DNA of 64,000 bases. Source: an uncultured Dokdonia sp. Lineage in GTDB: Bacteria; Bacteroidota; Bacteroidia; Flavobacteriales; Flavobacteriaceae. The stretch lies in assembly GCA_947503305.1 (NCBI GenBank), contig CANNDF010000003.1, positions 248,001 through 312,000 of the forward strand, written 5' to 3'. Both the position numbers and the translations under genes were made by a program. The notes under the pieces are model-generated. The model searched no databases. It was not told the origin of the DNA and worked only from the letters and a program-made list of their open reading frames with translations. Shown here in pieces: positions 1-64,000 of the stretch; the first letter of the stretch is position 1; each line of letters opens with the position of its first letter.

Positions 1-1384
1 GCTTTAATTTGGTAATCATTTCATCTAATTTCGTCGCTTTTACATGATCTATCGTCCCATATTTACGTAATTGACTTAAAAAGGCCTCCCCAGAATCATC
101 TCCCATAGAGACATATGCAATTTTTTTATCCTCCAAGTTTTTAACTGGAAGGATAGAAGTCGCATTTTTAGTAATCGTCAAAGCATTTTCAATGGCCGTA
201 CTATATACAATATCATCTTCTATAGTATTTAAATCTGTATAGAGGTTTTTAATATCTATTGGAGTATACGTATGTAAACCTACTTTATATTTTGCGTATA
301 ATATTTTCTTTACAGAATGTGCTAATCGTTCTTCTGTAATCTCATTATTTTCGAGTGCTCCTTTAATTTTAGAAGCAGCGCTAGGTATATCATCGCTTAT
401 TAAAAGAATATCGTTTCCTGCTTTAAAAGCTGCCAAATCTATATCTCCTGGGTCTTTAAAATTAGAAGCCCCCTTCATATTTAAGGCATCTGTAAAAATC
501 AATCCATGAAAACGTAAACTGTCTTTAAGGACATTAGTAACTAGCGTAGGAGAAATAGATGTTGGGAACCCTTCTTCGGGAACAAGACTAGGTACATTAA
601 GGTGTGCAATCATCACACTTGCTACCCCTGCCTCTATAATAGGTTTATATGGATACATTTCTATACTATCCAGGCGTTTTCTTGTAAAATCTAGTGTAGG
701 CAATGTTTTATGACTATCTTGATCAGTATCTCCATGGCCTGGAAAGTGTTTTGCTCCTCCTAGTACTCCTGCCCCTTGCATTCCTTCGAGAAATGCAACT
801 GCTTTCTCAGTTACATTCACTTTATCTTCACCGAAAGATCGATTTCCAATAATTGGGTTAGCAGAGTTTATATTAATATCTACTACGGGTCCAAAGTTGA
901 TATGGACTCCTAGTCGCTTACAATGAATCCCTATACGTTCACCTACTTTTTTCACTATTCGATTATCTTGAATAGCGCCTAGTGTCATATTCCATGGGAA
1001 AGCATATGTGCTGTCTAATCGCATGGCTAGTCCCCACTCTGCATCCATTCCTATAAGCATGGGAGTTTTTGCTAAAGCTTGAAATTCATTATTTAATTTT
1101 GCCTGTCGTACTGGTCCTCCTTTTGAAAAAATAACGCCACCAATATGATAGTCCTTAATAAGTGCGCGGATTTTGTCAATTTTGGTTTTAGGATCTCTAG
1201 AAAACACATCTACCATAAATAACTGCCCTATGCGCTCTTCAACAGACATACCATTATAAAGGCTATCTACCCATTTACGTTGCATCTCTATATCACTTGT
1301 ATATAAAGGATAGGTCTCTTGTCCTATAGAAACTAATGTAGAAAGAAGAAAGGCAAGGAAAAGTAGGTTCCTCTTTATAGTCAT
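1..1384 (-). CDS. GH3 family beta-N-acetylhexosaminidase (5' part; cut by window edge)
   Basis: About 461 N-terminal residues are present and the gene runs out of the window. A signal peptide (MTIKRNLLFLAFLLSTLVS) is followed by a GH3 TIM-barrel domain. The NagZ-type signature KHFPGHGDT with a following DSH gives the usual His/Asp acid-base dyad, and FTDALNMKG carries the predicted nucleophile Asp. Such enzymes remove beta-linked N-acetylglucosamine from peptidoglycan fragments or chitin oligomers. In Bacteroidota, exported members often carry a C-terminal beta-lactamase-like domain, which would lie outside this window and cannot be checked. The ATG at 1384 is chosen because it directly starts the signal peptide. 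The gene is divergent from the M28 peptidase gene. Confidence 0.93.
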   Translation of the reverse strand, partial: MTIKRNLLFLAFLLSTLVSIGQETYPLYTSDIEMQRKWVDSLYNGMSVEERIGQLFMVDVFSRDPKTKIDKIRALIKDYHIGGVIFSKGGPVRQAKLNNEFQALAKTPMLIGMDAEWGLAMRLDSTYAFPWNMTLGAIQDNRIVKKVGERIGIHCKRLGVHINFGPVVDININSANPIIGNRSFGEDKVNVTEKAVAFLEGMQGAGVLGGAKHFPGHGDTDQDSHKTLPTLDFTRKRLDSIEMYPYKPIIEAGVASVMIAHLNVPSLVPEEGFPTSISPTLVTNVLKDSLRFHGLIFTDALNMKGASNFKDPGDIDLAAFKAGNDILLISDDIPSAASKIKGALENNEITEERLAHSVKKILYAKYKVGLHTYTPIDIKNLYTDLNTIEDDIVYSTAIENALTITKNATSILPVKNLEDKKIAYVSMGDDSGEAFLSQLRKYGTIDHVKATKLDEMITKLK

Positions 1385-1491
1385 ACGATTGTGATCGTTT
1401 AATTGTATTGAATTGTCTTAATAACACTATATATATTTTACAAAGTATATACCAAAGTGTCCTTAATAACGAATTTACTAAGATTGGTATT

Positions 1492-1505
1492 GCTTTTACG
1501 AAAGC
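1492..1505. repeat. degenerate copy of the GCTTTCGCGAAAGC palindrome
   Basis: The sequence GCTTTTACGAAAGC differs at two positions from the 14-bp palindrome found exactly seven times elsewhere in the window. Its right flank (ATATCAAA) resembles the flank of the exact copy at 33145 (GTATCAAA), which supports common origin. It lies in the divergent intergenic region between the GH3 and M28 genes. Confidence 0.5.
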
Positions 1506-1536
1506 ATATCAAAAAGTTAACAAAATATTATTAACT

Positions 1537-1565
1537 AAACGATACGATATGTAATCGTATCGTTT
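1537..1565. promoter_or_regulatory. perfect 12-bp inverted repeat in a divergent intergenic region
   Basis: Left arm AAACGATACGAT and right arm ATCGTATCGTTT are perfect complements around a 5-bp loop (ATGTA). It sits 37 bp before the start of the M28 peptidase gene and 150 bp from the divergent GH3 gene. The symmetry suits a dimeric repressor operator or a 5'-leader hairpin; there is no T-tract suggesting a terminator. Its role is inference. Confidence 0.55.
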
Positions 1566-1602
1566 GATTTATGAATCTTTTAGTACTTTAGTAAAAAAAA
1601 CT

Positions 1603-3054
1603 ATGAGATTAATCCTACTAATCTGTGCATTTGTATCACTAAATACCTTTGCTCAACAAGAAAATTCCTTTTATGCAACGATGTCTTTACATCATGCAAA
1701 AGAACTTGTAAAAGATGCACCTTCTGAGATTGAAATCATCTCCACATATCGTAATGAGGCTGCGGTAATACTTACCCCTTTAGGTAGTCATAAGTTACAC
1801 GATAGAATATTAACTCATGGTCCTGGGTATATTTTTAGAACCTCAAAAGAGAATGCAATTTCTGCGATGGAAAGGTCTAATAATATAGTTTCCCGAAATT
1901 CGAAAAATGAATTAAATTTTACGATTACAGAAGATGAGGTAGTCATTCCTACCCTTGAACTTATCAATACACAGAATATTGCAGACCATATTGTAGAATT
2001 AGAAAATTATGAAACACGTTATCATACGAGAGCTTCTGCAACACAAGCTGCTATAGACTTAAAAGTAAAATGGGAGGAAATGGCAACTACGTATGGAAGA
2101 TCAGACGTAAGTGTTCGCCTTTATGAACATACTAATACAGATATGCCTTCTGTTATTTTAACAATTACTGGATCAGAAATTCCTGATGAGTATGTGGTTG
2201 TAGGAGGACATCTTGATTCTACTTCTAGTCAAGGAAATGATAATGCACCAGGAGCCGATGATGACGCATCTGGAATAGCGACTATTACTGAAGCAACTAG
2301 AGCTCTTTTTGAAGTAGGTTTTGTTCCGCAACGCACTATAGAAGTAATGGCATATGCCGCTGAAGAAATAGGCTTAGTAGGTTCAAATGAAATTGCTAGT
2401 GAATATGCAAATAATAATGTTAATGTCATTGCCGTATCGCAATTTGATATGACTCTTTTTAATGGATCTGCAAATGATGTTTCATTTATTACAGATTTTA
2501 CAGATGGAGATCTTACTAGTTATATGATGGAACTATTAGATCATTACAATGCATCTGGCCCTCATCAGGTTACGTATAGCACATCTGTTTGTAATTATGG
2601 TTGTTCAGATCATGCTAGCTGGACAGGTCAAGGATATCTGGCAGCATTCCCATTTGAAGCCAATTTTGGACAACATAATAGTCAGATTCATTCTACGGGA
2701 GATACATTTAGCCTTACAAATACTGCTATCCATTCGGCAAAATTTGCAAAATTATGTGCTGAATTTTTAATAGAAGTAGCAAAAAATAATAGTACGTTAA
2801 GTGTTAGTCAAAACAATATCTCATCTGTATTTATACAAATAGAAAATAATACTCTTACATACGATCTGTCTGCTGCCGGAAAGGAATTTTCCAGTATTCG
2901 ATTATTTGATATCCAAGGTAGAGAAGTAATGAATCAGTCTCATATACCTACTAAGAATAGTGTGCCTCTGCCTAGATTATCACCCGGTGTATATATAGCT
3001 ACCTTTTCTCAAGAAGATAATTCATTTATTTCTAGAAAGCTTGTAGTGAAATAG
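1603..3054 (+). CDS. secreted M28 family zinc peptidase with T9SS sorting domain
   Basis: A protein of 483 residues, read from the ATG that begins a clear signal peptide (MRLILLICAFVSLNTFAQQ); the in-frame TTG further upstream lies in the inverted repeat and would spoil the signal. The M28 metal ligands are visible in order: GGHLDS (His), GADDDASG (Asp), AAEEIG (Glu pair), QFDM (Asp) and SQIHSTGD (His). This is the co-catalytic two-zinc centre of leucine/glutamate aminopeptidases. The last 80 or so residues form a T9SS type A sorting domain (FDIQGREV, LSPGVYIATF, ending RKLVVK), so the enzyme is exported across the outer membrane. Its likely role is digestion of extracellular peptides. Confidence 0.93.
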   Translation: MRLILLICAFVSLNTFAQQENSFYATMSLHHAKELVKDAPSEIEIISTYRNEAAVILTPLGSHKLHDRILTHGPGYIFRTSKENAISAMERSNNIVSRNSKNELNFTITEDEVVIPTLELINTQNIADHIVELENYETRYHTRASATQAAIDLKVKWEEMATTYGRSDVSVRLYEHTNTDMPSVILTITGSEIPDEYVVVGGHLDSTSSQGNDNAPGADDDASGIATITEATRALFEVGFVPQRTIEVMAYAAEEIGLVGSNEIASEYANNNVNVIAVSQFDMTLFNGSANDVSFITDFTDGDLTSYMMELLDHYNASGPHQVTYSTSVCNYGCSDHASWTGQGYLAAFPFEANFGQHNSQIHSTGDTFSLTNTAIHSAKFAKLCAEFLIEVAKNNSTLSVSQNNISSVFIQIENNTLTYDLSAAGKEFSSIRLFDIQGREVMNQSHIPTKNSVPLPRLSPGVYIATFSQEDNSFISRKLVVK

Positions 3055-3078
3055 TTTATAGTGTTGTGTAATTGTATT

Positions 3079-3567
3079 CTATTTTCTTAGAAAACGATTG
3101 TGCCAACTATCTTTTGCAGGTGTTTCCCAGTGGTTTTGATATTCTCCAAGATTGGTCACTAGATTATTAAATACAATTGTATTTTTTCCAATAGCACCAT
3201 CTTTTGCCATTTTCTTAAAATCAAGTAATGGCTTATAGTGTATGCGATCATTTTGATAATAGGTAACATTCATTTTATCCAAAAGATCAACATCTAGTTC
3301 GTCTTGCAATGATTGTATAAAGCGAACTTGGCTATCGATAGAGCACCCACTTGCTGAAGCCAGCGATTGATCAAGTGCTATAATAATAAAGCGATTATAT
3401 TTAATTTCAAAGGCAGCTTTAAGGTCTGCTCCATGGGCTGTCCATGATGTTAAAAAACTTGTGAGATCTTTCTCTAATTGACCTAATTGTTCTTCTTTGA
3501 AAGCTTTATCACTTTGATATATCCAAACTCTAGCGTCTGGAGGAAGTGTCTGTATATCGTATAACAT
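3079..3567 (-). CDS. conserved flavobacterial protein of 162 aa (often labelled 'ABC transporter ATPase')
   Basis: The protein has no signal peptide or membrane segment and is probably cytosolic. I see no Walker A or ABC signature, so the 'ABC transporter ATPase' name common for this family in databases is not supported by the sequence. It has an N-terminal region with many acidic and aromatic residues (ARVWIYQSD) and a single ASGCSID segment. It is the last gene of a minus-strand cluster, 5 bp after the CCG-type (Fe-S) protein, so the two are probably co-transcribed. Function unknown; a role linked to the (Fe-S) protein is inference from position only. Confidence 0.8.
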   Translation of the reverse strand: MLYDIQTLPPDARVWIYQSDKAFKEEQLGQLEKDLTSFLTSWTAHGADLKAAFEIKYNRFIIIALDQSLASASGCSIDSQVRFIQSLQDELDVDLLDKMNVTYYQNDRIHYKPLLDFKKMAKDGAIGKNTIVFNNLVTNLGEYQNHWETPAKDSWHNRFLRK

Positions 3568-3572
3568 TTTTA

Positions 3573-4364
3573 TTATAATTCTTCGGCAGCTGCAATCATT
3601 TCGGCAACATCCATTACTTCTATGCTGTCTTCTTTTTCTTTATTCTTTACACCATCTGTCATCATTGTATTGCAAAATGGACATCCCGCTGCAATGATAT
3701 CTGGTTTTACTTCTAGTGCCTGTTCTGTACGCTCTATGTTTACATCTTTATTTCCCTGCTCGGGTTCTTTAAACATTTGTGCTCCACCAGCGCCACAACA
3801 AAGCCCATTGGTCTTACACTTACGCATTTCTACTAATTCTACTTCTAATTTGCGTAATAAATCTCTTGGAGCTTCATATACATTATTTGCTCTTCCCAAA
3901 TAACATGGATCATGAAAAGTAATGCGTTTTCCTTTGAACTTACCTCCTTCTACAGTGAGTCTCCCATCTTCTAATAGGGATTTTAAAAACTGGGTATGGT
4001 GTACAACTTCATAAGTACCACCTAATGAAGGATATTCATTTTTTAATGTATTAAAACAGTGAGGGCACGCAGTAACGATTTTTTTTATTTCATAACCGTT
4101 GAGCACCTCAATATTTGTTACTGCTTGCATCTGAAAAAGAAATTCATTTCCCGCTCTTTTGGCTGGATCTCCTGTACAACTTTCTTCTGCTCCTAATACC
4201 GCAAAGTCTACATTTGCTTTATTTAAAATACGGGCAAAGGCTTTGGTAATTTTTTTGGCTCTATCGTCAAAACTCCCTGAACAACCTACCCAAAACAAAA
4301 CTTCTGGTTGTTTCCCTTGTGCCATATATTCGGCCATCGTAGGTACTCTTAATGGTTCACTCAT
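3573..4364 (-). CDS. CCG-domain (Fe-S) oxidoreductase subunit (HdrB/GlcF/LutA-like)
   Basis: 263 residues without membrane segments. A cysteine-rich CCG domain is seen: GCSG near the N-terminus, ACPHC in the middle, HDPCYLGR, then NGLCCGAGGAQMF and GCPFCN. The second CCG motif is complete; the first is degenerate (EESCTGD). The family binds a [4Fe-4S] cluster and forms the electron-accepting or thiol-handling subunit of heterodisulfide-reductase-like, glycolate oxidase and lactate-oxidation complexes. The membrane ferredoxin protein three genes upstream in the same cluster is the likely partner, giving an HdrDE-like split arrangement. The natural substrate cannot be told from sequence. Confidence 0.88.
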   Translation of the reverse strand: MSEPLRVPTMAEYMAQGKQPEVLFWVGCSGSFDDRAKKITKAFARILNKANVDFAVLGAEESCTGDPAKRAGNEFLFQMQAVTNIEVLNGYEIKKIVTACPHCFNTLKNEYPSLGGTYEVVHHTQFLKSLLEDGRLTVEGGKFKGKRITFHDPCYLGRANNVYEAPRDLLRKLEVELVEMRKCKTNGLCCGAGGAQMFKEPEQGNKDVNIERTEQALEVKPDIIAAGCPFCNTMMTDGVKNKEKEDSIEVMDVAEMIAAAEEL

Positions 4365-4377
4365 ATTCTTTTTTTAT

Positions 4378-4391
4378 GCTTTCGCTAAAGC
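4378..4391. repeat. near-exact copy of the dispersed palindrome
   Basis: GCTTTCGCTAAAGC, one mismatch from the core, inside a longer symmetric context TATGC...GCATA. It lies in the 65-bp gap between the CCG (Fe-S) protein and the HAD phosphatase of the minus-strand cluster. Confidence 0.75.
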
Positions 4392-4429
4392 ATAACAACT
4401 CACATGAGTTATCATACTTCTCGCTTTTA

Positions 4430-4867
4430 TTAATCTTCAAATACTTGGATTGTCACCTCTTTTTCTACTAAATCAGTAAACTTTCCTTTGTATCGCGTAG
4501 CTTTTACTAAATGGTTATCGATCCAATGGTAATTACCTCCTCTAGGTTTCCCCATCAATAGACTATGATACTTAAAACCATGTTTTTTAAGCCATGTTTC
4601 AGTGTACCCTCTATGTTCTTCTGTACGTGAGGTAAAAAAACAAATTATATGCCCTTCTTCATACCACTTATTCAATGTTTTTAATGCATCTGGATATACA
4701 GCTGCAGTGAGCATACGTTCTGGTTCTTCATTTGGTATATCATCGCATATAGTGCCATCTATATCTATCAGATAGTTTTTCATACCCTCAGGAAGTACTG
4801 GACTTACATGTTCTCCATCTTCTAATTTCTCACTCAACAGTTTGTCTACGTCTTCTTTATTCATCAA
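4430..4867 (-). CDS. small HAD-superfamily phosphatase
   Basis: 145 residues. The HAD motif I is present as LIDIDGTICDD (nucleophile Asp and the +2 Asp), motif II as FFTSRTEEHRG (Ser/Thr region as in polynucleotide kinase 3'-phosphatase and Swiss Army-knife-like small HADs), and WIDNHLVKA supplies the late acidic motif. The family hydrolyses phosphate esters in the cytosol; the substrate is not evident. The start codon is followed by a charged 25-residue extension before the HAD core. The gene lies 1 bp after the upstream small secreted protein, so it is translationally linked within the cluster. Confidence 0.85.
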   Translation of the reverse strand: MMNKEDVDKLLSEKLEDGEHVSPVLPEGMKNYLIDIDGTICDDIPNEEPERMLTAAVYPDALKTLNKWYEEGHIICFFTSRTEEHRGYTETWLKKHGFKYHSLLMGKPRGGNYHWIDNHLVKATRYKGKFTDLVEKEVTIQVFED

Positions 4868-4868
4868 A

Positions 4869-5210
4869 TTATTTATTATTTAAGTTTCTAAAATCTTCTT
4901 TGCTAAATCTTACAATTAATGCCAATCGATGCTCACCTGGCTTTCTATATCTAGGGTTGTGACGTTCTATCATAGATTGTCTCATTGCTTCTTGTTGTAA
5001 AACATCCATTTGTTTTTCTGAACAGAAGTCACAAAAGATCTTTTTAACAGTTAATGAATCTACCCCTAATTGTTCATTTATATATAAACGTGTATACATT
5101 TTAAATTGTAATGAATCTTTACGGTAATCTTTAGACGAGACTTGAGCATTTGCTGTTGAAGCAAGTATACATACTAGTCCAAATATTACTATAAGAAATT
5201 TAATTTTCAT
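4869..5210 (-). CDS. small secreted protein with a CxxC motif
   Basis: 113 residues from the ATG that starts a signal peptide (MKIKFLIVIFGLVCILASTANA); an in-frame upstream ATG would lengthen the protein inside the preceding gene and hide the signal. The start overlaps the end of the membrane (Fe-S) protein gene by 11 bp, indicating coupled translation. The mature part is basic and contains IFCDFCSEKQ, a CxxC pair that could bind metal or be redox-active. I do not recognise a family. Position between the two (Fe-S) subunits suggests a related function, but that is inference. Confidence 0.75.
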   Translation of the reverse strand: MKIKFLIVIFGLVCILASTANAQVSSKDYRKDSLQFKMYTRLYINEQLGVDSLTVKKIFCDFCSEKQMDVLQQEAMRQSMIERHNPRYRKPGEHRLALIVRFSKEDFRNLNNK

Positions 5211-6537
5211 GTATCCAATTTGCTCTATCCATTTGATTAAATGGCCATGGTGCTCCATTATTCTCAATATTAGTCATCGCATTATTTAAATCTGATGGAG
5301 CAGCACTTTCTTCCATCACCATATAACGACGCATATCCATAATAATACTCAAAGGGTCTATTCCTATAGGACATGCTTCTGTACATGCATTACACGTTGT
5401 ACATGCCCATAATTCTTCTTTACTAATATGATCGTCTAATAATTGTTTCCCATCTGGAACAAACTCACCATTTGCGTCTATATTTTTACTTACAACTTCC
5501 AGTCGATCTCTCGTATCCATCATGATCTTACGTGGAGATAGTTTTTTTCCTGTTTGATTTGCTGGACATTCACTTGTACATCGACCACATTCTGTACAAC
5601 TATAAGAGTTCATAAGTTGTACCCAGTTAAGATCCATAACATCACTGGCTCCAAACTTTTCTGGCTCTCCCTCCTCTTCTTCTGCAGGTGCTGCAAATGG
5701 GTCTGCATTTGGATCCATCATAAGCATTACCTCTTTTGTTACTGAATCTAAATTATCAAACTCTCCCTTGGGTTGTAATTTTGCGTACCATGTATTCGGA
5801 AATGCCAATAGAATATGCAAATGTTTGGAATAATAGAGGTAGTTTAAAAATATGAGTATCCCTATAATGTGCATCCACCATGCGGCACGTTCTATTAATA
5901 CTAACGTACTTTCTGATACTCCTTCAAATAAGGGCGCTATATACTGACTTATAGGGAATGCTCCTACTAACCCAGCTTCAGATGCATAATGAGTAGCTCC
6001 CATCATTTGCAACTGCAAATCTGTAGCATTCATCATTAAAAATAAAGTCATCAATACAATTTCAAAATAGAGGATAAGATTTCCATCCATCTTAGGCCAT
6101 CCTTTCATTTCTGGATTTAAAAATCTTTTTATACGTATTACATTACGTCGCATCCAGAATATAACAATAGCCACAATAACAAGTAATGCTAGTACTTCAA
6201 AACTCCCTATAAGGAAATCATATACACTACCTAAAAAAGAAAATACACGATGGGTACCAAAGAGGCCATCAATGATAATTTCTAATACTTCGATATTGAT
6301 AATAATAAAACCTAAATATACGACTACATGTAAGATACCCGAGACTGGTCGTTTTACCATCTTATATTGACCTAGGGCAATTTTTGCCATATTGCGCCAT
6401 CTAAGTGGTTTTTGATCTGATCTATTTATATCTTTTCCAAGATTGATATTGCGAAAGAGTTTTTTTACATTTTTTATAAAAAACCCCACTCCTAGAAATA
6501 GGATGATAAGAAATAAGATATTAGGTATATATTGCAT
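5200..6537 (-). CDS. membrane ferredoxin-type (Fe-S) oxidoreductase subunit (HdrE/NarI-like plus 2x[4Fe-4S])
   Basis: 445 residues. The N-terminal half holds about five to six membrane segments (for example residues 4-20, 69-90, 105-125, 155-170, 220-240), like the NarI/HdrE cytochrome b-type domain. The cytosolic C-terminal half carries two [4Fe-4S] motifs, CTECGRCTSECP and CTTCNACTEACP, each ending in Pro as in bacterial ferredoxins. It would carry electrons between the quinone pool and the CCG-domain protein of the same cluster. The gene follows the MlaD-like gene by 21 bp and overlaps the next gene. Whether heme is bound was not settled. Confidence 0.88.
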   Translation of the reverse strand: MQYIPNILFLIILFLGVGFFIKNVKKLFRNINLGKDINRSDQKPLRWRNMAKIALGQYKMVKRPVSGILHVVVYLGFIIINIEVLEIIIDGLFGTHRVFSFLGSVYDFLIGSFEVLALLVIVAIVIFWMRRNVIRIKRFLNPEMKGWPKMDGNLILYFEIVLMTLFLMMNATDLQLQMMGATHYASEAGLVGAFPISQYIAPLFEGVSESTLVLIERAAWWMHIIGILIFLNYLYYSKHLHILLAFPNTWYAKLQPKGEFDNLDSVTKEVMLMMDPNADPFAAPAEEEEGEPEKFGASDVMDLNWVQLMNSYSCTECGRCTSECPANQTGKKLSPRKIMMDTRDRLEVVSKNIDANGEFVPDGKQLLDDHISKEELWACTTCNACTEACPIGIDPLSIIMDMRRYMVMEESAAPSDLNNAMTNIENNGAPWPFNQMDRANWIHEN

Positions 6538-6558
6538 AATCGTTAGTTAGTGTTCCAC

Positions 6559-7512
6559 CTAACGTAACGAATCTTTAGGTGGGCTATACTCTTTTGGTTT
6601 TTTTCCAAAAAGAGAAAAATGTACGTAACGCTTAGGATTTAATCGCATATCTTGAAGCAATAATTCCATTTGCTTGGTCGTACGTTCCAAATTTACATAA
6701 ACTTGGTCATCTTGCAAAAGCTTTCCAGCCGTTCCTTGTCCAGTTTTAAGATTATTTGCTATTACTTCAAAATCTTCAAGCATTTTTTCAATATTTGTCA
6801 TCATTTCCCCTATTTCTAGATCAGAAAGTGTTCCAGAAAATTCAGCAAAATCTGTAGACATCTTATTAAGATTATCTAAAGTACCATTAAGTTTCTCTTT
6901 ATTATCAGATAAAAGTGTATTCACTGATTGAGAAGCCCCTTTCAATTCTCTTGCAGTAAGTGTAAAATCTGCAATAGCTTGTTTTAAATTTGTTCGAGTA
7001 TCATTATCCAAAACATTATTAACAGAAGTAAGTAATGAATCTGCGTCATTAACTGCAGATTCTATAGTACGTTGTAAAGGCTCTAAACGTTCATTGACAA
7101 GTTCTAATAAACCACTATCAATTTCTGATATTAATGTATCTCTATTTTTTGCAGGAGTTCCTTCTTCATAATTAGGGACAATCGCAAGGTTCTTACCGCT
7201 TATAAATCCTGTGCCGTATACCTTTGCTATGCTTTTATTAGAAAAACTAAAATCATTTACAACATTAAACTCTACAATGAGTTTTCCTCTAGTATCTGCA
7301 AATTTAATAGACAATACTTTTCCAACAGTCAGTCCATTAATAGTAACATTTGCTCCAGGAGTAAGGCCTTCTACGTTATCGTATAAAGCATAAAAAGTTC
7401 TGTTTTTTTCTAATAAATTTTGACCTTTAAGGTAATTATAGCCCCCTATAAGCAAGATAAGTGCTCCAATGACTAATATGGCTGTTTTTACTTCTCTAGA
7501 AATTTTAAACAT
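6559..7512 (-). CDS. MlaD/MCE-domain lipid transport protein
   Basis: 317 residues from the ATG beginning MFKISREVKTAILVIGALILL, a single N-terminal membrane anchor. It is followed by an MCE domain (YDNVEGLTPGANVTINGLTVGKV) and a long helical C-terminal part rich in repeated acidic/Leu segments. MCE proteins form hexameric rings that shuttle phospholipids across the periplasm in Mla-type systems. The partner permease and ATPase (MlaE, MlaF) are not in the window. Neighbouring cell-envelope genes (amidase, LptD) fit. An upstream in-frame ATG eight codons earlier is possible but adds nothing to the anchor. Confidence 0.92.
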   Translation of the reverse strand: MFKISREVKTAILVIGALILLIGGYNYLKGQNLLEKNRTFYALYDNVEGLTPGANVTINGLTVGKVLSIKFADTRGKLIVEFNVVNDFSFSNKSIAKVYGTGFISGKNLAIVPNYEEGTPAKNRDTLISEIDSGLLELVNERLEPLQRTIESAVNDADSLLTSVNNVLDNDTRTNLKQAIADFTLTARELKGASQSVNTLLSDNKEKLNGTLDNLNKMSTDFAEFSGTLSDLEIGEMMTNIEKMLEDFEVIANNLKTGQGTAGKLLQDDQVYVNLERTTKQMELLLQDMRLNPKRYVHFSLFGKKPKEYSPPKDSLR

Positions 7513-7574
7513 AAAGTAGGTATATCCAATAAACAAATGTAGGAATTAAATAAGACCTAAATATTAAGATTTAA

Positions 7575-8690
7575 TTAATTTAATACTTGTTGTAATGGGA
7601 CTTGAATATTATTTTTTTGAAAAGAGACGATAAAAGCACTTGTGTATCCTTTTTCTTTTGCCTGTTTGAGTTTGCGCTTAATTTCTGTATAATTAGAAGT
7701 GCCTCCAAAATAATACTTATAAAGACCATCTTTTTTTAAACGTGAGATATCACGTAACCCTTTAAAGTTATAGGGTTTTGTCTCTAGTTTCCTTTTACTT
7801 GCGGCAAGTTGTACTTTAAAGGTTATTCCATCTACGATCCTATCTTCTTCAACACCTACTTTCTCAACAAGGTCAATTGTGCTATTATCTAAATAGCTAA
7901 AGATCTTGTTTTTATATTCCCGTACCGAAGAAGCAATGGCCATTGCAAAGGCCTTTTGTCCTTTAGAAGAATTAAGATATTTACCTTCTTTAGTATTAGT
8001 AATAAATCCAGTTTCTATTAATACACTAGGCATCACTGTTTGGTGTAATACAATAAAACCTGCTTGTTTTACACTGCGGTCTTTACGTTTGAGTTTTTCT
8101 CTAAAATTATCTTGAACCAAAGAGGCAAGTAATATACTCTGATCTAAATACTCTTCCTGCATAAGCTCAAGTCCAATTGCAGACTCAGGAGAACTCAAAT
8201 CATACTGTGCATAGGTTTCTTCATAATTTTCTTCCAAGAAAATAACAGAGTTTTCCGCTTTGGCAACATTGAGATTTGTTGCATTGCGATGTAATCCTAG
8301 TACATATGTCTCTGCTCCATATGCTTGAGAAGTATGAGCATTGCAATGTATAGATATAAATAAATCTGCATTTGCTTTATTAGCAATCTGACCTCTTTTA
8401 AAGAGATCTACAAAAACATCAGTCTTACGAGTATAAATGACTTCTATATCTTTATTCTTTTCTAGTTCTTTCCCTAATGCCAATACAATTTTTAAAGCGA
8501 TATCACTTTCTTTATAGCCTGCTTTTGATGGTTTTCCTGGATCATGACCTCCATGTCCTGCATCCAGTACTACTTTAAACTTTTTAGTGAGAATAGGATC
8601 TGTTAAATATGCAGCATCTACATTAACAAAACTCATGAGTAGCGTTAAATAAATACTAAATGAAATAAGATTACGCATCCTTTTTATCAA
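7575..8690 (-). CDS. N-acetylmuramoyl-L-alanine amidase (Amidase_3)
   Basis: 371 residues with a signal peptide (MRNLISFSIYLTLLMSFVNVDA; an ATG four codons later, at 8678, is an equally good start). The Amidase_3 zinc site is visible: LDAGHGGHDPG (first His), KESD (Glu), SIHCNAH (His), and SVLIETGFITN (catalytic Glu). It cleaves the amide bond between MurNAc and the stem peptide in the periplasm during cell separation or peptidoglycan turnover. The C-terminal 90 residues contain a SPOR-like region (FKVQLAAS...) that could bind denuded glycan strands at septa. It is the first gene of the minus-strand cluster. Confidence 0.93.
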   Translation of the reverse strand: MIKRMRNLISFSIYLTLLMSFVNVDAAYLTDPILTKKFKVVLDAGHGGHDPGKPSKAGYKESDIALKIVLALGKELEKNKDIEVIYTRKTDVFVDLFKRGQIANKANADLFISIHCNAHTSQAYGAETYVLGLHRNATNLNVAKAENSVIFLEENYEETYAQYDLSSPESAIGLELMQEEYLDQSILLASLVQDNFREKLKRKDRSVKQAGFIVLHQTVMPSVLIETGFITNTKEGKYLNSSKGQKAFAMAIASSVREYKNKIFSYLDNSTIDLVEKVGVEEDRIVDGITFKVQLAASKRKLETKPYNFKGLRDISRLKKDGLYKYYFGGTSNYTEIKRKLKQAKEKGYTSAFIVSFQKNNIQVPLQQVLN

Positions 8691-8787
8691 AATTTAATCT
8701 TTTAGTCGTTAGTTCGTATAAACAAGGAACAATTTGGTATCAAACGTAAATTGTTTACTATATATTTTCAAAATTACGAGAATTGGA

Positions 8788-8817
8788 TTTCAACCCGAAA
8801 AAATATGTGTAATTTTG
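8788..8817 (+). promoter_or_regulatory. Bacteroidota-type promoter for lptD
   Basis: TAATTTTG at 8810-8817 matches the -7 consensus TAnnTTTG exactly; TTTC at 8788-8791 sits about 18 bp upstream where TTTG/TTG is expected. The inferred transcript would start near 8824, which excludes the more upstream in-frame start codons of LptD and supports the TTG at 8862. Confidence 0.55.
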
Positions 8818-8861
8818 GCACTTTAATTGATGCTTGTCGCACAAAAATAGGATTAATCGCA

Positions 8862-11639
8862 TTGCAAACAAAAACCGTACTCTTTTCTTTCCTTTTCGGC
8901 CTATCGATGCTTTGCTCCCATATAGCGCATGCACAAGATCTCCCATCCAATAATAATGCCATACCTTCATCAGAAAAGGATACGCTTACTACAAAAGGGA
9001 TAGAGGAAGATATCAGTACGCTTTCGCGAAAGCAAACTTCTCAAGATACGCTTGCTATTGTTCAGGATAGTGTTAAAACAGCTACTACAGACTCTTTACG
9101 TTTTAAAGATGAGCCTCTAAAAGATAAAGTGACTTACAAAGCAAAAGATTACGAACGTATCAATCAACGTTTAAAAAAGATATTCTTATACAATGAAGCA
9201 GAAGTTCTTTATGAAGATATGAAGATTAATGCTGGAGAAATTATTTTAAACTATGAGACAAATACTGTCTTTGCAAAAGGAATCATAGATACTAGTGGGA
9301 CCTATACTCAAATACCCATCTTTGTTCAAGGATCAAATGAAGTAAAGCCTGACTCAATTAAATTTAATTTTGATACTCAAAAAGCATTAATCTATGGCTC
9401 TAGAGTTGAAGATGCAAATGGACAAGATCTGGGAGTAAAGGCAGAAGTTAGTAAACGAGTCAATGACTCTGTAGTCTTTATGCGTAATGTAAAAATTACA
9501 ACAAGTAAAAACCTTGATGATCCAGAATATTATTTTTATGCACGTAAAGTTAAGTTTGTTCCTGGTCAGAAGTTAGTCACAGGTCTTACCAATATGTATA
9601 TCGCAGATGTTCCTACTCCATTGGGAATTCCATTTGCCTTTTTTCCACTAGATAAGCAACAAAGTGTGTCTGGTTTTATCCTGCCAAGCCCTGGAGAAAC
9701 GCGACTACGAGGGTATTCATTACAAAATGGAGGGTATTATTTTGCATTAAGTGATTATTATAATCTTGCGGTTACAGGAGACTATTACACCAATGGGAGT
9801 TATGCATTTAGAGCAAATTCTGATTATCGACTTCGTTATCGATTTAATGGACGTTTTAGTTTTGATTTTGAGAGAATTCTTGCCAGTGAAAGAGGCCTTC
9901 CAGATTTTTCTGAGCGTACAACCTATAATATACGATGGAATCATAGCCAAGATCAAAAAGCAAGTCCAAATAGTCGATTTGCAGCTTCTGTAAACCTGGG
10001 AAGTTCAGATTTTTTCCAACAATCACTTAATCAAAGTAATACGGGTAATTTTCTGAATAACAATTTCAGTTCATCTATATCCTATTCCAGAACTTTCCCT
10101 GGAGAAACGCCTATCAATCTAACAGTAGCTGCTACACATTCACAGAATTCAAGGACTGAAGTCATCAATATGACATTACCATCTGCACAATTAAATGTAG
10201 ATCGTATCTTCCCTTTTGCTCCAAAGACGGGTGTCAAAAAAGGGATTATCCAGAATATAAATGTAAACTATTCTTTAAGAGCTGATAACCGATTTACGAC
10301 TACCGATAGTCTTTTCTTCACACAAGAGATGTTTAGAAATGCAGAAACCGGAATTCAACATAGTATCCCTATTTCTACAAATTTTAAACTATTCAAATAT
10401 CTAAGTACATCTCTTAACGCAAACTATACAGAAAGTTGGGTATTTAAAACAATAGATCAATCATTTGATGAAGAAACTCGTGAAGTTGTAAGAGATACAG
10501 TTAATGGTTTTGATTCCTTTAGAACGTACAATGTTGGTGCTAGCTTAGGAACTACTATTTACGGTACTTTTAATTTTAAAGAAGGAAGTAAAATACAGAC
10601 GATACGGCATGTGATACGGCCATCTATAGGTATTAGTTACACACCTGCATTTGATCAATTTTTTGATACTTTCCTTCGGACTGATCCAAGTGATCCTACA
10701 GCAACAGACCTTACAGAAACTGTAGAATTTTCACGTTTTGAAGGTGGTTTTTTTGGCGCTCCAAGTAATAATAAAAATGCGTCTCTATCACTTTCGCTCA
10801 ATAATGTAGTAGAGGCAAAAGTTCGGAATAAAGACTCAACAGCCACAGAAACGTCTAAAAAGATTTCGCTTCTAAGGAATTTAAACTTCAGTACTCAATA
10901 TAGCTTAACTGCAGATAGTTTAAGGCTTGCACCTATATCGGTAAGTGGCGCAATCCCTATTGTCGGTAATAAACTAGAAATAAATTTTGGAGCAACCCTA
11001 GACATTTATGCACTCAATAGCAATAACACTAGGATAAATACACTCAATATTAATAATGGAGGTAGTCTGTTTAGAGTAACTGCTGCAAGAGCAAACTTTG
11101 GGTATAACTTCTCAAGTCGTGATTTCTCTGGTGAAAAAGATGAAAATACAGATAGAACTAGTAATCAGACATTTGCTGGAGGTGGTAGACCTGACGATCT
11201 ATTTGGTCAAGGGGTTGATATAACTGGAAACAGTAATAGGCTTGCTGGTGGCGATGATGAAGAGCAGGAAGAACAAGAAGTAAAATTCTACAATTTTGAC
11301 ATCCCCTGGAATTTACGAATAGGGTATGAGATATCGTATGGGAATGCTTCACGTCAAAACTCAATTAACACCCACTCCCTGGTCTTTAGTGGTGATATAG
11401 AACTTGGAAAACGTTGGACAGTAGGAGGTTCTTCTGGATATGACCTTGTAAATCCAGGTTTTACATTTACATCATTACGGTTTGGAAGGGATTTAGAAAG
11501 TTGGAACCTTAGCTTTAACTGGGTTCCATTTAGCCCTAATAATACACGTACTTCATGGAGCTTTTTTATTGGGATTAAAGGAAACCTCCTTAGTGATATT
11601 AAATATGATAAACGTCGTGCTCCTGATGAACGTTTATAA
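8862..11639 (+). CDS. lptD: LPS-assembly outer membrane protein LptD
   Basis: 925 residues from a TTG that begins a convincing signal peptide (MQTKTVLFSFLFGLSMLCSH, cleaved after AHA). Residues after the signal form a low-complexity Ser/Thr-rich stretch, then an OstA/LptA-like N-domain (YNEAEVLYEDMKINAGEIIL), then a long LptD beta-barrel with many alternating aromatic strands. The product inserts lipopolysaccharide into the outer leaflet with LptE. The low-complexity stretch contains an exact copy of the dispersed palindrome at 9020, read as LSRK. Starting further upstream (TTG at 8751 or ATG at 8805) would place the start before the predicted promoter and add a non-secretory leader. Confidence 0.9.
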   Translation: MQTKTVLFSFLFGLSMLCSHIAHAQDLPSNNNAIPSSEKDTLTTKGIEEDISTLSRKQTSQDTLAIVQDSVKTATTDSLRFKDEPLKDKVTYKAKDYERINQRLKKIFLYNEAEVLYEDMKINAGEIILNYETNTVFAKGIIDTSGTYTQIPIFVQGSNEVKPDSIKFNFDTQKALIYGSRVEDANGQDLGVKAEVSKRVNDSVVFMRNVKITTSKNLDDPEYYFYARKVKFVPGQKLVTGLTNMYIADVPTPLGIPFAFFPLDKQQSVSGFILPSPGETRLRGYSLQNGGYYFALSDYYNLAVTGDYYTNGSYAFRANSDYRLRYRFNGRFSFDFERILASERGLPDFSERTTYNIRWNHSQDQKASPNSRFAASVNLGSSDFFQQSLNQSNTGNFLNNNFSSSISYSRTFPGETPINLTVAATHSQNSRTEVINMTLPSAQLNVDRIFPFAPKTGVKKGIIQNINVNYSLRADNRFTTTDSLFFTQEMFRNAETGIQHSIPISTNFKLFKYLSTSLNANYTESWVFKTIDQSFDEETREVVRDTVNGFDSFRTYNVGASLGTTIYGTFNFKEGSKIQTIRHVIRPSIGISYTPAFDQFFDTFLRTDPSDPTATDLTETVEFSRFEGGFFGAPSNNKNASLSLSLNNVVEAKVRNKDSTATETSKKISLLRNLNFSTQYSLTADSLRLAPISVSGAIPIVGNKLEINFGATLDIYALNSNNTRINTLNINNGGSLFRVTAARANFGYNFSSRDFSGEKDENTDRTSNQTFAGGGRPDDLFGQGVDITGNSNRLAGGDDEEQEEQEVKFYNFDIPWNLRIGYEISYGNASRQNSINTHSLVFSGDIELGKRWTVGGSSGYDLVNPGFTFTSLRFGRDLESWNLSFNWVPFSPNNTRTSWSFFIGIKGNLLSDIKYDKRRAPDERL
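9020..9033. repeat. exact GCTTTCGCGAAAGC palindrome inside lptD
   Basis: Exact 14-bp palindrome within the reading frame of lptD, in the low-complexity segment that follows the signal peptide. It is translated in the frame T-L-S-R-K-Q. Confidence 0.9.
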
Positions 11640-11692
11640 AAGATGTATTTTTATTTTTTAGTAAATTAATTATAGAAACGTATAAAAATCTA

Positions 11693-12073
11693 ATGAAAAA
11701 AATAATTTCAACTCCAGACGCACCAGCACCTATTGGGCCTTATAATCAAGCTACATTATCTGGAAACACGCTATATACTTCTGGACAAATTGCTATAGAT
11801 CCAAAAACAGGAACGCTTTTTAAAGGAGATATAAAAGAGGAGACAACACTTGTTATGGAAAATCTCAAAGCAGTATTAAAAGCTGCCGATATGACTTTTG
11901 ATCATGTTGTTAAAACATCTATTTTCATAAGTGATATGGAGAATTTTGGAGCAATAAACAGTATATATGGAACCTATTTTGACGATGCTACAGCACCTGC
12001 GAGAGAAACTGTAGAAGTTGCAAATCTTCCAAAATATGTAAACGTAGAAATATCTGCTATTGCAATCAAATAA
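11693..12073 (+). CDS. RidA family 2-iminobutanoate/2-iminopropanoate deaminase
   Basis: 126 residues, the usual size of the YjgF/YER057c/UK114 family. The start (ISTPDAPAPIGPYNQA), TSGQIAIDPKTG, the middle block FDHVVKTSIFISDMENFGAINSIYG, and PARETVEVANLPKYVNVEI with the arginine that contacts the substrate carboxylate are all typical. These trimeric enzymes hydrolyse reactive enamine/imine intermediates released by PLP enzymes. The gene follows lptD by about 50 bp and may be read through from it; the pairing has no clear functional meaning. Confidence 0.95.
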   Translation: MKKIISTPDAPAPIGPYNQATLSGNTLYTSGQIAIDPKTGTLFKGDIKEETTLVMENLKAVLKAADMTFDHVVKTSIFISDMENFGAINSIYGTYFDDATAPARETVEVANLPKYVNVEISAIAIK

Positions 12074-12084
12074 GTATAAAATGC

Positions 12085-12945
12085 TTAATAAAGAATATGG
12101 TCTTTATGATGCATTACAAGTCCATCTATAGGGCGTTTTAAGACTTTGCCTTTTCTTAATCCAAATTTGACAAGTACTCTTGACAGTTCTTTTTCTAAGT
12201 AAAAAGAAATAGATCCTACAAAATGAATAGGTATTTCTTTTGCATTAGGGAATTGTAATACTTGATTTTCTATAAAAATAGAGAGTCCTTTCTCTATAAG
12301 AGCTTGACAATATACATGATCCTTATTTTCTATTAAAAATCGTGCAAAAGTTGCTAGATATGTATTTGGGTTAGGGTTTTTATACAAGTGATTTTTTATA
12401 GTTTCTGAACTCAAATCATAGGACTGTTCAAATTTTTCTGATAAGTCTTTAGGGATATTAAAAAACTTATAATCTCTTAGTAATTGACGTCCAAAATAGT
12501 TACCACTCGCATCATCCATAAGGATATAGCCTAGAGAAATCACCTTTTGTTCTATATCTACACCATTATAATAACTACAGTTAGATCCTGTCCCTAGAAT
12601 ACATACAATAGATTTTTCACCTTCAGTAGCTGTAGCATATAAAGCAGCATAGGTATCTTCCTTAATAAGAATTTCTTCTGCTTCTTTAAAAAAATCGCGA
12701 AAAACTTCTTTAATAAGTTTTCTAGGTTTTTCTACCCCACAACCGGCTCCATAAAAATACAGACGTTTAACTTCATGTCTGTGTTTATAAAGCTCAAAAT
12801 TATTAACGATACGTTCGTTTAAAATTTCTTGAGATAACACTTGAGGATTTAATCCTAATGTCTGAGTCTGAAATAATATCTTCCCATCATCATTAAGTGC
12901 TATCCAATCTGTTTTGGTAGAACCACTATCAACTACTAAAATCAT
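12085..12945 (-). CDS. N-acetylglucosamine kinase-like protein (BadF/BadG/BcrA ATPase family)
   Basis: 286 residues of the ASKHA fold. Phosphate-1 motif VVDSGSTKTDW at the N-terminus, then ILGTGSNCSYYNG (phosphate-2), followed by MDDASGNYFGRQLL, the block that in GlcNAc kinases contacts the sugar, and HFVGSISFYL (adenosine region). It would phosphorylate GlcNAc or a related amino sugar at C6 in the cytosol. With the GH3 hexosaminidase and amidase elsewhere in the window it suits peptidoglycan recycling. It lies just downstream of gapA and converges with ridA. Confidence 0.85.
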   Translation of the reverse strand: MILVVDSGSTKTDWIALNDDGKILFQTQTLGLNPQVLSQEILNERIVNNFELYKHRHEVKRLYFYGAGCGVEKPRKLIKEVFRDFFKEAEEILIKEDTYAALYATATEGEKSIVCILGTGSNCSYYNGVDIEQKVISLGYILMDDASGNYFGRQLLRDYKFFNIPKDLSEKFEQSYDLSSETIKNHLYKNPNPNTYLATFARFLIENKDHVYCQALIEKGLSIFIENQVLQFPNAKEIPIHFVGSISFYLEKELSRVLVKFGLRKGKVLKRPIDGLVMHHKDHILY

Positions 12946-12970
12946 AGGCGGAGGATAAAGTAATTATATC

Positions 12971-13021
12971 TGAGCCTACTCTTGTAAAAGTATATGTTTA
13001 CTATTCACAAAAGCAGGCTCA
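12971..13021 (-). terminator. imperfect hairpin after gapA
   Basis: TGAGCCTACTCTTGT and ACAAAAGCAGGCTCA pair with two mismatches around a long loop, 10 bp after the gapA stop. No good T-tract follows on the minus strand, so this may be a processing hairpin instead of an intrinsic terminator. Confidence 0.4.
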
Positions 13022-13030
13022 ATATTATTT

Positions 13031-14035
<1,005 letters not shown>

Positions 14036-14057
14036 TTAGTTATCTTTATTAATTGTA

Positions 14058-15044
14058 TTATGTGGTCATAATATCTGACACACGGATAAGTTCTTTATTA
14101 ATTTTTGAATGCCCTTTTATTGCTTTTTCTAATGGGGTAAGTTCCATTTTATCATGTATAGTACCTACCATATAATTGCTTTTACCCTCTAGTAGGGACT
14201 CCACGGCTTTTACTCCCATTCTACTTGCCAAAACACGATCATAACATGTAGGAGAGCCTCCTCGTTGCATGTGTCCTAGTACAGAAACACGCACATCATA
14301 TTCTTCTAGGTTTTGATCTACGTAATCTTTTAATTCAAAAACGCTCTTCCCTATTTTATCACCTTCGGCTACTACTACAATACTTGATGATTTCCCGCTT
14401 TTCTTACTTCGTACTAATGACTCTACAAGCCTATCGATACCCATATCTTCTTCTGGAATAAGAATTTCTTCGGCTCCAGCTCCTACTCCTGCATTTAATG
14501 CGATATGTCCCACATCACGGCCCATTACTTCTACAAAGAATAACCTATCATGTGAATGTGCTGTATCTCTAATTTTATCTATGGCATCGACAGCTGTATT
14601 TAATGCGGTATCATATCCTAATGTTCTATCGGTACCATTTATATCATTATCAATAGTTCCTGGAATTCCTATCACAGGGAATCCAAACTCACTATTAAAA
14701 ACAAGCCCCCCTGTAAAAGTTCCATCTCCACCTATTAAAACAATTGCGTCAATGTCTGATTTCTTAAGGGTATCATATGCAACCTGACGTCCCTCTTTAG
14801 TCATAAACCTTTTACTTCTAGCAGATTTAAGAAAGGTTCCACCTTTATTAATAACACCTCGTACACTACGTGCATCTAAGTCTACAAAATCTCCATCCAT
14901 CAACCCTTCGTATCCACGATATACTCCTACACATGCAATCTTATGATAGGCACATGTACGGGCAACAGATCTAATGGCTGCATTCATCCCAGGAGAGTCT
15001 CCACCAGAGGTTAAAACTGCAATTTTCTTAATATTTTGGCTCAT
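14058..15044 (-). CDS. pfkA: ATP-dependent 6-phosphofructokinase
   Basis: 328 residues, typical PfkA length. GGDSPGMNAAIR near the N-terminus, GGDGTFTGG, and PGTIDNDINGTDRTLGYDTAL with the catalytic Asp; EVMGRDVGHIALNAG and LGHMQRGGSPTCYDR bind fructose-6-phosphate. The Gly after GGDG favours ATP over pyrophosphate as donor. It catalyses the committed step of glycolysis and heads the pfkA-gapA pair. Confidence 0.97.
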   Translation of the reverse strand: MSQNIKKIAVLTSGGDSPGMNAAIRSVARTCAYHKIACVGVYRGYEGLMDGDFVDLDARSVRGVINKGGTFLKSARSKRFMTKEGRQVAYDTLKKSDIDAIVLIGGDGTFTGGLVFNSEFGFPVIGIPGTIDNDINGTDRTLGYDTALNTAVDAIDKIRDTAHSHDRLFFVEVMGRDVGHIALNAGVGAGAEEILIPEEDMGIDRLVESLVRSKKSGKSSSIVVVAEGDKIGKSVFELKDYVDQNLEEYDVRVSVLGHMQRGGSPTCYDRVLASRMGVKAVESLLEGKSNYMVGTIHDKMELTPLEKAIKGHSKINKELIRVSDIMTT

Positions 15045-15201
15045 AATTATGACAAATAAAAAATAAATTTAGGAAACTTACCCTAGATAATCACTGTATT
15101 TATAGGGTATTTGAACGGATTGTTGATTTCAAACGTTTTCGTTTAACAACTTTTTTTCAGTTCTTGATGTTTAAAGATAAAAAATAGAGAATTTATGTGC
15201 T

Positions 15202-15225
15202 TTTTCGCTTTCGCGAAAGCGAAAA
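15202..15225. repeat. extended 24-bp copy of the dispersed palindrome
   Basis: The exact 14-bp core at 15207-15220 is extended by matching TTTTC and GAAAA flanks, giving perfect symmetry over 24 bp. It lies in the roughly 220-bp gap between tamB (ending here) and the start of pfkA. It could form a hairpin, but neither side has a proper T-tract, so I do not call a terminator. Confidence 0.85.
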
Positions 15226-15263
15226 CTTATTTTAAAAACTAAAGTTGCCAGAAAAGATTTGTA

Positions 15264-18200
15264 TTAGTTCTTAAAACTTACTCCTGTTGGCCCAATTTTT
15301 TCTTGGGTACTTTGCTGTTGTAACTCCGATTTTACTTCTTCAGATTTTCCTTTAAAAATCTTTTGAAGTAATTCTTTAAAGGAATTAAAATCTACAGCAT
15401 ATGATAGTCCTGCCCCTTGGGTATAACCTTCTGTCTCTCCTATGAACTGAATATCTGTCTGACGATTAAAGACTTTTGCGCGCAACGATCCATCTTCATT
15501 TAATAAAAAATCGATTTCTACATCACCTACAATAACGCTTTCACTTACACCTCCTGTCGGAACACCTACTTTCCCATTGATAAGTACACGATTAGTAATT
15601 TGGGTAGATAATGTAAACCCTACCCTACCCGCAGATTGTAAATTTGGAGAATTATCTGCTTGTACCAGATCTAATCCAACATCAAAAATACTTCCATCAT
15701 CATTAAAAAGAATATCTGACAATACAGAAGATGTAGTTTCTAATAAATTATTTACTGCTCCTGCTGTGGTTATAGATGCTTCACTTAAGAATACACCTTG
15801 AGACACTAAAGATATGGCATTGAGCTCCCTAGCATTTTTATCGCTAAGTCTATATTCTAATTCAGAAATCACCGTACTCCCTGTTCCAGGAAATTCGATA
15901 TCAAATGTAATATCTGGTTGAAGTAATACTCCATCTAGATTAATAATAACATCTACTGGAATCTTTCTATTCACAGAAGGATTTTCTAATAAAACACTTG
16001 GGTTTGCTTGTGTACTATAGATAGCACTTATATCTAGTTTTGCATCTGTAGGGTTTCCATCCCAACGTATATTACTATCTTGTTTTACTTTAAACTCTTT
16101 TTGTACAATACCTCCGTATTTAAAATTAAAGATTCCATCAAAAACAATAAAATCACCATCCATTGTAAACTTTCCATTTGTGTCTAAGCTTATAAAAAGA
16201 ATTCCAGCGCCTCTTCCTTTTATTGTACTTCCATTCTCTTTATCTACAACGATCTCTATAACAGCATCTGTATCTATATCAAGATCAAAATTAACAGTCA
16301 ATCCTTTTACTTCTGTTATTTCAGTAACGACACCATTGATTCTTGATTCCTTTTCTTCAGGGCTTAAAAAATGGATGGATGAATTATCGCCTAAACTCTC
16401 AGAGTCATCTATAGGAATATTAAAAACAGTCCCTTCTTCTGTTTCTGCCAGGACATCAATAACCATATTATCTACAGGTCCTTTAAGTGTTGCTTCCCCA
16501 CTTATAAAGGCAGTTCCAAAATATAAAGATTCTAGATCTTCTTTAGTGTCTAATACGACTAGCCTATTTGTCGTAATTCCTAGATCTAATTCCCAATCCG
16601 AAAATGCATTATGAGATATTGATCCATTTAATGCACCAAGAGTGTTGTATTGTATATCTTCTAATTGAATCGCTCTAAATATAAACTCCTGCTTATTGAG
16701 TTCTACTCTGGATATTCCTTTAAAATCATAGTCTGTATTTAAATACGGAATTTTGAGCCCAGCATCCCGAAGACGAAGGTTTCCATTGATATCTGGGTTT
16801 TTATAACTTCCTGTTACTTTGGCTTGTCCATTTACAAATCCTCGTATATTAGAAATAACATCTCCTCCTAGCGGGTTAAAAGGTTTCAAATCTAGATTTG
16901 CCAATGAGACATCTACATCTATAGTTGCATCAGAATTTTCATCAACAAGAATTATACCTGTAGCAGAAAAAGACTTTTCATCATTGTTCTCAAGAGATGA
17001 TTTAATATCATATTGTGATAAAGACGTGTTCCCTTCTATCGTAAGGTTAAGTATTCCTAATAAAAAATCATTAACAGAAAACTTATCGATTGCCACAGTA
17101 GAATTAGGGTAGTAAGCTCCTTCTTTTTGTAAGACATCTAGTTTCCCATTTACTCTTCCTTCTAAACGTAAGCTATCTATAGCTGGTGTAATCTTTTCTA
17201 GATCGACATTTGTAAATTGAGCTTTAACATCTTTATATGTACTATCTCTCAACACCCCTCTAAAATCTATCCGTTCATCTTTATGACTAAGGACAATAGT
17301 CTCTATATCAACATCCTTAAAGTTATTGTCAAAAACAATCCTATTTTTATTATTATTTTCTTCATTAATAAACCATGGATTATTCTTGAAAACGATCTCA
17401 GATTTTTTAAACCCTACAACAGAATTACCTTCTTCATTTATTGTGTGATACAATGATACATCATAGGTGTCATTATTACGTTTTCCTCCCACAAATTGAG
17501 ATTTCATGAATAACGTATCTTTTAATGTTACGTTAATCAAATTAAAGTCTGACACAGCATAGAAGCCTGCATCAATACTATCTGCGGCGATATATGTATT
17601 AAAAAGGGGGTTTTTATTATCTACCTTAACTTCAATGCTTTCAGCCATATTCCCATAGGCTTCAATTCTAGGAGATTTAAAGGTGAGTTTAAACTCAGAA
17701 TCATCAGCAACAACACTTCCTTTGATAATTGTTTCTGGTTCAAATTCTATATCTGGTATAAAGACTTCAACAATTTTATTATTGATAGCAAAGTCAAAGT
17801 CCATAAACTGATGCTCTGTAAGTATCTCTGGTTGATAATTTGCATACAAACTTCCTAGAGCATTTCTAAATAAAGGAACTACTTCTTCAAATTTAAAAAT
17901 TCCACTTACCGATCCATCTATTATATCTGATGAGTTTATAGCGATTGTTCTAATATTCTTTTCCCCAAAAGCAGAAGTAACATCAAAATCTTTAAAATAA
18001 TAGGTGTCATTTTTATTCTTATAACTAGCATCAGAAAATGATATTTTCCCAAAAGCATCTTCTATTCCTGTCCCTTTCATATCCATTATAACATTCCCAC
18101 TTAAAATGGATAAGCTATCATTTACAAAATTTAAGGTATTTAGATTTGCATGATTAATTTCTGCTTCAAAATCGTAACTATTAATAGCTTTAGAAATATC

Positions 18201-19649
18201 TATAAGTCCATCAACTTTAGCTTTTAGATTTGTATCATCTATAATAAGTTCTCCATTAAAGACTGGGGTTTGTAGTTCTCCGAATACAGTAATGTTTTTG
18301 TAATCATAACCATTATAAGTAATATGATTTACTTCTCCTGAAAGCTTGGTATCTAGGTATTCTTGGATAAACCCTTTCCCATTTACATCAAGATCCATGG
18401 TAGTAGTACCAACACGATCATCATTTATAAACACGCCCAGCTTAAAATCTTCAAAATTTACATGCCCCGCATAGGATGCAAGATCCGAGTCTTGATAATC
18501 TGAGAGTAAAATATCTAAATTGCCATCACCCAACTCTGTTGCAGCACTACTTGTTGTTTTAATGGTTGAGTTTGTAACTTGAGTAACTCCACGCAATGTC
18601 ACTACTCCTAATTTAGAAAGGCGTGCTGGTATATCAGATAATACCTCAGGTAATAGCTTTTTTAAATCAAAATAAGTAGTTCTTATTTCTTTATAATCAC
18701 CAGAAATAGCATAGTTATCCCCTTCGATAAGATTTTTAAACCTGATGTCACCGTGTATTCTTGAATTTTGCAATCCTGAAAGTCTAAGGTTAGTGGCTTT
18801 AAAATCATTAAGTACTCCCTTAATTTCCGCATTCATTATCAGATTTTGGTTTTTACCAAATCCATCATAAAAGGGATCGATATCATTTGTTGAGATATCT
18901 GCTTTTGTAAAAACAGCATCTATCTGAGTTTTATTTACAAAGTCATTTAAATTATCCCCAGAAATATCCAAACGTATATCGCCAGACAATGCTGAATACT
19001 TTGTTTTTAAATCAAATTCAAGTAGAGTAATTGCATTAGTATCATAATGAAAATCTCCTTCTAACTTTTTAATACTATAGCCTCTTCTTGCATTAAATGC
19101 CAGTTTATCTATATAACCATCTACAACATCATCTACAAGATGAAAACCCTCAATAGTAATCGATAGGTCGTTATAATCTATAACTACTGGGTTATTTATA
19201 TTCTCATCTATATATCTAAATGTACCATCCTCTATAGATACGCTCGGAGCATTCATGATAAAAGGAGCAGGAGATTCTGAAGGAACTTCGGGAGCAAACT
19301 TTTTTGAAAAAACAGTAATATTATCACTTGTTTCTCCTTTATAGATTTTAAGATTAAAGATTGCGCCTGTTAAAGAAATATCGCCAAGTTCGAGATTTCC
19401 ATCAATTACTTTTTTTGCACTTAGAATACTAGTTGCTATAGATTGTGAATAAATGAGTGTATCTTTATGATGATCTTCTATATAAACACCTCTTAAGTCA
19501 ACATCGGCATTCCATTTAAGTCTGAGTTTGTCTACATAAATAGAAGTCCCGTATTTTGAATTCACTTTATTTGTAACTATCTGTCCTGCTTTGGATTGTA
19601 CAGCCGGTATTGAAAAAAACAATAACAGTAACCCAAATATAAGTAGCAC
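15264..19649 (-). CDS. tamB: TamB-like translocation/assembly module protein (DUF490)
   Basis: 1461 residues read from a GTG. An N-terminal hydrophobic segment (LLIFGLLLLFFSIPAVQ) anchors it in the inner membrane. The rest is a very long run of beta-strands with AsmA/TamB-type blocks (VDKLRLKWNADVDLRGVYI) ending in a C-terminal DUF490 domain (VPTGGVSESVIVGDVEIDFLL; GAGLSYAVDFNSF). Such proteins bridge the periplasm and act in outer-membrane protein assembly or lipid transport. The GTG start lacks basic residues; in-frame codons upstream encode GIKKFKKIALRTLLI, a more normal pre-anchor, but no ATG/GTG/TTG precedes them. Divergent from tsaD, an arrangement I remember as common in Flavobacteriia. 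Confidence 0.9.
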   Translation of the reverse strand: MLLIFGLLLLFFSIPAVQSKAGQIVTNKVNSKYGTSIYVDKLRLKWNADVDLRGVYIEDHHKDTLIYSQSIATSILSAKKVIDGNLELGDISLTGAIFNLKIYKGETSDNITVFSKKFAPEVPSESPAPFIMNAPSVSIEDGTFRYIDENINNPVVIDYNDLSITIEGFHLVDDVVDGYIDKLAFNARRGYSIKKLEGDFHYDTNAITLLEFDLKTKYSALSGDIRLDISGDNLNDFVNKTQIDAVFTKADISTNDIDPFYDGFGKNQNLIMNAEIKGVLNDFKATNLRLSGLQNSRIHGDIRFKNLIEGDNYAISGDYKEIRTTYFDLKKLLPEVLSDIPARLSKLGVVTLRGVTQVTNSTIKTTSSAATELGDGNLDILLSDYQDSDLASYAGHVNFEDFKLGVFINDDRVGTTTMDLDVNGKGFIQEYLDTKLSGEVNHITYNGYDYKNITVFGELQTPVFNGELIIDDTNLKAKVDGLIDISKAINSYDFEAEINHANLNTLNFVNDSLSILSGNVIMDMKGTGIEDAFGKISFSDASYKNKNDTYYFKDFDVTSAFGEKNIRTIAINSSDIIDGSVSGIFKFEEVVPLFRNALGSLYANYQPEILTEHQFMDFDFAINNKIVEVFIPDIEFEPETIIKGSVVADDSEFKLTFKSPRIEAYGNMAESIEVKVDNKNPLFNTYIAADSIDAGFYAVSDFNLINVTLKDTLFMKSQFVGGKRNNDTYDVSLYHTINEEGNSVVGFKKSEIVFKNNPWFINEENNNKNRIVFDNNFKDVDIETIVLSHKDERIDFRGVLRDSTYKDVKAQFTNVDLEKITPAIDSLRLEGRVNGKLDVLQKEGAYYPNSTVAIDKFSVNDFLLGILNLTIEGNTSLSQYDIKSSLENNDEKSFSATGIILVDENSDATIDVDVSLANLDLKPFNPLGGDVISNIRGFVNGQAKVTGSYKNPDINGNLRLRDAGLKIPYLNTDYDFKGISRVELNKQEFIFRAIQLEDIQYNTLGALNGSISHNAFSDWELDLGITTNRLVVLDTKEDLESLYFGTAFISGEATLKGPVDNMVIDVLAETEEGTVFNIPIDDSESLGDNSSIHFLSPEEKESRINGVVTEITEVKGLTVNFDLDIDTDAVIEIVVDKENGSTIKGRGAGILFISLDTNGKFTMDGDFIVFDGIFNFKYGGIVQKEFKVKQDSNIRWDGNPTDAKLDISAIYSTQANPSVLLENPSVNRKIPVDVIINLDGVLLQPDITFDIEFPGTGSTVISELEYRLSDKNARELNAISLVSQGVFLSEASITTAGAVNNLLETTSSVLSDILFNDDGSIFDVGLDLVQADNSPNLQSAGRVGFTLSTQITNRVLINGKVGVPTGGVSESVIVGDVEIDFLLNEDGSLRAKVFNRQTDIQFIGETEGYTQGAGLSYAVDFNSFKELLQKIFKGKSEEVKSELQQQSTQEKIGPTGVSFKN

Positions 19650-19682
19650 TATAAGTAATGTGCGAAGTGCTATTTTTTTAAA

Positions 19683-19713
19683 TTTCTTGATACCGCTTAT
19701 TATTTTAACTTTG
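19683..19713 (+). promoter_or_regulatory. Bacteroidota-type promoter for tsaD
   Basis: TAACTTTG at 19706-19713 matches TAnnTTTG, with TTTC at 19683-19686 separated by 19 bp. The tsaD ATG follows 29 bp after the -7 element. Confidence 0.55.
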
Positions 19714-19741
19714 TTTTTTTATTACAAGATGCGTGCCTTAG

Positions 19742-20785
19742 ATGAATAATACTGCAACAAATTGTTACATACTTGCCATAGAATCCTCATGTGACGATAC
19801 AGCAGCAGCTGTATTAAACAACGAAAAAGTGTTATCTAATGTTGTCGCAACTCAAGAAATACATGAACAATATGGAGGTGTTGTTCCAGAACTTGCCTCC
19901 AGAGCTCACCAACAAAATATAGTACCCGTAGTTACCGCCGCATTACGCAAAGCAAATATCGATAAAAATGAGCTAAACGCCATAGCTTTTACAAGTGGTC
20001 CTGGCTTACTAGGTTCATTGCTCGTTGGCACCTCATTTGCAAAGTCTTTTGCTTTAGGATTAAATATCCCGCTAATAGATGTTAACCATATGCAAGCGCA
20101 TATATTAGCTCATTTTATAGAAGAAGAAGGATTCGAAAAACCATCATTCCCCTTTATTGCATTGACAATATCGGGAGGGCATACGCAAATTGTAAGAGTA
20201 GATAGTTACTTTACAATGTCTGTTATAGGAGAAACTATAGATGATGCTGTAGGTGAAGCTTTTGATAAAAGTGCTAAACTATTAGGACTCCCTTATCCAG
20301 GAGGTCCACTTATAGACCAATGGGCTACTAAAGGCAACCCCAAAGCATTTCCATTTACAAAGCCTAAAGTAGATGGGCTTAATTTTAGCTTTAGTGGCTT
20401 AAAGACACAGATCATGTATTTTATCCAGAAAAATGTACAAAAAGATTCGAGCTTTATTGAAAATCATAAAGCAGACATCTGTGCATCCATCCAATATACA
20501 ATTGTCAATATTATTTTAGATAAAGTAAAGAAAGCTGTTAAAGAAACGGGAATTACTCAAATAGCGATAGGTGGAGGTGTATCTGCAAATAAAGGTATTC
20601 GTAATGCGTTAAAACAAGCCGAAAAGAATTATGGCTGGAAGACCTTTCTTCCTAAGTTCGAATATACTACAGACAATGCCGCTATGATCGGTATTGTGGG
20701 ATATTTAAAATATAAAAACGAGTTGAAAGACAAAACACAATACAAAGACACTGGTATCCACGCCCAATCGCGTCTTAAACTATAG
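19742..20785 (+). CDS. tsaD: tRNA N6-adenosine threonylcarbamoyltransferase TsaD
   Basis: 347 residues of the Kae1/TsaD ASKHA fold. IESSCDDTAAAVL at the N-terminus, NHMQAHILAHF with the two metal-binding His, SGGHTQIV, GEAFDKSAKLLGLPYPGGP, GGGVSANKGIR, and TTDNAAMIG with the later metal Asp. It transfers the threonylcarbamoyl group to A37 of ANN-decoding tRNAs, with TsaB/E/C as partners (not in the window). It is followed after 2 bp by rsmE, so the two RNA-modification genes are co-transcribed. Confidence 0.97.
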   Translation: MNNTATNCYILAIESSCDDTAAAVLNNEKVLSNVVATQEIHEQYGGVVPELASRAHQQNIVPVVTAALRKANIDKNELNAIAFTSGPGLLGSLLVGTSFAKSFALGLNIPLIDVNHMQAHILAHFIEEEGFEKPSFPFIALTISGGHTQIVRVDSYFTMSVIGETIDDAVGEAFDKSAKLLGLPYPGGPLIDQWATKGNPKAFPFTKPKVDGLNFSFSGLKTQIMYFIQKNVQKDSSFIENHKADICASIQYTIVNIILDKVKKAVKETGITQIAIGGGVSANKGIRNALKQAEKNYGWKTFLPKFEYTTDNAAMIGIVGYLKYKNELKDKTQYKDTGIHAQSRLKL

Positions 20786-20787
20786 TT

Positions 20788-21498
20788 ATGCAATTATTTT
20801 ACAGCGCGATTATACATAAAGAGTCTCAAGAATATACTTTCCCTAGAGATGAAAGCAAGCACATAATAAAAGTACTACGTAAAAAAACTGATGATACTGT
20901 ATATATTACCAATGGAAAGGGATATCTATTTACAGGGATTATAAGTAATGACAATCCTAATAAATGTACTATAAGAATAGCATCTTTTACCTATCAGGAA
21001 AAAAAACAGTACCAACTTCACATAGCTATTGCTCCAACAAAACTCAATGATCGTTTGGAATGGTTTCTTGAAAAAGCTACTGAAATAGGAATCACAGAAA
21101 TCACACCTATACTCTGTGATCATAGCGAACGTAAAATCATAAAAGAAGAACGATTATATAGAATCATACAGAGCGCTATGAAACAATCGTTACAGTTACA
21201 TCTCCCTATATTACACCCATTAACATCGTTTGATTCTTTTATAAATTCCAATCAAAATTCACATTACCAAAAATGCATAGCTCATTGTGAAGATGGGCCA
21301 AAAGTGTCTCTTAAAACTATTGTAAAATCTAAACAGTCTATACTTATATTAATAGGCCCCGAAGGTGATTTTTCTATCAATGAAATAAAAAATGCTATAT
21401 TTAATGGTTATAAAGAAGTAACATTAGGCTCTAATAGACTCCGAACTGAAACAGCAGGAATCATAGCATGTCATAGTGTAGCTTTTATGAATCAATAA
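20788..21498 (+). CDS. rsmE: 16S rRNA (uracil1498-N3)-methyltransferase RsmE
   Basis: 236 residues. N-terminal PUA-like region with PRDESKHIIKVLRKK, and a SPOUT C-terminal domain with the AdoMet trefoil-knot motifs LIGPEGDFSINEI and LGSNRLRTETAGI. LEWFLEKATEIGITEITPILCDHSE is also typical. The enzyme methylates U1498 of 16S rRNA in the 30S subunit. It starts 2 bp after the tsaD stop. Confidence 0.96.
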   Translation: MQLFYSAIIHKESQEYTFPRDESKHIIKVLRKKTDDTVYITNGKGYLFTGIISNDNPNKCTIRIASFTYQEKKQYQLHIAIAPTKLNDRLEWFLEKATEIGITEITPILCDHSERKIIKEERLYRIIQSAMKQSLQLHLPILHPLTSFDSFINSNQNSHYQKCIAHCEDGPKVSLKTIVKSKQSILILIGPEGDFSINEIKNAIFNGYKEVTLGSNRLRTETAGIIACHSVAFMNQ

Positions 21499-21729
21499 CA
21501 AACCTCCCCCACTCATTTATAATAATTTTGTAGTCAAACATGTATTTTGGCTTAATTTTAACGCATTTAATCAATATTTATATGCTTTTTGTCGATTTAG
21601 ATCAATATAAATGTAGGTAAATATCTACAAATTATATATTTTTATTTTGTTTGTAGCATTTATAGTTGTTTATTTGCAACCGTATCTTTCGAGATATAAG
21701 ACCCAACTTACTGACAATAAACTAATTAG

Positions 21730-22746
21730 ATGAAATTAAGAAATTTTGTCATGTCGGTTGTGCCTTATATCCCCGCTTTCTTAAGCATATTGGGGGGTAT
21801 TTCCATGGTATATGGTCTTTACCTATGGCTTCCTGAGGATACAGAATTTCTAGATAAATTAAAAAATGTCCTTTTACTTATATGTGTAATTAGCATATTA
21901 TTAGTAATTGTAATTCTCGTATTTATTTTAAATAAAACAAATCAACTTCGTTTTAGCGGAAACTCATTAGGAAAAGAGCTTACATCTCTCACTCAAAAAT
22001 TGCATCATTTTAGAAATATTGTAGACATTCTCGTACGTTCAAAAGTATGGGCTCCAGGACTTAAAGAATATATAGATGATGAATTTGGTGACTTAAATTT
22101 CTTTGCCATGAAGGAGTTTTATAAAGGACGCTCTAAACTTGCCCTAGAATATATAGAGGAAAATAATAGATATGGTGACTCTGAAAATCTATATTTAGAA
22201 GCAAAATCATTATTACTCAATGATCCTGCAAATAGTAAAGTAGACACCTTTACAAATCCAAGGTCATATTCTCCTCGTATTCTTAAAAAATGGATAGAAC
22301 ACAAATGTGGTTCTGGTATCTGGTATTATTTTGGATATAAATATGCATCTTATAAGGACGAACTTGATGTAAACCGTATTTTTGAACGCCATCAAGAAAA
22401 AATTCTAAGTTATGCAGTGCAACTAGACACACATCGCTATCAAGATATGGGGTTTAGTGAAGAGTTGCTATCAAAACTAGGAGAACAAATGTCTGAAGAT
22501 ATTATTCCGAGATTATTTACATTAACCATGCAATCTCATCAACGTGTTCCAAGAGTCATCAATTTTGCAATATCCATTCTAATAATCCTGACTGTATTTG
22601 GTGTTTTCTTACCTATCCTCACTTTATTGTTTCAAATACCATTAATATTCGGCTATCTATCTATTGGAATTGTACTAAGCATATTACTGTTTATTACACT
22701 ATCAATTTATCCATTTGTAGTGAAAGAAATTAATACCGAACGATGA
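21730..22746 (+). CDS. unrecognised membrane protein with paired N- and C-terminal helices
   Basis: 338 residues. Two membrane segments near the N-terminus (about 10-32 and 44-67) and two near the C-terminus (about 275-298 and 305-330) flank a soluble region of some 200 residues with conserved-looking aromatic and charged blocks (GIWYYFGYKYASYKDEL). I do not recognise a family or catalytic motif. It stands alone between rsmE and uvrA, with intergenic gaps of 231 and 123 bp, so it is probably a single transcription unit. The topology suggests both ends embedded and a central cytosolic or periplasmic domain. Confidence 0.75.
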   Translation: MKLRNFVMSVVPYIPAFLSILGGISMVYGLYLWLPEDTEFLDKLKNVLLLICVISILLVIVILVFILNKTNQLRFSGNSLGKELTSLTQKLHHFRNIVDILVRSKVWAPGLKEYIDDEFGDLNFFAMKEFYKGRSKLALEYIEENNRYGDSENLYLEAKSLLLNDPANSKVDTFTNPRSYSPRILKKWIEHKCGSGIWYYFGYKYASYKDELDVNRIFERHQEKILSYAVQLDTHRYQDMGFSEELLSKLGEQMSEDIIPRLFTLTMQSHQRVPRVINFAISILIILTVFGVFLPILTLLFQIPLIFGYLSIGIVLSILLFITLSIYPFVVKEINTER

Positions 22747-22822
22747 TTTTTATACGCATAAGTAAAAGCGTGCACTATCAAAAAATCAATTAAAGATTAA
22801 CAATACATAAACAACCCTAAGC

Positions 22823-22853
22823 TTTCTAATATGCTGGCAAATAAGTAAATTTG
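22823..22853 (+). promoter_or_regulatory. Bacteroidota-type promoter for uvrA
   Basis: TAAATTTG at 22846-22853 matches the -7 consensus; TTTC at 22823-22826 lies 19 bp upstream. The uvrA ATG is only 16 bp after the -7 element, so the leader would be about 10 nt. Confidence 0.6.
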
Positions 22854-22869
22854 TGATTTTGTCAAATTT

Positions 22870-25716
22870 ATGGGAGAGACAGACGAACTTATAGAAGTTT
22901 ATGGAGCAAGAGTTCATAATCTAAAGGATATTGATGTTATGATTCCTAGAGAGCAACTCGTTGTAATTACAGGGCTTTCTGGAAGTGGTAAAAGTTCTTT
23001 GGCTTTTGACACCATCTATGCCGAAGGGCAGCGACGTTACATTGAAACTTTTTCTGCATATGCGCGTCAGTTTCTAGGAGGGTTAGAACGTCCAGATGTA
23101 GACAAAATACAAGGCCTATCTCCAGTCATTGCTATAGAACAGAAAACGACAAGTAAAAGCCCTAGATCTACCGTAGGCACAATCACAGAAATATATGATT
23201 TTTTAAGGTTATTGTATGCAAGAGCTAGTGACGCCTATAGTTATCATACGGGTGAAAAAATGGTAAGTTATAATGATGATCAAATTAAAGACCTCATTAT
23301 CAAAAGCTTTAAAGGAAAACGTATTAATATCTTAGCCCCTATTGTACGTTCTCGTAAAGGGCACTATCGCGAGCTTTTTGAACAAATTGCCAAACAAGGA
23401 TTTGTAAAAGTACGTATAGACGGAGAAATACGAGACATTGTAAAAGGAATGAAGATTGATCGCTATAAAACACATGATATAGAGATCGTAATTGACAGAC
23501 TTGTTGTAGATTCCAAATCAAATGATGATAAACGCTTGCGCGAAACTATAAACACTGCTATGTATCATGGGGATGATGTATTAATTGTTTTAGATCAAGA
23601 CACCAATGAACCGCGCTATTTTAGTAGAAACCTTATGTGCCCCTCATCAGGAATATCCTACCCAAATCCTGAACCAAATAATTTTTCGTTTAATTCTCCT
23701 AAAGGTGCTTGCCCAAATTGTAATGGAATAGGAGAACTTTATGAAGTAAATGAGCAAAAAATAGTCCCAGACAAAACAAAGTCTATTCAAAATGGAGGTA
23801 TTGAACCTCATGGACCACATAAGAATAATTGGATTTTCAAGCAATTACAGCTTATTGCCGATAGATTCAAATTCAAACTAACAGACCCTATAGAAGATAT
23901 TTCAGAAGAAGCGCTACAATTTATTTTTTATGGAGGCAATGAAAAATTCTCTATTACTTCAAAAGAACTAGGCGTTACCAGAGACTACAAAATAGATTTT
24001 GAAGGAGTAGCAAACTTCATAGAAAGTACATACAAAACCAGTGAGTCTACTTCTCTCAAACGTTGGGCAAAAGGGTATATGGACAAGAAATTATGCCCAG
24101 AATGCCATGGATCACGTTTGCGTAAAGAGTCTTTATTCTTTAAAGTAAATGACCAAAGTATTTCTGACCTAGCTCAAATGGATATTTTGGAATTACAGGA
24201 ATGGTTTAATCAGTTAGAAAGTAAACTCTCTGAAAAACAATTAAAAATAGGTTCAGAAATTATAAAAGAGATCAAAACACGTATCCAGTTTTTGATAGAT
24301 GTAGGACTTACCTACCTATCTCTCAATAGAAGCTCAAAATCATTATCTGGCGGAGAAGCCCAGCGTATACGACTTGCTACGCAAATAGGCTCTCAACTCG
24401 TTGGCGTATTATACATACTTGATGAGCCAAGTATTGGATTACATCAAAGGGATAATGAAAAGTTGATCAATTCTTTGATTTCTTTGAGAGATATAGGAAA
24501 TTCTGTTATTGTTGTAGAGCATGATAAAGATATGATTGAACGTGCTGATCATGTGATAGACATAGGACCAAAAGCTGGCAAATATGGAGGGGAGATCATA
24601 AGCCAAGGAACCCCTAAAAATTTACTATCACATCATACACTAACCGCTCAATATCTAAATGGTGAAAAAGAAATAAAAATCCCTCAAAAACGAAGAGAAG
24701 GCAATTCAAAATTCATAGAACTTAAAGGAGCTTCTGGAAATAATCTGAAAAATGTTTCTATTAAAATTCCTCTAGGTAAGATGATTGCCGTAACAGGAGT
24801 TTCTGGAAGTGGTAAATCGACACTCATTAATGAGACGCTTTATCCTATCATGAATGCATATTATTTTAATGGTGTTAAGCAACCTATGCCCTATAAAAGC
24901 ATAAAAGGACTTGAACACTGCGATAAAGTCATTGACATCAATCAATCACCCATAGGAAGAACCCCACGCTCCAATCCTGCAACATACACAGGAGCTTTCA
25001 GTGAGATACGGAGCTTATTTGCAAAAACTCCTGAAGCATTAATCCGTGGGTATAAAGCTGGACGTTTCAGTTTTAACGTGGCTGGTGGACGCTGTGAAAC
25101 ATGTAAAGGGGGCGGTCTTCGTGTCATAGAAATGAATTTCTTACCCGATGTATATGTAGAATGTGAAACATGCCAGGGAAAACGATTTAATAGAGAAACT
25201 TTAGAAATAAGATATAAAGGAAAATCCATTTCTGACGTATTAGAAATGACTATCAGAGAAGCTACAGACTTCTTTGAACATGTTCCAAAAATATATCGAA
25301 AACTTAAAACCATAAAAGATGTAGGTCTTGGATATATTACACTAGGACAACAATCTACTACTTTATCTGGTGGAGAAGCACAACGTATAAAACTTGCAAC
25401 AGAATTAAGTAAACGAGATACAGGAAACACATTTTATATTCTTGATGAACCTACTACCGGATTACATTTTGAGGATATCCGTGTACTTATGGAAGTACTT
25501 AATAGATTAGTAGACAAAGGAAATACAATTCTCATTATTGAGCATAATCTAGATGTTGTTAAAATGGCAGATTATATCATTGATATAGGATATGAAGGAG
25601 GAAAAGGAGGAGGAGAAGTTATTGCAAAAGGAACTCCAGAGCAAATAATAAAAGACAAAAAAAGTTATACCTCTCAGTTTTTAAAAAAAGAAATGAATAC
25701 ATTGGCAACTGTTTGA
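22870..25716 (+). CDS. uvrA: excinuclease ABC subunit UvrA
   Basis: 948 residues with two ABC ATPase halves: Walker A GLSGSGKSSLAFDT and GVSGSGKSTLINET, and signatures LSGGEAQRIRLATQIG and LSGGEAQRIKLATEL. Zinc modules include GACPNCNG, LCPECHGSRL and the insertion pair CETCKGGG/CETCQGKR. One expected Cys pair is altered to CPSSG, a Cys-to-Ser change I remember as common in this phylum. UvrA scans DNA for bulky lesions with UvrB in nucleotide excision repair. It may be first in a unit with the LOG-like, nuclease-like and M1-like genes, all close on the same strand. Confidence 0.98.
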   Translation: MGETDELIEVYGARVHNLKDIDVMIPREQLVVITGLSGSGKSSLAFDTIYAEGQRRYIETFSAYARQFLGGLERPDVDKIQGLSPVIAIEQKTTSKSPRSTVGTITEIYDFLRLLYARASDAYSYHTGEKMVSYNDDQIKDLIIKSFKGKRINILAPIVRSRKGHYRELFEQIAKQGFVKVRIDGEIRDIVKGMKIDRYKTHDIEIVIDRLVVDSKSNDDKRLRETINTAMYHGDDVLIVLDQDTNEPRYFSRNLMCPSSGISYPNPEPNNFSFNSPKGACPNCNGIGELYEVNEQKIVPDKTKSIQNGGIEPHGPHKNNWIFKQLQLIADRFKFKLTDPIEDISEEALQFIFYGGNEKFSITSKELGVTRDYKIDFEGVANFIESTYKTSESTSLKRWAKGYMDKKLCPECHGSRLRKESLFFKVNDQSISDLAQMDILELQEWFNQLESKLSEKQLKIGSEIIKEIKTRIQFLIDVGLTYLSLNRSSKSLSGGEAQRIRLATQIGSQLVGVLYILDEPSIGLHQRDNEKLINSLISLRDIGNSVIVVEHDKDMIERADHVIDIGPKAGKYGGEIISQGTPKNLLSHHTLTAQYLNGEKEIKIPQKRREGNSKFIELKGASGNNLKNVSIKIPLGKMIAVTGVSGSGKSTLINETLYPIMNAYYFNGVKQPMPYKSIKGLEHCDKVIDINQSPIGRTPRSNPATYTGAFSEIRSLFAKTPEALIRGYKAGRFSFNVAGGRCETCKGGGLRVIEMNFLPDVYVECETCQGKRFNRETLEIRYKGKSISDVLEMTIREATDFFEHVPKIYRKLKTIKDVGLGYITLGQQSTTLSGGEAQRIKLATELSKRDTGNTFYILDEPTTGLHFEDIRVLMEVLNRLVDKGNTILIIEHNLDVVKMADYIIDIGYEGGKGGGEVIAKGTPEQIIKDKKSYTSQFLKKEMNTLATV

Positions 25717-25744
25717 TACAGTTCCCTTCAAAAAAAAATCACCA

Positions 25745-26434
25745 ATGAGAAATGAAAATCGACCTAAGGGATGGAATGAAATTAAGACAAACGATTCCTG
25801 GGCTATATTTAAAATTGTAGGAGAATTTGTAAATGGTTTTGAAAAGATGAGTCAGATTGGCCCTTGTGTTTCCATTTTTGGAAGTGCACGAACAAAACCT
25901 GATGAAAAATACTATCAACTTGCTGTAGATATAGCCGAAAAAATAACAGACAATGGTTATGGTGTTATTACTGGGGGTGGCCCTGGAATAATGGAAGCAG
26001 GTAATAAAGGGGCTCACCTATCTGGAGGGACTTCGGTAGGGTTAAATATAGACTTACCCTTTGAGCAACATGACAACCCATACATTGATAGTGATAAGAG
26101 TTTAGACTTTGACTATTTCTTTGTACGTAAAGTAATGTTTGTAAAGTATTCGCAAGGATTTGTTGTAATGCCTGGTGGTTTTGGAACACTAGATGAACTC
26201 TTTGAGGCGATTACCTTGATACAAACACATAAAATACAAAAATTCCCAATTATTCTTGTAGGGACAGATTTTTGGAGCGGACTTATGGATTGGGTAAAGA
26301 GCACACTATTAAAAACCTTCAGTACAATAAGCCCAGGTGATATTGATTTAATTCACTTAGTAGATACTCCTGAAGAAGTAATAAAAGTTCTTAACGATTT
26401 CTACGACAAATATGAATTGAGCCCTAACTTTTAA
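25745..26434 (+). CDS. LOG family protein (TIGR00730; cytokinin-riboside phosphoribohydrolase-like)
   Basis: 229 residues with a Rossmann-like fold. VSIFGSARTKPDEKYY, GVITGGGPGIMEAGNKGA, and the signature PGGFGTLDELFEA give the nucleotide-binding and catalytic Arg/Glu motif of LOG proteins. These enzymes hydrolyse nucleoside 5'-monophosphates to base and ribose 5-phosphate; older 'lysine decarboxylase' labels are wrong. It lies 28 bp after uvrA and 24 bp before the secreted nuclease-like gene. Confidence 0.92.
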   Translation: MRNENRPKGWNEIKTNDSWAIFKIVGEFVNGFEKMSQIGPCVSIFGSARTKPDEKYYQLAVDIAEKITDNGYGVITGGGPGIMEAGNKGAHLSGGTSVGLNIDLPFEQHDNPYIDSDKSLDFDYFFVRKVMFVKYSQGFVVMPGGFGTLDELFEAITLIQTHKIQKFPIILVGTDFWSGLMDWVKSTLLKTFSTISPGDIDLIHLVDTPEEVIKVLNDFYDKYELSPNF

Positions 26435-26458
26435 AAGTTAAGACACATATTCTTTGCT

Positions 26459-27697
26459 ATGAAAAAAATAACATTTTATATATGCATTATGCTTTGTGCC
26501 ATGTCAATACATGCACAAGAAAATCTGAATCTCGTATTCTATAATCTTCTTAATTATCCAGCAGCACCTCCTGCAAATAGAAATCAAATTCTTTCTGCTC
26601 TTATTCAAGAGATGGAACCCGATCTCTTTATGGTGTGTGAACTAGAATCACTCAATGGAGCAAATGAAATTCTGGATACAAGCCTCAATAGTGTAGATAA
26701 TGTATATAGCGCAGCTCCATATATAAACAATACATCTAGTGGATCTGATTTACAACAATTGCTTTATTATAATAATACACTTTTTGAGTTAGATCAAACA
26801 GATATAATTCAAACATCATTAAGAGATATTAATAGATATCGACTCAAATTACTTACCGAAGAATCCATATTTATAGAAGTATTTGTAGCACACCTTAAAG
26901 CAAGTCAAGGAGAAGAAAATGAAGAAAGACGATTAGAGATGGTAAATACTTTTACTACATACCTAGAAACTATTGACCCTGATGACCCCGTTATTTTTGC
27001 AGGAGACCTTAATCTATATAGGAGTACAGAAGCTGCATATCAAGAATTACTTGACCCAACAAATGCTGTTGTATTAAAAGACCCAATAGATACCGCTGGT
27101 AATTGGAATAGTAACCCATCTTTTGCAAGTGTACATTCACAAAGCACTAGAATAAGTAATAATGAGTTTGATGATTTTGGAGCTGGCGGCGGCTTAGATT
27201 CTAGGTTTGATTTTATTTTAATGTCTGAAAATTTATTTGAAACCGAAACCCCCATAACTTACGTAAATGATAGTTATGAGACCTATGGCAATAATGGTAA
27301 TTGTTATAATAATCGGATTGATGATTCAGATTGTTCTGGAATTTATAGCAGTACGGTACGAAATTTGTTATACCAAATGAGTGATCACTTACCTATTAGA
27401 GCTCAACTCCAAGTAAACTCAGAAACACTAGGTGTCAACGAGAATATAAAGGAGCAAGCCACATGGAAAATTATAGATAATGTAGCAGAGGATCAGATTG
27501 AGATTGCTTTCGCGAAAGCAGAAAATAAAGTGATTACAGTATTTATTTATGATCAAACTGGGCGTCTGATAACACAGATAGAGGTCGGCCAACAAACAAA
27601 ACTAATACTACCCATATCAAATTATGCAGAAGGACTGTATTATGTCACTTCGAATAATCGTAGTTTTGAACCCTTAAAATTTCTCAAGACATATTGA
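26459..27697 (+). CDS. secreted endonuclease/exonuclease/phosphatase-family protein with T9SS domain
   Basis: 412 residues. Signal peptide MKKITFYICIMLCAMSIHAQ, then an EEP fold with LVFYNLLNYP, the metal-binding Glu in MVCELESLNG, AGDLNLYRST, and the catalytic MSDHLPIRA. The last 75 residues form a T9SS sorting domain (VFIYDQTGRLI, YAEGLYYVTS, ending PLKFLKTY). It likely cleaves extracellular nucleic acid or phosphodiesters, for nutrient scavenging. Between catalytic core and sorting domain lies an exact copy of the dispersed palindrome, read as AFAKA. The next gene starts on its stop codon. Confidence 0.9.
   Translation: MKKITFYICIMLCAMSIHAQENLNLVFYNLLNYPAAPPANRNQILSALIQEMEPDLFMVCELESLNGANEILDTSLNSVDNVYSAAPYINNTSSGSDLQQLLYYNNTLFELDQTDIIQTSLRDINRYRLKLLTEESIFIEVFVAHLKASQGEENEERRLEMVNTFTTYLETIDPDDPVIFAGDLNLYRSTEAAYQELLDPTNAVVLKDPIDTAGNWNSNPSFASVHSQSTRISNNEFDDFGAGGGLDSRFDFILMSENLFETETPITYVNDSYETYGNNGNCYNNRIDDSDCSGIYSSTVRNLLYQMSDHLPIRAQLQVNSETLGVNENIKEQATWKIIDNVAEDQIEIAFAKAENKVITVFIYDQTGRLITQIEVGQQTKLILPISNYAEGLYYVTSNNRSFEPLKFLKTY
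27506..27519. repeat. exact GCTTTCGCGAAAGC palindrome inside the nuclease-like gene
   Basis: Exact 14-bp copy read in frame as A-F-A-K-A, in the linker between the EEP domain and the T9SS sorting domain. Confidence 0.9.
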
Positions 27698-30522
27698 AAA
27701 AAATTTTTAATTCTATACTGTTTTGTTGTTTAATCTATTCTGGAGTAGTAGCCCAAAATACAATTGCACTTAATGCACATCTTGTAGAAGAAGGAGATGT
27801 TATAGAGATTACCCAAAGGCTTAACTACTTAAATACAAGTAAGGACACTCTATCTTATATCTATCTTAATGATTGGGCACATAGTTTTTCTTCTAAGGAG
27901 ACACCTCTAGCTGCTCGTTTTGCTGAAGATTTTGAAAAAAAGGTACATCTCGCAAAAGACGAAGAGCGTGGTTTTACTAAAATGAAAACTATTTATGATG
28001 GCAAAGACTATTTACAATACATACGACTAGAAGGAGCACAAGATATTATTAAAGTAACCCTTAAAAAGCCTATACCACCAGGGGATTCATATTTTTTAAA
28101 ACTAGATTATAATGTCAAGCTTCCAAATGCTCGTTTTACAAACTATGGTGTTACAAAAAATAAAGACTATAATTTAAGATATTGGTATATCACACCTGCA
28201 ATCTATGATGGTGAATGGCAATATTATAGTAATAAAAACTTAGATGATCGTTACTATCCAAACAGTGATATTAAGATTACCTTTTCATACCCAAAAGACT
28301 ATTCTATCATTACCGATTTTGAAACTCGAATAGAAAACACCTCTTTTAACACCAATGAAAAAATTGCAATTCTTAATGGTAAAGATCGTATTAATCCAAG
28401 AGTATATCTTAGAAAAGACTCTGATTTTGAAAAAATAGAGACAGATTTCCTTACGCTACATACTAATATAGACGATAGACGTGTAGGAGGACCTATACGA
28501 GCTTTAATTGTAGATCGAATTGCGAGTTTTATGGAGAGGAATTTGGGTAAGTATCCACATAATACCTTGTTGATATCTGATATAGATTATAAAGAAAATC
28601 AAGTATATGGCCTCAATCAGCTTCCTAGTTTTATAAGACCCTTCCCAGATGGTTTTCAATATGAAATAAAACTAGTAAAGACTATCATAGGAAAATATGT
28701 AGATAATACATTACTTGTTAATCCTAGAATGGATAGATGGGTTATTGATGGTATTAAAGTATACCTCATGCAAACCTATATGGATGAGTTTTATCCTGAT
28801 CTTAAAGTTGCTGGAAATCTAGATAAATATTGGTTAGTTCGCCAGTTTTATTTATCAAAACTCAAGTTTAATGATCAGTATAACATTTTGTACATGAACA
28901 TAGCTAGGCTTAACCTAGATCAACCACTATCAAAACCATATGATTCGCTCATAAAATATAATGTTCAAATTGCAAATGCCTATAAAAGTGGTGCTGGTCT
29001 TGCATATTTAAATGATTTTATAGGAAATAATGCTATAAAAGAGGTTATTAAAGAATTTTATCAAAATAAAAATCTACAGCAAGGAATCAGCTCTGAAGAT
29101 TTTGAAAATTTGGTACGCAATGCAAGTGATAAAAATTTAGACTGGTTTTTTAATGAATACGTACATACCAGAAGACAGCTAGATTATAAGATCAAAAAGA
29201 CTCGTAGAGAAGGAGATTCTCTATATGTTACCATAAAAAACAAACGAAATAACCCAGCACCTATTTCTTTATATGGATTAAAAAATGAAGAAATTGTTTC
29301 AAAGACATGGGTAGAAAATATAGACAAGGAGAAAACAATAACACTTCCTGCAGATAGTGTAGATCAATTGGTATTGAATTATGAAAAAATAATTCCTGAG
29401 TATAACCTACGGGACAATTTTAAAAAACCAAATGCATTTTTAGGCCTTAATAAGCCTATACAACTTAAACTACTCCAAGATGTAGAAAACCCATCCAAGA
29501 GTCAGGCATTTATAGTCCCCGTAGCAGAGTTTAATGTATATGATGGTTTAAGTCCTGGTCTTAAATTATATAATAGCACAATACTACGCAAAAATTTTAG
29601 ATATAAAATAGAGCCTCAATACGGTTTAAAATCAAATGCATTAATAGGGTCTGCATCTATTTCATATACACACTTTCTAGAAGATAGTAAGCTATTTAGT
29701 TTCAGATATGGTATTTCTGGAAATCGATCTTCTTTTGGTCCAGATTTATTTTTTGAACGTATTATACCCTCTATAAGTTTTCAATTTAAGCCAAAAGACT
29801 TTAGAGCAAACAAAGGATCAAATCTATTTGCAAGACTCGTAAGTGTGCAACGAGATGAGGATTTTAGACAAGAATCTCAAGATCCAAATTACTCCGTATT
29901 TAATCTTAGGTTTTCTCATTTTGACAGAGCTATTATAAATACTATAAGTTGGAACACAGATCTTCAGTTTGCACGTGATTTTACCAAACTCTCTGCCACA
30001 TTCTTCTACAGACATCTATATCTTAACAACAGACAAGTTAACCTTAGATTTTATGCAGGAACCTTTCTAAGAAATAACACGAGAGATAATGGTGACTTTT
30101 TTAGTTTTGCACTTGATAGACCTACGGATTATCTTTTTGATTTTAATTATTATGGACGTTCTGAAGACAGTGGTATATTTAGTCAGCAATTTATTTTTGC
30201 AGAAGGAGGATTTAAGTCTCGATTACAGCCAAGTTTTGCAAATGAATGGATAACTACTATTAATGGAAGTACTACAATATGGAAATATATCTATGCATAT
30301 GGAGATGTAGGACTTGTAAAAAATAGATTCCAAGATCCAGAACCTGTTTATGATACGGGTATTCAAATAAGTATTCTAGATGATTATTTTGAACTTTTCT
30401 TTCCGGTATATTCTAATTTAGGCTGGGAAATTGCACAACCTAATTATGATCAAAAAATTAGATTTATCGTATCACTAGATATTGATACTGTCATTCGTTT
30501 GTTTAAAAGAAGGTGGTATTAA
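27694..30522 (+). CDS. M1-like (gluzincin-fold) protein lacking the zinc motif, with C-terminal beta-barrel
   Basis: 942 residues from a TTG overlapping the previous stop by 4 bp. A signal peptide (MKKIFNSILFCCLIYSGVVA) precedes an M1 aminopeptidase-like N-domain (LDYNVKLPNARFTNYGV). Where M1 enzymes have HExxH and a downstream NEG, this protein has KLVKTIIGKYVDN and WVIDGIKVYL, so zinc ligands and the catalytic Glu are absent. The last 330 residues are strand-rich with alternating aromatics and end in RRWY, as expected of an outer-membrane barrel. It is probably a non-catalytic surface or periplasmic protein tied to the outer membrane. Confidence 0.85.
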   Translation: MKKIFNSILFCCLIYSGVVAQNTIALNAHLVEEGDVIEITQRLNYLNTSKDTLSYIYLNDWAHSFSSKETPLAARFAEDFEKKVHLAKDEERGFTKMKTIYDGKDYLQYIRLEGAQDIIKVTLKKPIPPGDSYFLKLDYNVKLPNARFTNYGVTKNKDYNLRYWYITPAIYDGEWQYYSNKNLDDRYYPNSDIKITFSYPKDYSIITDFETRIENTSFNTNEKIAILNGKDRINPRVYLRKDSDFEKIETDFLTLHTNIDDRRVGGPIRALIVDRIASFMERNLGKYPHNTLLISDIDYKENQVYGLNQLPSFIRPFPDGFQYEIKLVKTIIGKYVDNTLLVNPRMDRWVIDGIKVYLMQTYMDEFYPDLKVAGNLDKYWLVRQFYLSKLKFNDQYNILYMNIARLNLDQPLSKPYDSLIKYNVQIANAYKSGAGLAYLNDFIGNNAIKEVIKEFYQNKNLQQGISSEDFENLVRNASDKNLDWFFNEYVHTRRQLDYKIKKTRREGDSLYVTIKNKRNNPAPISLYGLKNEEIVSKTWVENIDKEKTITLPADSVDQLVLNYEKIIPEYNLRDNFKKPNAFLGLNKPIQLKLLQDVENPSKSQAFIVPVAEFNVYDGLSPGLKLYNSTILRKNFRYKIEPQYGLKSNALIGSASISYTHFLEDSKLFSFRYGISGNRSSFGPDLFFERIIPSISFQFKPKDFRANKGSNLFARLVSVQRDEDFRQESQDPNYSVFNLRFSHFDRAIINTISWNTDLQFARDFTKLSATFFYRHLYLNNRQVNLRFYAGTFLRNNTRDNGDFFSFALDRPTDYLFDFNYYGRSEDSGIFSQQFIFAEGGFKSRLQPSFANEWITTINGSTTIWKYIYAYGDVGLVKNRFQDPEPVYDTGIQISILDDYFELFFPVYSNLGWEIAQPNYDQKIRFIVSLDIDTVIRLFKRRWY

Positions 30523-30587
30523 CATACAACAAAGCACCCAGTATACGACAGCAATCAAATAATTATCAATTTCTTAACCATTTGTCA

Positions 30588-30612
30588 AATAATTCAATTT
30601 TATTGAATTATT
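30588..30612. terminator. AT-only inverted repeat between the M1-like and E1 genes
   Basis: AATAATTCAA and TTGAATTATT pair perfectly around a 5-bp loop. With only A/T-rich pairing the hairpin is weak; it could help end the upstream transcript or be an operator for the downstream E1 promoter. Confidence 0.3.
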
Positions 30613-30668
30613 ACCACACAAAATACGTTATTATAAAATTATATTCAATTTATTAACGTTTTCTCACC

Positions 30669-30699
30669 TTGTGTCTTAGCTTGTTTTTTTGTAATTTTG
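30669..30699 (+). promoter_or_regulatory. Bacteroidota-type promoter for the fused E1 gene
   Basis: TAATTTTG at 30692-30699 matches TAnnTTTG exactly; TTG at 30669-30671 lies 20 bp upstream. The ATG of the E1 gene follows 22 bp after the -7 element. Confidence 0.6.
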
Positions 30700-30721
30700 T
30701 AATCTCTTACATCTATAAATT

Positions 30722-33130
30722 ATGGCATCATCTACAGCAAAAAAAGCAGAACTTTCTTTTGAAGATTTTAAAGAATCAGTGCTTACGGATTATAAAATTG
30801 CTGTAACAAGTCGAGAGTGTAGTTTATTAGGAAGACGTGAGGTTCTTACAGGTAAAGCTAAATTTGGAATTTTTGGAGACGGAAAAGAATTACCACAATT
30901 AGCATGGGCTCGTGCATTTAAAAATGGCGATTTCAGATCGGGATACTATAGAGATCAAACTTTTATGATGGCTATAGACCATCTTACGATTGAGCAATTT
31001 TTTGCTGGTTTATATGCTCATACAGATATTAATTTTGATCCTATGAGCGCGGGTAAACAAATGGGTGGACATTTTACTACGCATAGCCTAGATGAAAACG
31101 GAAATTGGAAAAATCTACTAGATCAAAAGAATTCAAGTTCAGACATCTCCCCTACTGCAGGACAAATGCCAAGACTTTTAGGTCTTGCTCAAGCATCAAA
31201 AATATATCGTAATATACCCACAACCGAAAAAGAAAATTTCTCAAATAATGGGAATGAAGTTGCATGGGGGACAATAGGAAATGCAAGTACTAGCGAAGGT
31301 TTATTTTTTGAAACCATAAATGCTGCAGGGGTTTTACAAGTACCTATGGTAATCAGTGTATGGGATGATGAATATGGTATTTCAGTACATGCAAAACATC
31401 AAACTACAAAAGAAAATATTTCTGAAATTTTAAGTGGTTTTCAACGTAATGAGGAAGAACTAGGATATGATATCATTAGAGTTAAAGGTTGGGACTATCC
31501 AGGACTTATAGAAGCATATGAACGTGCAGGAAAAATTGCACGAGAGGAGCATGTACCTGTACTTGTACATGTTTCTGAACTTACGCAACCACAAGGACAT
31601 TCTACATCTGGATCTCATGAACGATATAAAAATGAAGAAAGACTAGCCTGGGAACGTTCTAATGATTGTAATCTAAAATTTCGTGAATGGCTGATTAGTC
31701 AAGGTCTTGCTACCACCGAAGAGTTGGATGCACTTGAAAAATCAATAAAAAAAGAAGTGCGCGATGGAAAAAAAGCAGCGTGGCAAGCATTTCTATATCC
31801 AATACAAACTGAACAACAAACAGTTATTACTCTCTTAGAGGATTTGATTTCTACCTCATCAAATGGAAGTTTTATACAACCCCTTCTAGACAAATTAAAA
31901 GAAAACAAAGAACCACTAAAAAGTGATGTTCTGAGTATAGCACGAAAAGCGCTACAATATGCTATAGGAGACTCTTCCAGCTCAAAAGAGGCTTTACAGT
32001 CATGGGTTTCTAGTTATATAGAAAAAACACAACCTGATTATAGTGCACATTTATATAATGAAACTGCTACCAAGGCTACTAATATTGCTGAAGTATCTCC
32101 CCTATATGATGATGAAAAGTTAGTTGATGGCCGAGTAATTTTACGCGAAAACTTTGATTCTATATTCAATAATCATCCTAATTCACTAGTTTTTGGAGAA
32201 GACGCTGGAGCCATAGGCGATGTAAATCAAGGACTAGAAGGACTACAAGAAAAATACGGAGAACTTCGGGTATCAGACACAGGAATTAGAGAAGCAACCA
32301 TTATTGGCCAAGGTATTGGAATGGCTATGAGGGGCCTACGCCCTATTGCTGAAATTCAATACTTAGATTATCTATTGTATGCTATTCAAATATTAAGTGA
32401 TGACTTAGCTACATTAAGGTATCGTACACATGGCAAACAGAAAGCTCCACTTATAGTGCGTACTAGAGGACATCGTTTAGAAGGAATATGGCATAGTGGA
32501 TCACAAATGGCTGCAGCTATCCATCTATTACGAGGTATGTATATACTCACTCCTCGTAATATGACAAAAGCTGCTGGATTTTATAATACTCTTTTGGAAA
32601 GTGACGAACCTGCTTTAATTATAGAATGTCTTAATGGGTATAGACTTAAAGAGAAAATGCCTACAAACTTAAATGATATTAAAACACCAATAGGTGTTGT
32701 AGAAACTTTAAAAGAAGGAGCAGATATTACAATTCTTTCTTATGGAAGTACATTACGTATTGTTCAAGAAGTAGCAAAAGAGTTATTAACTGTAGGAATA
32801 GATGCCGAAGTTATAGATGCACAATCTTTATTGCCATTTGACATCAATCATGATGTTGTAAAAAGTGTCATGAAAACCAATAGAATTTTGGTGGTAGACG
32901 AGGATATGCCTGGAGGTGCAAGTGCATATTTATTACAACAAATTTTAGATGATCAAGACGCATATCCACATTTAGACAGTAAACCACAAACATTAACTGC
33001 AAAGGCTCATAGGCCTGCCTATGGAACTGATGGAGATTACTTCTCAAAACCTTCTGCCGAAGATATTTTTGAGAAAGTATATGAAATAATGCACGAAGCA
33101 AATCCTGAGTCTTACCCAAAATTGCGATAA
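30722..33130 (+). CDS. 2-oxoacid dehydrogenase E1 component, alpha and beta subunits fused
   Basis: 802 residues. The first 345 form an E1-alpha-type thiamine diphosphate domain; the region from about 465 to the end is the E1-beta transketolase-type domain (VFGEDAGAIGDVNQGLEGLQEKYG, IGQGIGMAMRGLRPIAEIQYLDY). A helical linker of about 100 residues joins them. The usual GDG...NN cofactor motif appears as IGNASTSEG...WDDEYG. It decarboxylates a 2-oxoacid, probably pyruvate or a branched-chain acid, and passes the acyl group to an E2 not present here. It has its own promoter and stands alone. Confidence 0.92.
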   Translation: MASSTAKKAELSFEDFKESVLTDYKIAVTSRECSLLGRREVLTGKAKFGIFGDGKELPQLAWARAFKNGDFRSGYYRDQTFMMAIDHLTIEQFFAGLYAHTDINFDPMSAGKQMGGHFTTHSLDENGNWKNLLDQKNSSSDISPTAGQMPRLLGLAQASKIYRNIPTTEKENFSNNGNEVAWGTIGNASTSEGLFFETINAAGVLQVPMVISVWDDEYGISVHAKHQTTKENISEILSGFQRNEEELGYDIIRVKGWDYPGLIEAYERAGKIAREEHVPVLVHVSELTQPQGHSTSGSHERYKNEERLAWERSNDCNLKFREWLISQGLATTEELDALEKSIKKEVRDGKKAAWQAFLYPIQTEQQTVITLLEDLISTSSNGSFIQPLLDKLKENKEPLKSDVLSIARKALQYAIGDSSSSKEALQSWVSSYIEKTQPDYSAHLYNETATKATNIAEVSPLYDDEKLVDGRVILRENFDSIFNNHPNSLVFGEDAGAIGDVNQGLEGLQEKYGELRVSDTGIREATIIGQGIGMAMRGLRPIAEIQYLDYLLYAIQILSDDLATLRYRTHGKQKAPLIVRTRGHRLEGIWHSGSQMAAAIHLLRGMYILTPRNMTKAAGFYNTLLESDEPALIIECLNGYRLKEKMPTNLNDIKTPIGVVETLKEGADITILSYGSTLRIVQEVAKELLTVGIDAEVIDAQSLLPFDINHDVVKSVMKTNRILVVDEDMPGGASAYLLQQILDDQDAYPHLDSKPQTLTAKAHRPAYGTDGDYFSKPSAEDIFEKVYEIMHEANPESYPKLR

Positions 33131-33144
33131 TTATTTTTTAGTGT

Positions 33145-33158
33145 GCTTTCGCGAAAGC
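33145..33158. repeat. exact GCTTTCGCGAAAGC palindrome between convergent genes
   Basis: Exact copy in the 38-bp gap between the fused E1 gene and the convergent 7TM-HD gene, followed by GTATCAAAG. It could act as a bidirectional hairpin here, but lacks a T-tract. Confidence 0.9.
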
Positions 33159-33168
33159 GTATCAAAGC

Positions 33169-35217
33169 TTATTCTGGGTATTCAATACGCAAATGATAGA
33201 TATTAGTAAGTTTTTTCTTTAGCACTTTTTTTACTTGTTGTATTTCTTTGAATGTGATATTGGCATTTAAATACTGATCTTCATCCATTTGTTTTTTAAT
33301 GATTTTTTCTACAAAAGCATCTATAAGTGTGGATGTAGGATTCTTAAGACTTTTACTTGCTGCCTCGACACTATCTGCCATCATAAGAATAGCCGTTTCT
33401 TTACTAAAAGGTAGCGGTCCTGGATATTGAAAATCTGAGATAGTAGCATCTTCTTTAGATTCTTTTTCTTTCATATAAAAATAATGAACCGTGCTGGTTC
33501 CGTGATGAGTACGAATAAAATCAATAACTCTATCGGGTAAATTATTTTTGCGGGCAATTTCTATACCGTCTATTACATGATTAATTATAATACGCGCACT
33601 CTCTCTAGGAGAAAGATCATCGTGTATGTTAATTCCTGTTGCCTGATTTTCTGTAAAATCTGTGGGGTTATTCATTTTACCTATATCATGATATAATGCC
33701 CCGACTCGAACTAACATTGCATTTGCTCCTATCTCATTGGCAGCAGCCTCACTCAAATTTGCAACATTAAGGCTATGGTGAAATGTTCCCGGAGCTTTAT
33801 CTGCTAGTTCTTTTAATAATTTAGAATTTGTATCTGATAATTCTAAAAGAGATACATCACTTACTAGTCCAAAAATCTTTTCATAAATATAAATAAGAGG
33901 TTGAACAAATAAAGTCGCAAGTCCTGCAAGGACAAACAATCCAAAATTTTCTAATTGTAGATTATCTATACTTCCTTCATGAATGGTATTAAACGCAAAA
34001 TATGCAATAATATAAATAAGGGTAATCTGCCCTACAGATATAAACAGGTTTGCTCGTTTGTATAATTCTGGAACACTCAAAATAGTCACAATTCCAGCAA
34101 TTACCTGAAGGAAAAAATATTCAAAACTATCTGGGACTATAAAACCTAATAATAGTATCGTAATCACAAGAGTAAACAAACCTAAACGAGCATCAAAAAA
34201 GGCTTTTATCACTAAAGGTAATATACATAATGGCACGACATATACATACGTAGGCTTATACTTAACAACTACTGTAGTAAGTAAAACCATAAGTAGTACA
34301 TTAAAGAATATAAAAGTAACCTTTGTATTGTTTGCATATACTTCTGCACGATAGGTTCGTATAAATAGCAAAAGCATAATAAGGGCCAATAACACTAACA
34401 ATATATAGCCAAAGACTATCCAATTGTATCTGGAGTCGCTAAAATTTTGAGTTTCATACTTCGTTTTAAGTGAAAGCATTTTTTGTAAAGCTTCTCCTTC
34501 TACAATTTCGCCTTTGGTAATAATTCTACTGCCACGTGTAACTACTCCATGGGTAAGTGATAATTCTGATAATTCATTAAGGATCGTACTCTCTGTGAGT
34601 TCAGGATTATAAATAGTATTGGGCTCTATAATATCATAATATATCTGTAGAAAACGATTAGTTTCCTGTGAAAAAGGGCTTTTCTCAATTTGCTGTTGTA
34701 ATTGAGTAATAATAGCACTAGCAATATGTATTTGTCCAAGGTTAACTTGCGTTACCGTACTCCCTTTTTTTAAATAGGCAAGTCTACTATTTTCAAAGGG
34801 AGCTTTATCTTTAATAACTCCTGTAGTATAGATATCTGTAATAATTTTTTTTCCGAAAATTTTTACATTATTTTTTTCTTCAGAAGTATATAACGAATCT
34901 GGAAATGTGCTTGAGAAAGAAACCTCATACTTTAAGAGTACATTATTTACTACATCTTCATCATAATCAAAATATATAATTGCCTGATTTCTAATAGCTT
35001 CTTTTTCCTTCTCAAGTGTAGCATCACTTTTTAAAATAGCAAAATCTTCATCTGCATATAAGTTTTCATAAGACCACGGAAATCCTTTTTGAAATGTATA
35101 TTGAAACTTCCCGCTTTTAGGAAAAAAATAAACAATAAGTGATGCACATATAGCTACTAAAAGTAACTTATAAAGTAAGTCCTGGTTTTTATAAAATGCT
35201 TTGGTTCCTAAAGCCAT
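33169..35217 (-). CDS. 7TM-HD phosphodiesterase (PgpH-like, probable c-di-AMP hydrolase)
   Basis: 682 residues. An N-terminal membrane segment (LLYKLLLVAICASLIVYFFP) and an extracytoplasmic 7TMR-HD domain of about 220 residues are followed by a seven-helix membrane block (about residues 265-445). The cytosolic HD domain has HSLNVANLSEAAANEIGANAMLVRVGALYHDIGKMNNP, with the metal-binding His and HD pair, HVIDGIEIARKNNLP and IRTHHGTS. The Listeria homologue PgpH hydrolyses the second messenger c-di-AMP; that activity here is inference by family. It converges with the E1 gene and is divergent from the thiolase gene. Confidence 0.92.
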   Translation of the reverse strand: MALGTKAFYKNQDLLYKLLLVAICASLIVYFFPKSGKFQYTFQKGFPWSYENLYADEDFAILKSDATLEKEKEAIRNQAIIYFDYDEDVVNNVLLKYEVSFSSTFPDSLYTSEEKNNVKIFGKKIITDIYTTGVIKDKAPFENSRLAYLKKGSTVTQVNLGQIHIASAIITQLQQQIEKSPFSQETNRFLQIYYDIIEPNTIYNPELTESTILNELSELSLTHGVVTRGSRIITKGEIVEGEALQKMLSLKTKYETQNFSDSRYNWIVFGYILLVLLALIMLLLFIRTYRAEVYANNTKVTFIFFNVLLMVLLTTVVVKYKPTYVYVVPLCILPLVIKAFFDARLGLFTLVITILLLGFIVPDSFEYFFLQVIAGIVTILSVPELYKRANLFISVGQITLIYIIAYFAFNTIHEGSIDNLQLENFGLFVLAGLATLFVQPLIYIYEKIFGLVSDVSLLELSDTNSKLLKELADKAPGTFHHSLNVANLSEAAANEIGANAMLVRVGALYHDIGKMNNPTDFTENQATGINIHDDLSPRESARIIINHVIDGIEIARKNNLPDRVIDFIRTHHGTSTVHYFYMKEKESKEDATISDFQYPGPLPFSKETAILMMADSVEAASKSLKNPTSTLIDAFVEKIIKKQMDEDQYLNANITFKEIQQVKKVLKKKLTNIYHLRIEYPE

Positions 35218-35358
35218 CTGATTTATATATCGTGGCTAAATTACTAAAATTAAATTGTAAAAGTAATCTTATAAAAGTGCGACTACACCTTAAACAAATA
35301 AGTGAATTTTCCTTACTTTCGTAGGATGGATTTTTTAATCCAAATAATATTTTGACAT

Positions 35359-36537
35359 ATGAGTAAAAATGTAGTAATAGTGGCTGCTGTACGCACCCCA
35401 ATAGGAAGTTTTTTAGGAAACTTATCATCAGTATCAGCAAGTAAATTAGGAAGCATTGCTATTAAAGGTGCTTTGGAGAAAATAAATGTAGCCCCATCTT
35501 CAGTAAATGAAGTTTTAATGGGAAATGTAGTTCAAGCTGGCGTTGGTCAAGCTCCTGCTAGACAAGCTGCCATAGGTGCTGGTATACCAGATACCGTACC
35601 ATGTACGACTATAAATAAAGTTTGTGCATCTGGAATGAAAGCTGTTATGCTAGGTGCACAGTCTATTATGCTAGGTGATAATGATATTGTAGTGGCAGGT
35701 GGAATGGAAAATATGAGTCGAATTCCTCATTACGTACATCTACGTAACAGTCATAAATTTGGTCCGCAAACTATGATCGACGGCATGCAAAAAGATGGCC
35801 TTGTAGATGCTTATGATGGTAATGCAATGGGTGTCTGTGCTGACAATTGTGCAAGAGAATATAAATTCACAAGAGAAGAACAAGATGCCTTTGCCATTCA
35901 ATCATATAAACGTAGTGCAGAAGCTTGGGCTACAGGTAAGTTTAATGACGAAGTAATCCCAGTTCCAGTACCTCAGCGTCGCGGAGATGATGTTATCATA
36001 ACTACAGATGAAGAATTCTCAAATGTCAAAATAGAAAAAATTCCTAACCTCCGTCCAGCCTTTACAAAAGACGGAACCGTTACTGCTGCAAATGCTTCTA
36101 CTATTAATGATGGTGCAGGTGCAGTCGTTTTGATGAGTGAAGAGAAAGCAAAAGAGCTAAACTTATCCCCTCTTTGTGTCATCAGGGGTTTTGCAGATGC
36201 AGCTCATGAGCCAGAATGGTTTACTACCGCTCCATCTAAAGCATTACCAAAGGCTCTTTCAAAAGCTGGAGTATCCCAAGATGATATTGACTATTTTGAG
36301 TTTAATGAGGCGTTTTCTGTAGTAGGTCTTGCAAATATGAAAATTCTTGGACTTACTGATCATAATGTGAATGTGAATGGTGGCGCTGTATCCTTAGGAC
36401 ATCCCCTTGGATGTAGTGGTGTACGAATTTTAATTACACTTATTAATGTACTGAAACAAAATGATGGAAAACTAGGAGCAGCAGCCATATGTAATGGTGG
36501 TGGCGGTGCTTCAGCAATGGTCATTGAGAATTTATAA
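35359..36537 (+). CDS. acetyl-CoA C-acyltransferase (thiolase)
   Basis: 392 residues, standard thiolase size. The nucleophile Cys lies in INKVCASGMKAV, the His/Asn site in YFEFNEAFSVVG, and the second Cys in GGAVSLGHPLGCSGVRI. AANASTINDGAGAVVLM is also typical. The sequence is closest to biosynthetic acetoacetyl-CoA thiolases, but degradative specificity cannot be excluded. It either condenses two acetyl-CoA or cleaves acetoacetyl/3-ketoacyl-CoA in the cytosol. The NlpC/P60 gene follows 24 bp later on the same strand. Confidence 0.95.
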   Translation: MSKNVVIVAAVRTPIGSFLGNLSSVSASKLGSIAIKGALEKINVAPSSVNEVLMGNVVQAGVGQAPARQAAIGAGIPDTVPCTTINKVCASGMKAVMLGAQSIMLGDNDIVVAGGMENMSRIPHYVHLRNSHKFGPQTMIDGMQKDGLVDAYDGNAMGVCADNCAREYKFTREEQDAFAIQSYKRSAEAWATGKFNDEVIPVPVPQRRGDDVIITTDEEFSNVKIEKIPNLRPAFTKDGTVTAANASTINDGAGAVVLMSEEKAKELNLSPLCVIRGFADAAHEPEWFTTAPSKALPKALSKAGVSQDDIDYFEFNEAFSVVGLANMKILGLTDHNVNVNGGAVSLGHPLGCSGVRILITLINVLKQNDGKLGAAAICNGGGGASAMVIENL

Positions 36538-36561
36538 TTCCTAATCTCTTTACCCTTTTAC

Positions 36562-37311
36562 ATGCAATACGGAATTTGTCATTTAAGTAGTATTCCTATG
36601 CGATTAGAAGCTTCTGATCCTAGTGAAATGGTGAATCAAGTTCTTTTTGGCGAATTATTTAAAGTTCCTGAAAAAAGAAAATCCTGGAGTCGTATTCGTC
36701 TTGCTCATGATAAATACTCTGGATGGATTGATAATAAACAATATATAGAGATTAATGAGGAAGCGTATACTTTTGCCAAATCACAAACTCCATTGTTAAT
36801 ATCAGATCCTGTACAATTTGTAACCACACCCCACGATCTTTTACAGACAGTCTTTATAGGAGGATCTTTACATGGCCTATCATTATTAGATTATAAATAT
36901 GATGGCCCTAGAGTCTCTGGAAAAAAAGATAGAGAATTCCTCGTTCAAACTGCTTTGCAATACCTAGGAACTCCCTATTTATGGGGAGGCAGGTCTCCTT
37001 TTGGCATTGATTGTTCTGGGTTTACGCAAATGGTTTATCGTCTTTCTGGATATCATTTATTACGAGATGCCTCACAGCAGGCAACCCAAGGAGAAGCCTT
37101 GAGTTTTATAGAAGAAAGTGAACCTGGAGATCTTGCTTTTTTTGATAATAATGAAGGTGATATTGTGCATGTAGGAATCATCATGGAAGATAACTATATT
37201 ATTCATGCACATGGTGAAGTACGTATAGACAGACTAGATCATTCTGGTATTTATAATGTACATCAACGCAGACACACGCATAAATTACGGGTGATAAAAA
37301 AAGTGATCTAA
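36562..37311 (+). CDS. C40 family NlpC/P60 peptidoglycan endopeptidase with SH3-like domain
   Basis: 249 residues. An N-terminal bacterial SH3-like region (PMRLEASDPSEMVNQVLFGE; WSRIRLAHDKYSGWID) targets peptidoglycan, and the C-terminal 120 residues are NlpC/P60: YLWGGRSPFGIDCSGFTQMV (catalytic Cys), GDIVHVGIIM (His) and IIHAHGEVRID (third residue). It cleaves gamma-D-Glu-diaminopimelate bonds in stem peptides. No classical signal peptide is visible; related flavobacterial proteins recycle peptidoglycan fragments in the cytosol, so its location is uncertain. A strong bidirectional terminator follows. Confidence 0.92.
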   Translation: MQYGICHLSSIPMRLEASDPSEMVNQVLFGELFKVPEKRKSWSRIRLAHDKYSGWIDNKQYIEINEEAYTFAKSQTPLLISDPVQFVTTPHDLLQTVFIGGSLHGLSLLDYKYDGPRVSGKKDREFLVQTALQYLGTPYLWGGRSPFGIDCSGFTQMVYRLSGYHLLRDASQQATQGEALSFIEESEPGDLAFFDNNEGDIVHVGIIMEDNYIIHAHGEVRIDRLDHSGIYNVHQRRHTHKLRVIKKVI

Positions 37312-37327
37312 GTCTTTTAAACGATTA

Positions 37328-37369
37328 ATAATAAATAAAGCCACTCATATGAGTGGCTTTATTTATTAT
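37328..37369. terminator. strong bidirectional terminator (42-bp perfect palindrome)
   Basis: Two 19-bp perfect arms flank a self-complementary ATAT. The core AAAGCCACTC/GAGTGGCTTT is GC-rich and both sides carry A/T-rich tails, suiting termination of the convergent NlpC/P60 and TPR genes. Confidence 0.9.
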
Positions 37370-37386
37370 GATATGTCTATAGAAGA

Positions 37387-38649
37387 TTAGTTTCCTCCCC
37401 CAGCTTCAAGTACATCTATCTTAGCTTTTACAGCATCTGCCTTTGATGTTTCGCCAAGTTGTTGATATATTCCATACAATGACTTTGCAACTTCTAAATA
37501 ATCTGGACGAGCTTCTAACGCTTTTTCAAGATATGGCATTGCATTCTTATATACGTTTTGACGCTTTTCTTTAAGTTCATCATATTTTGCATAGTCAGAT
37601 CGTGATGTTCCTAAGCTATTCATCTCATCCACAATAGCACGTTCATCACTTAATATTAATACGGCAAGATTATTATAAGCAGCTGCATACTTAGGATTAA
37701 GTTCTACCGCCTTTGTATAATATTTTTGAGCATCTTCTTTATTTCCTTGCTGATCAGAACTTACTCCCAAGTTGTAATATAATTCTGGATTATTAGGATC
37801 TTTTTCGAGTACTTTTTCAATCACTTCTTGATATTTATCCATACGCTTCATTTTCAAATAAACATCTGCTTCTGTACGCAGTAATAATATATCATCTGGA
37901 TTTTCTTCTCGAGCTACAGCCATTGCTGCAAGAGCCTTATCATTATCTCCTTGCGTTATATAGATAAGTGCAATATTTTTTGCAATCTCAGCACTTTTAG
38001 AATCTGTTTTCTTTTCTGTAGGGTTGATATGCGTCTTTGCTAATATTAAAAAATCTCTCTCTTGTTTGTTTGGAGCTTGTACTTCTTTTCCTGATTCTAC
38101 TTCTGTAGAATAATATAAGGTTTCTACACCTGTAAACTTGAGTTCTCTAAGTTGATTATAATAGGCTAATGCAGTATCATAATCTTTAGCATTTACAGCA
38201 TTTGAAGCAGCATAATAAAGATATAAAGTATCTTTTTTGCTGAAGTTATACGCATCTGCAAGTTTTGTAGCTGCATTACTATAATTTTGAGTGTTTTGGT
38301 CATCTACAGCAGAGTTAACCATTGCTGCCACTAAATTTGCTACACCCGCTGTTGCTTCTTTATCATATTTAGTATCCTTAAGCATATTAAAAGCGCTTGC
38401 CGCTACTTTTAAATCTTCGCTATTTTTATTATCAACTCCTAGGAAAGCTTGACCTTTAAGTAAAAGGAACTTCTCTTTTGTCTTTTGATCCATAGATCCC
38501 ATAAGAGCTTCTGCAGCACCTACTAGAGATTTGGCTTCGCCATAGCTACCTGATTTTATAGCTTTTTCAACAGCTTTTACTTCTTTCTTTTGAGCAAATA
38601 CTACAGTGGTAAAAGCAAAGGCTAGTGCAAATAAAAATTTAGTTTTCAT
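37387..38649 (-). CDS. secreted tetratricopeptide repeat protein
   Basis: 420 residues with signal peptide MKTKFLFALAFAFTTVVFAQ. At least five TPR units can be read, the clearest being PELYYNLGVSSDQQGNKEDAQKYYTKAVELNPKYAAAYNNLAVLIL in pieces of 34 residues, plus earlier and C-terminal repeats (YLEVAKSLYGIYQQLGETSKA). TPRs bind protein partners; this one would act in the periplasm. Partner and process are unknown. The gene follows gyrA by about 60 bp on the same strand, which may mean co-transcription but not shared function. Confidence 0.92.
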   Translation of the reverse strand: MKTKFLFALAFAFTTVVFAQKKEVKAVEKAIKSGSYGEAKSLVGAAEALMGSMDQKTKEKFLLLKGQAFLGVDNKNSEDLKVAASAFNMLKDTKYDKEATAGVANLVAAMVNSAVDDQNTQNYSNAATKLADAYNFSKKDTLYLYYAASNAVNAKDYDTALAYYNQLRELKFTGVETLYYSTEVESGKEVQAPNKQERDFLILAKTHINPTEKKTDSKSAEIAKNIALIYITQGDNDKALAAMAVAREENPDDILLLRTEADVYLKMKRMDKYQEVIEKVLEKDPNNPELYYNLGVSSDQQGNKEDAQKYYTKAVELNPKYAAAYNNLAVLILSDERAIVDEMNSLGTSRSDYAKYDELKEKRQNVYKNAMPYLEKALEARPDYLEVAKSLYGIYQQLGETSKADAVKAKIDVLEAGGGN

Positions 38650-38709
38650 TATCTATCTATTTGTTATTAAGGGTTTGCAAAAATAATTAAATTTTAATCA
38701 ACCCTCATT

Positions 38710-41244
38710 TTATTCTTCCTCTTCTGATGAATTTTCTTTATGGGTTGTTTCGGTTTGTCCTTCAATTGCTGGAGAATCTATATCAAGATCTTCATCTAGC
38801 TCATCTTCATCATGTTTTACTTTGGCTACAGCCGCAATAGAATCATTGCCTTTTAAATTGATCAATTTTACTCCCTGCGTAGCTCTACCCATTACACGTA
38901 ATGATGCGACCTCCATCCGAATAGCAATTCCAGATTTATTAATAATCATTAGATCATCTTCATCTGTAACATTCTTAATTGCAACCAACTCTCCTGTTTT
39001 TTCTGTAACAGAAATAGTTTTTACACCCTTTCCTCCACGGTTAGTAATTCTATAATCCTCTAGACTACTACGTTTACCAAACCCTTTTTCAGAAACAACT
39101 AAAATATTGCTTTCTACATCATTTACAGAAACCATTCCAATGACTTCATCATTGTCACTTGCAAGAGTTATGCCACGTACACCAGAAGCATTTCTTCCCA
39201 TTGGTCTTGTTTTTCCTTCTTCAAAGCGAATAGCTTTTCCAGACTTAAGAGCTAGCATTACTTGGCTTTCACCTGTCGTAAGTTTTGCTGCTAGAAGTTC
39301 GTCTCCTTCTTTAATTGTAATGGCATTAATTCCATTAGTTCTAGGTCTAGAGTATTGTTCAAGAGATGTTTTCTTTACTTGCCCTTTTTTGGTTGCCATG
39401 ATAATAAACTGACTATTAATATAGTCTTCATCTTTAAGATCATTCGTACAGACAAAGGCCTTTACTTTATCATCTTGTTCAATATTGATTAAGTTCTGAA
39501 TAGCTCTACCTTTAGAAGTTTTACTACCTTCTGGTATTTCAAATACACGCATCCAGAAACATTTTCCTTTTTGCGTAAAGAACAACATATACTGGTGGTT
39601 TGTTCCTACAAATAGATATTCTAAGAAATCTTCATTACGAGTAGTAGATGCCTTCTGCCCTACACCGCCTCTATTCTGTGTTTTATACTCTGTAAGAGAG
39701 GTACGTTTTATATATCCTGCATGAGATATTGTAATAACTACTTTTTCATCAGGGATAAGATCTGTTATACTTACATCACCTCCAGAATATTCTATCTGCG
39801 AGCGACGTTCATCACCATACTTACTTTTTACTTCTAGAAGCTCTTCTTTAATGATACTCATTCTACGTTCTCTACTCGCAAGAATATCTTTTAAATCTTC
39901 TATTGTTTTCATGATCTCTTCAAACTCTGCGCGCAACTTATCTTGCTCCAGACCTGTGAGTTGGCGTAATCGCATTTCAACAATTGCTTTGGCCTGTATC
40001 TCAGACAACTCAAATCGCTTTATTAAGTTGGCTCTAGCTTCATCTGCATTTGCACTTGCTCTTATAATAGCGATTACCTCATCTATATTATCTGAAGCAA
40101 TAATTAATCCTTGTAAGATATGTGCTCTATCTTCTGCTTTTTTGAGTTCGTATTTTGTTCTACGCACAACCACTTCATGACGGTGATCCACAAAATGATG
40201 AATCATATCTTTAAGATTGAGCATTTCGGGTTTTCCATTAACAAGTGCAATGTTATTTACACTAAAAGAAGACTGTAAAGCTGTATACTTGTATAACGTA
40301 TTTAAAACGATATTTGGAATCCCGTCTCTTTTTAATACATACACAATACGCATCCCGTTCCTATCAGATTCATCACGTATTGCAGAAATACCATCAATTT
40401 TTTTATCATTGATTAAATCTGCAGTCTTCTTAATCATATCAGCTTTGTTTACCTGATATGGAATTTCTGAAACGATAATACATTCACGACCTTTTACTTC
40501 TTCTATAGTAGCTTTACCACGCATAACAATACGTCCACGACCGGTTTTAAAAGCTTCTCGCACACCTTCATAGCCATAAATAACACCTCCTGTAGGAAAA
40601 TCTGGAGCTTTGACATGTTGCATAAGCTCGTCTACTTCTATGTCATTATTATCGATATATGCTACGGTACCATCTACTACTTCAGAAAGGTTGTGAGGAG
40701 GCATATTTGTAGCCATCCCTACTGCAATACCCGAAGCTCCATTAATAAGTAATCCTGGAACTCGTGTAGGTAAAACTTTTGGCTCTTTAAGCGTATCATC
40801 AAAGTTTAATTGATGATCAACAGTATCTTTTTCAATATCTGCAAGCATATCTTCAGATATCTTACGCATACGGGCTTCTGTATAACGCATAGCAGCTGGA
40901 CTATCTCCATCTACAGAACCAAAGTTTCCTTGTCCATCAATAAGCATATATCGAAGACTCCATTCCTGAGCCATACGAACCATAGCATCATAAACAGAAG
41001 TATCTCCATGCGGGTGATATTTCCCAAGTACTTCTCCTACAATTCTTGCCGATTTTTTATGTGCGCCATTAGCACGTATTCCTAGTTCATGCATTCCGTA
41101 TAAAACACGACGATGCACAGGTTTAAGACCATCACGTACATCTGGCAAAGCACGTGACACAATGACCGACATCGAATAATCGATGTACGCAGATTTCATT
41201 TCATCTTCAATGTTGATAGGGATCAATTTTTCTCCTCCAGCCAT
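38710..41244 (-). CDS. gyrA: DNA gyrase subunit A
   Basis: 844 residues. N-terminal winged-helix/tower domains with [21 protein letters not shown], the quinolone region [17 protein letters not shown], and the catalytic Tyr in [10 protein letters not shown]. The C-terminal half has six GyrA beta-pinwheel blades (for example [10 protein letters not shown]) with the GyrA box [10 protein letters not shown]. It ends in a very acidic tail of about 40 residues. The residue equivalent to E. coli Ser83 is Thr. A -7 promoter element (TAAATTTG on the minus strand, 41269-41276) lies 25 bp before the start. It supercoils DNA with GyrB, which is not in the window. Confidence 0.97.
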
Positions 41245-41320
41245 ATATAAATTAAGTTAGATTTATCACAAATTTACTAGCTAGCAATGTAGTCATTTTA
41301 GGCCTTTTTTATGGGTTTTC

Positions 41321-41334
41321 GCTTTCGCGAAAGC
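41321..41334. repeat. exact palindrome between divergent gyrA and clpC
   Basis: Exact copy in the 252-bp divergent region, preceded by TTTTC and followed by ATACT. It lies upstream of the predicted gyrA -7 element at 41269-41276 (minus strand), so it could in principle influence gyrA, but no regulator is known. Confidence 0.9.
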
Positions 41335-41496
41335 ATACTATTTATTAACAATATTTAACACCCATTTTTAATAACTACGCTACAATAAGCTTGGCAAACT
41401 GTCAGTTATTTTGTCTATTAGCTACTAAGTAGACTAAGCGGAACGGTTTTTGAACTAGATTGCTTAAATTTACAATGAACGTAAGGAGATAGAAAT

Positions 41497-44049
41497 ATGG
41501 ATGATAATTTTTCACCTAGAGTAAAAGATGTGATTGCCTACAGTAAAGAAGAGGCTTTACGGTTAGGACACGATTTTATTGGAACTGAGCATTTATTGCT
41601 TGGATTATTAAGAGATGGTAGTGGAAAAGCTATCAATATATTAAGTGCTCTTGAGATAGATCTAGAACACTTACGACGTAAGGTAGAAATCCTTAGTCCT
41701 GCAAATCCTAATATTGCAACCCAAGGAAACGATAAAAAAAATTTACATCTTACAAGACAGGCTGAACGCGCTCTTAAAACTACTTTTTTAGAAGCTAAGC
41801 TCTTTCAAAGCTCTTCTATAAACACTGCACATTTATTATTATGTGTACTCCGTAATGAAAACGACCCTACGACTAAGTTATTAAATAGACTTAAAGTAGA
41901 TTATGATAATGTAAAAGACCAATTTAAACTTATGATGGCAAATGAAGATGAAGATTTTGTTGAACCAATAAAGTCCGAATCCTTTAGTGATGATCAAGAA
42001 TCTAATGAAGGTAGCGATAAAGAAAACCCCTTTAGCACTCCTTCCAATACAAAAGGAAATAAAAAGAGTAAGACACCCGTATTAGACAACTTTGGGCGTG
42101 ACTTAACTGCTATGGCAGAAGAAGGAAAGTTAGACCCTGTAGTTGGACGTACTAAAGAAATAGAGCGTGTCTCGCAAATATTAAGTAGACGTAAAAAAAA
42201 TAATCCATTACTCATAGGAGAACCAGGAGTAGGTAAATCTGCTATTGCAGAAGGATTAGCATTACGTATAGTGCAACGTAAAGTATCTCGTATTTTATTT
42301 GATAAAAGAGTAGTCACTCTGGATCTTGCAAGCTTAGTTGCGGGTACTAAATATAGAGGGCAATTTGAAGAACGTATGAAAGCCGTTATGAATGAACTTG
42401 AAAAGAATGATGATATCATCCTTTTCATAGATGAAATTCATACCATTGTCGGTGCAGGTGGTGCCACAGGTTCACTGGATGCGTCAAATATGTTTAAACC
42501 TGCCCTTGCACGAGGTGAAATACAATGTATTGGGGCAACTACCCTTGATGAATATAGACAATATATAGAAAAAGACGGTGCTTTAGAACGTCGTTTCCAA
42601 AAAGTAATTGTAGAACCTACATCTGTCGAAGAGACTATTGAGATTCTTCAAAACATCAAAGAAAAATATGAAGATCATCATAATGTAACGTATACAAATG
42701 ATGCTATTGAAGCTTGTGTTAAGCTCACAAACAGGTATATGACTGACCGATTTCTTCCAGATAAAGCAATAGATGCATTAGATGAAGCTGGTTCACGTGT
42801 TCATATAACTAATATAGATGTGCCTAAAACGGTACTTGACCTAGAACGTAAGCTTGAGGAAGTACGTGAGCTTAAAACCTCTGTTGTAAAGAAACAAAAG
42901 TACGAAGAAGCCGCAAAGCTAAGAGATGATGAAAAAAATCTAGAAAAAGAACTTTCTATTGCTCAAGAACGATGGGAAGAAGAATCAAAACTTCATAAGG
43001 AAGAAGTTTCTGAAGAAAATGTTGCAGATGTTATTAGTATGATGACTGGAATTCCAGTAAATCGTATTGCACAAACAGAAAGTAATAAGCTAGCAGACCT
43101 TCCAGCTACAATAAAAAATAGCGTGATAGGCCAAGACGAAGCTGTAGCAAAAGTTGCAAAAGCAATCCAACGTAATCGCGCCGGATTAAAAGATCCAAAT
43201 AAACCTATAGGATCCTTTATTTTTCTAGGTCAGACTGGAGTAGGTAAAACACAATTAGCAAAGGTACTTGCGAGAGAACTATTTGATAATGAAGATTCTC
43301 TTATCCGTGTAGATATGAGTGAATATATGGAAAAGTTTGCTATATCAAGACTTGTAGGAGCTCCTCCAGGATATGTAGGTTATGAAGAAGGAGGACAACT
43401 TACAGAGAAAGTGCGTAGGAAACCCTATTCAGTAATCTTGCTTGATGAAATAGAAAAAGCACATCCTGATGTGTTTAATATGCTACTGCAAGTACTAGAT
43501 GATGGATTCTTAACAGATTCTTTAGGTCGTAAAATAGATTTTAGAAATACGATTATTATCATGACATCAAATATTGGTGCTCGCAAACTAAAAGATTTTG
43601 GACAAGGTGTAGGATTTGGCACTGCTACTCGTAAAACCCAAGCAGATGAAAATGCAAAAAGTATTATTCAAAATGCATTAAAAAAAGCATTTGCACCAGA
43701 ATTTTTAAATCGTGTAGATGATGTAGTTGTATTTAATGTACTGGAACGAGAGCATATTCATAAAATTATAGATATAGAACTTGTAAAATTATATGACCGT
43801 ATCAAGGGACTAGGATATGACCTTAAACTTACTGAAAAAGCAAAAGATTATATAAGTGATAAAGGCTTTGATAAGGATTATGGAGCAAGACCTTTAAAGC
43901 GTGCTATTCAAAAATATATCGAAGATGCACTGGCAGAAGAAATTATTTCTTCAAACCTAACAGAAGGTGATTCTATTCTAATGGATCTTGATAAGAAAAG
44001 TAATGAACTTACAATTAAGATCAAGAAGCAAGAAGCCACTGAGTCTTAA
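41497..44049 (+). CDS. clpC: ATP-dependent Clp protease ATP-binding subunit ClpC
   Basis: 850 residues. A double Clp-N domain ([34 protein letters not shown]), AAA-1 with GEPGVGKSA and [12 protein letters not shown], a middle UVR-like coiled region ([22 protein letters not shown]), and AAA-2 with GQTGVGKTQ and [23 protein letters not shown]. It unfolds substrates and feeds them to ClpP (not in the window). The middle domain is the short ClpC type, not the long ClpB type. An efficient terminator follows the gene. Confidence 0.97.
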
Positions 44050-44074
44050 TCTAAGATAACTATATAATATACTT

Positions 44075-44112
44075 ATCCATAGGGTCAATTGAGATCCTAT
44101 GGATATTTTTTT
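44075..44112 (+). terminator. intrinsic terminator after clpC
   Basis: ATCCATAGG pairs with CCTATGGAT (44096-44104), immediately followed by a run of T residues, 25 bp after the clpC stop. Confidence 0.85.
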
Positions 44113-44165
44113 TGTACTTTAAAAATGTAGAGATACATATACTACAAACAAAAAAGTAAATCGCA

Positions 44166-44498
44166 ATGCTAGAAAAATCTCAAATAAAAAAAATACGTAA
44201 AAAAATAGAACAAGAAATAAAAGAGACTCATTCTAAGATTGATCAATTAAAAATAATAACAAAACCAATAAGTCCCGAAAATGCTATAGGTCGAGTAAGT
44301 AGAATGGATGCAATAAATAATAAGAGTGTAAATGATGCTGTTCTTCGTAAATCAGAACAAAAACTAAAAAACCTAAAAGCAGCACTTTTAAGAGTATCTG
44401 ATCATGATTTTGGTCAATGTATGCGTTGTAAAGATTATATTCCTATAGCTAGAATATTGATTATGCCACAATCACGATTTTGTGTGCATTGTGCTTAA
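44166..44498 (+). CDS. DksA/TraR family zinc-finger protein
   Basis: 110 residues: an N-terminal coiled-coil of about 70 residues rich in Lys and Glu and a C-terminal zinc finger CMRCKDYIPIARILIMPQSRFCVHC, with Cys pairs 21 residues apart as in DksA. DksA-type proteins bind the RNA polymerase secondary channel and modulate transcription with ppGpp. The coiled-coil tip lacks the clear DxxDxA motif I would expect of canonical DksA, so it may be a TraR-like variant. A T-rich gap separates it from the next gene. Confidence 0.85.
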   Translation: MLEKSQIKKIRKKIEQEIKETHSKIDQLKIITKPISPENAIGRVSRMDAINNKSVNDAVLRKSEQKLKNLKAALLRVSDHDFGQCMRCKDYIPIARILIMPQSRFCVHCA

Positions 44499-44603
44499 AA
44501 GTTTATAATTTATATTTAGAAATTAGTTTTAGTTCTCTGACACTTAAAACGTTAAAAAATCTTTTTTTTGTCTGTAATTTTTATTGCAAATTTGCAACTT
44601 AGC

Positions 44604-45014
44604 ATGTGTCGTTACCCCCCCCCTAAATTAACAGACTCCTTGACAACTCTAGAAATTTTTTTTGACTTTGGAAAAGTCAATATTATAGATAACATTGTTA
44701 TCGCAGAAATGAATGAAGGTATTACTTTTGATCTTCCTGATAGAAGCGTACTTCTTAAATATTGCCAAGAATATTTTAATGAAAAACCATTTGGATTTAT
44801 ATCTCATAGAATAAATTCATATGCTATCAACCCAACAGTCTATATAGATGCTGCAAAAAACTTTAATGTGAAAGCCGTTGCAATAGTAGCTGTAGATACT
44901 ATAAGCAGAGGTAATGTCGCCATTGAAAAGCAATTCTTTGGAGACCCTTTTGAGATTTTTGACAATTTAGAATATGCGATAAATTGGATGAAACAAATGC
45001 TTCTAACCGAATAG
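44604..45014 (+). CDS. small conserved protein, STAS/SpoIIAA-like
   Basis: About 136 residues from the ATG at 44604; a TTG at 44640 (124 aa) would start nearer the conserved core, and a TTG at 44568 seems too early because it overlaps a likely promoter. The core FFDFGKVNIIDNIVIAEMNEG...YFNEKPFGFISHRINSYAINP...NFNVKAVAIV has the alternating strand/helix pattern of STAS/SpoIIAA-like proteins known in flavobacteria. No catalytic motif is seen. The start region contains a run of nine C bases. Its 3' end overlaps the convergent hutH gene by 12 bp. Function unknown. Confidence 0.7.
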   Translation: MCRYPPPKLTDSLTTLEIFFDFGKVNIIDNIVIAEMNEGITFDLPDRSVLLKYCQEYFNEKPFGFISHRINSYAINPTVYIDAAKNFNVKAVAIVAVDTISRGNVAIEKQFFGDPFEIFDNLEYAINWMKQMLLTE

Positions 45015-46514
45015 CTCTTCTTTATCTATAACTACCGTATCTATAAATTTTTTGGTCTTTATAATATCCTCTGAAAATACCCTATCTGTAGTCGCAAATG
45101 AGACTTCTTTTCTATATGAAGCAACAAATGTTTCAAGGAAAGAAGATGTTTTTAAAGGCGCTCTAAAATGTAACGCTTGAGTAGCATTAAGAAGTTCTAT
45201 AGCTAGAACTGTTTCTATATTATCCACTACTTTATGAAGTTTTGTTGCAGCATTTGCTCCCATACTTACATGATCTTCCTGCCCATTTGAAGATACAATA
45301 GAATCCACGCTAGCAGGGGTTGCAAGCTGTTTATTTTGACTCACTATACTTGCCGCTGTATACTGTGGTATCATCATACCGCTATTAAGTCCTGGGTTAT
45401 CTACTAGAAAAGGAGGCAAACCACGTAAGCCACTTATAAGTTGATACGTACGCCGTTCACTTATACTTCCCAGCTCTGCCATAGCTATGGCAAGGAAATC
45501 AAGAGCTAATGCTAATGGTTGCCCATGAAAATTTCCACCACTTATAATTTTATCCTCTTTTGCAAAAATATTTGGATTATCAGTGACACTATTCATTTCT
45601 GTTTTAAATGTTTTAGATGCAAACATTATAGCATCTTTACTAGCTCCATGAACTTGTGGTATACATCTAAACGAATACGGGTCTTGTACATTAGCCTTTT
45701 CAGTCTCTGCAATTTCACTATCAGCTAAAAATGTCTGGATGCGTGTTGCTGTTTTTATTTGTCCTCTATGAGGACGCACATAATGTACTAATGGATCAAA
45801 TGGAGATAAATTACAATTAAAAGCATCTATAGAAATAGCTCCTATTACATCTGCAAAATAAGATAGCTTATGACACCTAAGGAGCGCATGCACTCCGTAT
45901 GCGACCATAAATTGTGTCCCATTAAGTAATGCAAGACCTTCTTTAGACTTTAGTTTTATTGGGGATAGTTTGTGTTTTTGTAAGAGTGTTTTCGCGAAAG
46001 CGGTCTTATCACCATCCCAAACTAAACCTTCCCCTATAAGAGGTAATGAAAGGTGCGCAAGCGGAGCCAAATCACCACTAGCGCCTAAAGACCCTTGTGT
46101 ATATATTACAGGCAGTATATCAAAATTATAAAAATCTAAAAGTCGTTCTACCGTCTCTATATGTATACCACTATGCCCATAACTCAACGATTGGATTTTT
46201 AGAAGAATCATAAGCTTTACTATATGCTTAGGTACATAATCTCCTGTTCCACATGCATGTGAACGCACAAGATTTTCTTGTAACTCAGTAAGGTGTTCAT
46301 TTTTGATAGCAACATTACACAAACTTCCAAAACCTGTATTGATTCCATAAAAAGGTTGTGAACTCTCTTTGATTTTGGTATCAAGGTATGATCGAGAAAT
46401 TTGAATATTATGTCTACTCTCTTCACTTAGTTCCAAGAGCTTATTTTCATTAATTATAGTCGAAATGGTAGCCAGATCTAGAATAGCACTACTAATGTAA
46501 TGGGTATCTCGCAT
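45003..46514 (-). CDS. hutH: histidine ammonia-lyase
   Basis: 503 residues. The MIO cofactor triad Ala-Ser-Gly lies in QGSLGASGDLAPLAHL (near residue 145). YGINTGFG, SVTDNPNIF, GGNFHGQPLA and SNGQEDHVSMGA are family hallmarks and distinguish it from tyrosine/phenylalanine lyases mostly by the His-specific Glu-Asp-His segment. It deaminates histidine to urocanate, the first step of histidine degradation; no hutU/I/G genes are adjacent, so other hut genes must be elsewhere. It contains a one-mismatch copy of the dispersed palindrome, read as AFAK. TATTTTTG at 46541-46548 (minus strand) is a plausible -7 promoter element. Confidence 0.95.
   Translation of the reverse strand: MRDTHYISSAILDLATISTIINENKLLELSEESRHNIQISRSYLDTKIKESSQPFYGINTGFGSLCNVAIKNEHLTELQENLVRSHACGTGDYVPKHIVKLMILLKIQSLSYGHSGIHIETVERLLDFYNFDILPVIYTQGSLGASGDLAPLAHLSLPLIGEGLVWDGDKTAFAKTLLQKHKLSPIKLKSKEGLALLNGTQFMVAYGVHALLRCHKLSYFADVIGAISIDAFNCNLSPFDPLVHYVRPHRGQIKTATRIQTFLADSEIAETEKANVQDPYSFRCIPQVHGASKDAIMFASKTFKTEMNSVTDNPNIFAKEDKIISGGNFHGQPLALALDFLAIAMAELGSISERRTYQLISGLRGLPPFLVDNPGLNSGMMIPQYTAASIVSQNKQLATPASVDSIVSSNGQEDHVSMGANAATKLHKVVDNIETVLAIELLNATQALHFRAPLKTSSFLETFVASYRKEVSFATTDRVFSEDIIKTKKFIDTVVIDKEELFG
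45988..46001. repeat. one-mismatch palindrome copy inside hutH
   Basis: GTTTTCGCGAAAGC, one difference from the core. On the coding strand it reads A-F-A-K within a probable surface loop of HutH. Confidence 0.75.
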
Positions 46515-46688
46515 AGGGTAGTTTGTTTATTGCAATTTCGCAAAAATAAATAGGATTTACTAAGAATTTATATAATATCAATTTATCTAATGCCGAAAAA
46601 TTAAGAATTATACAATATGTTATTGATGTATCTATTTTATAATCAATAGGTATGTATATGAACTAAATCTATTTTGCTTTATGATTTT

Positions 46689-46724
46689 ATCAAAAAAGGC
46701 ATACTCGCGTATGCCTTTTTTGAT
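46689..46724 (-). terminator. intrinsic terminator after the M49 peptidase gene
   Basis: Arms ATCAAAAAAGGCATAC and GTATGCCTTTTTTGAT pair perfectly around TCGC. The A/T-rich outer arms provide a T-tract on either strand. It lies 18 bp past the end of the minus-strand peptidase gene. Confidence 0.9.
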
Positions 46725-46741
46725 ATGATCTATTTATAGGG

Positions 46742-48778
46742 TTATTTTAAAAACCCATATGTTTTTGCGTATTCTAACATTTGGCCTTCAAATGTGGCAG
46801 GTTGTTCAATAGAGAACCCTGTAATCTCATCTCCTTCTAATTTAGGAACAATTATTGGGTTTACAAAACCACTGTATGGGGCGCTTTTAAATTTACTATT
46901 CCGATCTAGTACTTCTTTATGAAGTGCTTGATCAACCTTAACACCATACCCTTCTACTAGATCTCTAGCAGCGTCATAATCCCCTTCTGAAGTAATACGC
47001 TGTGTCTCACGCAAAAGTTCTCCAAAAATTGCTCTTAACTTTTTATAGTCATTAATGTTATAAAATGTCTTACCGTCACGTACCACTTTTTCAATAACAT
47101 TTTCTGCTGCGCCTCTTTCAAATGCCCATGCACTTACCCACTGTCTATTTACCATATGTGCTTCTTCTACATCATCTCCTAGTTCTAGACGTACCAATTG
47201 TGTTACCATTCCATTACGGATATATCCATCATAAGCGGCAATACCTGTTTTCTCCCAATCTTCTACTAGACCTAATTCTTGTAATTTTGGATCCATTAAA
47301 TAGTATAAACCAAACAGATCTGCACGTCCCTCTTCTATTGTAGACTTGTAACGTTTTAAAGTTTCTTTAGGAGTACCAACTCCTTCATTAATTTGTCCAG
47401 ATGCATGACCTACGACTTCATGTAGCGCTGTATGTAACTTATCGCCTAGTTGTCCATACTCTTTCTCTAAAGCGATTTCTTCTTCATCATGGGCAAATTC
47501 TTGTAATCGTCCAGATCCGCCAGCATTATTATACGAATTAATAATATTTCCTAAAGAAACTGATTTACTCCCATGTGTCTGGCGTATCCAGTTGTTATTA
47601 GGTAAATTTACGCCTATTGGTGTACTAGGAGATGCATCACCAGCTTCTCCAGCTACAATCACAGTTTTGTATGAAACGCCTTTTACACTCTTCTTTTTAT
47701 GTTCTGCCATTAATGGAGAATTGTCTTCAAACCATTGAGCTTCTTTAGATAATGCTGCCATTTTTTTTGACATATCAAAATCTTTGATTTCGACAATAGT
47801 CTCATAAGAACCTTTATATCCTTTTGGGTCATTATAAACCTCTATAAAACCATTAATCCAATCAATATTCCCTTCGGTAGAAGTAGCCCATGCAATACAA
47901 TAATCATCCCAAGTATCTAGGCTTCCCGTTTTATAATATTCTATAAGAAGGCCTAGTGCTTCCCCTTGTTTTTCATTCTCGGCCACACTTTTTGCTTTTT
48001 CTAACCATCCAATAATCTCATCGATAGCAGCTCCATATAATCCACCACTCTTATATACTTGCTCTTTTAAAGTTCCGTTCTCTTTTATCAATCGTGTATT
48101 TAATCCCTTTTCTATAGGTTCTTTACTATCTACCTGAATAGCATTATAATAGGCTTCCACTTCTGCTGTAGTAACGTCAGGCCCATAAAAATTAATTGCA
48201 CTTTCTAATACAATATCAGCATCTTTAGAAAGGTTAACTTTTTTTGCGTCTTTATCATTAAAAATAACATCAAAAGCTTCTCCTTCTAGCACGGTATTAG
48301 TAGCTGTGAGAATTTCTTTCAAATATGCCTCAGAAAAATCCGGTTGTAACTTTGCATTGCTATAATGGTGGTGTATCCCATTTGAAAACCAAACTCGTTT
48401 TAAATATACTTCAAACTGTTTCCAGTCATTAGATGTTTTATCACCTGTGTATGTAGTATATACATTTTCTAGCGCTTTACGTATCGTTAAGTTATGTCGG
48501 TAATTTTGTGCCCACATAATATCACGGCCAGCAAGTCCAGCTTGAGTCAGAAAATAAACTAATTTTTGTTCTTTGAGAGTTAATTCTTCAAAACCAGGAA
48601 TCTGATATCTTAGGATTTTAAGATCTGCAAATTGCTCTACTTGATAATCGAATGCTGAGGATGAGGTTTCTGCTTTCGCGAAAGCGGTATCAGGCTCATC
48701 ATTTTTTTTATGTTCCTGACCACAACTTATAGCAAATAATGCTACAAGGCTCAGACTATAAATAATATTAAATTTCAT
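46742..48778 (-). CDS. M49 family dipeptidyl-peptidase III lipoprotein
   Basis: 678 residues. A lipoprotein signal ends at Cys19 (LVALFAISCGQE). The M49 zinc motif HExxGH is present as HEVVGHASGQ (His453, Glu454, His458) and the third ligand in EEGRADLFGLY. The protein would remove dipeptides from the N-terminus of peptides while anchored to a membrane, probably in the periplasm or at the surface. Just after the lipid anchor is an exact dispersed palindrome, read as AFAK in a flexible linker. The gene is divergent from the SRPBCC gene, with a 22-bp near-palindrome between them. Confidence 0.93.
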   Translation of the reverse strand: MKFNIIYSLSLVALFAISCGQEHKKNDEPDTAFAKAETSSSAFDYQVEQFADLKILRYQIPGFEELTLKEQKLVYFLTQAGLAGRDIMWAQNYRHNLTIRKALENVYTTYTGDKTSNDWKQFEVYLKRVWFSNGIHHHYSNAKLQPDFSEAYLKEILTATNTVLEGEAFDVIFNDKDAKKVNLSKDADIVLESAINFYGPDVTTAEVEAYYNAIQVDSKEPIEKGLNTRLIKENGTLKEQVYKSGGLYGAAIDEIIGWLEKAKSVAENEKQGEALGLLIEYYKTGSLDTWDDYCIAWATSTEGNIDWINGFIEVYNDPKGYKGSYETIVEIKDFDMSKKMAALSKEAQWFEDNSPLMAEHKKKSVKGVSYKTVIVAGEAGDASPSTPIGVNLPNNNWIRQTHGSKSVSLGNIINSYNNAGGSGRLQEFAHDEEEIALEKEYGQLGDKLHTALHEVVGHASGQINEGVGTPKETLKRYKSTIEEGRADLFGLYYLMDPKLQELGLVEDWEKTGIAAYDGYIRNGMVTQLVRLELGDDVEEAHMVNRQWVSAWAFERGAAENVIEKVVRDGKTFYNINDYKKLRAIFGELLRETQRITSEGDYDAARDLVEGYGVKVDQALHKEVLDRNSKFKSAPYSGFVNPIIVPKLEGDEITGFSIEQPATFEGQMLEYAKTYGFLK
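48672..48685. repeat. exact palindrome inside the M49 peptidase gene
   Basis: Exact 14-bp copy in the linker just after the lipidation site, read as D-T-A-F-A-K-A-E on the coding strand. Confidence 0.9.
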
Positions 48779-48792
48779 GAAATATATATTTG

Positions 48793-48814
48793 TTTGAGTG
48801 TAAATATACTCAAA
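48793..48814. promoter_or_regulatory. 22-bp near-palindrome between divergent peptidase and SRPBCC genes
   Basis: TTTGAGTGTA and TATACTCAAA pair with one mismatch around AA. It lies 15 bp before the peptidase start and 55 bp before the SRPBCC start, a good place for an operator acting on both. No binding protein is known. Confidence 0.45.
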
Positions 48815-48868
48815 TTAGATATTTCAAAATTCTTTTATCTTAGCGATAACAATAAATACAATAAGGTA

Positions 48869-49891
48869 ATGAAAATCTTGAAGCTATTTGTTTTTTTAGT
48901 ACTGATACTATTTATAGGAGGAACTATCTATTTTGCATCTAAAGATGGGAACTATGACATTAAGGAATCTCGAGTTATAAAAGCACCCTCTTCTCTCTTA
49001 TATACAACCATTAATAACTACAAAACATGGGAACATTGGGGTCCTTGGAAAAAAGAAGATCCAACGATGTCTTTTATCTATTCAGAAAATACAAGCGGTG
49101 TCGGAGGTAGCTATTCCTGGGATGGAGATTTTCCAGGTAAAATGACAACAACTGCTGTCGAAGAAAATAAATCTGTACATCAGGATTTACATCTTGTTAC
49201 TCCTGGAGGTGAAAGAGATTCTAACGTCTACTGGAATTTTACACCTCTAGAAGATGGTAGCACCGAAGTATCATGGAGAACACAAGGGAAGCATACATTA
49301 TTAGATAAAGTATATTTTACATTTGCAGGAATGGACTTTGACAGTGACATGCGTAGTATGTATGCATCAGGTCTAGAGGGCCTAGAAAATCATGTCTTAG
49401 ACGCTATGAAGATGTACCATATTACTGTACAAGGAATTACCGAACACGGAGGCGGCTTTTTTATATATAAAACGACATCTGCTAGCGGGAATACGATAAG
49501 TGCTACTATGGGAGAAAACTATGGTGCAATAGTAAACTATATGACTCGCGCTGGTATTAACCCTATTGGTATGCCATTTACTATTTATAATGAGATGGAT
49601 CAAGATGGTGGAGTTATAATGAGTAACGCAATTCCAATTCAGAATAAGGTAACTATAACTAATGATAGTACACTTTTATGTGGTTATATGCCTAGAACAA
49701 AAACTTTTCAAGTTACGCTCAAAGGTAATTATACATATTTAGGAGAAGCTTGGAATCAAGCAATGCAACACCTAAATGAAAAGGGCCTCAAGCAAACAGA
49801 ACAGAAACCGTTTGAGATATATACAAATGACCCTGGAGAATTTCTTAATCCAGCTGATTGGGTTACAGAAATATATATTCCCATAGAATAA
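48869..49891 (+). CDS. membrane-anchored SRPBCC protein with GyrI-like effector-binding domain
   Basis: 340 residues from the ATG that begins a membrane anchor (MKILKLFVFLVLILFIGGTIYFA); an upstream in-frame start would add a non-secretory leader over the palindrome. Residues 30-170 are a polyketide-cyclase/START-like SRPBCC domain (WEHWGPWKKEDPTMSF) and 180-340 a GyrI/AraC effector-binding domain (YLGEAWNQAMQHLNEKGLKQ; PFEIYTND). Both halves bind small hydrophobic or amphipathic ligands in other proteins. The ligand here is unknown. The crcB gene follows 33 bp later. Confidence 0.88.
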   Translation: MKILKLFVFLVLILFIGGTIYFASKDGNYDIKESRVIKAPSSLLYTTINNYKTWEHWGPWKKEDPTMSFIYSENTSGVGGSYSWDGDFPGKMTTTAVEENKSVHQDLHLVTPGGERDSNVYWNFTPLEDGSTEVSWRTQGKHTLLDKVYFTFAGMDFDSDMRSMYASGLEGLENHVLDAMKMYHITVQGITEHGGGFFIYKTTSASGNTISATMGENYGAIVNYMTRAGINPIGMPFTIYNEMDQDGGVIMSNAIPIQNKVTITNDSTLLCGYMPRTKTFQVTLKGNYTYLGEAWNQAMQHLNEKGLKQTEQKPFEIYTNDPGEFLNPADWVTEIYIPIE

Positions 49892-49924
49892 GTATTATAG
49901 CATACAATACTCATATATAATTTT

Positions 49925-50296
49925 ATGAAACAACTCTTCCTTGTGTTTGTAGGCGGTGGTACAGGTAGTATTGCTCGTTTTTTAGTAAGTAAATTATGGA
50001 ATGATCCAAGTTCAGGAATCCCATATGGTACTTTTTTAGCAAATATAATTGGGAGTTTATTTATAGGGATTATACTAGGCTGGAGTATAAAACACAATAC
50101 ACTTTCTAGCCATACTACCCTCCTTCTAGCTACCGGCTTTTGTGGCGGATTTACAACTTTCTCAACTTTTGCATATGAAAATCATATTTTCTTAAAATCT
50201 GGCGATTTTATATCTTTTGCTTTATATGCTATTGCCAGTTTTGCTCTAGGAATTCTCGCAGTCTTTTTAGGGATGTGGTTTGTAAAGCAATGGTAG
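49925..50296 (+). CDS. crcB: fluoride ion channel CrcB/Fluc
   Basis: 123 residues with four membrane helices. GGGTGSIARFL, GTFLANIIGSLFIG and the signature GFCGGFTTFSTFAYE, with the Phe and Ser/Thr residues that line the fluoride pores, are all present. Fluc proteins work as inverted dimers; a single gene implies a homodimer. It exports fluoride to protect enolase and pyrophosphatase. I looked for a fluoride riboswitch in the short leader and found none. Confidence 0.95.
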   Translation: MKQLFLVFVGGGTGSIARFLVSKLWNDPSSGIPYGTFLANIIGSLFIGIILGWSIKHNTLSSHTTLLLATGFCGGFTTFSTFAYENHIFLKSGDFISFALYAIASFALGILAVFLGMWFVKQW

Positions 50297-50399
50297 TATA
50301 GATAGAGTATATTCTTTTCTAATTTAGAATACTATTGAGTATCTAGAATTCTGTATTAACTCGTATTTGTATAACTTATTTAATATCTAGTCATAAAAA

Positions 50400-50429
50400 A
50401 AGCTTTACTATCTTTCGATAGTAAAGCTT
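50400..50429 (-). terminator. intrinsic terminator for the T9SS carbohydrate-binding gene
   Basis: AAGCTTTACTATC and GATAGTAAAGCTT pair perfectly around TTTC; on the minus strand the stem is followed by a run of T, 40 bp past the stop of the carbohydrate-binding gene. Confidence 0.9.
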
Positions 50430-50469
50430 GTGTTTAACCAGCATCCTACTACAAATGCTAACTAACTAC

Positions 50470-52191
50470 TTATTTTTTAATAAGCTTTATTGTTTTCTGA
50501 CCTTGCGCAGTAGCTACATTTGCAATGTAGATACCAGTTCTAAGATTAGACGCATTGATTTCATGTGTGTTAGTGTTAGGAGTTTCTACCATAACACGTC
50601 TTCCTAAGATGTCATATACTTCTACTGAAGTAATCAACTGTGTATCAGAAGAGATCATCCAACGATCGCTTGATGGATTCGGGAATACAGCAATGTTGAT
50701 AGCTGTAAATTCTTCTGTACTAAGAACGGTATTATTATGAAGATAGATATTATCTAAAAATATTGTTCTAGAACCATTCTCAGCTCCTGCAACAGTTAGT
50801 ACAAACTGTCTTAAAGCATCTCTTTGTTGTGTCGCATCACCAAAGTCAAAATCTGCAAGTGGTAAGTCTATAGATACCCATTCTCCAAATGTGTTAACTG
50901 GGTTTGTTAAACCAAATACCGATGTTTCACCAGCATCACCAACATGATTAGACAATGCAGGGTTTGCAATTAAACCAACCGATAATGTTGTATCAATCCA
51001 GTAATCCATATGGAAATGTGTCATTGCAGTATTATCTACAATAGTACCCCAATCTACTAATAAGAACTGTGGGTCTGGTTGTGTAGTTCCTACTTGTTGC
51101 GTGTTATCACCTTCAATTTGTATTTCTTCAATGTCTTGAGTTCCTACACCAAATGCACCAAATACCACATCTGGTTGATTAGTGTATGCATCACTATAAA
51201 TAGAAAATACAGCACTTGCGTCTCTTGCAGGAGGCGTAGGAGCTGCTACTGTTGGCATCGGATCATCACCTCCACCAGTACCTAGTACTAAAGAAACGTT
51301 ATCTATTACTACTACCCCTGTATCTGCACCCATATCAAATAATACGCGGCTATCTGCTGAGCTAAAATTAGCAACAAGTTCTAAAGTAAAAGTTTGTGTT
51401 ACATCAGTAACAGTAACTTCTTGACTTTGATTTGTAAATGGATCTACAAAAAGTCCTATTCCTGCAATCATAGTACGACTTCCTGTATCTGTAGAAGCTT
51501 CAAAAGATAATGTAAACGTTTGACCTTCTGTCATTGCAATTCCTCTCTGACTTAAATTTACAGCAAACGGGTCTCCAGCAGTAGCTACATCTACAAAGTT
51601 AAAGCTGTTTCCACCATCTGTTTGTACATTAAATCCATTTCCTTCCCATACAACCATTCCTTGTTCAAAATCACCATTATCTAGTAACTCATCACCTCCA
51701 CCTGTTTCTTCATTTAGAGTAAGAGTAACATTATCAATCACTACAATTCCTGTATCTGCTCCCATATCAAATAATACGCGACTATCCGCAGAACCAAAAT
51801 TTGCAACAAGTTCTAAAGAAAATGTTTGAGTTACATCAGTTACAGTAACTTCTTGACTTTGGTTTGTAAAAGGATCTACAAAAAGGCCTATTCCTGCAAT
51901 CATCGTACGACTTCCTGTATCTGTAGAAGCATCAAATGTTAATGTAAACGTTTGACCTTGTGTAATATCTATTCCTCTCTGACTTAAATTTACAGCAAAA
52001 GGATCTCCAGCAGTGGCAACATCTACAAAATTAAAACTGTTTCCACCATCTGTTTGTACATTAAATCCATTTCCTTCCCATACAGTCATACCTCCTTCAA
52101 AGTCGCCATTGGCAAGTAAATTTTCTTGAGCCACCATGACAGCTCCACTAAGTAAAGCTAAGAAGCTAAATAATAAAGTAATTTTTTTCAT
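50470..52191 (-). CDS. T9SS-secreted protein with two CBM4/9-like modules and a third binding domain
   Basis: 573 residues with signal peptide MKKITLLFSFLALLSGAVMVAQ. Two near-identical modules (about residues 25-160 and 170-305) begin NGDFE.GM.VWEGNGF, as in CBM4/9 jelly rolls. The third domain (about 320-480; PTPPARDASAVFSIYSDAYTNQPD) resembles a binding domain that I remember from flavobacterial laminarinases. A T9SS sorting domain ends the protein (VFPNPSSDRW, LRTGIYIANV, KTIKLIKK). No catalytic residues are seen, so it is probably a secreted or cell-surface glycan-binding protein. The modules also occur in the binding lipoprotein of this locus. Confidence 0.88.
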   Translation of the reverse strand: MKKITLLFSFLALLSGAVMVAQENLLANGDFEGGMTVWEGNGFNVQTDGGNSFNFVDVATAGDPFAVNLSQRGIDITQGQTFTLTFDASTDTGSRTMIAGIGLFVDPFTNQSQEVTVTDVTQTFSLELVANFGSADSRVLFDMGADTGIVVIDNVTLTLNEETGGGDELLDNGDFEQGMVVWEGNGFNVQTDGGNSFNFVDVATAGDPFAVNLSQRGIAMTEGQTFTLSFEASTDTGSRTMIAGIGLFVDPFTNQSQEVTVTDVTQTFTLELVANFSSADSRVLFDMGADTGVVVIDNVSLVLGTGGGDDPMPTVAAPTPPARDASAVFSIYSDAYTNQPDVVFGAFGVGTQDIEEIQIEGDNTQQVGTTQPDPQFLLVDWGTIVDNTAMTHFHMDYWIDTTLSVGLIANPALSNHVGDAGETSVFGLTNPVNTFGEWVSIDLPLADFDFGDATQQRDALRQFVLTVAGAENGSRTIFLDNIYLHNNTVLSTEEFTAINIAVFPNPSSDRWMISSDTQLITSVEVYDILGRRVMVETPNTNTHEINASNLRTGIYIANVATAQGQKTIKLIKK

Positions 52192-52550
52192 AATAGTAAT
52201 ATTTATAAGTAATTAATACGATTTGTAGAATTTGATGAATCTTAAATCTTCAAATAATTTTCAACCTTTAAAATAATTTTTGATTTTAAAACTAAGATTC
52301 ACCAATGTATCTAACACATTTTCAAATTTAATCTCAAATTTTGAAGATTTGACAAATTATTACTATACAAAAAACATACAAAGCAATTTTTGGTTTTGTT
52401 TATTGCTATATTAATAATGAAATTGCAAAATAATTCAGTATTCATAGGCTACGGGCTATAAATAATTGAAAATCATAAATTAAAATATTTAAACAAAAAC
52501 ACAGCCATGTTGTAGTAATGTTGTGTTATATAAAAGATATGTTGTAATGA
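52192..52550. other. 359-bp AT-rich leader/promoter region
   Basis: No gene is seen. It contains an 11-bp perfect inverted repeat (AAATCTTCAAA at 52244-52254, TTTGAAGATTT at 52340-52350) and a longer-range pair GAATCTTA/TAAGATTC, which may fold the 5' leader of the secreted binding-protein gene. Near 52520 there are direct repeats of ATGTTGT. I could not place a convincing -33/-7 promoter pair. Confidence 0.4.
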
Positions 52551-55358
52551 TTATAGATTGATGAAGTAGTCATTAAGGTTTATATCCCTTGATAAGTCTA
52601 GTTTTTTTCTAAGTCTGTAGCGTTTTATCTCTACACTACGTGATGAGATATTTAATAATGGCGCGATCTCTTTTGATGACATATTTAACCGTAAATATAC
52701 ACATAGCTTTAAATCATTAGCTGTTAATGATGGATGCTTATCTTTCACTTTTCTAAAGAAATCTTTATCCGCATGATTAAATGCTTCTTCAAAAAAGTTC
52801 CAATCCTCTTCATTTTCAATGGTCTTATCTACCAGGGAGATAATAGTATGAATATCATCAATTTTTTCTGCTTTTAAAAGTGCACTTTTAATTCCATTTA
52901 ATGTTTTATTTTTATTAATCATGTTCATAGTAGAAACTGCTAATTCTCTATTACGTGCATCTATATCTTGTTTGAGATTTGCATTATTTAATTCTACAAT
53001 TTGTTTTTCACTCTCTAATGCCTTAAGTTCCATATCTCTTTTTGTACGGTCAAGTGCTAGTTCTTGTTGTCTCTTATAATATCGTTTATAAAACCAATTT
53101 AGCCCCATAAACAATAAAATAGTAAGAATGATATATATAGCTATACTTATATTAGACAAATACCAAGGACGTTCAATAGTAAATGCAAATCGCACTTCAT
53201 TAATAGTCTCTTTTCCTCCTATGCGAGCCTTCGCCTTAAATGTATATGAATTATGAGGTAAATTTTCGAAATGTATACTAGAATTAGATGTCCATGGGCT
53301 CCATGAATCATATAGTCCCTCTAATAAATAAGAATATTCTGTCGTTAGAAACTTATCATATTCAGGAACACTAAAGGAAAAATTAAAATTATTATCATAT
53401 GATGAGAATTCTGGATTCTCCGCATACGAAACTAATCTAGGCATTTTGCTTAACCTGTGTACTGCAATAGAATTAAGATTAATCCTATACCCTTGAGTAG
53501 TATTTTCATTTTTAGAGATATCTACTGTAATATAGCCATTAGAAGTCCCTAGTAAATACTCATTCTCATTCATATTAACAAAGCTTTCATAGCCTTCTAC
53601 AGTATTGCGTAAATTAAACGGAATAGAGATTTTTTTTAGAGAATATGCTCCATCAAGTTTATCTCGACTAATTCTAATAAGATTATCTTTTGTAAATGCC
53701 CATAATTTGTCGCGATCTTCAATTAATTTTCCTGTAACAAAGGCATCGTCATCATCGAATATACTACTTAACTTTTCTTCACGTTTAAAATCATTGCTTC
53801 CATTGTCATATGCATAAATACCTCCTTCATTAGCATAAAAAATAGTTTCACCTAATCTCGATAAACTCGAATGCTCACCAACAGTAGCCGTTGTATGTTT
53901 AAAAACATCTAAAGCATCATAATACAATGAATCCGTTTTTATTTCAAACACTCCTTTATATTCATGACTTACAAGAATTTTATTTGTAGTTGTTGTTTCA
54001 AAATGCTTAGATGAATTAATGAAATTTTTAATTTTATTTCTAATTTTCCATCCCGCCGATGTTTTCTCTAGTACATAAAGTCCTGTATAATTCCCTTGAA
54101 GGAGAAGATTGTCTCTTCCCGGAATTTTTTTAATATCCCAGGTCCCTTCTATATCCCCTATCAATCGTTGTTTATCATCTTCTATTATATAAGTCCCATT
54201 ATTATGTCCACAGAAAAGGGTTCCATCTATAAGACGTAAATTCCATACTTGTCCCTCAGTACCTGACATCCTTACAAAGTCTGACTTTGAGTTCTTTTGC
54301 TTATAAAACAACCCTTGATTTGTTCCTAAATACATATAATCATTTACAACAGCAGATGTATATATAGTCCCTAGCACTCCACTTACATCTTCATATTGTC
54401 TAAAAGGGCTTTGGCTATTTATACAATCTATCCCTGCATCTAAGCCAACCCATAAATTTTGATCTTTATCTTCTAATAGCGCAAGAGCTGTATTATTTGT
54501 TAAACCACTCTCTTGCTTTATCTGATACTCAAATTCCCCATCTTTAGATAGTTGGACTATTCCATTTTCAATAGTTCCCAAGGCTATAGATTTATTTTTA
54601 CGCTGAATTGCGCTATAAACAGTAAATTGTTTTACCAGTTCATTATTCACTACATCCCAAGGCATAACATTTTGATTATCTATACTATAGAACCCATCAT
54701 TGGCTGTAATACCAACTAGCAGATTTTCTATTCTAAATAGATTAATTAATCGTTCTTGAATAAGTATAGGATGTGAACTAAAAATAGTAGGGACTCCTTG
54801 TTCTATTGTATATAGCCCTTTCCCTTTTACTTGAAATATTAAATCATCTTCAATTAAAAACAATCGTACTACTTGACCATCAGGTGTGATGGTTTGTGTT
54901 TTAGTATTTATAGTATCATGTATATAAATACGATCTAAGGATTGAAAAAGTATATACTGCCCATAATGTTCTATATTCCAAATATGCTCATCTTCAATCA
55001 TTGTAATACCTTCCCTGTTTACAATTGATATATATTGTAATACTCCCGTTTTATCCTCTTCCCATATACCAAAGTCCATATACGCTCCGGTATATACCTT
55101 ATCTTCTACAGCTTTAACTCCGCGAAGAATTGTTCCATTAGGAGAAGGATACAAATTCCAATGTGCACCATTAAAAACTAATAGTCCTCTATTATTTGCA
55201 ACATAAATTGTTTTGTCCGGAGCTTGACTAAGCATCCAGTTTTGGTTATCAGCATTATAAACGTTGGGTGGATAATTTACGACTGGTGGCAGTCCTTGCC
55301 CATATAAAAAAAGGAAAGGGAACATTAAAAAAAATAAGCGTGCTATACGTTGTATCAT
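52551..55358 (-). CDS. triple-tyrosine (Reg_prop/Y_Y_Y) membrane regulator with LuxR-type HTH
   Basis: 935 residues. Signal peptide (MIQRIARLFFLMFPFLFLYG), then repeated two-component-regulator propeller units (QDKDQNLWVGLDAGIDCI; GTSNGYITVDI), a Y_Y_Y domain (EYSYLLEGLYDSWSPWTSNSSIHFENLP), a membrane helix near 735-755, a coiled coil, and a LuxR/GerE-type HTH (LTANDLKLCVYLRLNMSSKEIAPLLNISSRSVEI in parts). No kinase or receiver domain exists. It probably senses oligosaccharide in the periplasm and acts directly on DNA. Divergent from the glycosidase-barrel gene, it is the likely regulator of this locus. Confidence 0.9.
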   Translation of the reverse strand: MIQRIARLFFLMFPFLFLYGQGLPPVVNYPPNVYNADNQNWMLSQAPDKTIYVANNRGLLVFNGAHWNLYPSPNGTILRGVKAVEDKVYTGAYMDFGIWEEDKTGVLQYISIVNREGITMIEDEHIWNIEHYGQYILFQSLDRIYIHDTINTKTQTITPDGQVVRLFLIEDDLIFQVKGKGLYTIEQGVPTIFSSHPILIQERLINLFRIENLLVGITANDGFYSIDNQNVMPWDVVNNELVKQFTVYSAIQRKNKSIALGTIENGIVQLSKDGEFEYQIKQESGLTNNTALALLEDKDQNLWVGLDAGIDCINSQSPFRQYEDVSGVLGTIYTSAVVNDYMYLGTNQGLFYKQKNSKSDFVRMSGTEGQVWNLRLIDGTLFCGHNNGTYIIEDDKQRLIGDIEGTWDIKKIPGRDNLLLQGNYTGLYVLEKTSAGWKIRNKIKNFINSSKHFETTTTNKILVSHEYKGVFEIKTDSLYYDALDVFKHTTATVGEHSSLSRLGETIFYANEGGIYAYDNGSNDFKREEKLSSIFDDDDAFVTGKLIEDRDKLWAFTKDNLIRISRDKLDGAYSLKKISIPFNLRNTVEGYESFVNMNENEYLLGTSNGYITVDISKNENTTQGYRINLNSIAVHRLSKMPRLVSYAENPEFSSYDNNFNFSFSVPEYDKFLTTEYSYLLEGLYDSWSPWTSNSSIHFENLPHNSYTFKAKARIGGKETINEVRFAFTIERPWYLSNISIAIYIILTILLFMGLNWFYKRYYKRQQELALDRTKRDMELKALESEKQIVELNNANLKQDIDARNRELAVSTMNMINKNKTLNGIKSALLKAEKIDDIHTIISLVDKTIENEEDWNFFEEAFNHADKDFFRKVKDKHPSLTANDLKLCVYLRLNMSSKEIAPLLNISSRSVEIKRYRLRKKLDLSRDINLNDYFINL

Positions 55359-55825
55359 CTGATAGTCGTCTAACTTTTAGAGTTAAAAAAGATTATAATT
55401 TATAGCAGAAGAAATAATGATGTATTACTCACAAAGTGAAAATTCATTCAAAAATCACTCAAAAAAGCAAACGTTTAACAATCATCTTAAGGCTATAATG
55501 CCTATACAAGAAATAAAATCACTACAACATATATACAACATTAACATAAAATTAACACTACATAAGTATCTTTTAACAATTTTATTTATCCATAAAAAGA
55601 TTCTTTAAAATATACATATTATCAATATTATAGGGCAAAAAGAATCAAATCCTCAATAAATAACGCCCTAATAAGTTAAATGTATAGTTTTTGTTCATTT
55701 CTATTTAACGATTTTAAAATATGTTAATGATATATTTACTTGATGGTTATAATAAAATAATATCATCATTAAATCATCATTCTGTAAGAATTGATATATG
55801 TATACTCACTTAAAACAATAATTCT
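55359..55825. promoter_or_regulatory. 467-bp divergent control region of the glycan locus
   Basis: Very AT-rich region between the divergent regulator and the glycosidase-barrel gene. It should hold both promoters and the regulator's operator. I see direct repeats ATCATCATT near 55775 and 55786 and a TTGATGG...ATCATCA symmetry around 55740-55780, but no strict TAnnTTTG/TTTG pair. A 63-codon reading frame (55417-55608) is judged spurious. Confidence 0.45.
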
Positions 55826-58800
55826 ATGAAACATTATTTGTTAAGACTATTTCTTCTTTTGGCTTCAACATCATTATTAGCCCAAGCCAATAAAGTCACA
55901 ATCTCAAGTGCTGATGATGGCATGAGATTAATAGTAGATGGACAAGAATTTATGGTAAATGGGATGAACTGGGATTATATTCCTATTGGTCAGACAATAG
56001 CCACAACATCCTATCAATTTTGGAATGAATCAGATGATATCATCAAAGCTGCACTAGACGCAGAAATGTCTCTTTTAAAGAATATGGGAGTAAATGCAAT
56101 ACGTCAATATGTAGGTGTCAAGCCTAAATGGGTGCAATACATTTATGAAAATTATGGTATTTATACGATGATTAATCACGCTTTTGGACGTTATGGCCTT
56201 ACTATAGATGGAGCATGGGAGCCTATTACAGATTATTCTGATCCTCGGGTAAAAGATATTCTTTTAAAAGAGACTACTGAAATGGCCAGAGAATTTAAAG
56301 ATACCCCAGGTATATTAATGTTTTTACTTGGTAATGAAAATAACTACGGGCTTTTTTGGGATGGAGCCGAAACAGAAGATATTCCGGAAGCAGATAGTAG
56401 AACAAAGCCTAGAGCGAGAGCAATGTATAAACTCTTCAATGATGCAACTCTAGCCATGAAACAAATAATTACTGATCAACCAATTGCAATCTGTAATGGA
56501 GATTTACTTTTCTTAGATATTATAGCCGAAGAATGTAAAGATGTAGATATATATGGTACAAATATGTATCGAGGAGTTTCATTTGGTGATGCTTTTGAGA
56601 GAGTTAAAAATGAGTTTGGAAAACCAATCCTATTTACTGAATTTGGATCAGATGCCTTTAATGCTGTTCAAAATCAAGAAGACCAAAAAGCTCAAGCATA
56701 TTATATGGTTGGAAATTGGAAAGAAATTTATGCTAATGCTGCTGGTTTAGGAAAAACTGGAAATTCTTTAGGTGGGTTTACATTTCAATTTAGTGATGGG
56801 TGGTGGAAATATGGTCAAACGACAAATTTAGATATCCATGATAATAATGCTTCATGGGATAATGGTGGATATGAATTTGATTTTGTAGAAGGCGAAGATA
56901 ATATGAATGAAGAGTGGTTTGGTATTTGTGCCAAAGGCCCTACGAATTCAAAAGGCTTATATACGCTATATCCTAGAGCAGCATATTATGCTCTCAAAGA
57001 AGCACATCAATTAAATCCGTATGCGCTAGGGACTACAGCTACTTCTTTAGAAAGCCATTTTAACAATATCCAGATAATTGACGCTGTATTAAGAGCACGT
57101 GGTGATAAAGCAGCATCTGGAAGTATAGGCGGCAGTAAAATAAAAATAAGCTCATTAAGAGCTGAATTTACGACCTTTAATACGGGAGGTACTCGTGTAA
57201 CAACTCCAGAAAATCCAAATCCAAATGAGGTCGCTTTTCCGGATCAGCTAGGCTTTGATAATATGGAATCTTATTATATTGGAGTTGAAGCAAATCCAAC
57301 ACCAGGATTAAGAGCAAACGTAGTAACAAATATATTAGGGAATGTAGCTGGAAATCCCATAGATGAAATTTTCTTTGAAAATAGAGGACGCCCTGTCGAT
57401 GTTAATTCTGATAATGGAGAGGTAACACTTGCTGATAATAATAGAGTACAGGTATACCAAGCAGAATTTGATTGGAACACCAAATATGCAAATGTTAAAG
57501 GGTTTTATCGAACTGGGCATTATCACTGGGGATATGAAGGAGATTTCTTTGGTTTATATCCTGAAGCCAACTACGGGCCAAATATAGATTTGTATAATGG
57601 TTTAGCTCCTTTTGGTTTTGAATTTGAAGCCAAAAAAGAATTAAAAGGGCTTAAAGTAGCTTTTGGACCAGAATTATGGTGGGGAGCAAACCCAGCAGTA
57701 TTGGTTAAATACAATAAGCAATTTGGAAAATATAATGTAGCAGGAATTTTTCATGAAGATATTGCAGATCCTGGTGCAGGTGTCTCTTCTGTAGCAATAC
57801 CGCAACCAAGAACAAGAAGGGCTACTGCGTATATAGGACGTAAGTTTGGAAAATTTGATGTAGAATTAGGAGGTATTTGGGCTGGAAATCCTTTAAATGG
57901 ACGAGAATACCAAGTAATAGAACAAGTCTCTACTACAACACAGGTGCTTGTAAATCAAGTAGAAGGAAGCGATAACTGGGGAGGGAAACTAAAAATAAAA
58001 TATACAGGAGGTAAATTTAATTGGTATGCACAAACAGCAGCTCAAGGTATTGTCGCAAATGGAGGTGCAGATTTTACTAAAACATTTACAGGATGGAGAT
58101 TAAAAGATAGTGGTAGTGGTAATCAATATAATTTTTTAACAGGACTTACATATACTATAGGAAATCTTCAAATCGCACCTAACTTTTTATGGCAAGAACC
58201 TTTAGTAAATCCAATCCCTATAGGTGCACCAGCACCAGCAAGATCTAGAAACATTATTGATGATCCATTTGTGGTAAGAGCAAATAGACGAACTACTGCT
58301 GGAGAACTCCTATTAACATATGATCCGACACCAGGATCATGGTTTTATGAATGGGATAATGATAGAGCAGAAGATGCAAAATTTGCAGCTAGTTTAGGAT
58401 TCGTATATCGTTACCTTCCTACTACGCAAGATGCTGCCATTGGATTCTTTGGAAATAGTCGTGTGCCAGTAGCTTTTGCTTCAGCTCCATCTGCCGAAGA
58501 CTTATGGGAAGTATATGGTAGAGTTGTTTCAAAAATAACTCCTGATTTCGGATTCATTGGTAATTTTTACGGAGGAAATGGACAGGCAAATGGAAGTGAT
58601 GATAGAGTCATCCATAGATATGGAGCAGACGTTCGTATGATTTATAACAAAATCAAGTTAATGACTGAAGTTAAAATTGATGATTGGGGACCTTTTGATT
58701 TTCATAGAGATTTCAACCTTACCTTTCCATTTCAATTTAAAGTTGACTTATCAACAACCGTTGGTAAACCAGATTGGTTTATTTTACCAAATACCCGCAT

Positions 58801-58936
58801 TGGTATAAGATATACATGGCGTTCTTTAGACAATTTCTCACCGAGATTTGAATTTCAGGACCCAATTGATCTAGGATTTCCAAATGGAAATGAGTGGGAA
58901 ATCAGAACATACGTACATATTAACATTGGAAAATAA
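55826..58936 (+). CDS. clan GH-A glycosidase fused to a predicted outer-membrane beta-barrel
   Basis: 1036 residues with signal peptide MKHYLLRLFLLLASTSLLAQ. Residues 25-410 form a TIM-barrel glycosidase: MSLLKNMGVNAIRQYVGV, acid/base Glu171 in LLGNENNYGLFW, VDIYGTNMYRG, nucleophile Glu272 in KPILFTEFGSDA. The layout resembles GH2 catalytic domains and fungal GH72 beta-1,3-glucanosyltransferases; family assignment is open. Residues from about 415 to the end are strand-rich, with alternating aromatic/polar residues and repeated strand-turn blocks (FGKYNVAGIFHEDIAD; FDVELGGIWAGN), as in porin-type barrels. The fusion would put a glucan-cleaving or -transferring domain at an outer-membrane pore. 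It is first in a row of four or more genes. Confidence 0.85.
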   Translation: MKHYLLRLFLLLASTSLLAQANKVTISSADDGMRLIVDGQEFMVNGMNWDYIPIGQTIATTSYQFWNESDDIIKAALDAEMSLLKNMGVNAIRQYVGVKPKWVQYIYENYGIYTMINHAFGRYGLTIDGAWEPITDYSDPRVKDILLKETTEMAREFKDTPGILMFLLGNENNYGLFWDGAETEDIPEADSRTKPRARAMYKLFNDATLAMKQIITDQPIAICNGDLLFLDIIAEECKDVDIYGTNMYRGVSFGDAFERVKNEFGKPILFTEFGSDAFNAVQNQEDQKAQAYYMVGNWKEIYANAAGLGKTGNSLGGFTFQFSDGWWKYGQTTNLDIHDNNASWDNGGYEFDFVEGEDNMNEEWFGICAKGPTNSKGLYTLYPRAAYYALKEAHQLNPYALGTTATSLESHFNNIQIIDAVLRARGDKAASGSIGGSKIKISSLRAEFTTFNTGGTRVTTPENPNPNEVAFPDQLGFDNMESYYIGVEANPTPGLRANVVTNILGNVAGNPIDEIFFENRGRPVDVNSDNGEVTLADNNRVQVYQAEFDWNTKYANVKGFYRTGHYHWGYEGDFFGLYPEANYGPNIDLYNGLAPFGFEFEAKKELKGLKVAFGPELWWGANPAVLVKYNKQFGKYNVAGIFHEDIADPGAGVSSVAIPQPRTRRATAYIGRKFGKFDVELGGIWAGNPLNGREYQVIEQVSTTTQVLVNQVEGSDNWGGKLKIKYTGGKFNWYAQTAAQGIVANGGADFTKTFTGWRLKDSGSGNQYNFLTGLTYTIGNLQIAPNFLWQEPLVNPIPIGAPAPARSRNIIDDPFVVRANRRTTAGELLLTYDPTPGSWFYEWDNDRAEDAKFAASLGFVYRYLPTTQDAAIGFFGNSRVPVAFASAPSAEDLWEVYGRVVSKITPDFGFIGNFYGGNGQANGSDDRVIHRYGADVRMIYNKIKLMTEVKIDDWGPFDFHRDFNLTFPFQFKVDLSTTVGKPDWFILPNTRIGIRYTWRSLDNFSPRFEFQDPIDLGFPNGNEWEIRTYVHINIGK

Positions 58937-58942
58937 AAAGTC

Positions 58943-61234
58943 ATGAAAAAGATAATCACAAAAAGAACATTAAGCTATTTGATGTCTGCGCTATTCCTAT
59001 TTATTAATTATAGCTGTCAACCAGATGATAATAATTTAGAAGATGCCACATTTCCAAATATCGCAGAAGTCTTTATAGATACTTTTAGTGCAGGTTTGCA
59101 GTATGATGCTTTTGGAACATCTAGAGTAACTGCATTTTCTGTAGACACAGATATTGTCTTTCAAGGAAGCGCAGCCATGCGATTTGACATCCCAAATACA
59201 GATGACCCTCAAGGAGGGTTTGCGGGAGGTGTTTTCTCTACTGCAGTAGGTAGAGACTTAACGAGTTATAATGTATTAACATTTTATGCAAGAGCATCAC
59301 GTGGAGAAACAATCAATCAAATAGGTTTTGGATTAACCTTTGAAGGAGAAGTTTTTAGAACTCAAGTTGATGGTTTACAGGTAGGTACAGAATGGCAAAA
59401 ATACTTTATTCCTATTCCTAATGCTGCTAGACTCACGCAAGAAAGAGGAATGCTATGGTTTGCAGAAGCAGCCGATGACGGTGAAGCCTACCAACTATGG
59501 CTTGATGAAGTAAAATTTGAAAACCTAAACACAATTATCCAAGAAAGTGCTACAATTCTTAATGGAGTAGATCAAATAACTGCAGCATCATCTGGAAGTA
59601 CAATTACTATAGACGGTACATCTGCCTCATATAACCTTCCATCAGGGGTTGTACAAAGCGTTACTGCAACAGCTCCTTATTTTGACTATACCTCTTCAAA
59701 TGAGTCTATCGCAACTGTAGATGAATTTGGTGTTGTCACAGTTTTAAGTGAAGAAGGATCAACAATCATAAGCGCTACATTAAATGGTGTTGAAGCTGAC
59801 GGTTCTATAACCTTTATGGAGGTAGATTCTTCAGGTAATGTAGATGATTCTGATGCTACAGAAATAGGATTACCGCTAGGGTTTGAATCTACTTCTTTAA
59901 ATTATAATCCTGTAGGTTTTGAAGGTGCGGTACCATCTGTAGCTGCAAATCCTGTTGTAGGGGGATTAAATAATAGTTCGAATGTTTTAAGATCTCTAAA
60001 AAGTGAAGGATCCATATTCTTTGCAGGGCAATTTATTGATTTAGATGTACCCGTTGATTTCTCAACAAATCAAATCATTAGTGCTTTAGTATTATCACCA
60101 AGCGCAGGAGCTCCTGTAAGAGTTGCATTTGAAAACAGTCAAGATCCAAGTACTCAAATTAGAGTGGATATAAGTACTACTGTAAGTAATCAATGGGAAG
60201 AACTTATTTTTGATTTCACTCCTCTTATTAATCCTGCTATCGTATATGATAGAATGGTCATTATTTTTGATATCGATGAAGCAAATCCAAGTCCTGGAGA
60301 TGGTTCTGTGTATTTTATAGATGATATCCAATTAACCGATGGTACTTCAACAAATGATCCTCCAGGTGATAATTTATTATCAAATGGCGATTTTGAAGAA
60401 GGAATGACTGTATGGGAAGGAAATGGGTTTAATGTGCAAACAGAAGGAGGAAACAGCTTTAATTTTGTAGATGTTGCCACTGCTGGAAATCCTTTTGATG
60501 TAAACTTAAGTCAACGAGGATTAGCAATAACCGAAGGTGATACTTACACGCTAACCTTTGACGCATCTACAGATGTAGCAACTGGAAGCCGTGTTATGAC
60601 TGCGGGTATAGGATTGTTTGTAGATCCGTTTACAAATCAAAGTGTTGAGGTTAATCTTACGGATGCAACTCAAACATTCACTTTTGAACTTGTAGCCAAC
60701 TTTAGTTCTACAGATGGTCGCGTATTATTTGATATGGGAGCAGATACAGGCATTGTAGTTATTGATAATGTATCACTAGTATTATCTGATGGTGGCGGTA
60801 ATACTGGCGGAGATAATGAATTATCAAATGGCGATTTTGAAGAAGGAATGACCGTATGGGAAGGAAATGGATTTAATGTGCAAACAGAAGGAGGAAACAG
60901 CTTTAACTTTGTAGATGTAGCTACTGCTGGAAATCCTTTTGATGTAAACCTAAGTCAACGAGGGTTAGCCGTTACAGAAGGGCAAACCTTTACATTAACT
61001 TTTGACGCTTCTACAGACACAGCAACAGGAAGTCGTACGATGATTGCAGGAATAGGACTCTTTGTAGATCCGTTTACAAATCAAAGCCAGGAAGTGACAA
61101 TAACCGATACAACACAAACATTTACTTTAGAACTTGTAGCCAACTTTAGTTCGGCAGATGGTCGTGTATTATTTGATATGGGAGCAGATACAGGTGTTGT
61201 TGTTATTGATAATGTATCATTAACATTGAATTAA
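58943..61234 (+). CDS. multidomain glycan-binding lipoprotein with Big2 and two CBM4/9-like modules
   Basis: 763 residues. A lipobox (FLFINYSCQPDD) predicts a lipid anchor. Next come a jelly-roll binding domain (about 40-195; YNVLTFYARAS, YQLWLDEVKF), a Big2 Ig-like domain (about 205-295; ATVDEFGVVTVLS), a second jelly roll (about 305-465; YFIDDIQLTDG) and two CBM4/9-like modules (from 477 to the end) almost identical to those of the T9SS protein. No catalytic residues or T9SS domain are seen. It probably acts as the surface glycan-binding protein of the locus. It starts 6 bp after the glycosidase-barrel gene, so the two are co-transcribed. Confidence 0.87.
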   Translation: MKKIITKRTLSYLMSALFLFINYSCQPDDNNLEDATFPNIAEVFIDTFSAGLQYDAFGTSRVTAFSVDTDIVFQGSAAMRFDIPNTDDPQGGFAGGVFSTAVGRDLTSYNVLTFYARASRGETINQIGFGLTFEGEVFRTQVDGLQVGTEWQKYFIPIPNAARLTQERGMLWFAEAADDGEAYQLWLDEVKFENLNTIIQESATILNGVDQITAASSGSTITIDGTSASYNLPSGVVQSVTATAPYFDYTSSNESIATVDEFGVVTVLSEEGSTIISATLNGVEADGSITFMEVDSSGNVDDSDATEIGLPLGFESTSLNYNPVGFEGAVPSVAANPVVGGLNNSSNVLRSLKSEGSIFFAGQFIDLDVPVDFSTNQIISALVLSPSAGAPVRVAFENSQDPSTQIRVDISTTVSNQWEELIFDFTPLINPAIVYDRMVIIFDIDEANPSPGDGSVYFIDDIQLTDGTSTNDPPGDNLLSNGDFEEGMTVWEGNGFNVQTEGGNSFNFVDVATAGNPFDVNLSQRGLAITEGDTYTLTFDASTDVATGSRVMTAGIGLFVDPFTNQSVEVNLTDATQTFTFELVANFSSTDGRVLFDMGADTGIVVIDNVSLVLSDGGGNTGGDNELSNGDFEEGMTVWEGNGFNVQTEGGNSFNFVDVATAGNPFDVNLSQRGLAVTEGQTFTLTFDASTDTATGSRTMIAGIGLFVDPFTNQSQEVTITDTTQTFTLELVANFSSADGRVLFDMGADTGVVVIDNVSLTLN
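60370..61231 (+). repeat. tandem pair of near-identical CBM4/9-like module sequences
   Basis: Two copies of about 415 bp (60370-60786 and 60818-61231) repeat almost base for base through NGDFEEGMTVWEGNGF and GRVLFDMGADTG. Two further copies lie inverted in the T9SS binding-protein gene (about 51271-51684 and 51712-52119). Confidence 0.85.
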
Positions 61235-61271
61235 TTTATAAGAAAATAAAAATGTGATTTATTCCTTTTAT

Positions 61272-61285
61272 GCTTTCGCGAAAGC
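61272..61285. repeat. exact palindrome upstream of the GH16 gene
   Basis: Exact copy in the 126-bp gap between the binding lipoprotein and the GH16 gene, with flanks TTAT and GTAAG. Confidence 0.9.
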
Positions 61286-61325
61286 GTAAGAGGAATACTA
61301 AGACAAAGTTACATATAAGATTATT

Positions 61326-61341
61326 TGATAAATGTTTATCA
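61326..61341. promoter_or_regulatory. 16-bp dyad upstream of the GH16 gene
   Basis: TGATAAA and TTTATCA are perfect 7-bp arms around TG, 19 bp before the GH16 start. It may be an operator or a leader hairpin. Confidence 0.35.
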
Positions 61342-61360
61342 TAACTAAAAAAAAAGAAAA

Positions 61361-62221
61361 ATGAAAAAAGGAATTTTAAAAAGTGCATTATTTGCATGTA
61401 TGCTAATAGCCGTTTGGGCATGTACTGATGATGAAGGTAATGATATAGGTGCCTCAAATCTTACATTAGTATTTGAAGATAATTTTAATGGTGAAGCAGG
61501 ACAATCTATCAATACTGATTTTTGGAATTTTGATATTGGTACTGGTCAAAATGGCTGGGGTAATCAAGAATTACAATATTATACAGATCGCCCAGAAAAT
61601 GTCTCTTTAGATGGGGAAGGAAATATGGCAATTACTGCCCGTAGAGAATCTTTCCAAGGTTCTCCTTTTACTTCGGCTAGAATAAATACTAGAGATAAAG
61701 TAGAACATCAATACGGTCGTTTTGAAGCTCGTATTCAAATGCCTGGAGGACGTGGTGTATGGCCAGCATTCTGGATGTTAGGAAGTAACATTGAAACCGA
61801 GCCAGATGATGATCCTGCTACAATAGTTTGGCCTTTTGTAGGAGAAATAGATATTACCGAAATGAGAGGTCAAGAACCTTTCAGAACTATAGGAAGTATA
61901 CATGGTCCAGGATATTCTGGAGGAGCTGCAATATCTGGTGAATATGATCTTGAAAATGATCGTTTTGATGCAGGGTTTCACGAGTATGCTATCGAATGGA
62001 ATCCAGATTTTATAGACTACTTTATTGATGGTATCCGCTTTAATAGAATTACTAAAAGTGATATCCCAGAAGGAGAAGATTGGGTTTTTGATGATCAACC
62101 CTTCTTTTTATTATTAAATGTTGCCGTAGGAGGTACTTTTGTAGGTTTCCCCGTTGATGCAACTCCGTTACCACAAACAATGCTTGTGGATTATGTACGT
62201 ATTTACGAAATCGGAAACTGA
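61361..62221 (+). CDS. GH16 endo-beta-1,3-glucanase-like lipoprotein (laminarinase)
   Basis: 286 residues. The lipoprotein signal ends at Cys21 (LIAVWACTDD). The GH16 catalytic motif is GEIDITEMRG with Glu162 as nucleophile, Asp164 and Glu167 as acid/base; the preceding GGRGVWPAFWMLG and the N-terminal GWGNQELQYYTDRPENV suit the laminarinase (GH16_3) type. EDWVFDDQPFFLLLNVAVGG and LVDYVRIYE close the jelly roll. It would cut beta-1,3-glucan internally at the cell surface. Specificity for mixed-linkage glucan is not excluded. Confidence 0.95.
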   Translation: MKKGILKSALFACMLIAVWACTDDEGNDIGASNLTLVFEDNFNGEAGQSINTDFWNFDIGTGQNGWGNQELQYYTDRPENVSLDGEGNMAITARRESFQGSPFTSARINTRDKVEHQYGRFEARIQMPGGRGVWPAFWMLGSNIETEPDDDPATIVWPFVGEIDITEMRGQEPFRTIGSIHGPGYSGGAAISGEYDLENDRFDAGFHEYAIEWNPDFIDYFIDGIRFNRITKSDIPEGEDWVFDDQPFFLLLNVAVGGTFVGFPVDATPLPQTMLVDYVRIYEIGN

Positions 62222-62425
62222 TACAAAAAATCATAACAACTACTATAGATTTATCATATACAAATAGAACATATACTCTATTCAACAAAGCAATTTTAGC
62301 GTTTTTACATCACTTAAATGCTTTGCTATATATGACATATAGATCTAATTAAATGTAATAAATAAAAATAGTCAAGTAGTATCCTATTAGATATTTTACC
62401 TCTAAGGATTACTATTATTACTAAT

Positions 62426-62444
62426 TATCTTAAAAAATAAGATA
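62426..62444. promoter_or_regulatory. inverted repeat just upstream of the phosphorylase-like gene
   Basis: TATCTTA and TAAGATA are perfect 7-bp arms around AAAAA, 20 bp before the start codon. It may be an operator, a weak hairpin in the leader, or chance in AT-rich DNA. Confidence 0.35.
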
Positions 62445-62464
62445 GTTATTGTGAAAATTTACAA

Positions 62465-64000
62465 ATGACAGAACAAACCATCTATATAGGAAATAAACGT
62501 GCTACTTTTAATGGTAATGAAATTAAAGGAGAGCTCATAAATATTGATAACGAGGTTTATTACAAGATTTCTAATAGTGATCAAATGAGACCTTTCTTTA
62601 TGAGCCTCATTAGTGATTCTAATCATTGGATGTTCATAGCTAGTAATGGAGGGTTATCTGCAGGGCGGAAAAATTCGGATTATTCATTATTTCCCTATTA
62701 TACAGACGATAAAATTACTGAAGCTAGTGATACTACAGGTAGTAAAACACTATTAAAAGTATCTAAAGATGGGAAAGTATTCTTATGGGAACCTTTTTCA
62801 AATAAATATGAAGGTGTTTATACAATAACTAGAAATCTGTACAAGAATAGTTATGGTAACAAAGTTGTATTTGAAGAACACAATAAAGATTTAGGCCTTA
62901 CCTATAGATATCAATGGAATACTAGTGATGTATTTGGTTTTGTAAAAAAATCTACACTTATAAATGATCAAGATCGTACTGTACAAGTAACAGTACTTGA
63001 TGGGTTACAGAATATTGTTCCTCATGGTGTAGGTGAAGATGTACAAAAAACAAGCAGTAACTTAGTAGATGCCTACAAGCGTAATGAACTTATAGCAGAT
63101 TCTGGGGTCGGGTTATTTGCTCTAAGTGCAATAATTGTGGATAAAGCTGAGCCAAGTGAAGCTTTAAAAAGTAATGTGGTATGGTCATTAGGTATAGATG
63201 ATCCAAAATACCTATTATCGTCACTACAACTAGATGCTTTTAGACGTGGAGAAGATATTCAACAAGAAACAGATATAAAAGCAGAACGCGGAGCCTATTT
63301 TATTTGTTCAACTATTGAGCTAGATGCAAATAATCAAAAAGAATGGATGCTCCTAGCTGATGTCAATAAAACGATAAGTGCCATTATTGAGATTTCTGAA
63401 AAAATAAAAACAACTCCAGACCTTATGGAGTCAGTTCAAGAAGATATTGATAAAGGTACGACACACCTTTTAGAACTTGCAAGTGCTTCTGATGCAATGC
63501 AATTAAGTGAAAATAAACTACGAAATACTAGACATTTTTCAAATACGCTCTTTAATATTATGAGAGGAGGTATTTTTGATAATAACTATCAAATAGAAAA
63601 GTGGGATTTCAAAGCTTATATAGAAAAAGCCAATTGCATTGTTTTTAAAAATGCCCTGTCTATTATTAATGCATTGCCAGATGAATTCTCACTGTCAGAT
63701 TTAAAAATAATTGCCTCTCAGAGTGATGATAATCATTTTAAACGATTATGTTTAGAATACATGCCTTTAAAGTTTAGTAGAAGACATGGAGATCCTAGTA
63801 GACCTTGGAATAAGTTTTCTATTAATACACGAAGCGAAATTGATGGTTCAAAAGTATTAGATTATCAAGGTAACTGGAGGGATATCTTTCAAAATTGGGA
63901 AGCGCTAGCACTAGCCTATCCTGAATTTATTGAAAGTATGATTCACAAATTCCTCAATGCAACTACTTTTGATGGTTATAACCCCTATCGTGTTACAAAA
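62465..64000 (+). CDS. putative GH149/GH161-type beta-1,3-glucan phosphorylase (5' part; cut by window edge)
   Basis: 512 residues are visible before the window ends, with no stop. There is no signal peptide, so the protein is cytosolic. The N-terminus (FFMSLISDSNHWMFIASNGGLSAGRKNSDYSLFPYYTDDK in parts) and the block RRHGDPSRPWNKFSI...YQGNWRDIFQNWEALALAYP...FLNATTFDGYNPYRV recall GH149 and related GH94/GH161 inverting phosphorylases, which act on beta-1,3-glucan oligomers to give glucose-1-phosphate. Expected full length is over 1000 residues. The catalytic Asp would lie beyond the edge. Position after a GH16 laminarinase supports the call; without a search it stays probable. Confidence 0.75.
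   Translation, partial: MTEQTIYIGNKRATFNGNEIKGELINIDNEVYYKISNSDQMRPFFMSLISDSNHWMFIASNGGLSAGRKNSDYSLFPYYTDDKITEASDTTGSKTLLKVSKDGKVFLWEPFSNKYEGVYTITRNLYKNSYGNKVVFEEHNKDLGLTYRYQWNTSDVFGFVKKSTLINDQDRTVQVTVLDGLQNIVPHGVGEDVQKTSSNLVDAYKRNELIADSGVGLFALSAIIVDKAEPSEALKSNVVWSLGIDDPKYLLSSLQLDAFRRGEDIQQETDIKAERGAYFICSTIELDANNQKEWMLLADVNKTISAIIEISEKIKTTPDLMESVQEDIDKGTTHLLELASASDAMQLSENKLRNTRHFSNTLFNIMRGGIFDNNYQIEKWDFKAYIEKANCIVFKNALSIINALPDEFSLSDLKIIASQSDDNHFKRLCLEYMPLKFSRRHGDPSRPWNKFSINTRSEIDGSKVLDYQGNWRDIFQNWEALALAYPEFIESMIHKFLNATTFDGYNPYRVTK

Follow-up and report, generated by a model that had tools for sequence, protein, structure and literature searches.

Laminarin is among the most abundant marine sugars, and glycan clusters are commonly located via their susCD genes. 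Marine laminarin polysaccharide utilization loci (PULs) of variant 1, as found in Formosa and Muricauda, contain GH149, GH30_1, GH17 and GH16 enzymes and typically include susCD, while one variant-1 PUL from the NS4 clade is described without susCD in the accessible part of the paper (PMC10108472). Judging by gene content, the locus presented here is of this published marine type: around the window (the whole stretch of 64,000 nucleotides analysed), it likewise has GH149, GH30, GH17, GH16, MFS and a LuxR-type regulator, but it does so without susCD. According to the portion available of another description, the Muricauda laminarin locus carries an upstream “GH2 beta-glycosidase” (PMC13188888). 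In the Muricauda myxillae locus of our set (L058), the fused gene discussed below has the regulator on one side and the CBM4 and GH16 genes on the other. The published enzyme is very probably the same gene, as is, probably, the “GH0” given in a laminarin PUL elsewhere (partial text of PMC10108472). The accessible parts of these two descriptions make no mention of an outer-membrane barrel on a variant-1 PUL enzyme, and the literature searched, with supplements and subscription papers outside the search, yielded no account of a glycoside hydrolase joined to such a barrel. The gene is known in print as an enzyme, and its barrel part appears unreported within that literature. We consider it probable, from sequence and structural models, that the protein is part of a SusCD-independent device for importing beta-1,3-glucan (laminarin), with a predicted periplasmic hydrolase.

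The fused gene is a single open frame of 1036 codons on the forward strand, starting with ATG (positions 55,826-58,936). It encodes a signal peptide, a GH158-like clan GH-A domain and a predicted outer-membrane beta-barrel, the order that a first-pass annotation had read from the sequence and that the models bear out. The N-terminus MKHYLLRLFLLLASTSLLAQ looks by eye like a signal peptide, placed at residues 1-20 (55,826-55,885). The TIM barrel and its C-terminal helices occupy residues 21-430 (55,886-57,115), and the beta-barrel of about 24 strands residues 439-1035 (57,140-58,930). Stand-alone homologues of the enzyme reach no further than the helix at 405-432, which places the domain border near residue 430; the fusion first proposed thus holds, with its junction moved from 410-415. 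The same fusion occurs in 112 further loci, some perhaps of the same species. These comprise 80 loci from a contig search and 32 from a second genome search, excluding the window's own copy (L001), and some of the contig-search loci or genomes are identical or nearly so, with two identical pairs noticed in the tree set. In the contig search, the 80 relatives retained out of 244 align mostly over residues 1 to about 1036.

Directly downstream on the same strand is the gene for a 763-aa lipoprotein with a Pfam CBM_4_9 match (58,943-61,234), predicted to be surface-exposed and to be the barrel's partner. It is followed by a GH16 lipoprotein, a predicted surface endo-beta-glucanase (Pfam GH16; 61,361-62,221, forward), and by the 5' part of a GH149 beta-1,3-glucan phosphorylase gene (62,465-64,000, forward; 1157 aa, running past the window, L111:1465-4938) that scores 1814.7 bits against a cut-off of 1150 on the equivalog NF058639. 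The same genome has an MFS::GH17 fusion 6.5 kb downstream from where GH149 starts (L111:7968-10295). Upstream, on the reverse strand, is a divergent regulator with propeller, Y_Y_Y and LuxR-type HTH parts (52,551-55,358; of these models only Reg_prop passes its cut-off). Its family has a member adjoining 55 of 82 clustered loci (80 relatives, the window and L001). A scan for promoters and terminators gave 33 promoter-like sites, about as many as the 34.7 predicted by chance. With its CBM4 lipoprotein, GH16, GH149, GH17, GH30 and MFS::GH17, the locus has the composition of a GH149-type laminarin cluster, and on these family assignments the neighbourhood is a beta-1,3-glucan (laminarin) locus without SusC/SusD. 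The arrangement is conserved: where a fused locus is flanked by 7.5 kb or more on each side (51 cases), CBM4 is downstream in all 51, and GH16 is present in 51, GH149 in 42 and a SusC/SusD match in 3. The CBM4 gene is downstream in 110/112 fused loci; in one exception the contig ends there (L049), and in the other the gene lies upstream instead (L109). Acidic residues follow the lipobox Cys in most CBM4 and GH16 lipoproteins, as read with a simple pattern that located this Cys in only 44/80 CBM4 and 54/78 GH16 proteins, with a few false matches inside the signal peptide among them; this would put both on the cell surface.

No SusC, SusD or TonB plug match was found within the window's stretch of its contig. 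The locus has no susCD pair and is not a PUL in the strict sense that calls for one. The genome's one SusD gene (two SusD models) is elsewhere, beside a SusC and FG-GAP/ASPIC proteins, in agreement with the earlier remark that SusC/SusD were not visible here. A SusC/SusD-type match within 9 kb is present in 6/112 fused loci, so a fused barrel does not strictly preclude SusCD. A strict exchange of fused barrel for SusCD, attractive from genomes G304 and G104, was rejected, as SusC/SusD are present in 5/59 fused and 5/13 stand-alone loci with no significant separation, the paired test included. This count carries little weight, since 32 of the 112 fused loci come from the second search and the flanks of 29 of those, at about 1.5 kb, are too short to reveal SusC/SusD. 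In two of the five stand-alone cases, L128 and L129, the matches are weak ones to receptors of about 840 aa, and in L124 SusC/SusD are on the opposite strand, beyond a regulator.

The TIM barrel matches Pfam Glyco_hydro_2_C (E 9.6e-6, 25.4 bits, cut-off 21) over part of the profile, positions 38-218 of 302. The sugar-binding and Ig-like domains of GH2-type N-termini have no Pfam match, and in the model the TIM domain comes directly after the signal peptide. The two catalytic glutamates, expected to be about 100 residues apart, are separated by 101: Glu171 (56,336-56,338), the predicted acid/base, preceded by Asn170, and Glu272 (56,639-56,641), the predicted nucleophile, both on the forward strand. 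All three residues are invariant in 77/77 aligned sequences, and the clan GH-A signature (Asn-Glu acid/base plus Glu nucleophile) is present. In Foldseek, the best match of the N-terminal half is to GH158 endo-laminarinases (E 2.3e-12), with GH2 also among the top enzymes. A profile search against PDB sequences ranked GH158 entries first and second at marginal E-values (0.0044 and 0.016), a single-sequence search with the protein gave zero GH158 matches, and identity in the fold alignment is 12-14%. The Ig-like domain found C-terminally in BuGH158 is absent; instead, the stretch from 385 to 432 contains helices in the model, and the membrane barrel comes next. A resemblance to GH72 glucanosyltransferases had also been proposed, and with it remodelling rather than degradation of glucan. 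No GH72 model matched up to E 1 in Pfam or NCBIfam, and no GH72 fold appeared within the top 50 Foldseek matches, so this likeness was rejected. Given that, and the GH158 endo-laminarinases and GH2 at the top of the Foldseek enzymes, degradation seems likelier, though the enzyme half may also transglycosylate.

For the C-terminal half, two AlphaFold2 models of moderate confidence (pLDDT 73.6 and 72.5, the input alignment consisting of close relatives) show beta-hairpins throughout, which excludes soluble jelly rolls or propellers as far as models allow. All PDB matches listed for the model of the barrel alone (the best 50 of 322 at E <= 0.001) are outer-membrane proteins, with low TM-scores of 0.16-0.43. 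The half combines the usual traits of an outer-membrane beta-barrel: amphipathic strands, short turns and long loops, a C-terminal end strand, and the fold of outer-membrane proteins. Strand amphipathicity is 1.41, against a mean of 0.69 and a maximum of 1.08 in 1000 shuffles. We assigned strand number and borders from DSSP of the AlphaFold2 models, giving 24 strands whose connectors alternate between short (2, 3, 6, 2, 2, 2, 2, 20, 2, 2 and 12 residues) and long (19, 36, 33, 3, 18, 29, 26, 30, 29, 7, 11 and 19 residues; p 0.0003). This pattern suggests that both barrel ends are periplasmic, and the enzyme would therefore sit at the periplasmic mouth. Pore-facing positions are more conserved than lipid-facing ones (0.82 vs 0.67, p 3e-9), an excess that partly reflects how freely hydrophobic residues replace one another on the lipid side. 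Four loops (563-595, 619-621, 741-766 and 955-965) have conservation of 0.90-0.98, as against 0.58-0.79 in the remaining eight; the first of them (57,512-57,610, forward; mean 0.92), predicted to be extracellular, is a candidate constriction or ligand loop. No Pfam family is common to the barrel members, which gave just three single-member matches at E 0.05-0.09. The fused gene has no TonB Plug match and is absent from the TIGR04056 matches; without plug or SusC score, identity as a SusC or TonB-dependent receptor was rejected. The modelled barrel may well function as a pore.

It might instead be an anchor or secretion unit that leaves the TIM domain outside the cell, as in an autotransporter. 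Such a surface enzyme would suit a soluble domain N-terminal to a C-terminal barrel, as well as the helices modelled at 405-413 and 417-432 just before it. Classical autotransporters (type Va), however, have a 12-stranded C-terminal barrel, and here about 24 strands are predicted, with a loop pattern that places the N-terminus in the periplasm. A lipobox-like Cys occurs in 5/13 stand-alone enzymes, and by eye four of these five have at most one acidic residue at positions +2 to +6. They lack the acidic export-type motif that most of the CBM4 and GH16 lipoproteins have, as would suit a periplasmic enzyme. We regard a surface location as unlikely.

Enzyme-domain matches occur in 87/397 sampled Flavobacteriaceae genomes, and in 80 of these the frame is 872 aa or longer. 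The barrel is matched in 35/395 genomes across the phylum, and in 33 of the 35 the frame that holds it is 1028 aa or longer. No free-standing full barrel was found in these 395 genomes; apart from two broken copies, one 99-aa barrel fragment turned up in G204, on a second contig; this genome has a fused copy as well. In a tree made by a quick method with SH-aLRT support only, in which the count of changes alone cannot separate gain from loss, stand-alone enzymes nest at several places inside the fused tree. Because of this nesting, and because G119 keeps a barrel remnant (93 profile positions) after a stop codon, a gain of the fusion from a stand-alone ancestor is not favoured. The CBM4 gene is the neighbour in 57/59 fused loci with a readable neighbour and in 0/13 stand-alone ones; the two misses (L058 and L074) were lost by the ORF filter and have it next to them in the neighbourhood clustering. 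In five to six of six independent pairs, barrel and CBM4 are lost together, and no pair goes in the opposite direction (median p 0.031, range to 0.0625). This set holds about half of the fused loci, with only 27/61 fused rows having 7.5 kb on both sides; L001, L140, the contig-edge or broken L119, L122, L125 and L127, and the shorter duplicates L116, L118 and L123 were dropped, and L076, L104 and L172 have no readable neighbour. This co-loss ties the CBM4 lipoprotein to the barrel. The barrel might also be an inert anchor that holds a periplasmic glucanase at the outer membrane with no specific conductance. In several lineages the enzyme persists barrel-free, in some as lipoproteins, which suggests that tethering is replaceable. 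We find this improbable: 600 residues at a median identity of 63%, with a conserved lumen and four conserved loops, exceed the needs of an anchor, and the CBM4 partner vanishes together with the barrel.

The pair might also secrete or remodel an exopolysaccharide or cell-envelope glucan, in a GH72-like manner or as an AlgE-like exporter. AlgE is among the Foldseek matches listed, the GH16 of the locus also scores on SKN1/KRE6, and the accessible text on a related Muricauda locus gives its GH17 as a transglycosylase (PMC13188888). This is nevertheless very unlikely given the missing GH72 match. Family searches of the locus proteins found glucan degraders, a phosphorylase and a sugar symporter, and no glycosyltransferase or synthase, and related loci are laminarin-induced in Formosa, as far as the available portions of the reports go (PMC6246565; PMC13188888). 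Finally, two genes joined by sequencing error, or a chance barrel-like pattern, can be dismissed because the same fusion recurs in those 112 further loci, and no point in support of such an artefact was found.

The best-supported reading thus remains glucan import, the alternative uptake device of the first-pass annotation. Glucan would be bound by the surface CBM4 lipoprotein and shortened by the surface GH16 lipoprotein, and the fragments would pass through the barrel of about 24 strands, whose lumen and inward loops are conserved. Fixed to the periplasmic mouth, the GH158-like domain would attack the incoming chain and so prevent back-diffusion. The remaining breakdown would fall to periplasmic GH17 and GH30, inner-membrane MFS::GH17 and cytoplasmic GH149. 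A bolder proposal, to which we give somewhat less than an even chance, is an enzyme-coupled channel: a large, plugless, passive pore whose exit beta-glucanase makes uptake one-way by consuming the substrate, with the CBM4 lipoprotein replacing SusD. On this view, much of the Bacteroidota would share this importer from ancient times, alongside SusCD, with repeated losses or replacements by other routes.

The enzyme-barrel protein is found in many bacteria from sea and soil, as an apparent alternative to the usual uptake machinery for algal beta-glucans such as laminarin. If confirmed, a conserved chain of pore and enzyme would provide many clusters that lack susCD with a way in through the outer membrane, overturning the assumption that such glycan clusters have no gate there that belongs to them. 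A large barrel family outside all Pfam models would gain a name, and uptake powered by hydrolysis rather than by TonB energy would have a case open to testing. The “GH2 beta-glycosidase” of Muricauda laminarin loci in the part of the paper available (PMC13188888), very probably the same gene, would need its annotation corrected.

Among known systems, GH158 (BuGH158, PDB 6PAL; GH158(Pro), 9ORO series) is the best fold and profile match of the enzyme half. Both have the Asn-Glu and second Glu of clan GH-A and a beta-1,3-glucan setting (accessible text of PMC7157763), but sequence similarity is marginal (profile E 0.0044). BuGH158 is a separate lipoprotein with a C-terminal Ig-like domain, in a locus with SusC/SusD, whereas here a barrel follows the TIM domain. 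Formosa FbGH17b, an MFS::GH17 fusion (available part of PMC6246565), resembles the fused gene in joining transporter and glucanase in one chain; it belongs to the inner membrane, and the present fusion is predicted in the outer one. Chitoporin and other passive sugar porins (PDB 7VU2, 7VTZ) are sugar channels and fold matches of the barrel half, but they have no attached enzyme, are smaller (435 residues), and have no sequence relation that we found. SusC/SusD shares with our locus an outer-membrane channel and an adjacent gene for a surface glycan-binding lipoprotein; the fused protein, however, has no TonB plug domain or SusC family match, and its lipoprotein is of the CBM4 type, not SusD.

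Window 55826-58936 (+) encodes a single protein of 1036 aa, whose first 300 residues match the Pfam GH2 TIM-barrel model (E 9.6e-6) and, below threshold, a glycoside hydrolase catalytic-core model; the remainder has no Pfam match. Scanned singly against Pfam, 77 barrel halves have no family in common and give three single-member matches (E 0.05-0.09). The host is a Dokdonia-like flavobacterium (4.26 Mb, 57 contigs), and the nearest among the relatives listed is from Dokdonia pacifica (88%). A scan of contig collections yields 244 relatives, of which 80 were kept for comparison. Their alignments mostly span residue 1 to about 1036, with best-segment identities of 62-88%, and their hosts belong to Flavobacteriales, Saprospirales, Cytophagales and Bacteroidales, apart from two possibly misbinned MAGs, a Calditrichia and a Thermoanaerobaculia. 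Of 395 genomes drawn from across the phylum, 47 contain a match to the full-length query (E <= 1e-5), four of them only a distant one (30-32% identity), and the lowest identity of a full-length copy is 55%. The barrel profile matches 35 of these genomes, in two of which it lies in a broken copy following this enzyme. Nowhere in the 395 genomes was a full barrel seen on its own; the one separate piece is a 99-aa fragment, in a genome with a fused copy besides. Among 397 sampled genomes of the window's bacterial family (Flavobacteriaceae), 87 match the enzyme domain at E <= 1e-50, 80 of them with an open frame of 872 aa or more. The first-pass annotation's claim that enzyme and barrel form one chain is borne out by the single frame and by the same architecture in relatives, the barrel belonging to a frame of 1028 aa or longer in 33 of the 35 genomes. 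The fusion is a conserved family, and not an oddity of one genome.

The full-length AlphaFold2 model (77-row alignment, mean pLDDT 73.6, pTM 0.56) has a TIM barrel with helices up to residue 432, and hairpins from there to the end. When this model is compared to the PDB with Foldseek, GH158 endo-laminarinases supply the six best-scoring chains (E 2.3e-12 to 2.0e-10; comparison data in PMC7157763), followed by GH2 enzymes interspersed with outer-membrane barrels (MOMP, chitoporin, BtuB, ZnuD, Cir, AlgE). For the barrel-only model (pLDDT 72.5, pTM 0.71), 322 matches reach E <= 0.001, the 50 listed among them being all outer-membrane proteins; since TM-scores are low (0.16-0.43), they support the barrel class but no particular relative. 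The whole-family profile also places GH158 first and second among PDB sequences, at marginal E-values (0.0044 and 0.016). Both the enzyme and the barrel class are well supported.

From the DSSP strings of the models we assigned 24 membrane strands, with the extra hairpin 694-711 counted as part of a loop. The odd connections measure 19, 36, 33, 3, 18, 29, 26, 30, 29, 7, 11 and 19 residues, and the even ones 2, 3, 6, 2, 2, 2, 2, 20, 2, 2 and 12 (one-sided p 0.0003). The modeled pattern is reasonably supported as the usual outer-membrane type, with the N- and C-terminus both periplasmic, and the enzyme domain would therefore most simply be periplasmic as well. Hydrophobicity alternates in and out along the barrel strands (1.41; 1000 shuffles average 0.69 and reach 1.08 at most); the TIM-barrel strands score 0.66. 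At strand positions, the more polar, pore-facing side is conserved above the lipid-facing one (0.82 versus 0.67, n=141 each, p 3e-9). Four predicted extracellular loops are highly conserved, 563-595 (0.92), 741-766 (0.90), 955-965 (0.96) and 619-621 (0.98, three residues only), and the remaining eight range from 0.58 to 0.79. This conservation shows signs of a working lumen. The enzyme domain may touch two long connections on the periplasmic side, 833-852 (0.88) and 979-990 (0.78).

Downstream and in the same orientation lie genes for a CBM4 lipoprotein (58943-61234, +), a GH16 (61361-62221, +) and a GH149 beta-1,3-glucan phosphorylase (from 62465, +; 1814.7 bits, cut-off 1150). Past the window, the locus continues in the same orientation with a GH17 and then a GH30 similar to endo-1,6-beta-glucanase. 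About 5 kb beyond the window's end, on the same contig (C3), is a 775-aa MFS::GH17 fusion (L111:7968-10295), with a further GH17 after it. Its MFS part is a sugar symporter, so that transporter-enzyme fusions are predicted at both membranes in one cluster. A propeller/Y_Y_Y/LuxR-type regulator diverges from the fused gene, and next to it lies a protein (50470-52191, -) that combines CBM4 with a type IX secretion tail; in some relatives, members of its similarity cluster are encoded upstream, on the minus strand. Elsewhere, 27694-30522 (+) encodes a 942-aa protein with no Pfam match at E 0.001. When the neighbours of the 80 relatives, the window and its own copy are clustered (82 loci), the same gene set comes back. 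Where a fused locus has 7.5 kb or more of flank on either side (51 loci), CBM4 lies downstream and GH16 is present in all, GH149 in 42 and a SusC/SusD match in three, one of these being a 185-aa piece 7 kb off.

As first proposed, the locus lacks SusC/SusD: the SusC-family search of the genome finds none there, the window's part of contig C3 has no TonB plug match, and the sole SusD gene (by two SusD models) is elsewhere, as are the two genes above the SusC cut-off. The genome's SusC/SusD pair adjoins two FG-GAP/ASPIC-UnbV proteins in tandem, each about 1100 aa long (together L173:2286-8950 and 9035-13818), and recognised sugar enzymes are not beside it. In two stand-alone loci (genomes G304 and G104), a SusC/SusD pair and a GH16 precede the enzyme. 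The association of SusC/SusD with architecture is not significant (5/59 fused versus 5/13 stand-alone, many loci being short-flanked).

The 13 usable stand-alone enzymes are 52-66% identical to the window's enzyme domain. In a quick tree they nest within the fused proteins in several places, and well-supported branches force at least six architecture changes. In genome G119 (C314), a stop codon follows the stand-alone enzyme, and the initial part of the barrel survives behind it as a remnant; barrel loss is therefore documented, at least there. Another genome, G796, has a stand-alone and a fused copy on separate contigs. Directly 3' of the fused gene comes the CBM4 lipoprotein gene in 57 of 59 loci, an artefact of the ORF filter accounting for both misses; it is next in none of the 13 stand-alone loci, where GH149 takes that place in nine. 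Six phylogenetically independent pairs point the same way in five to six cases and the opposite way in none (median p 0.031, range to 0.0625). Thus the CBM4 lipoprotein tracks the barrel, not the enzyme, as expected of a channel and its surface binding partner.

The lipoprotein export signal of Bacteroidetes features acidic residues after the lipobox cysteine (PMC5080379); these were counted at +2 to +6. Where the cysteine was recognised (44/80 CBM4, 54/78 GH16, 24/31 GH17, 13/19 GH30), at least two acidic residues occur in 35/44 CBM4, 45/54 GH16, 0/24 GH17 and 3/13 GH30. These signals fit CBM4 and GH16 outside, and GH17 and GH30 inside. Among the 13 stand-alone enzymes of the tree, five show, by eye, a lipobox-like cysteine at the N-terminus, followed by fewer than two acidic residues in four and by two in the fifth (locus L113).

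The best explanation, which we consider somewhat better than an even bet, is a SusCD-independent beta-glucan uptake channel carrying its own periplasmic hydrolase. Beta-glucan would enter through the barrel, and the attached enzyme would act on the periplasmic side; that the barrel transports at all is something we infer. Searches of openly available main texts turned up no glycoside hydrolase-outer-membrane barrel fusion, and the published descriptions consulted say nothing of such a barrel on this enzyme. The locus type is already known from these descriptions; PMC6794258, PMC5613140 and PMC11573768 add nothing more. GH149 has been described both from Bacteroidetes PULs and from CAZyme clusters without susCD (PMC5827456), and variant-1 laminarin PULs read GH149-GH0-GH30_1-GH17, one of them without susCD (PMC10108472); the fused gene is likely their “GH0”. 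Because it has the regulator on one side and the CBM4 and GH16 genes on the other in the Muricauda myxillae locus (L058), it is also very probably the “GH2 beta-glycosidase” listed in Muricauda laminarin loci (PMC13188888). The neighbouring MFS::GH17 fusion has its counterpart in Formosa (PMC6246565).
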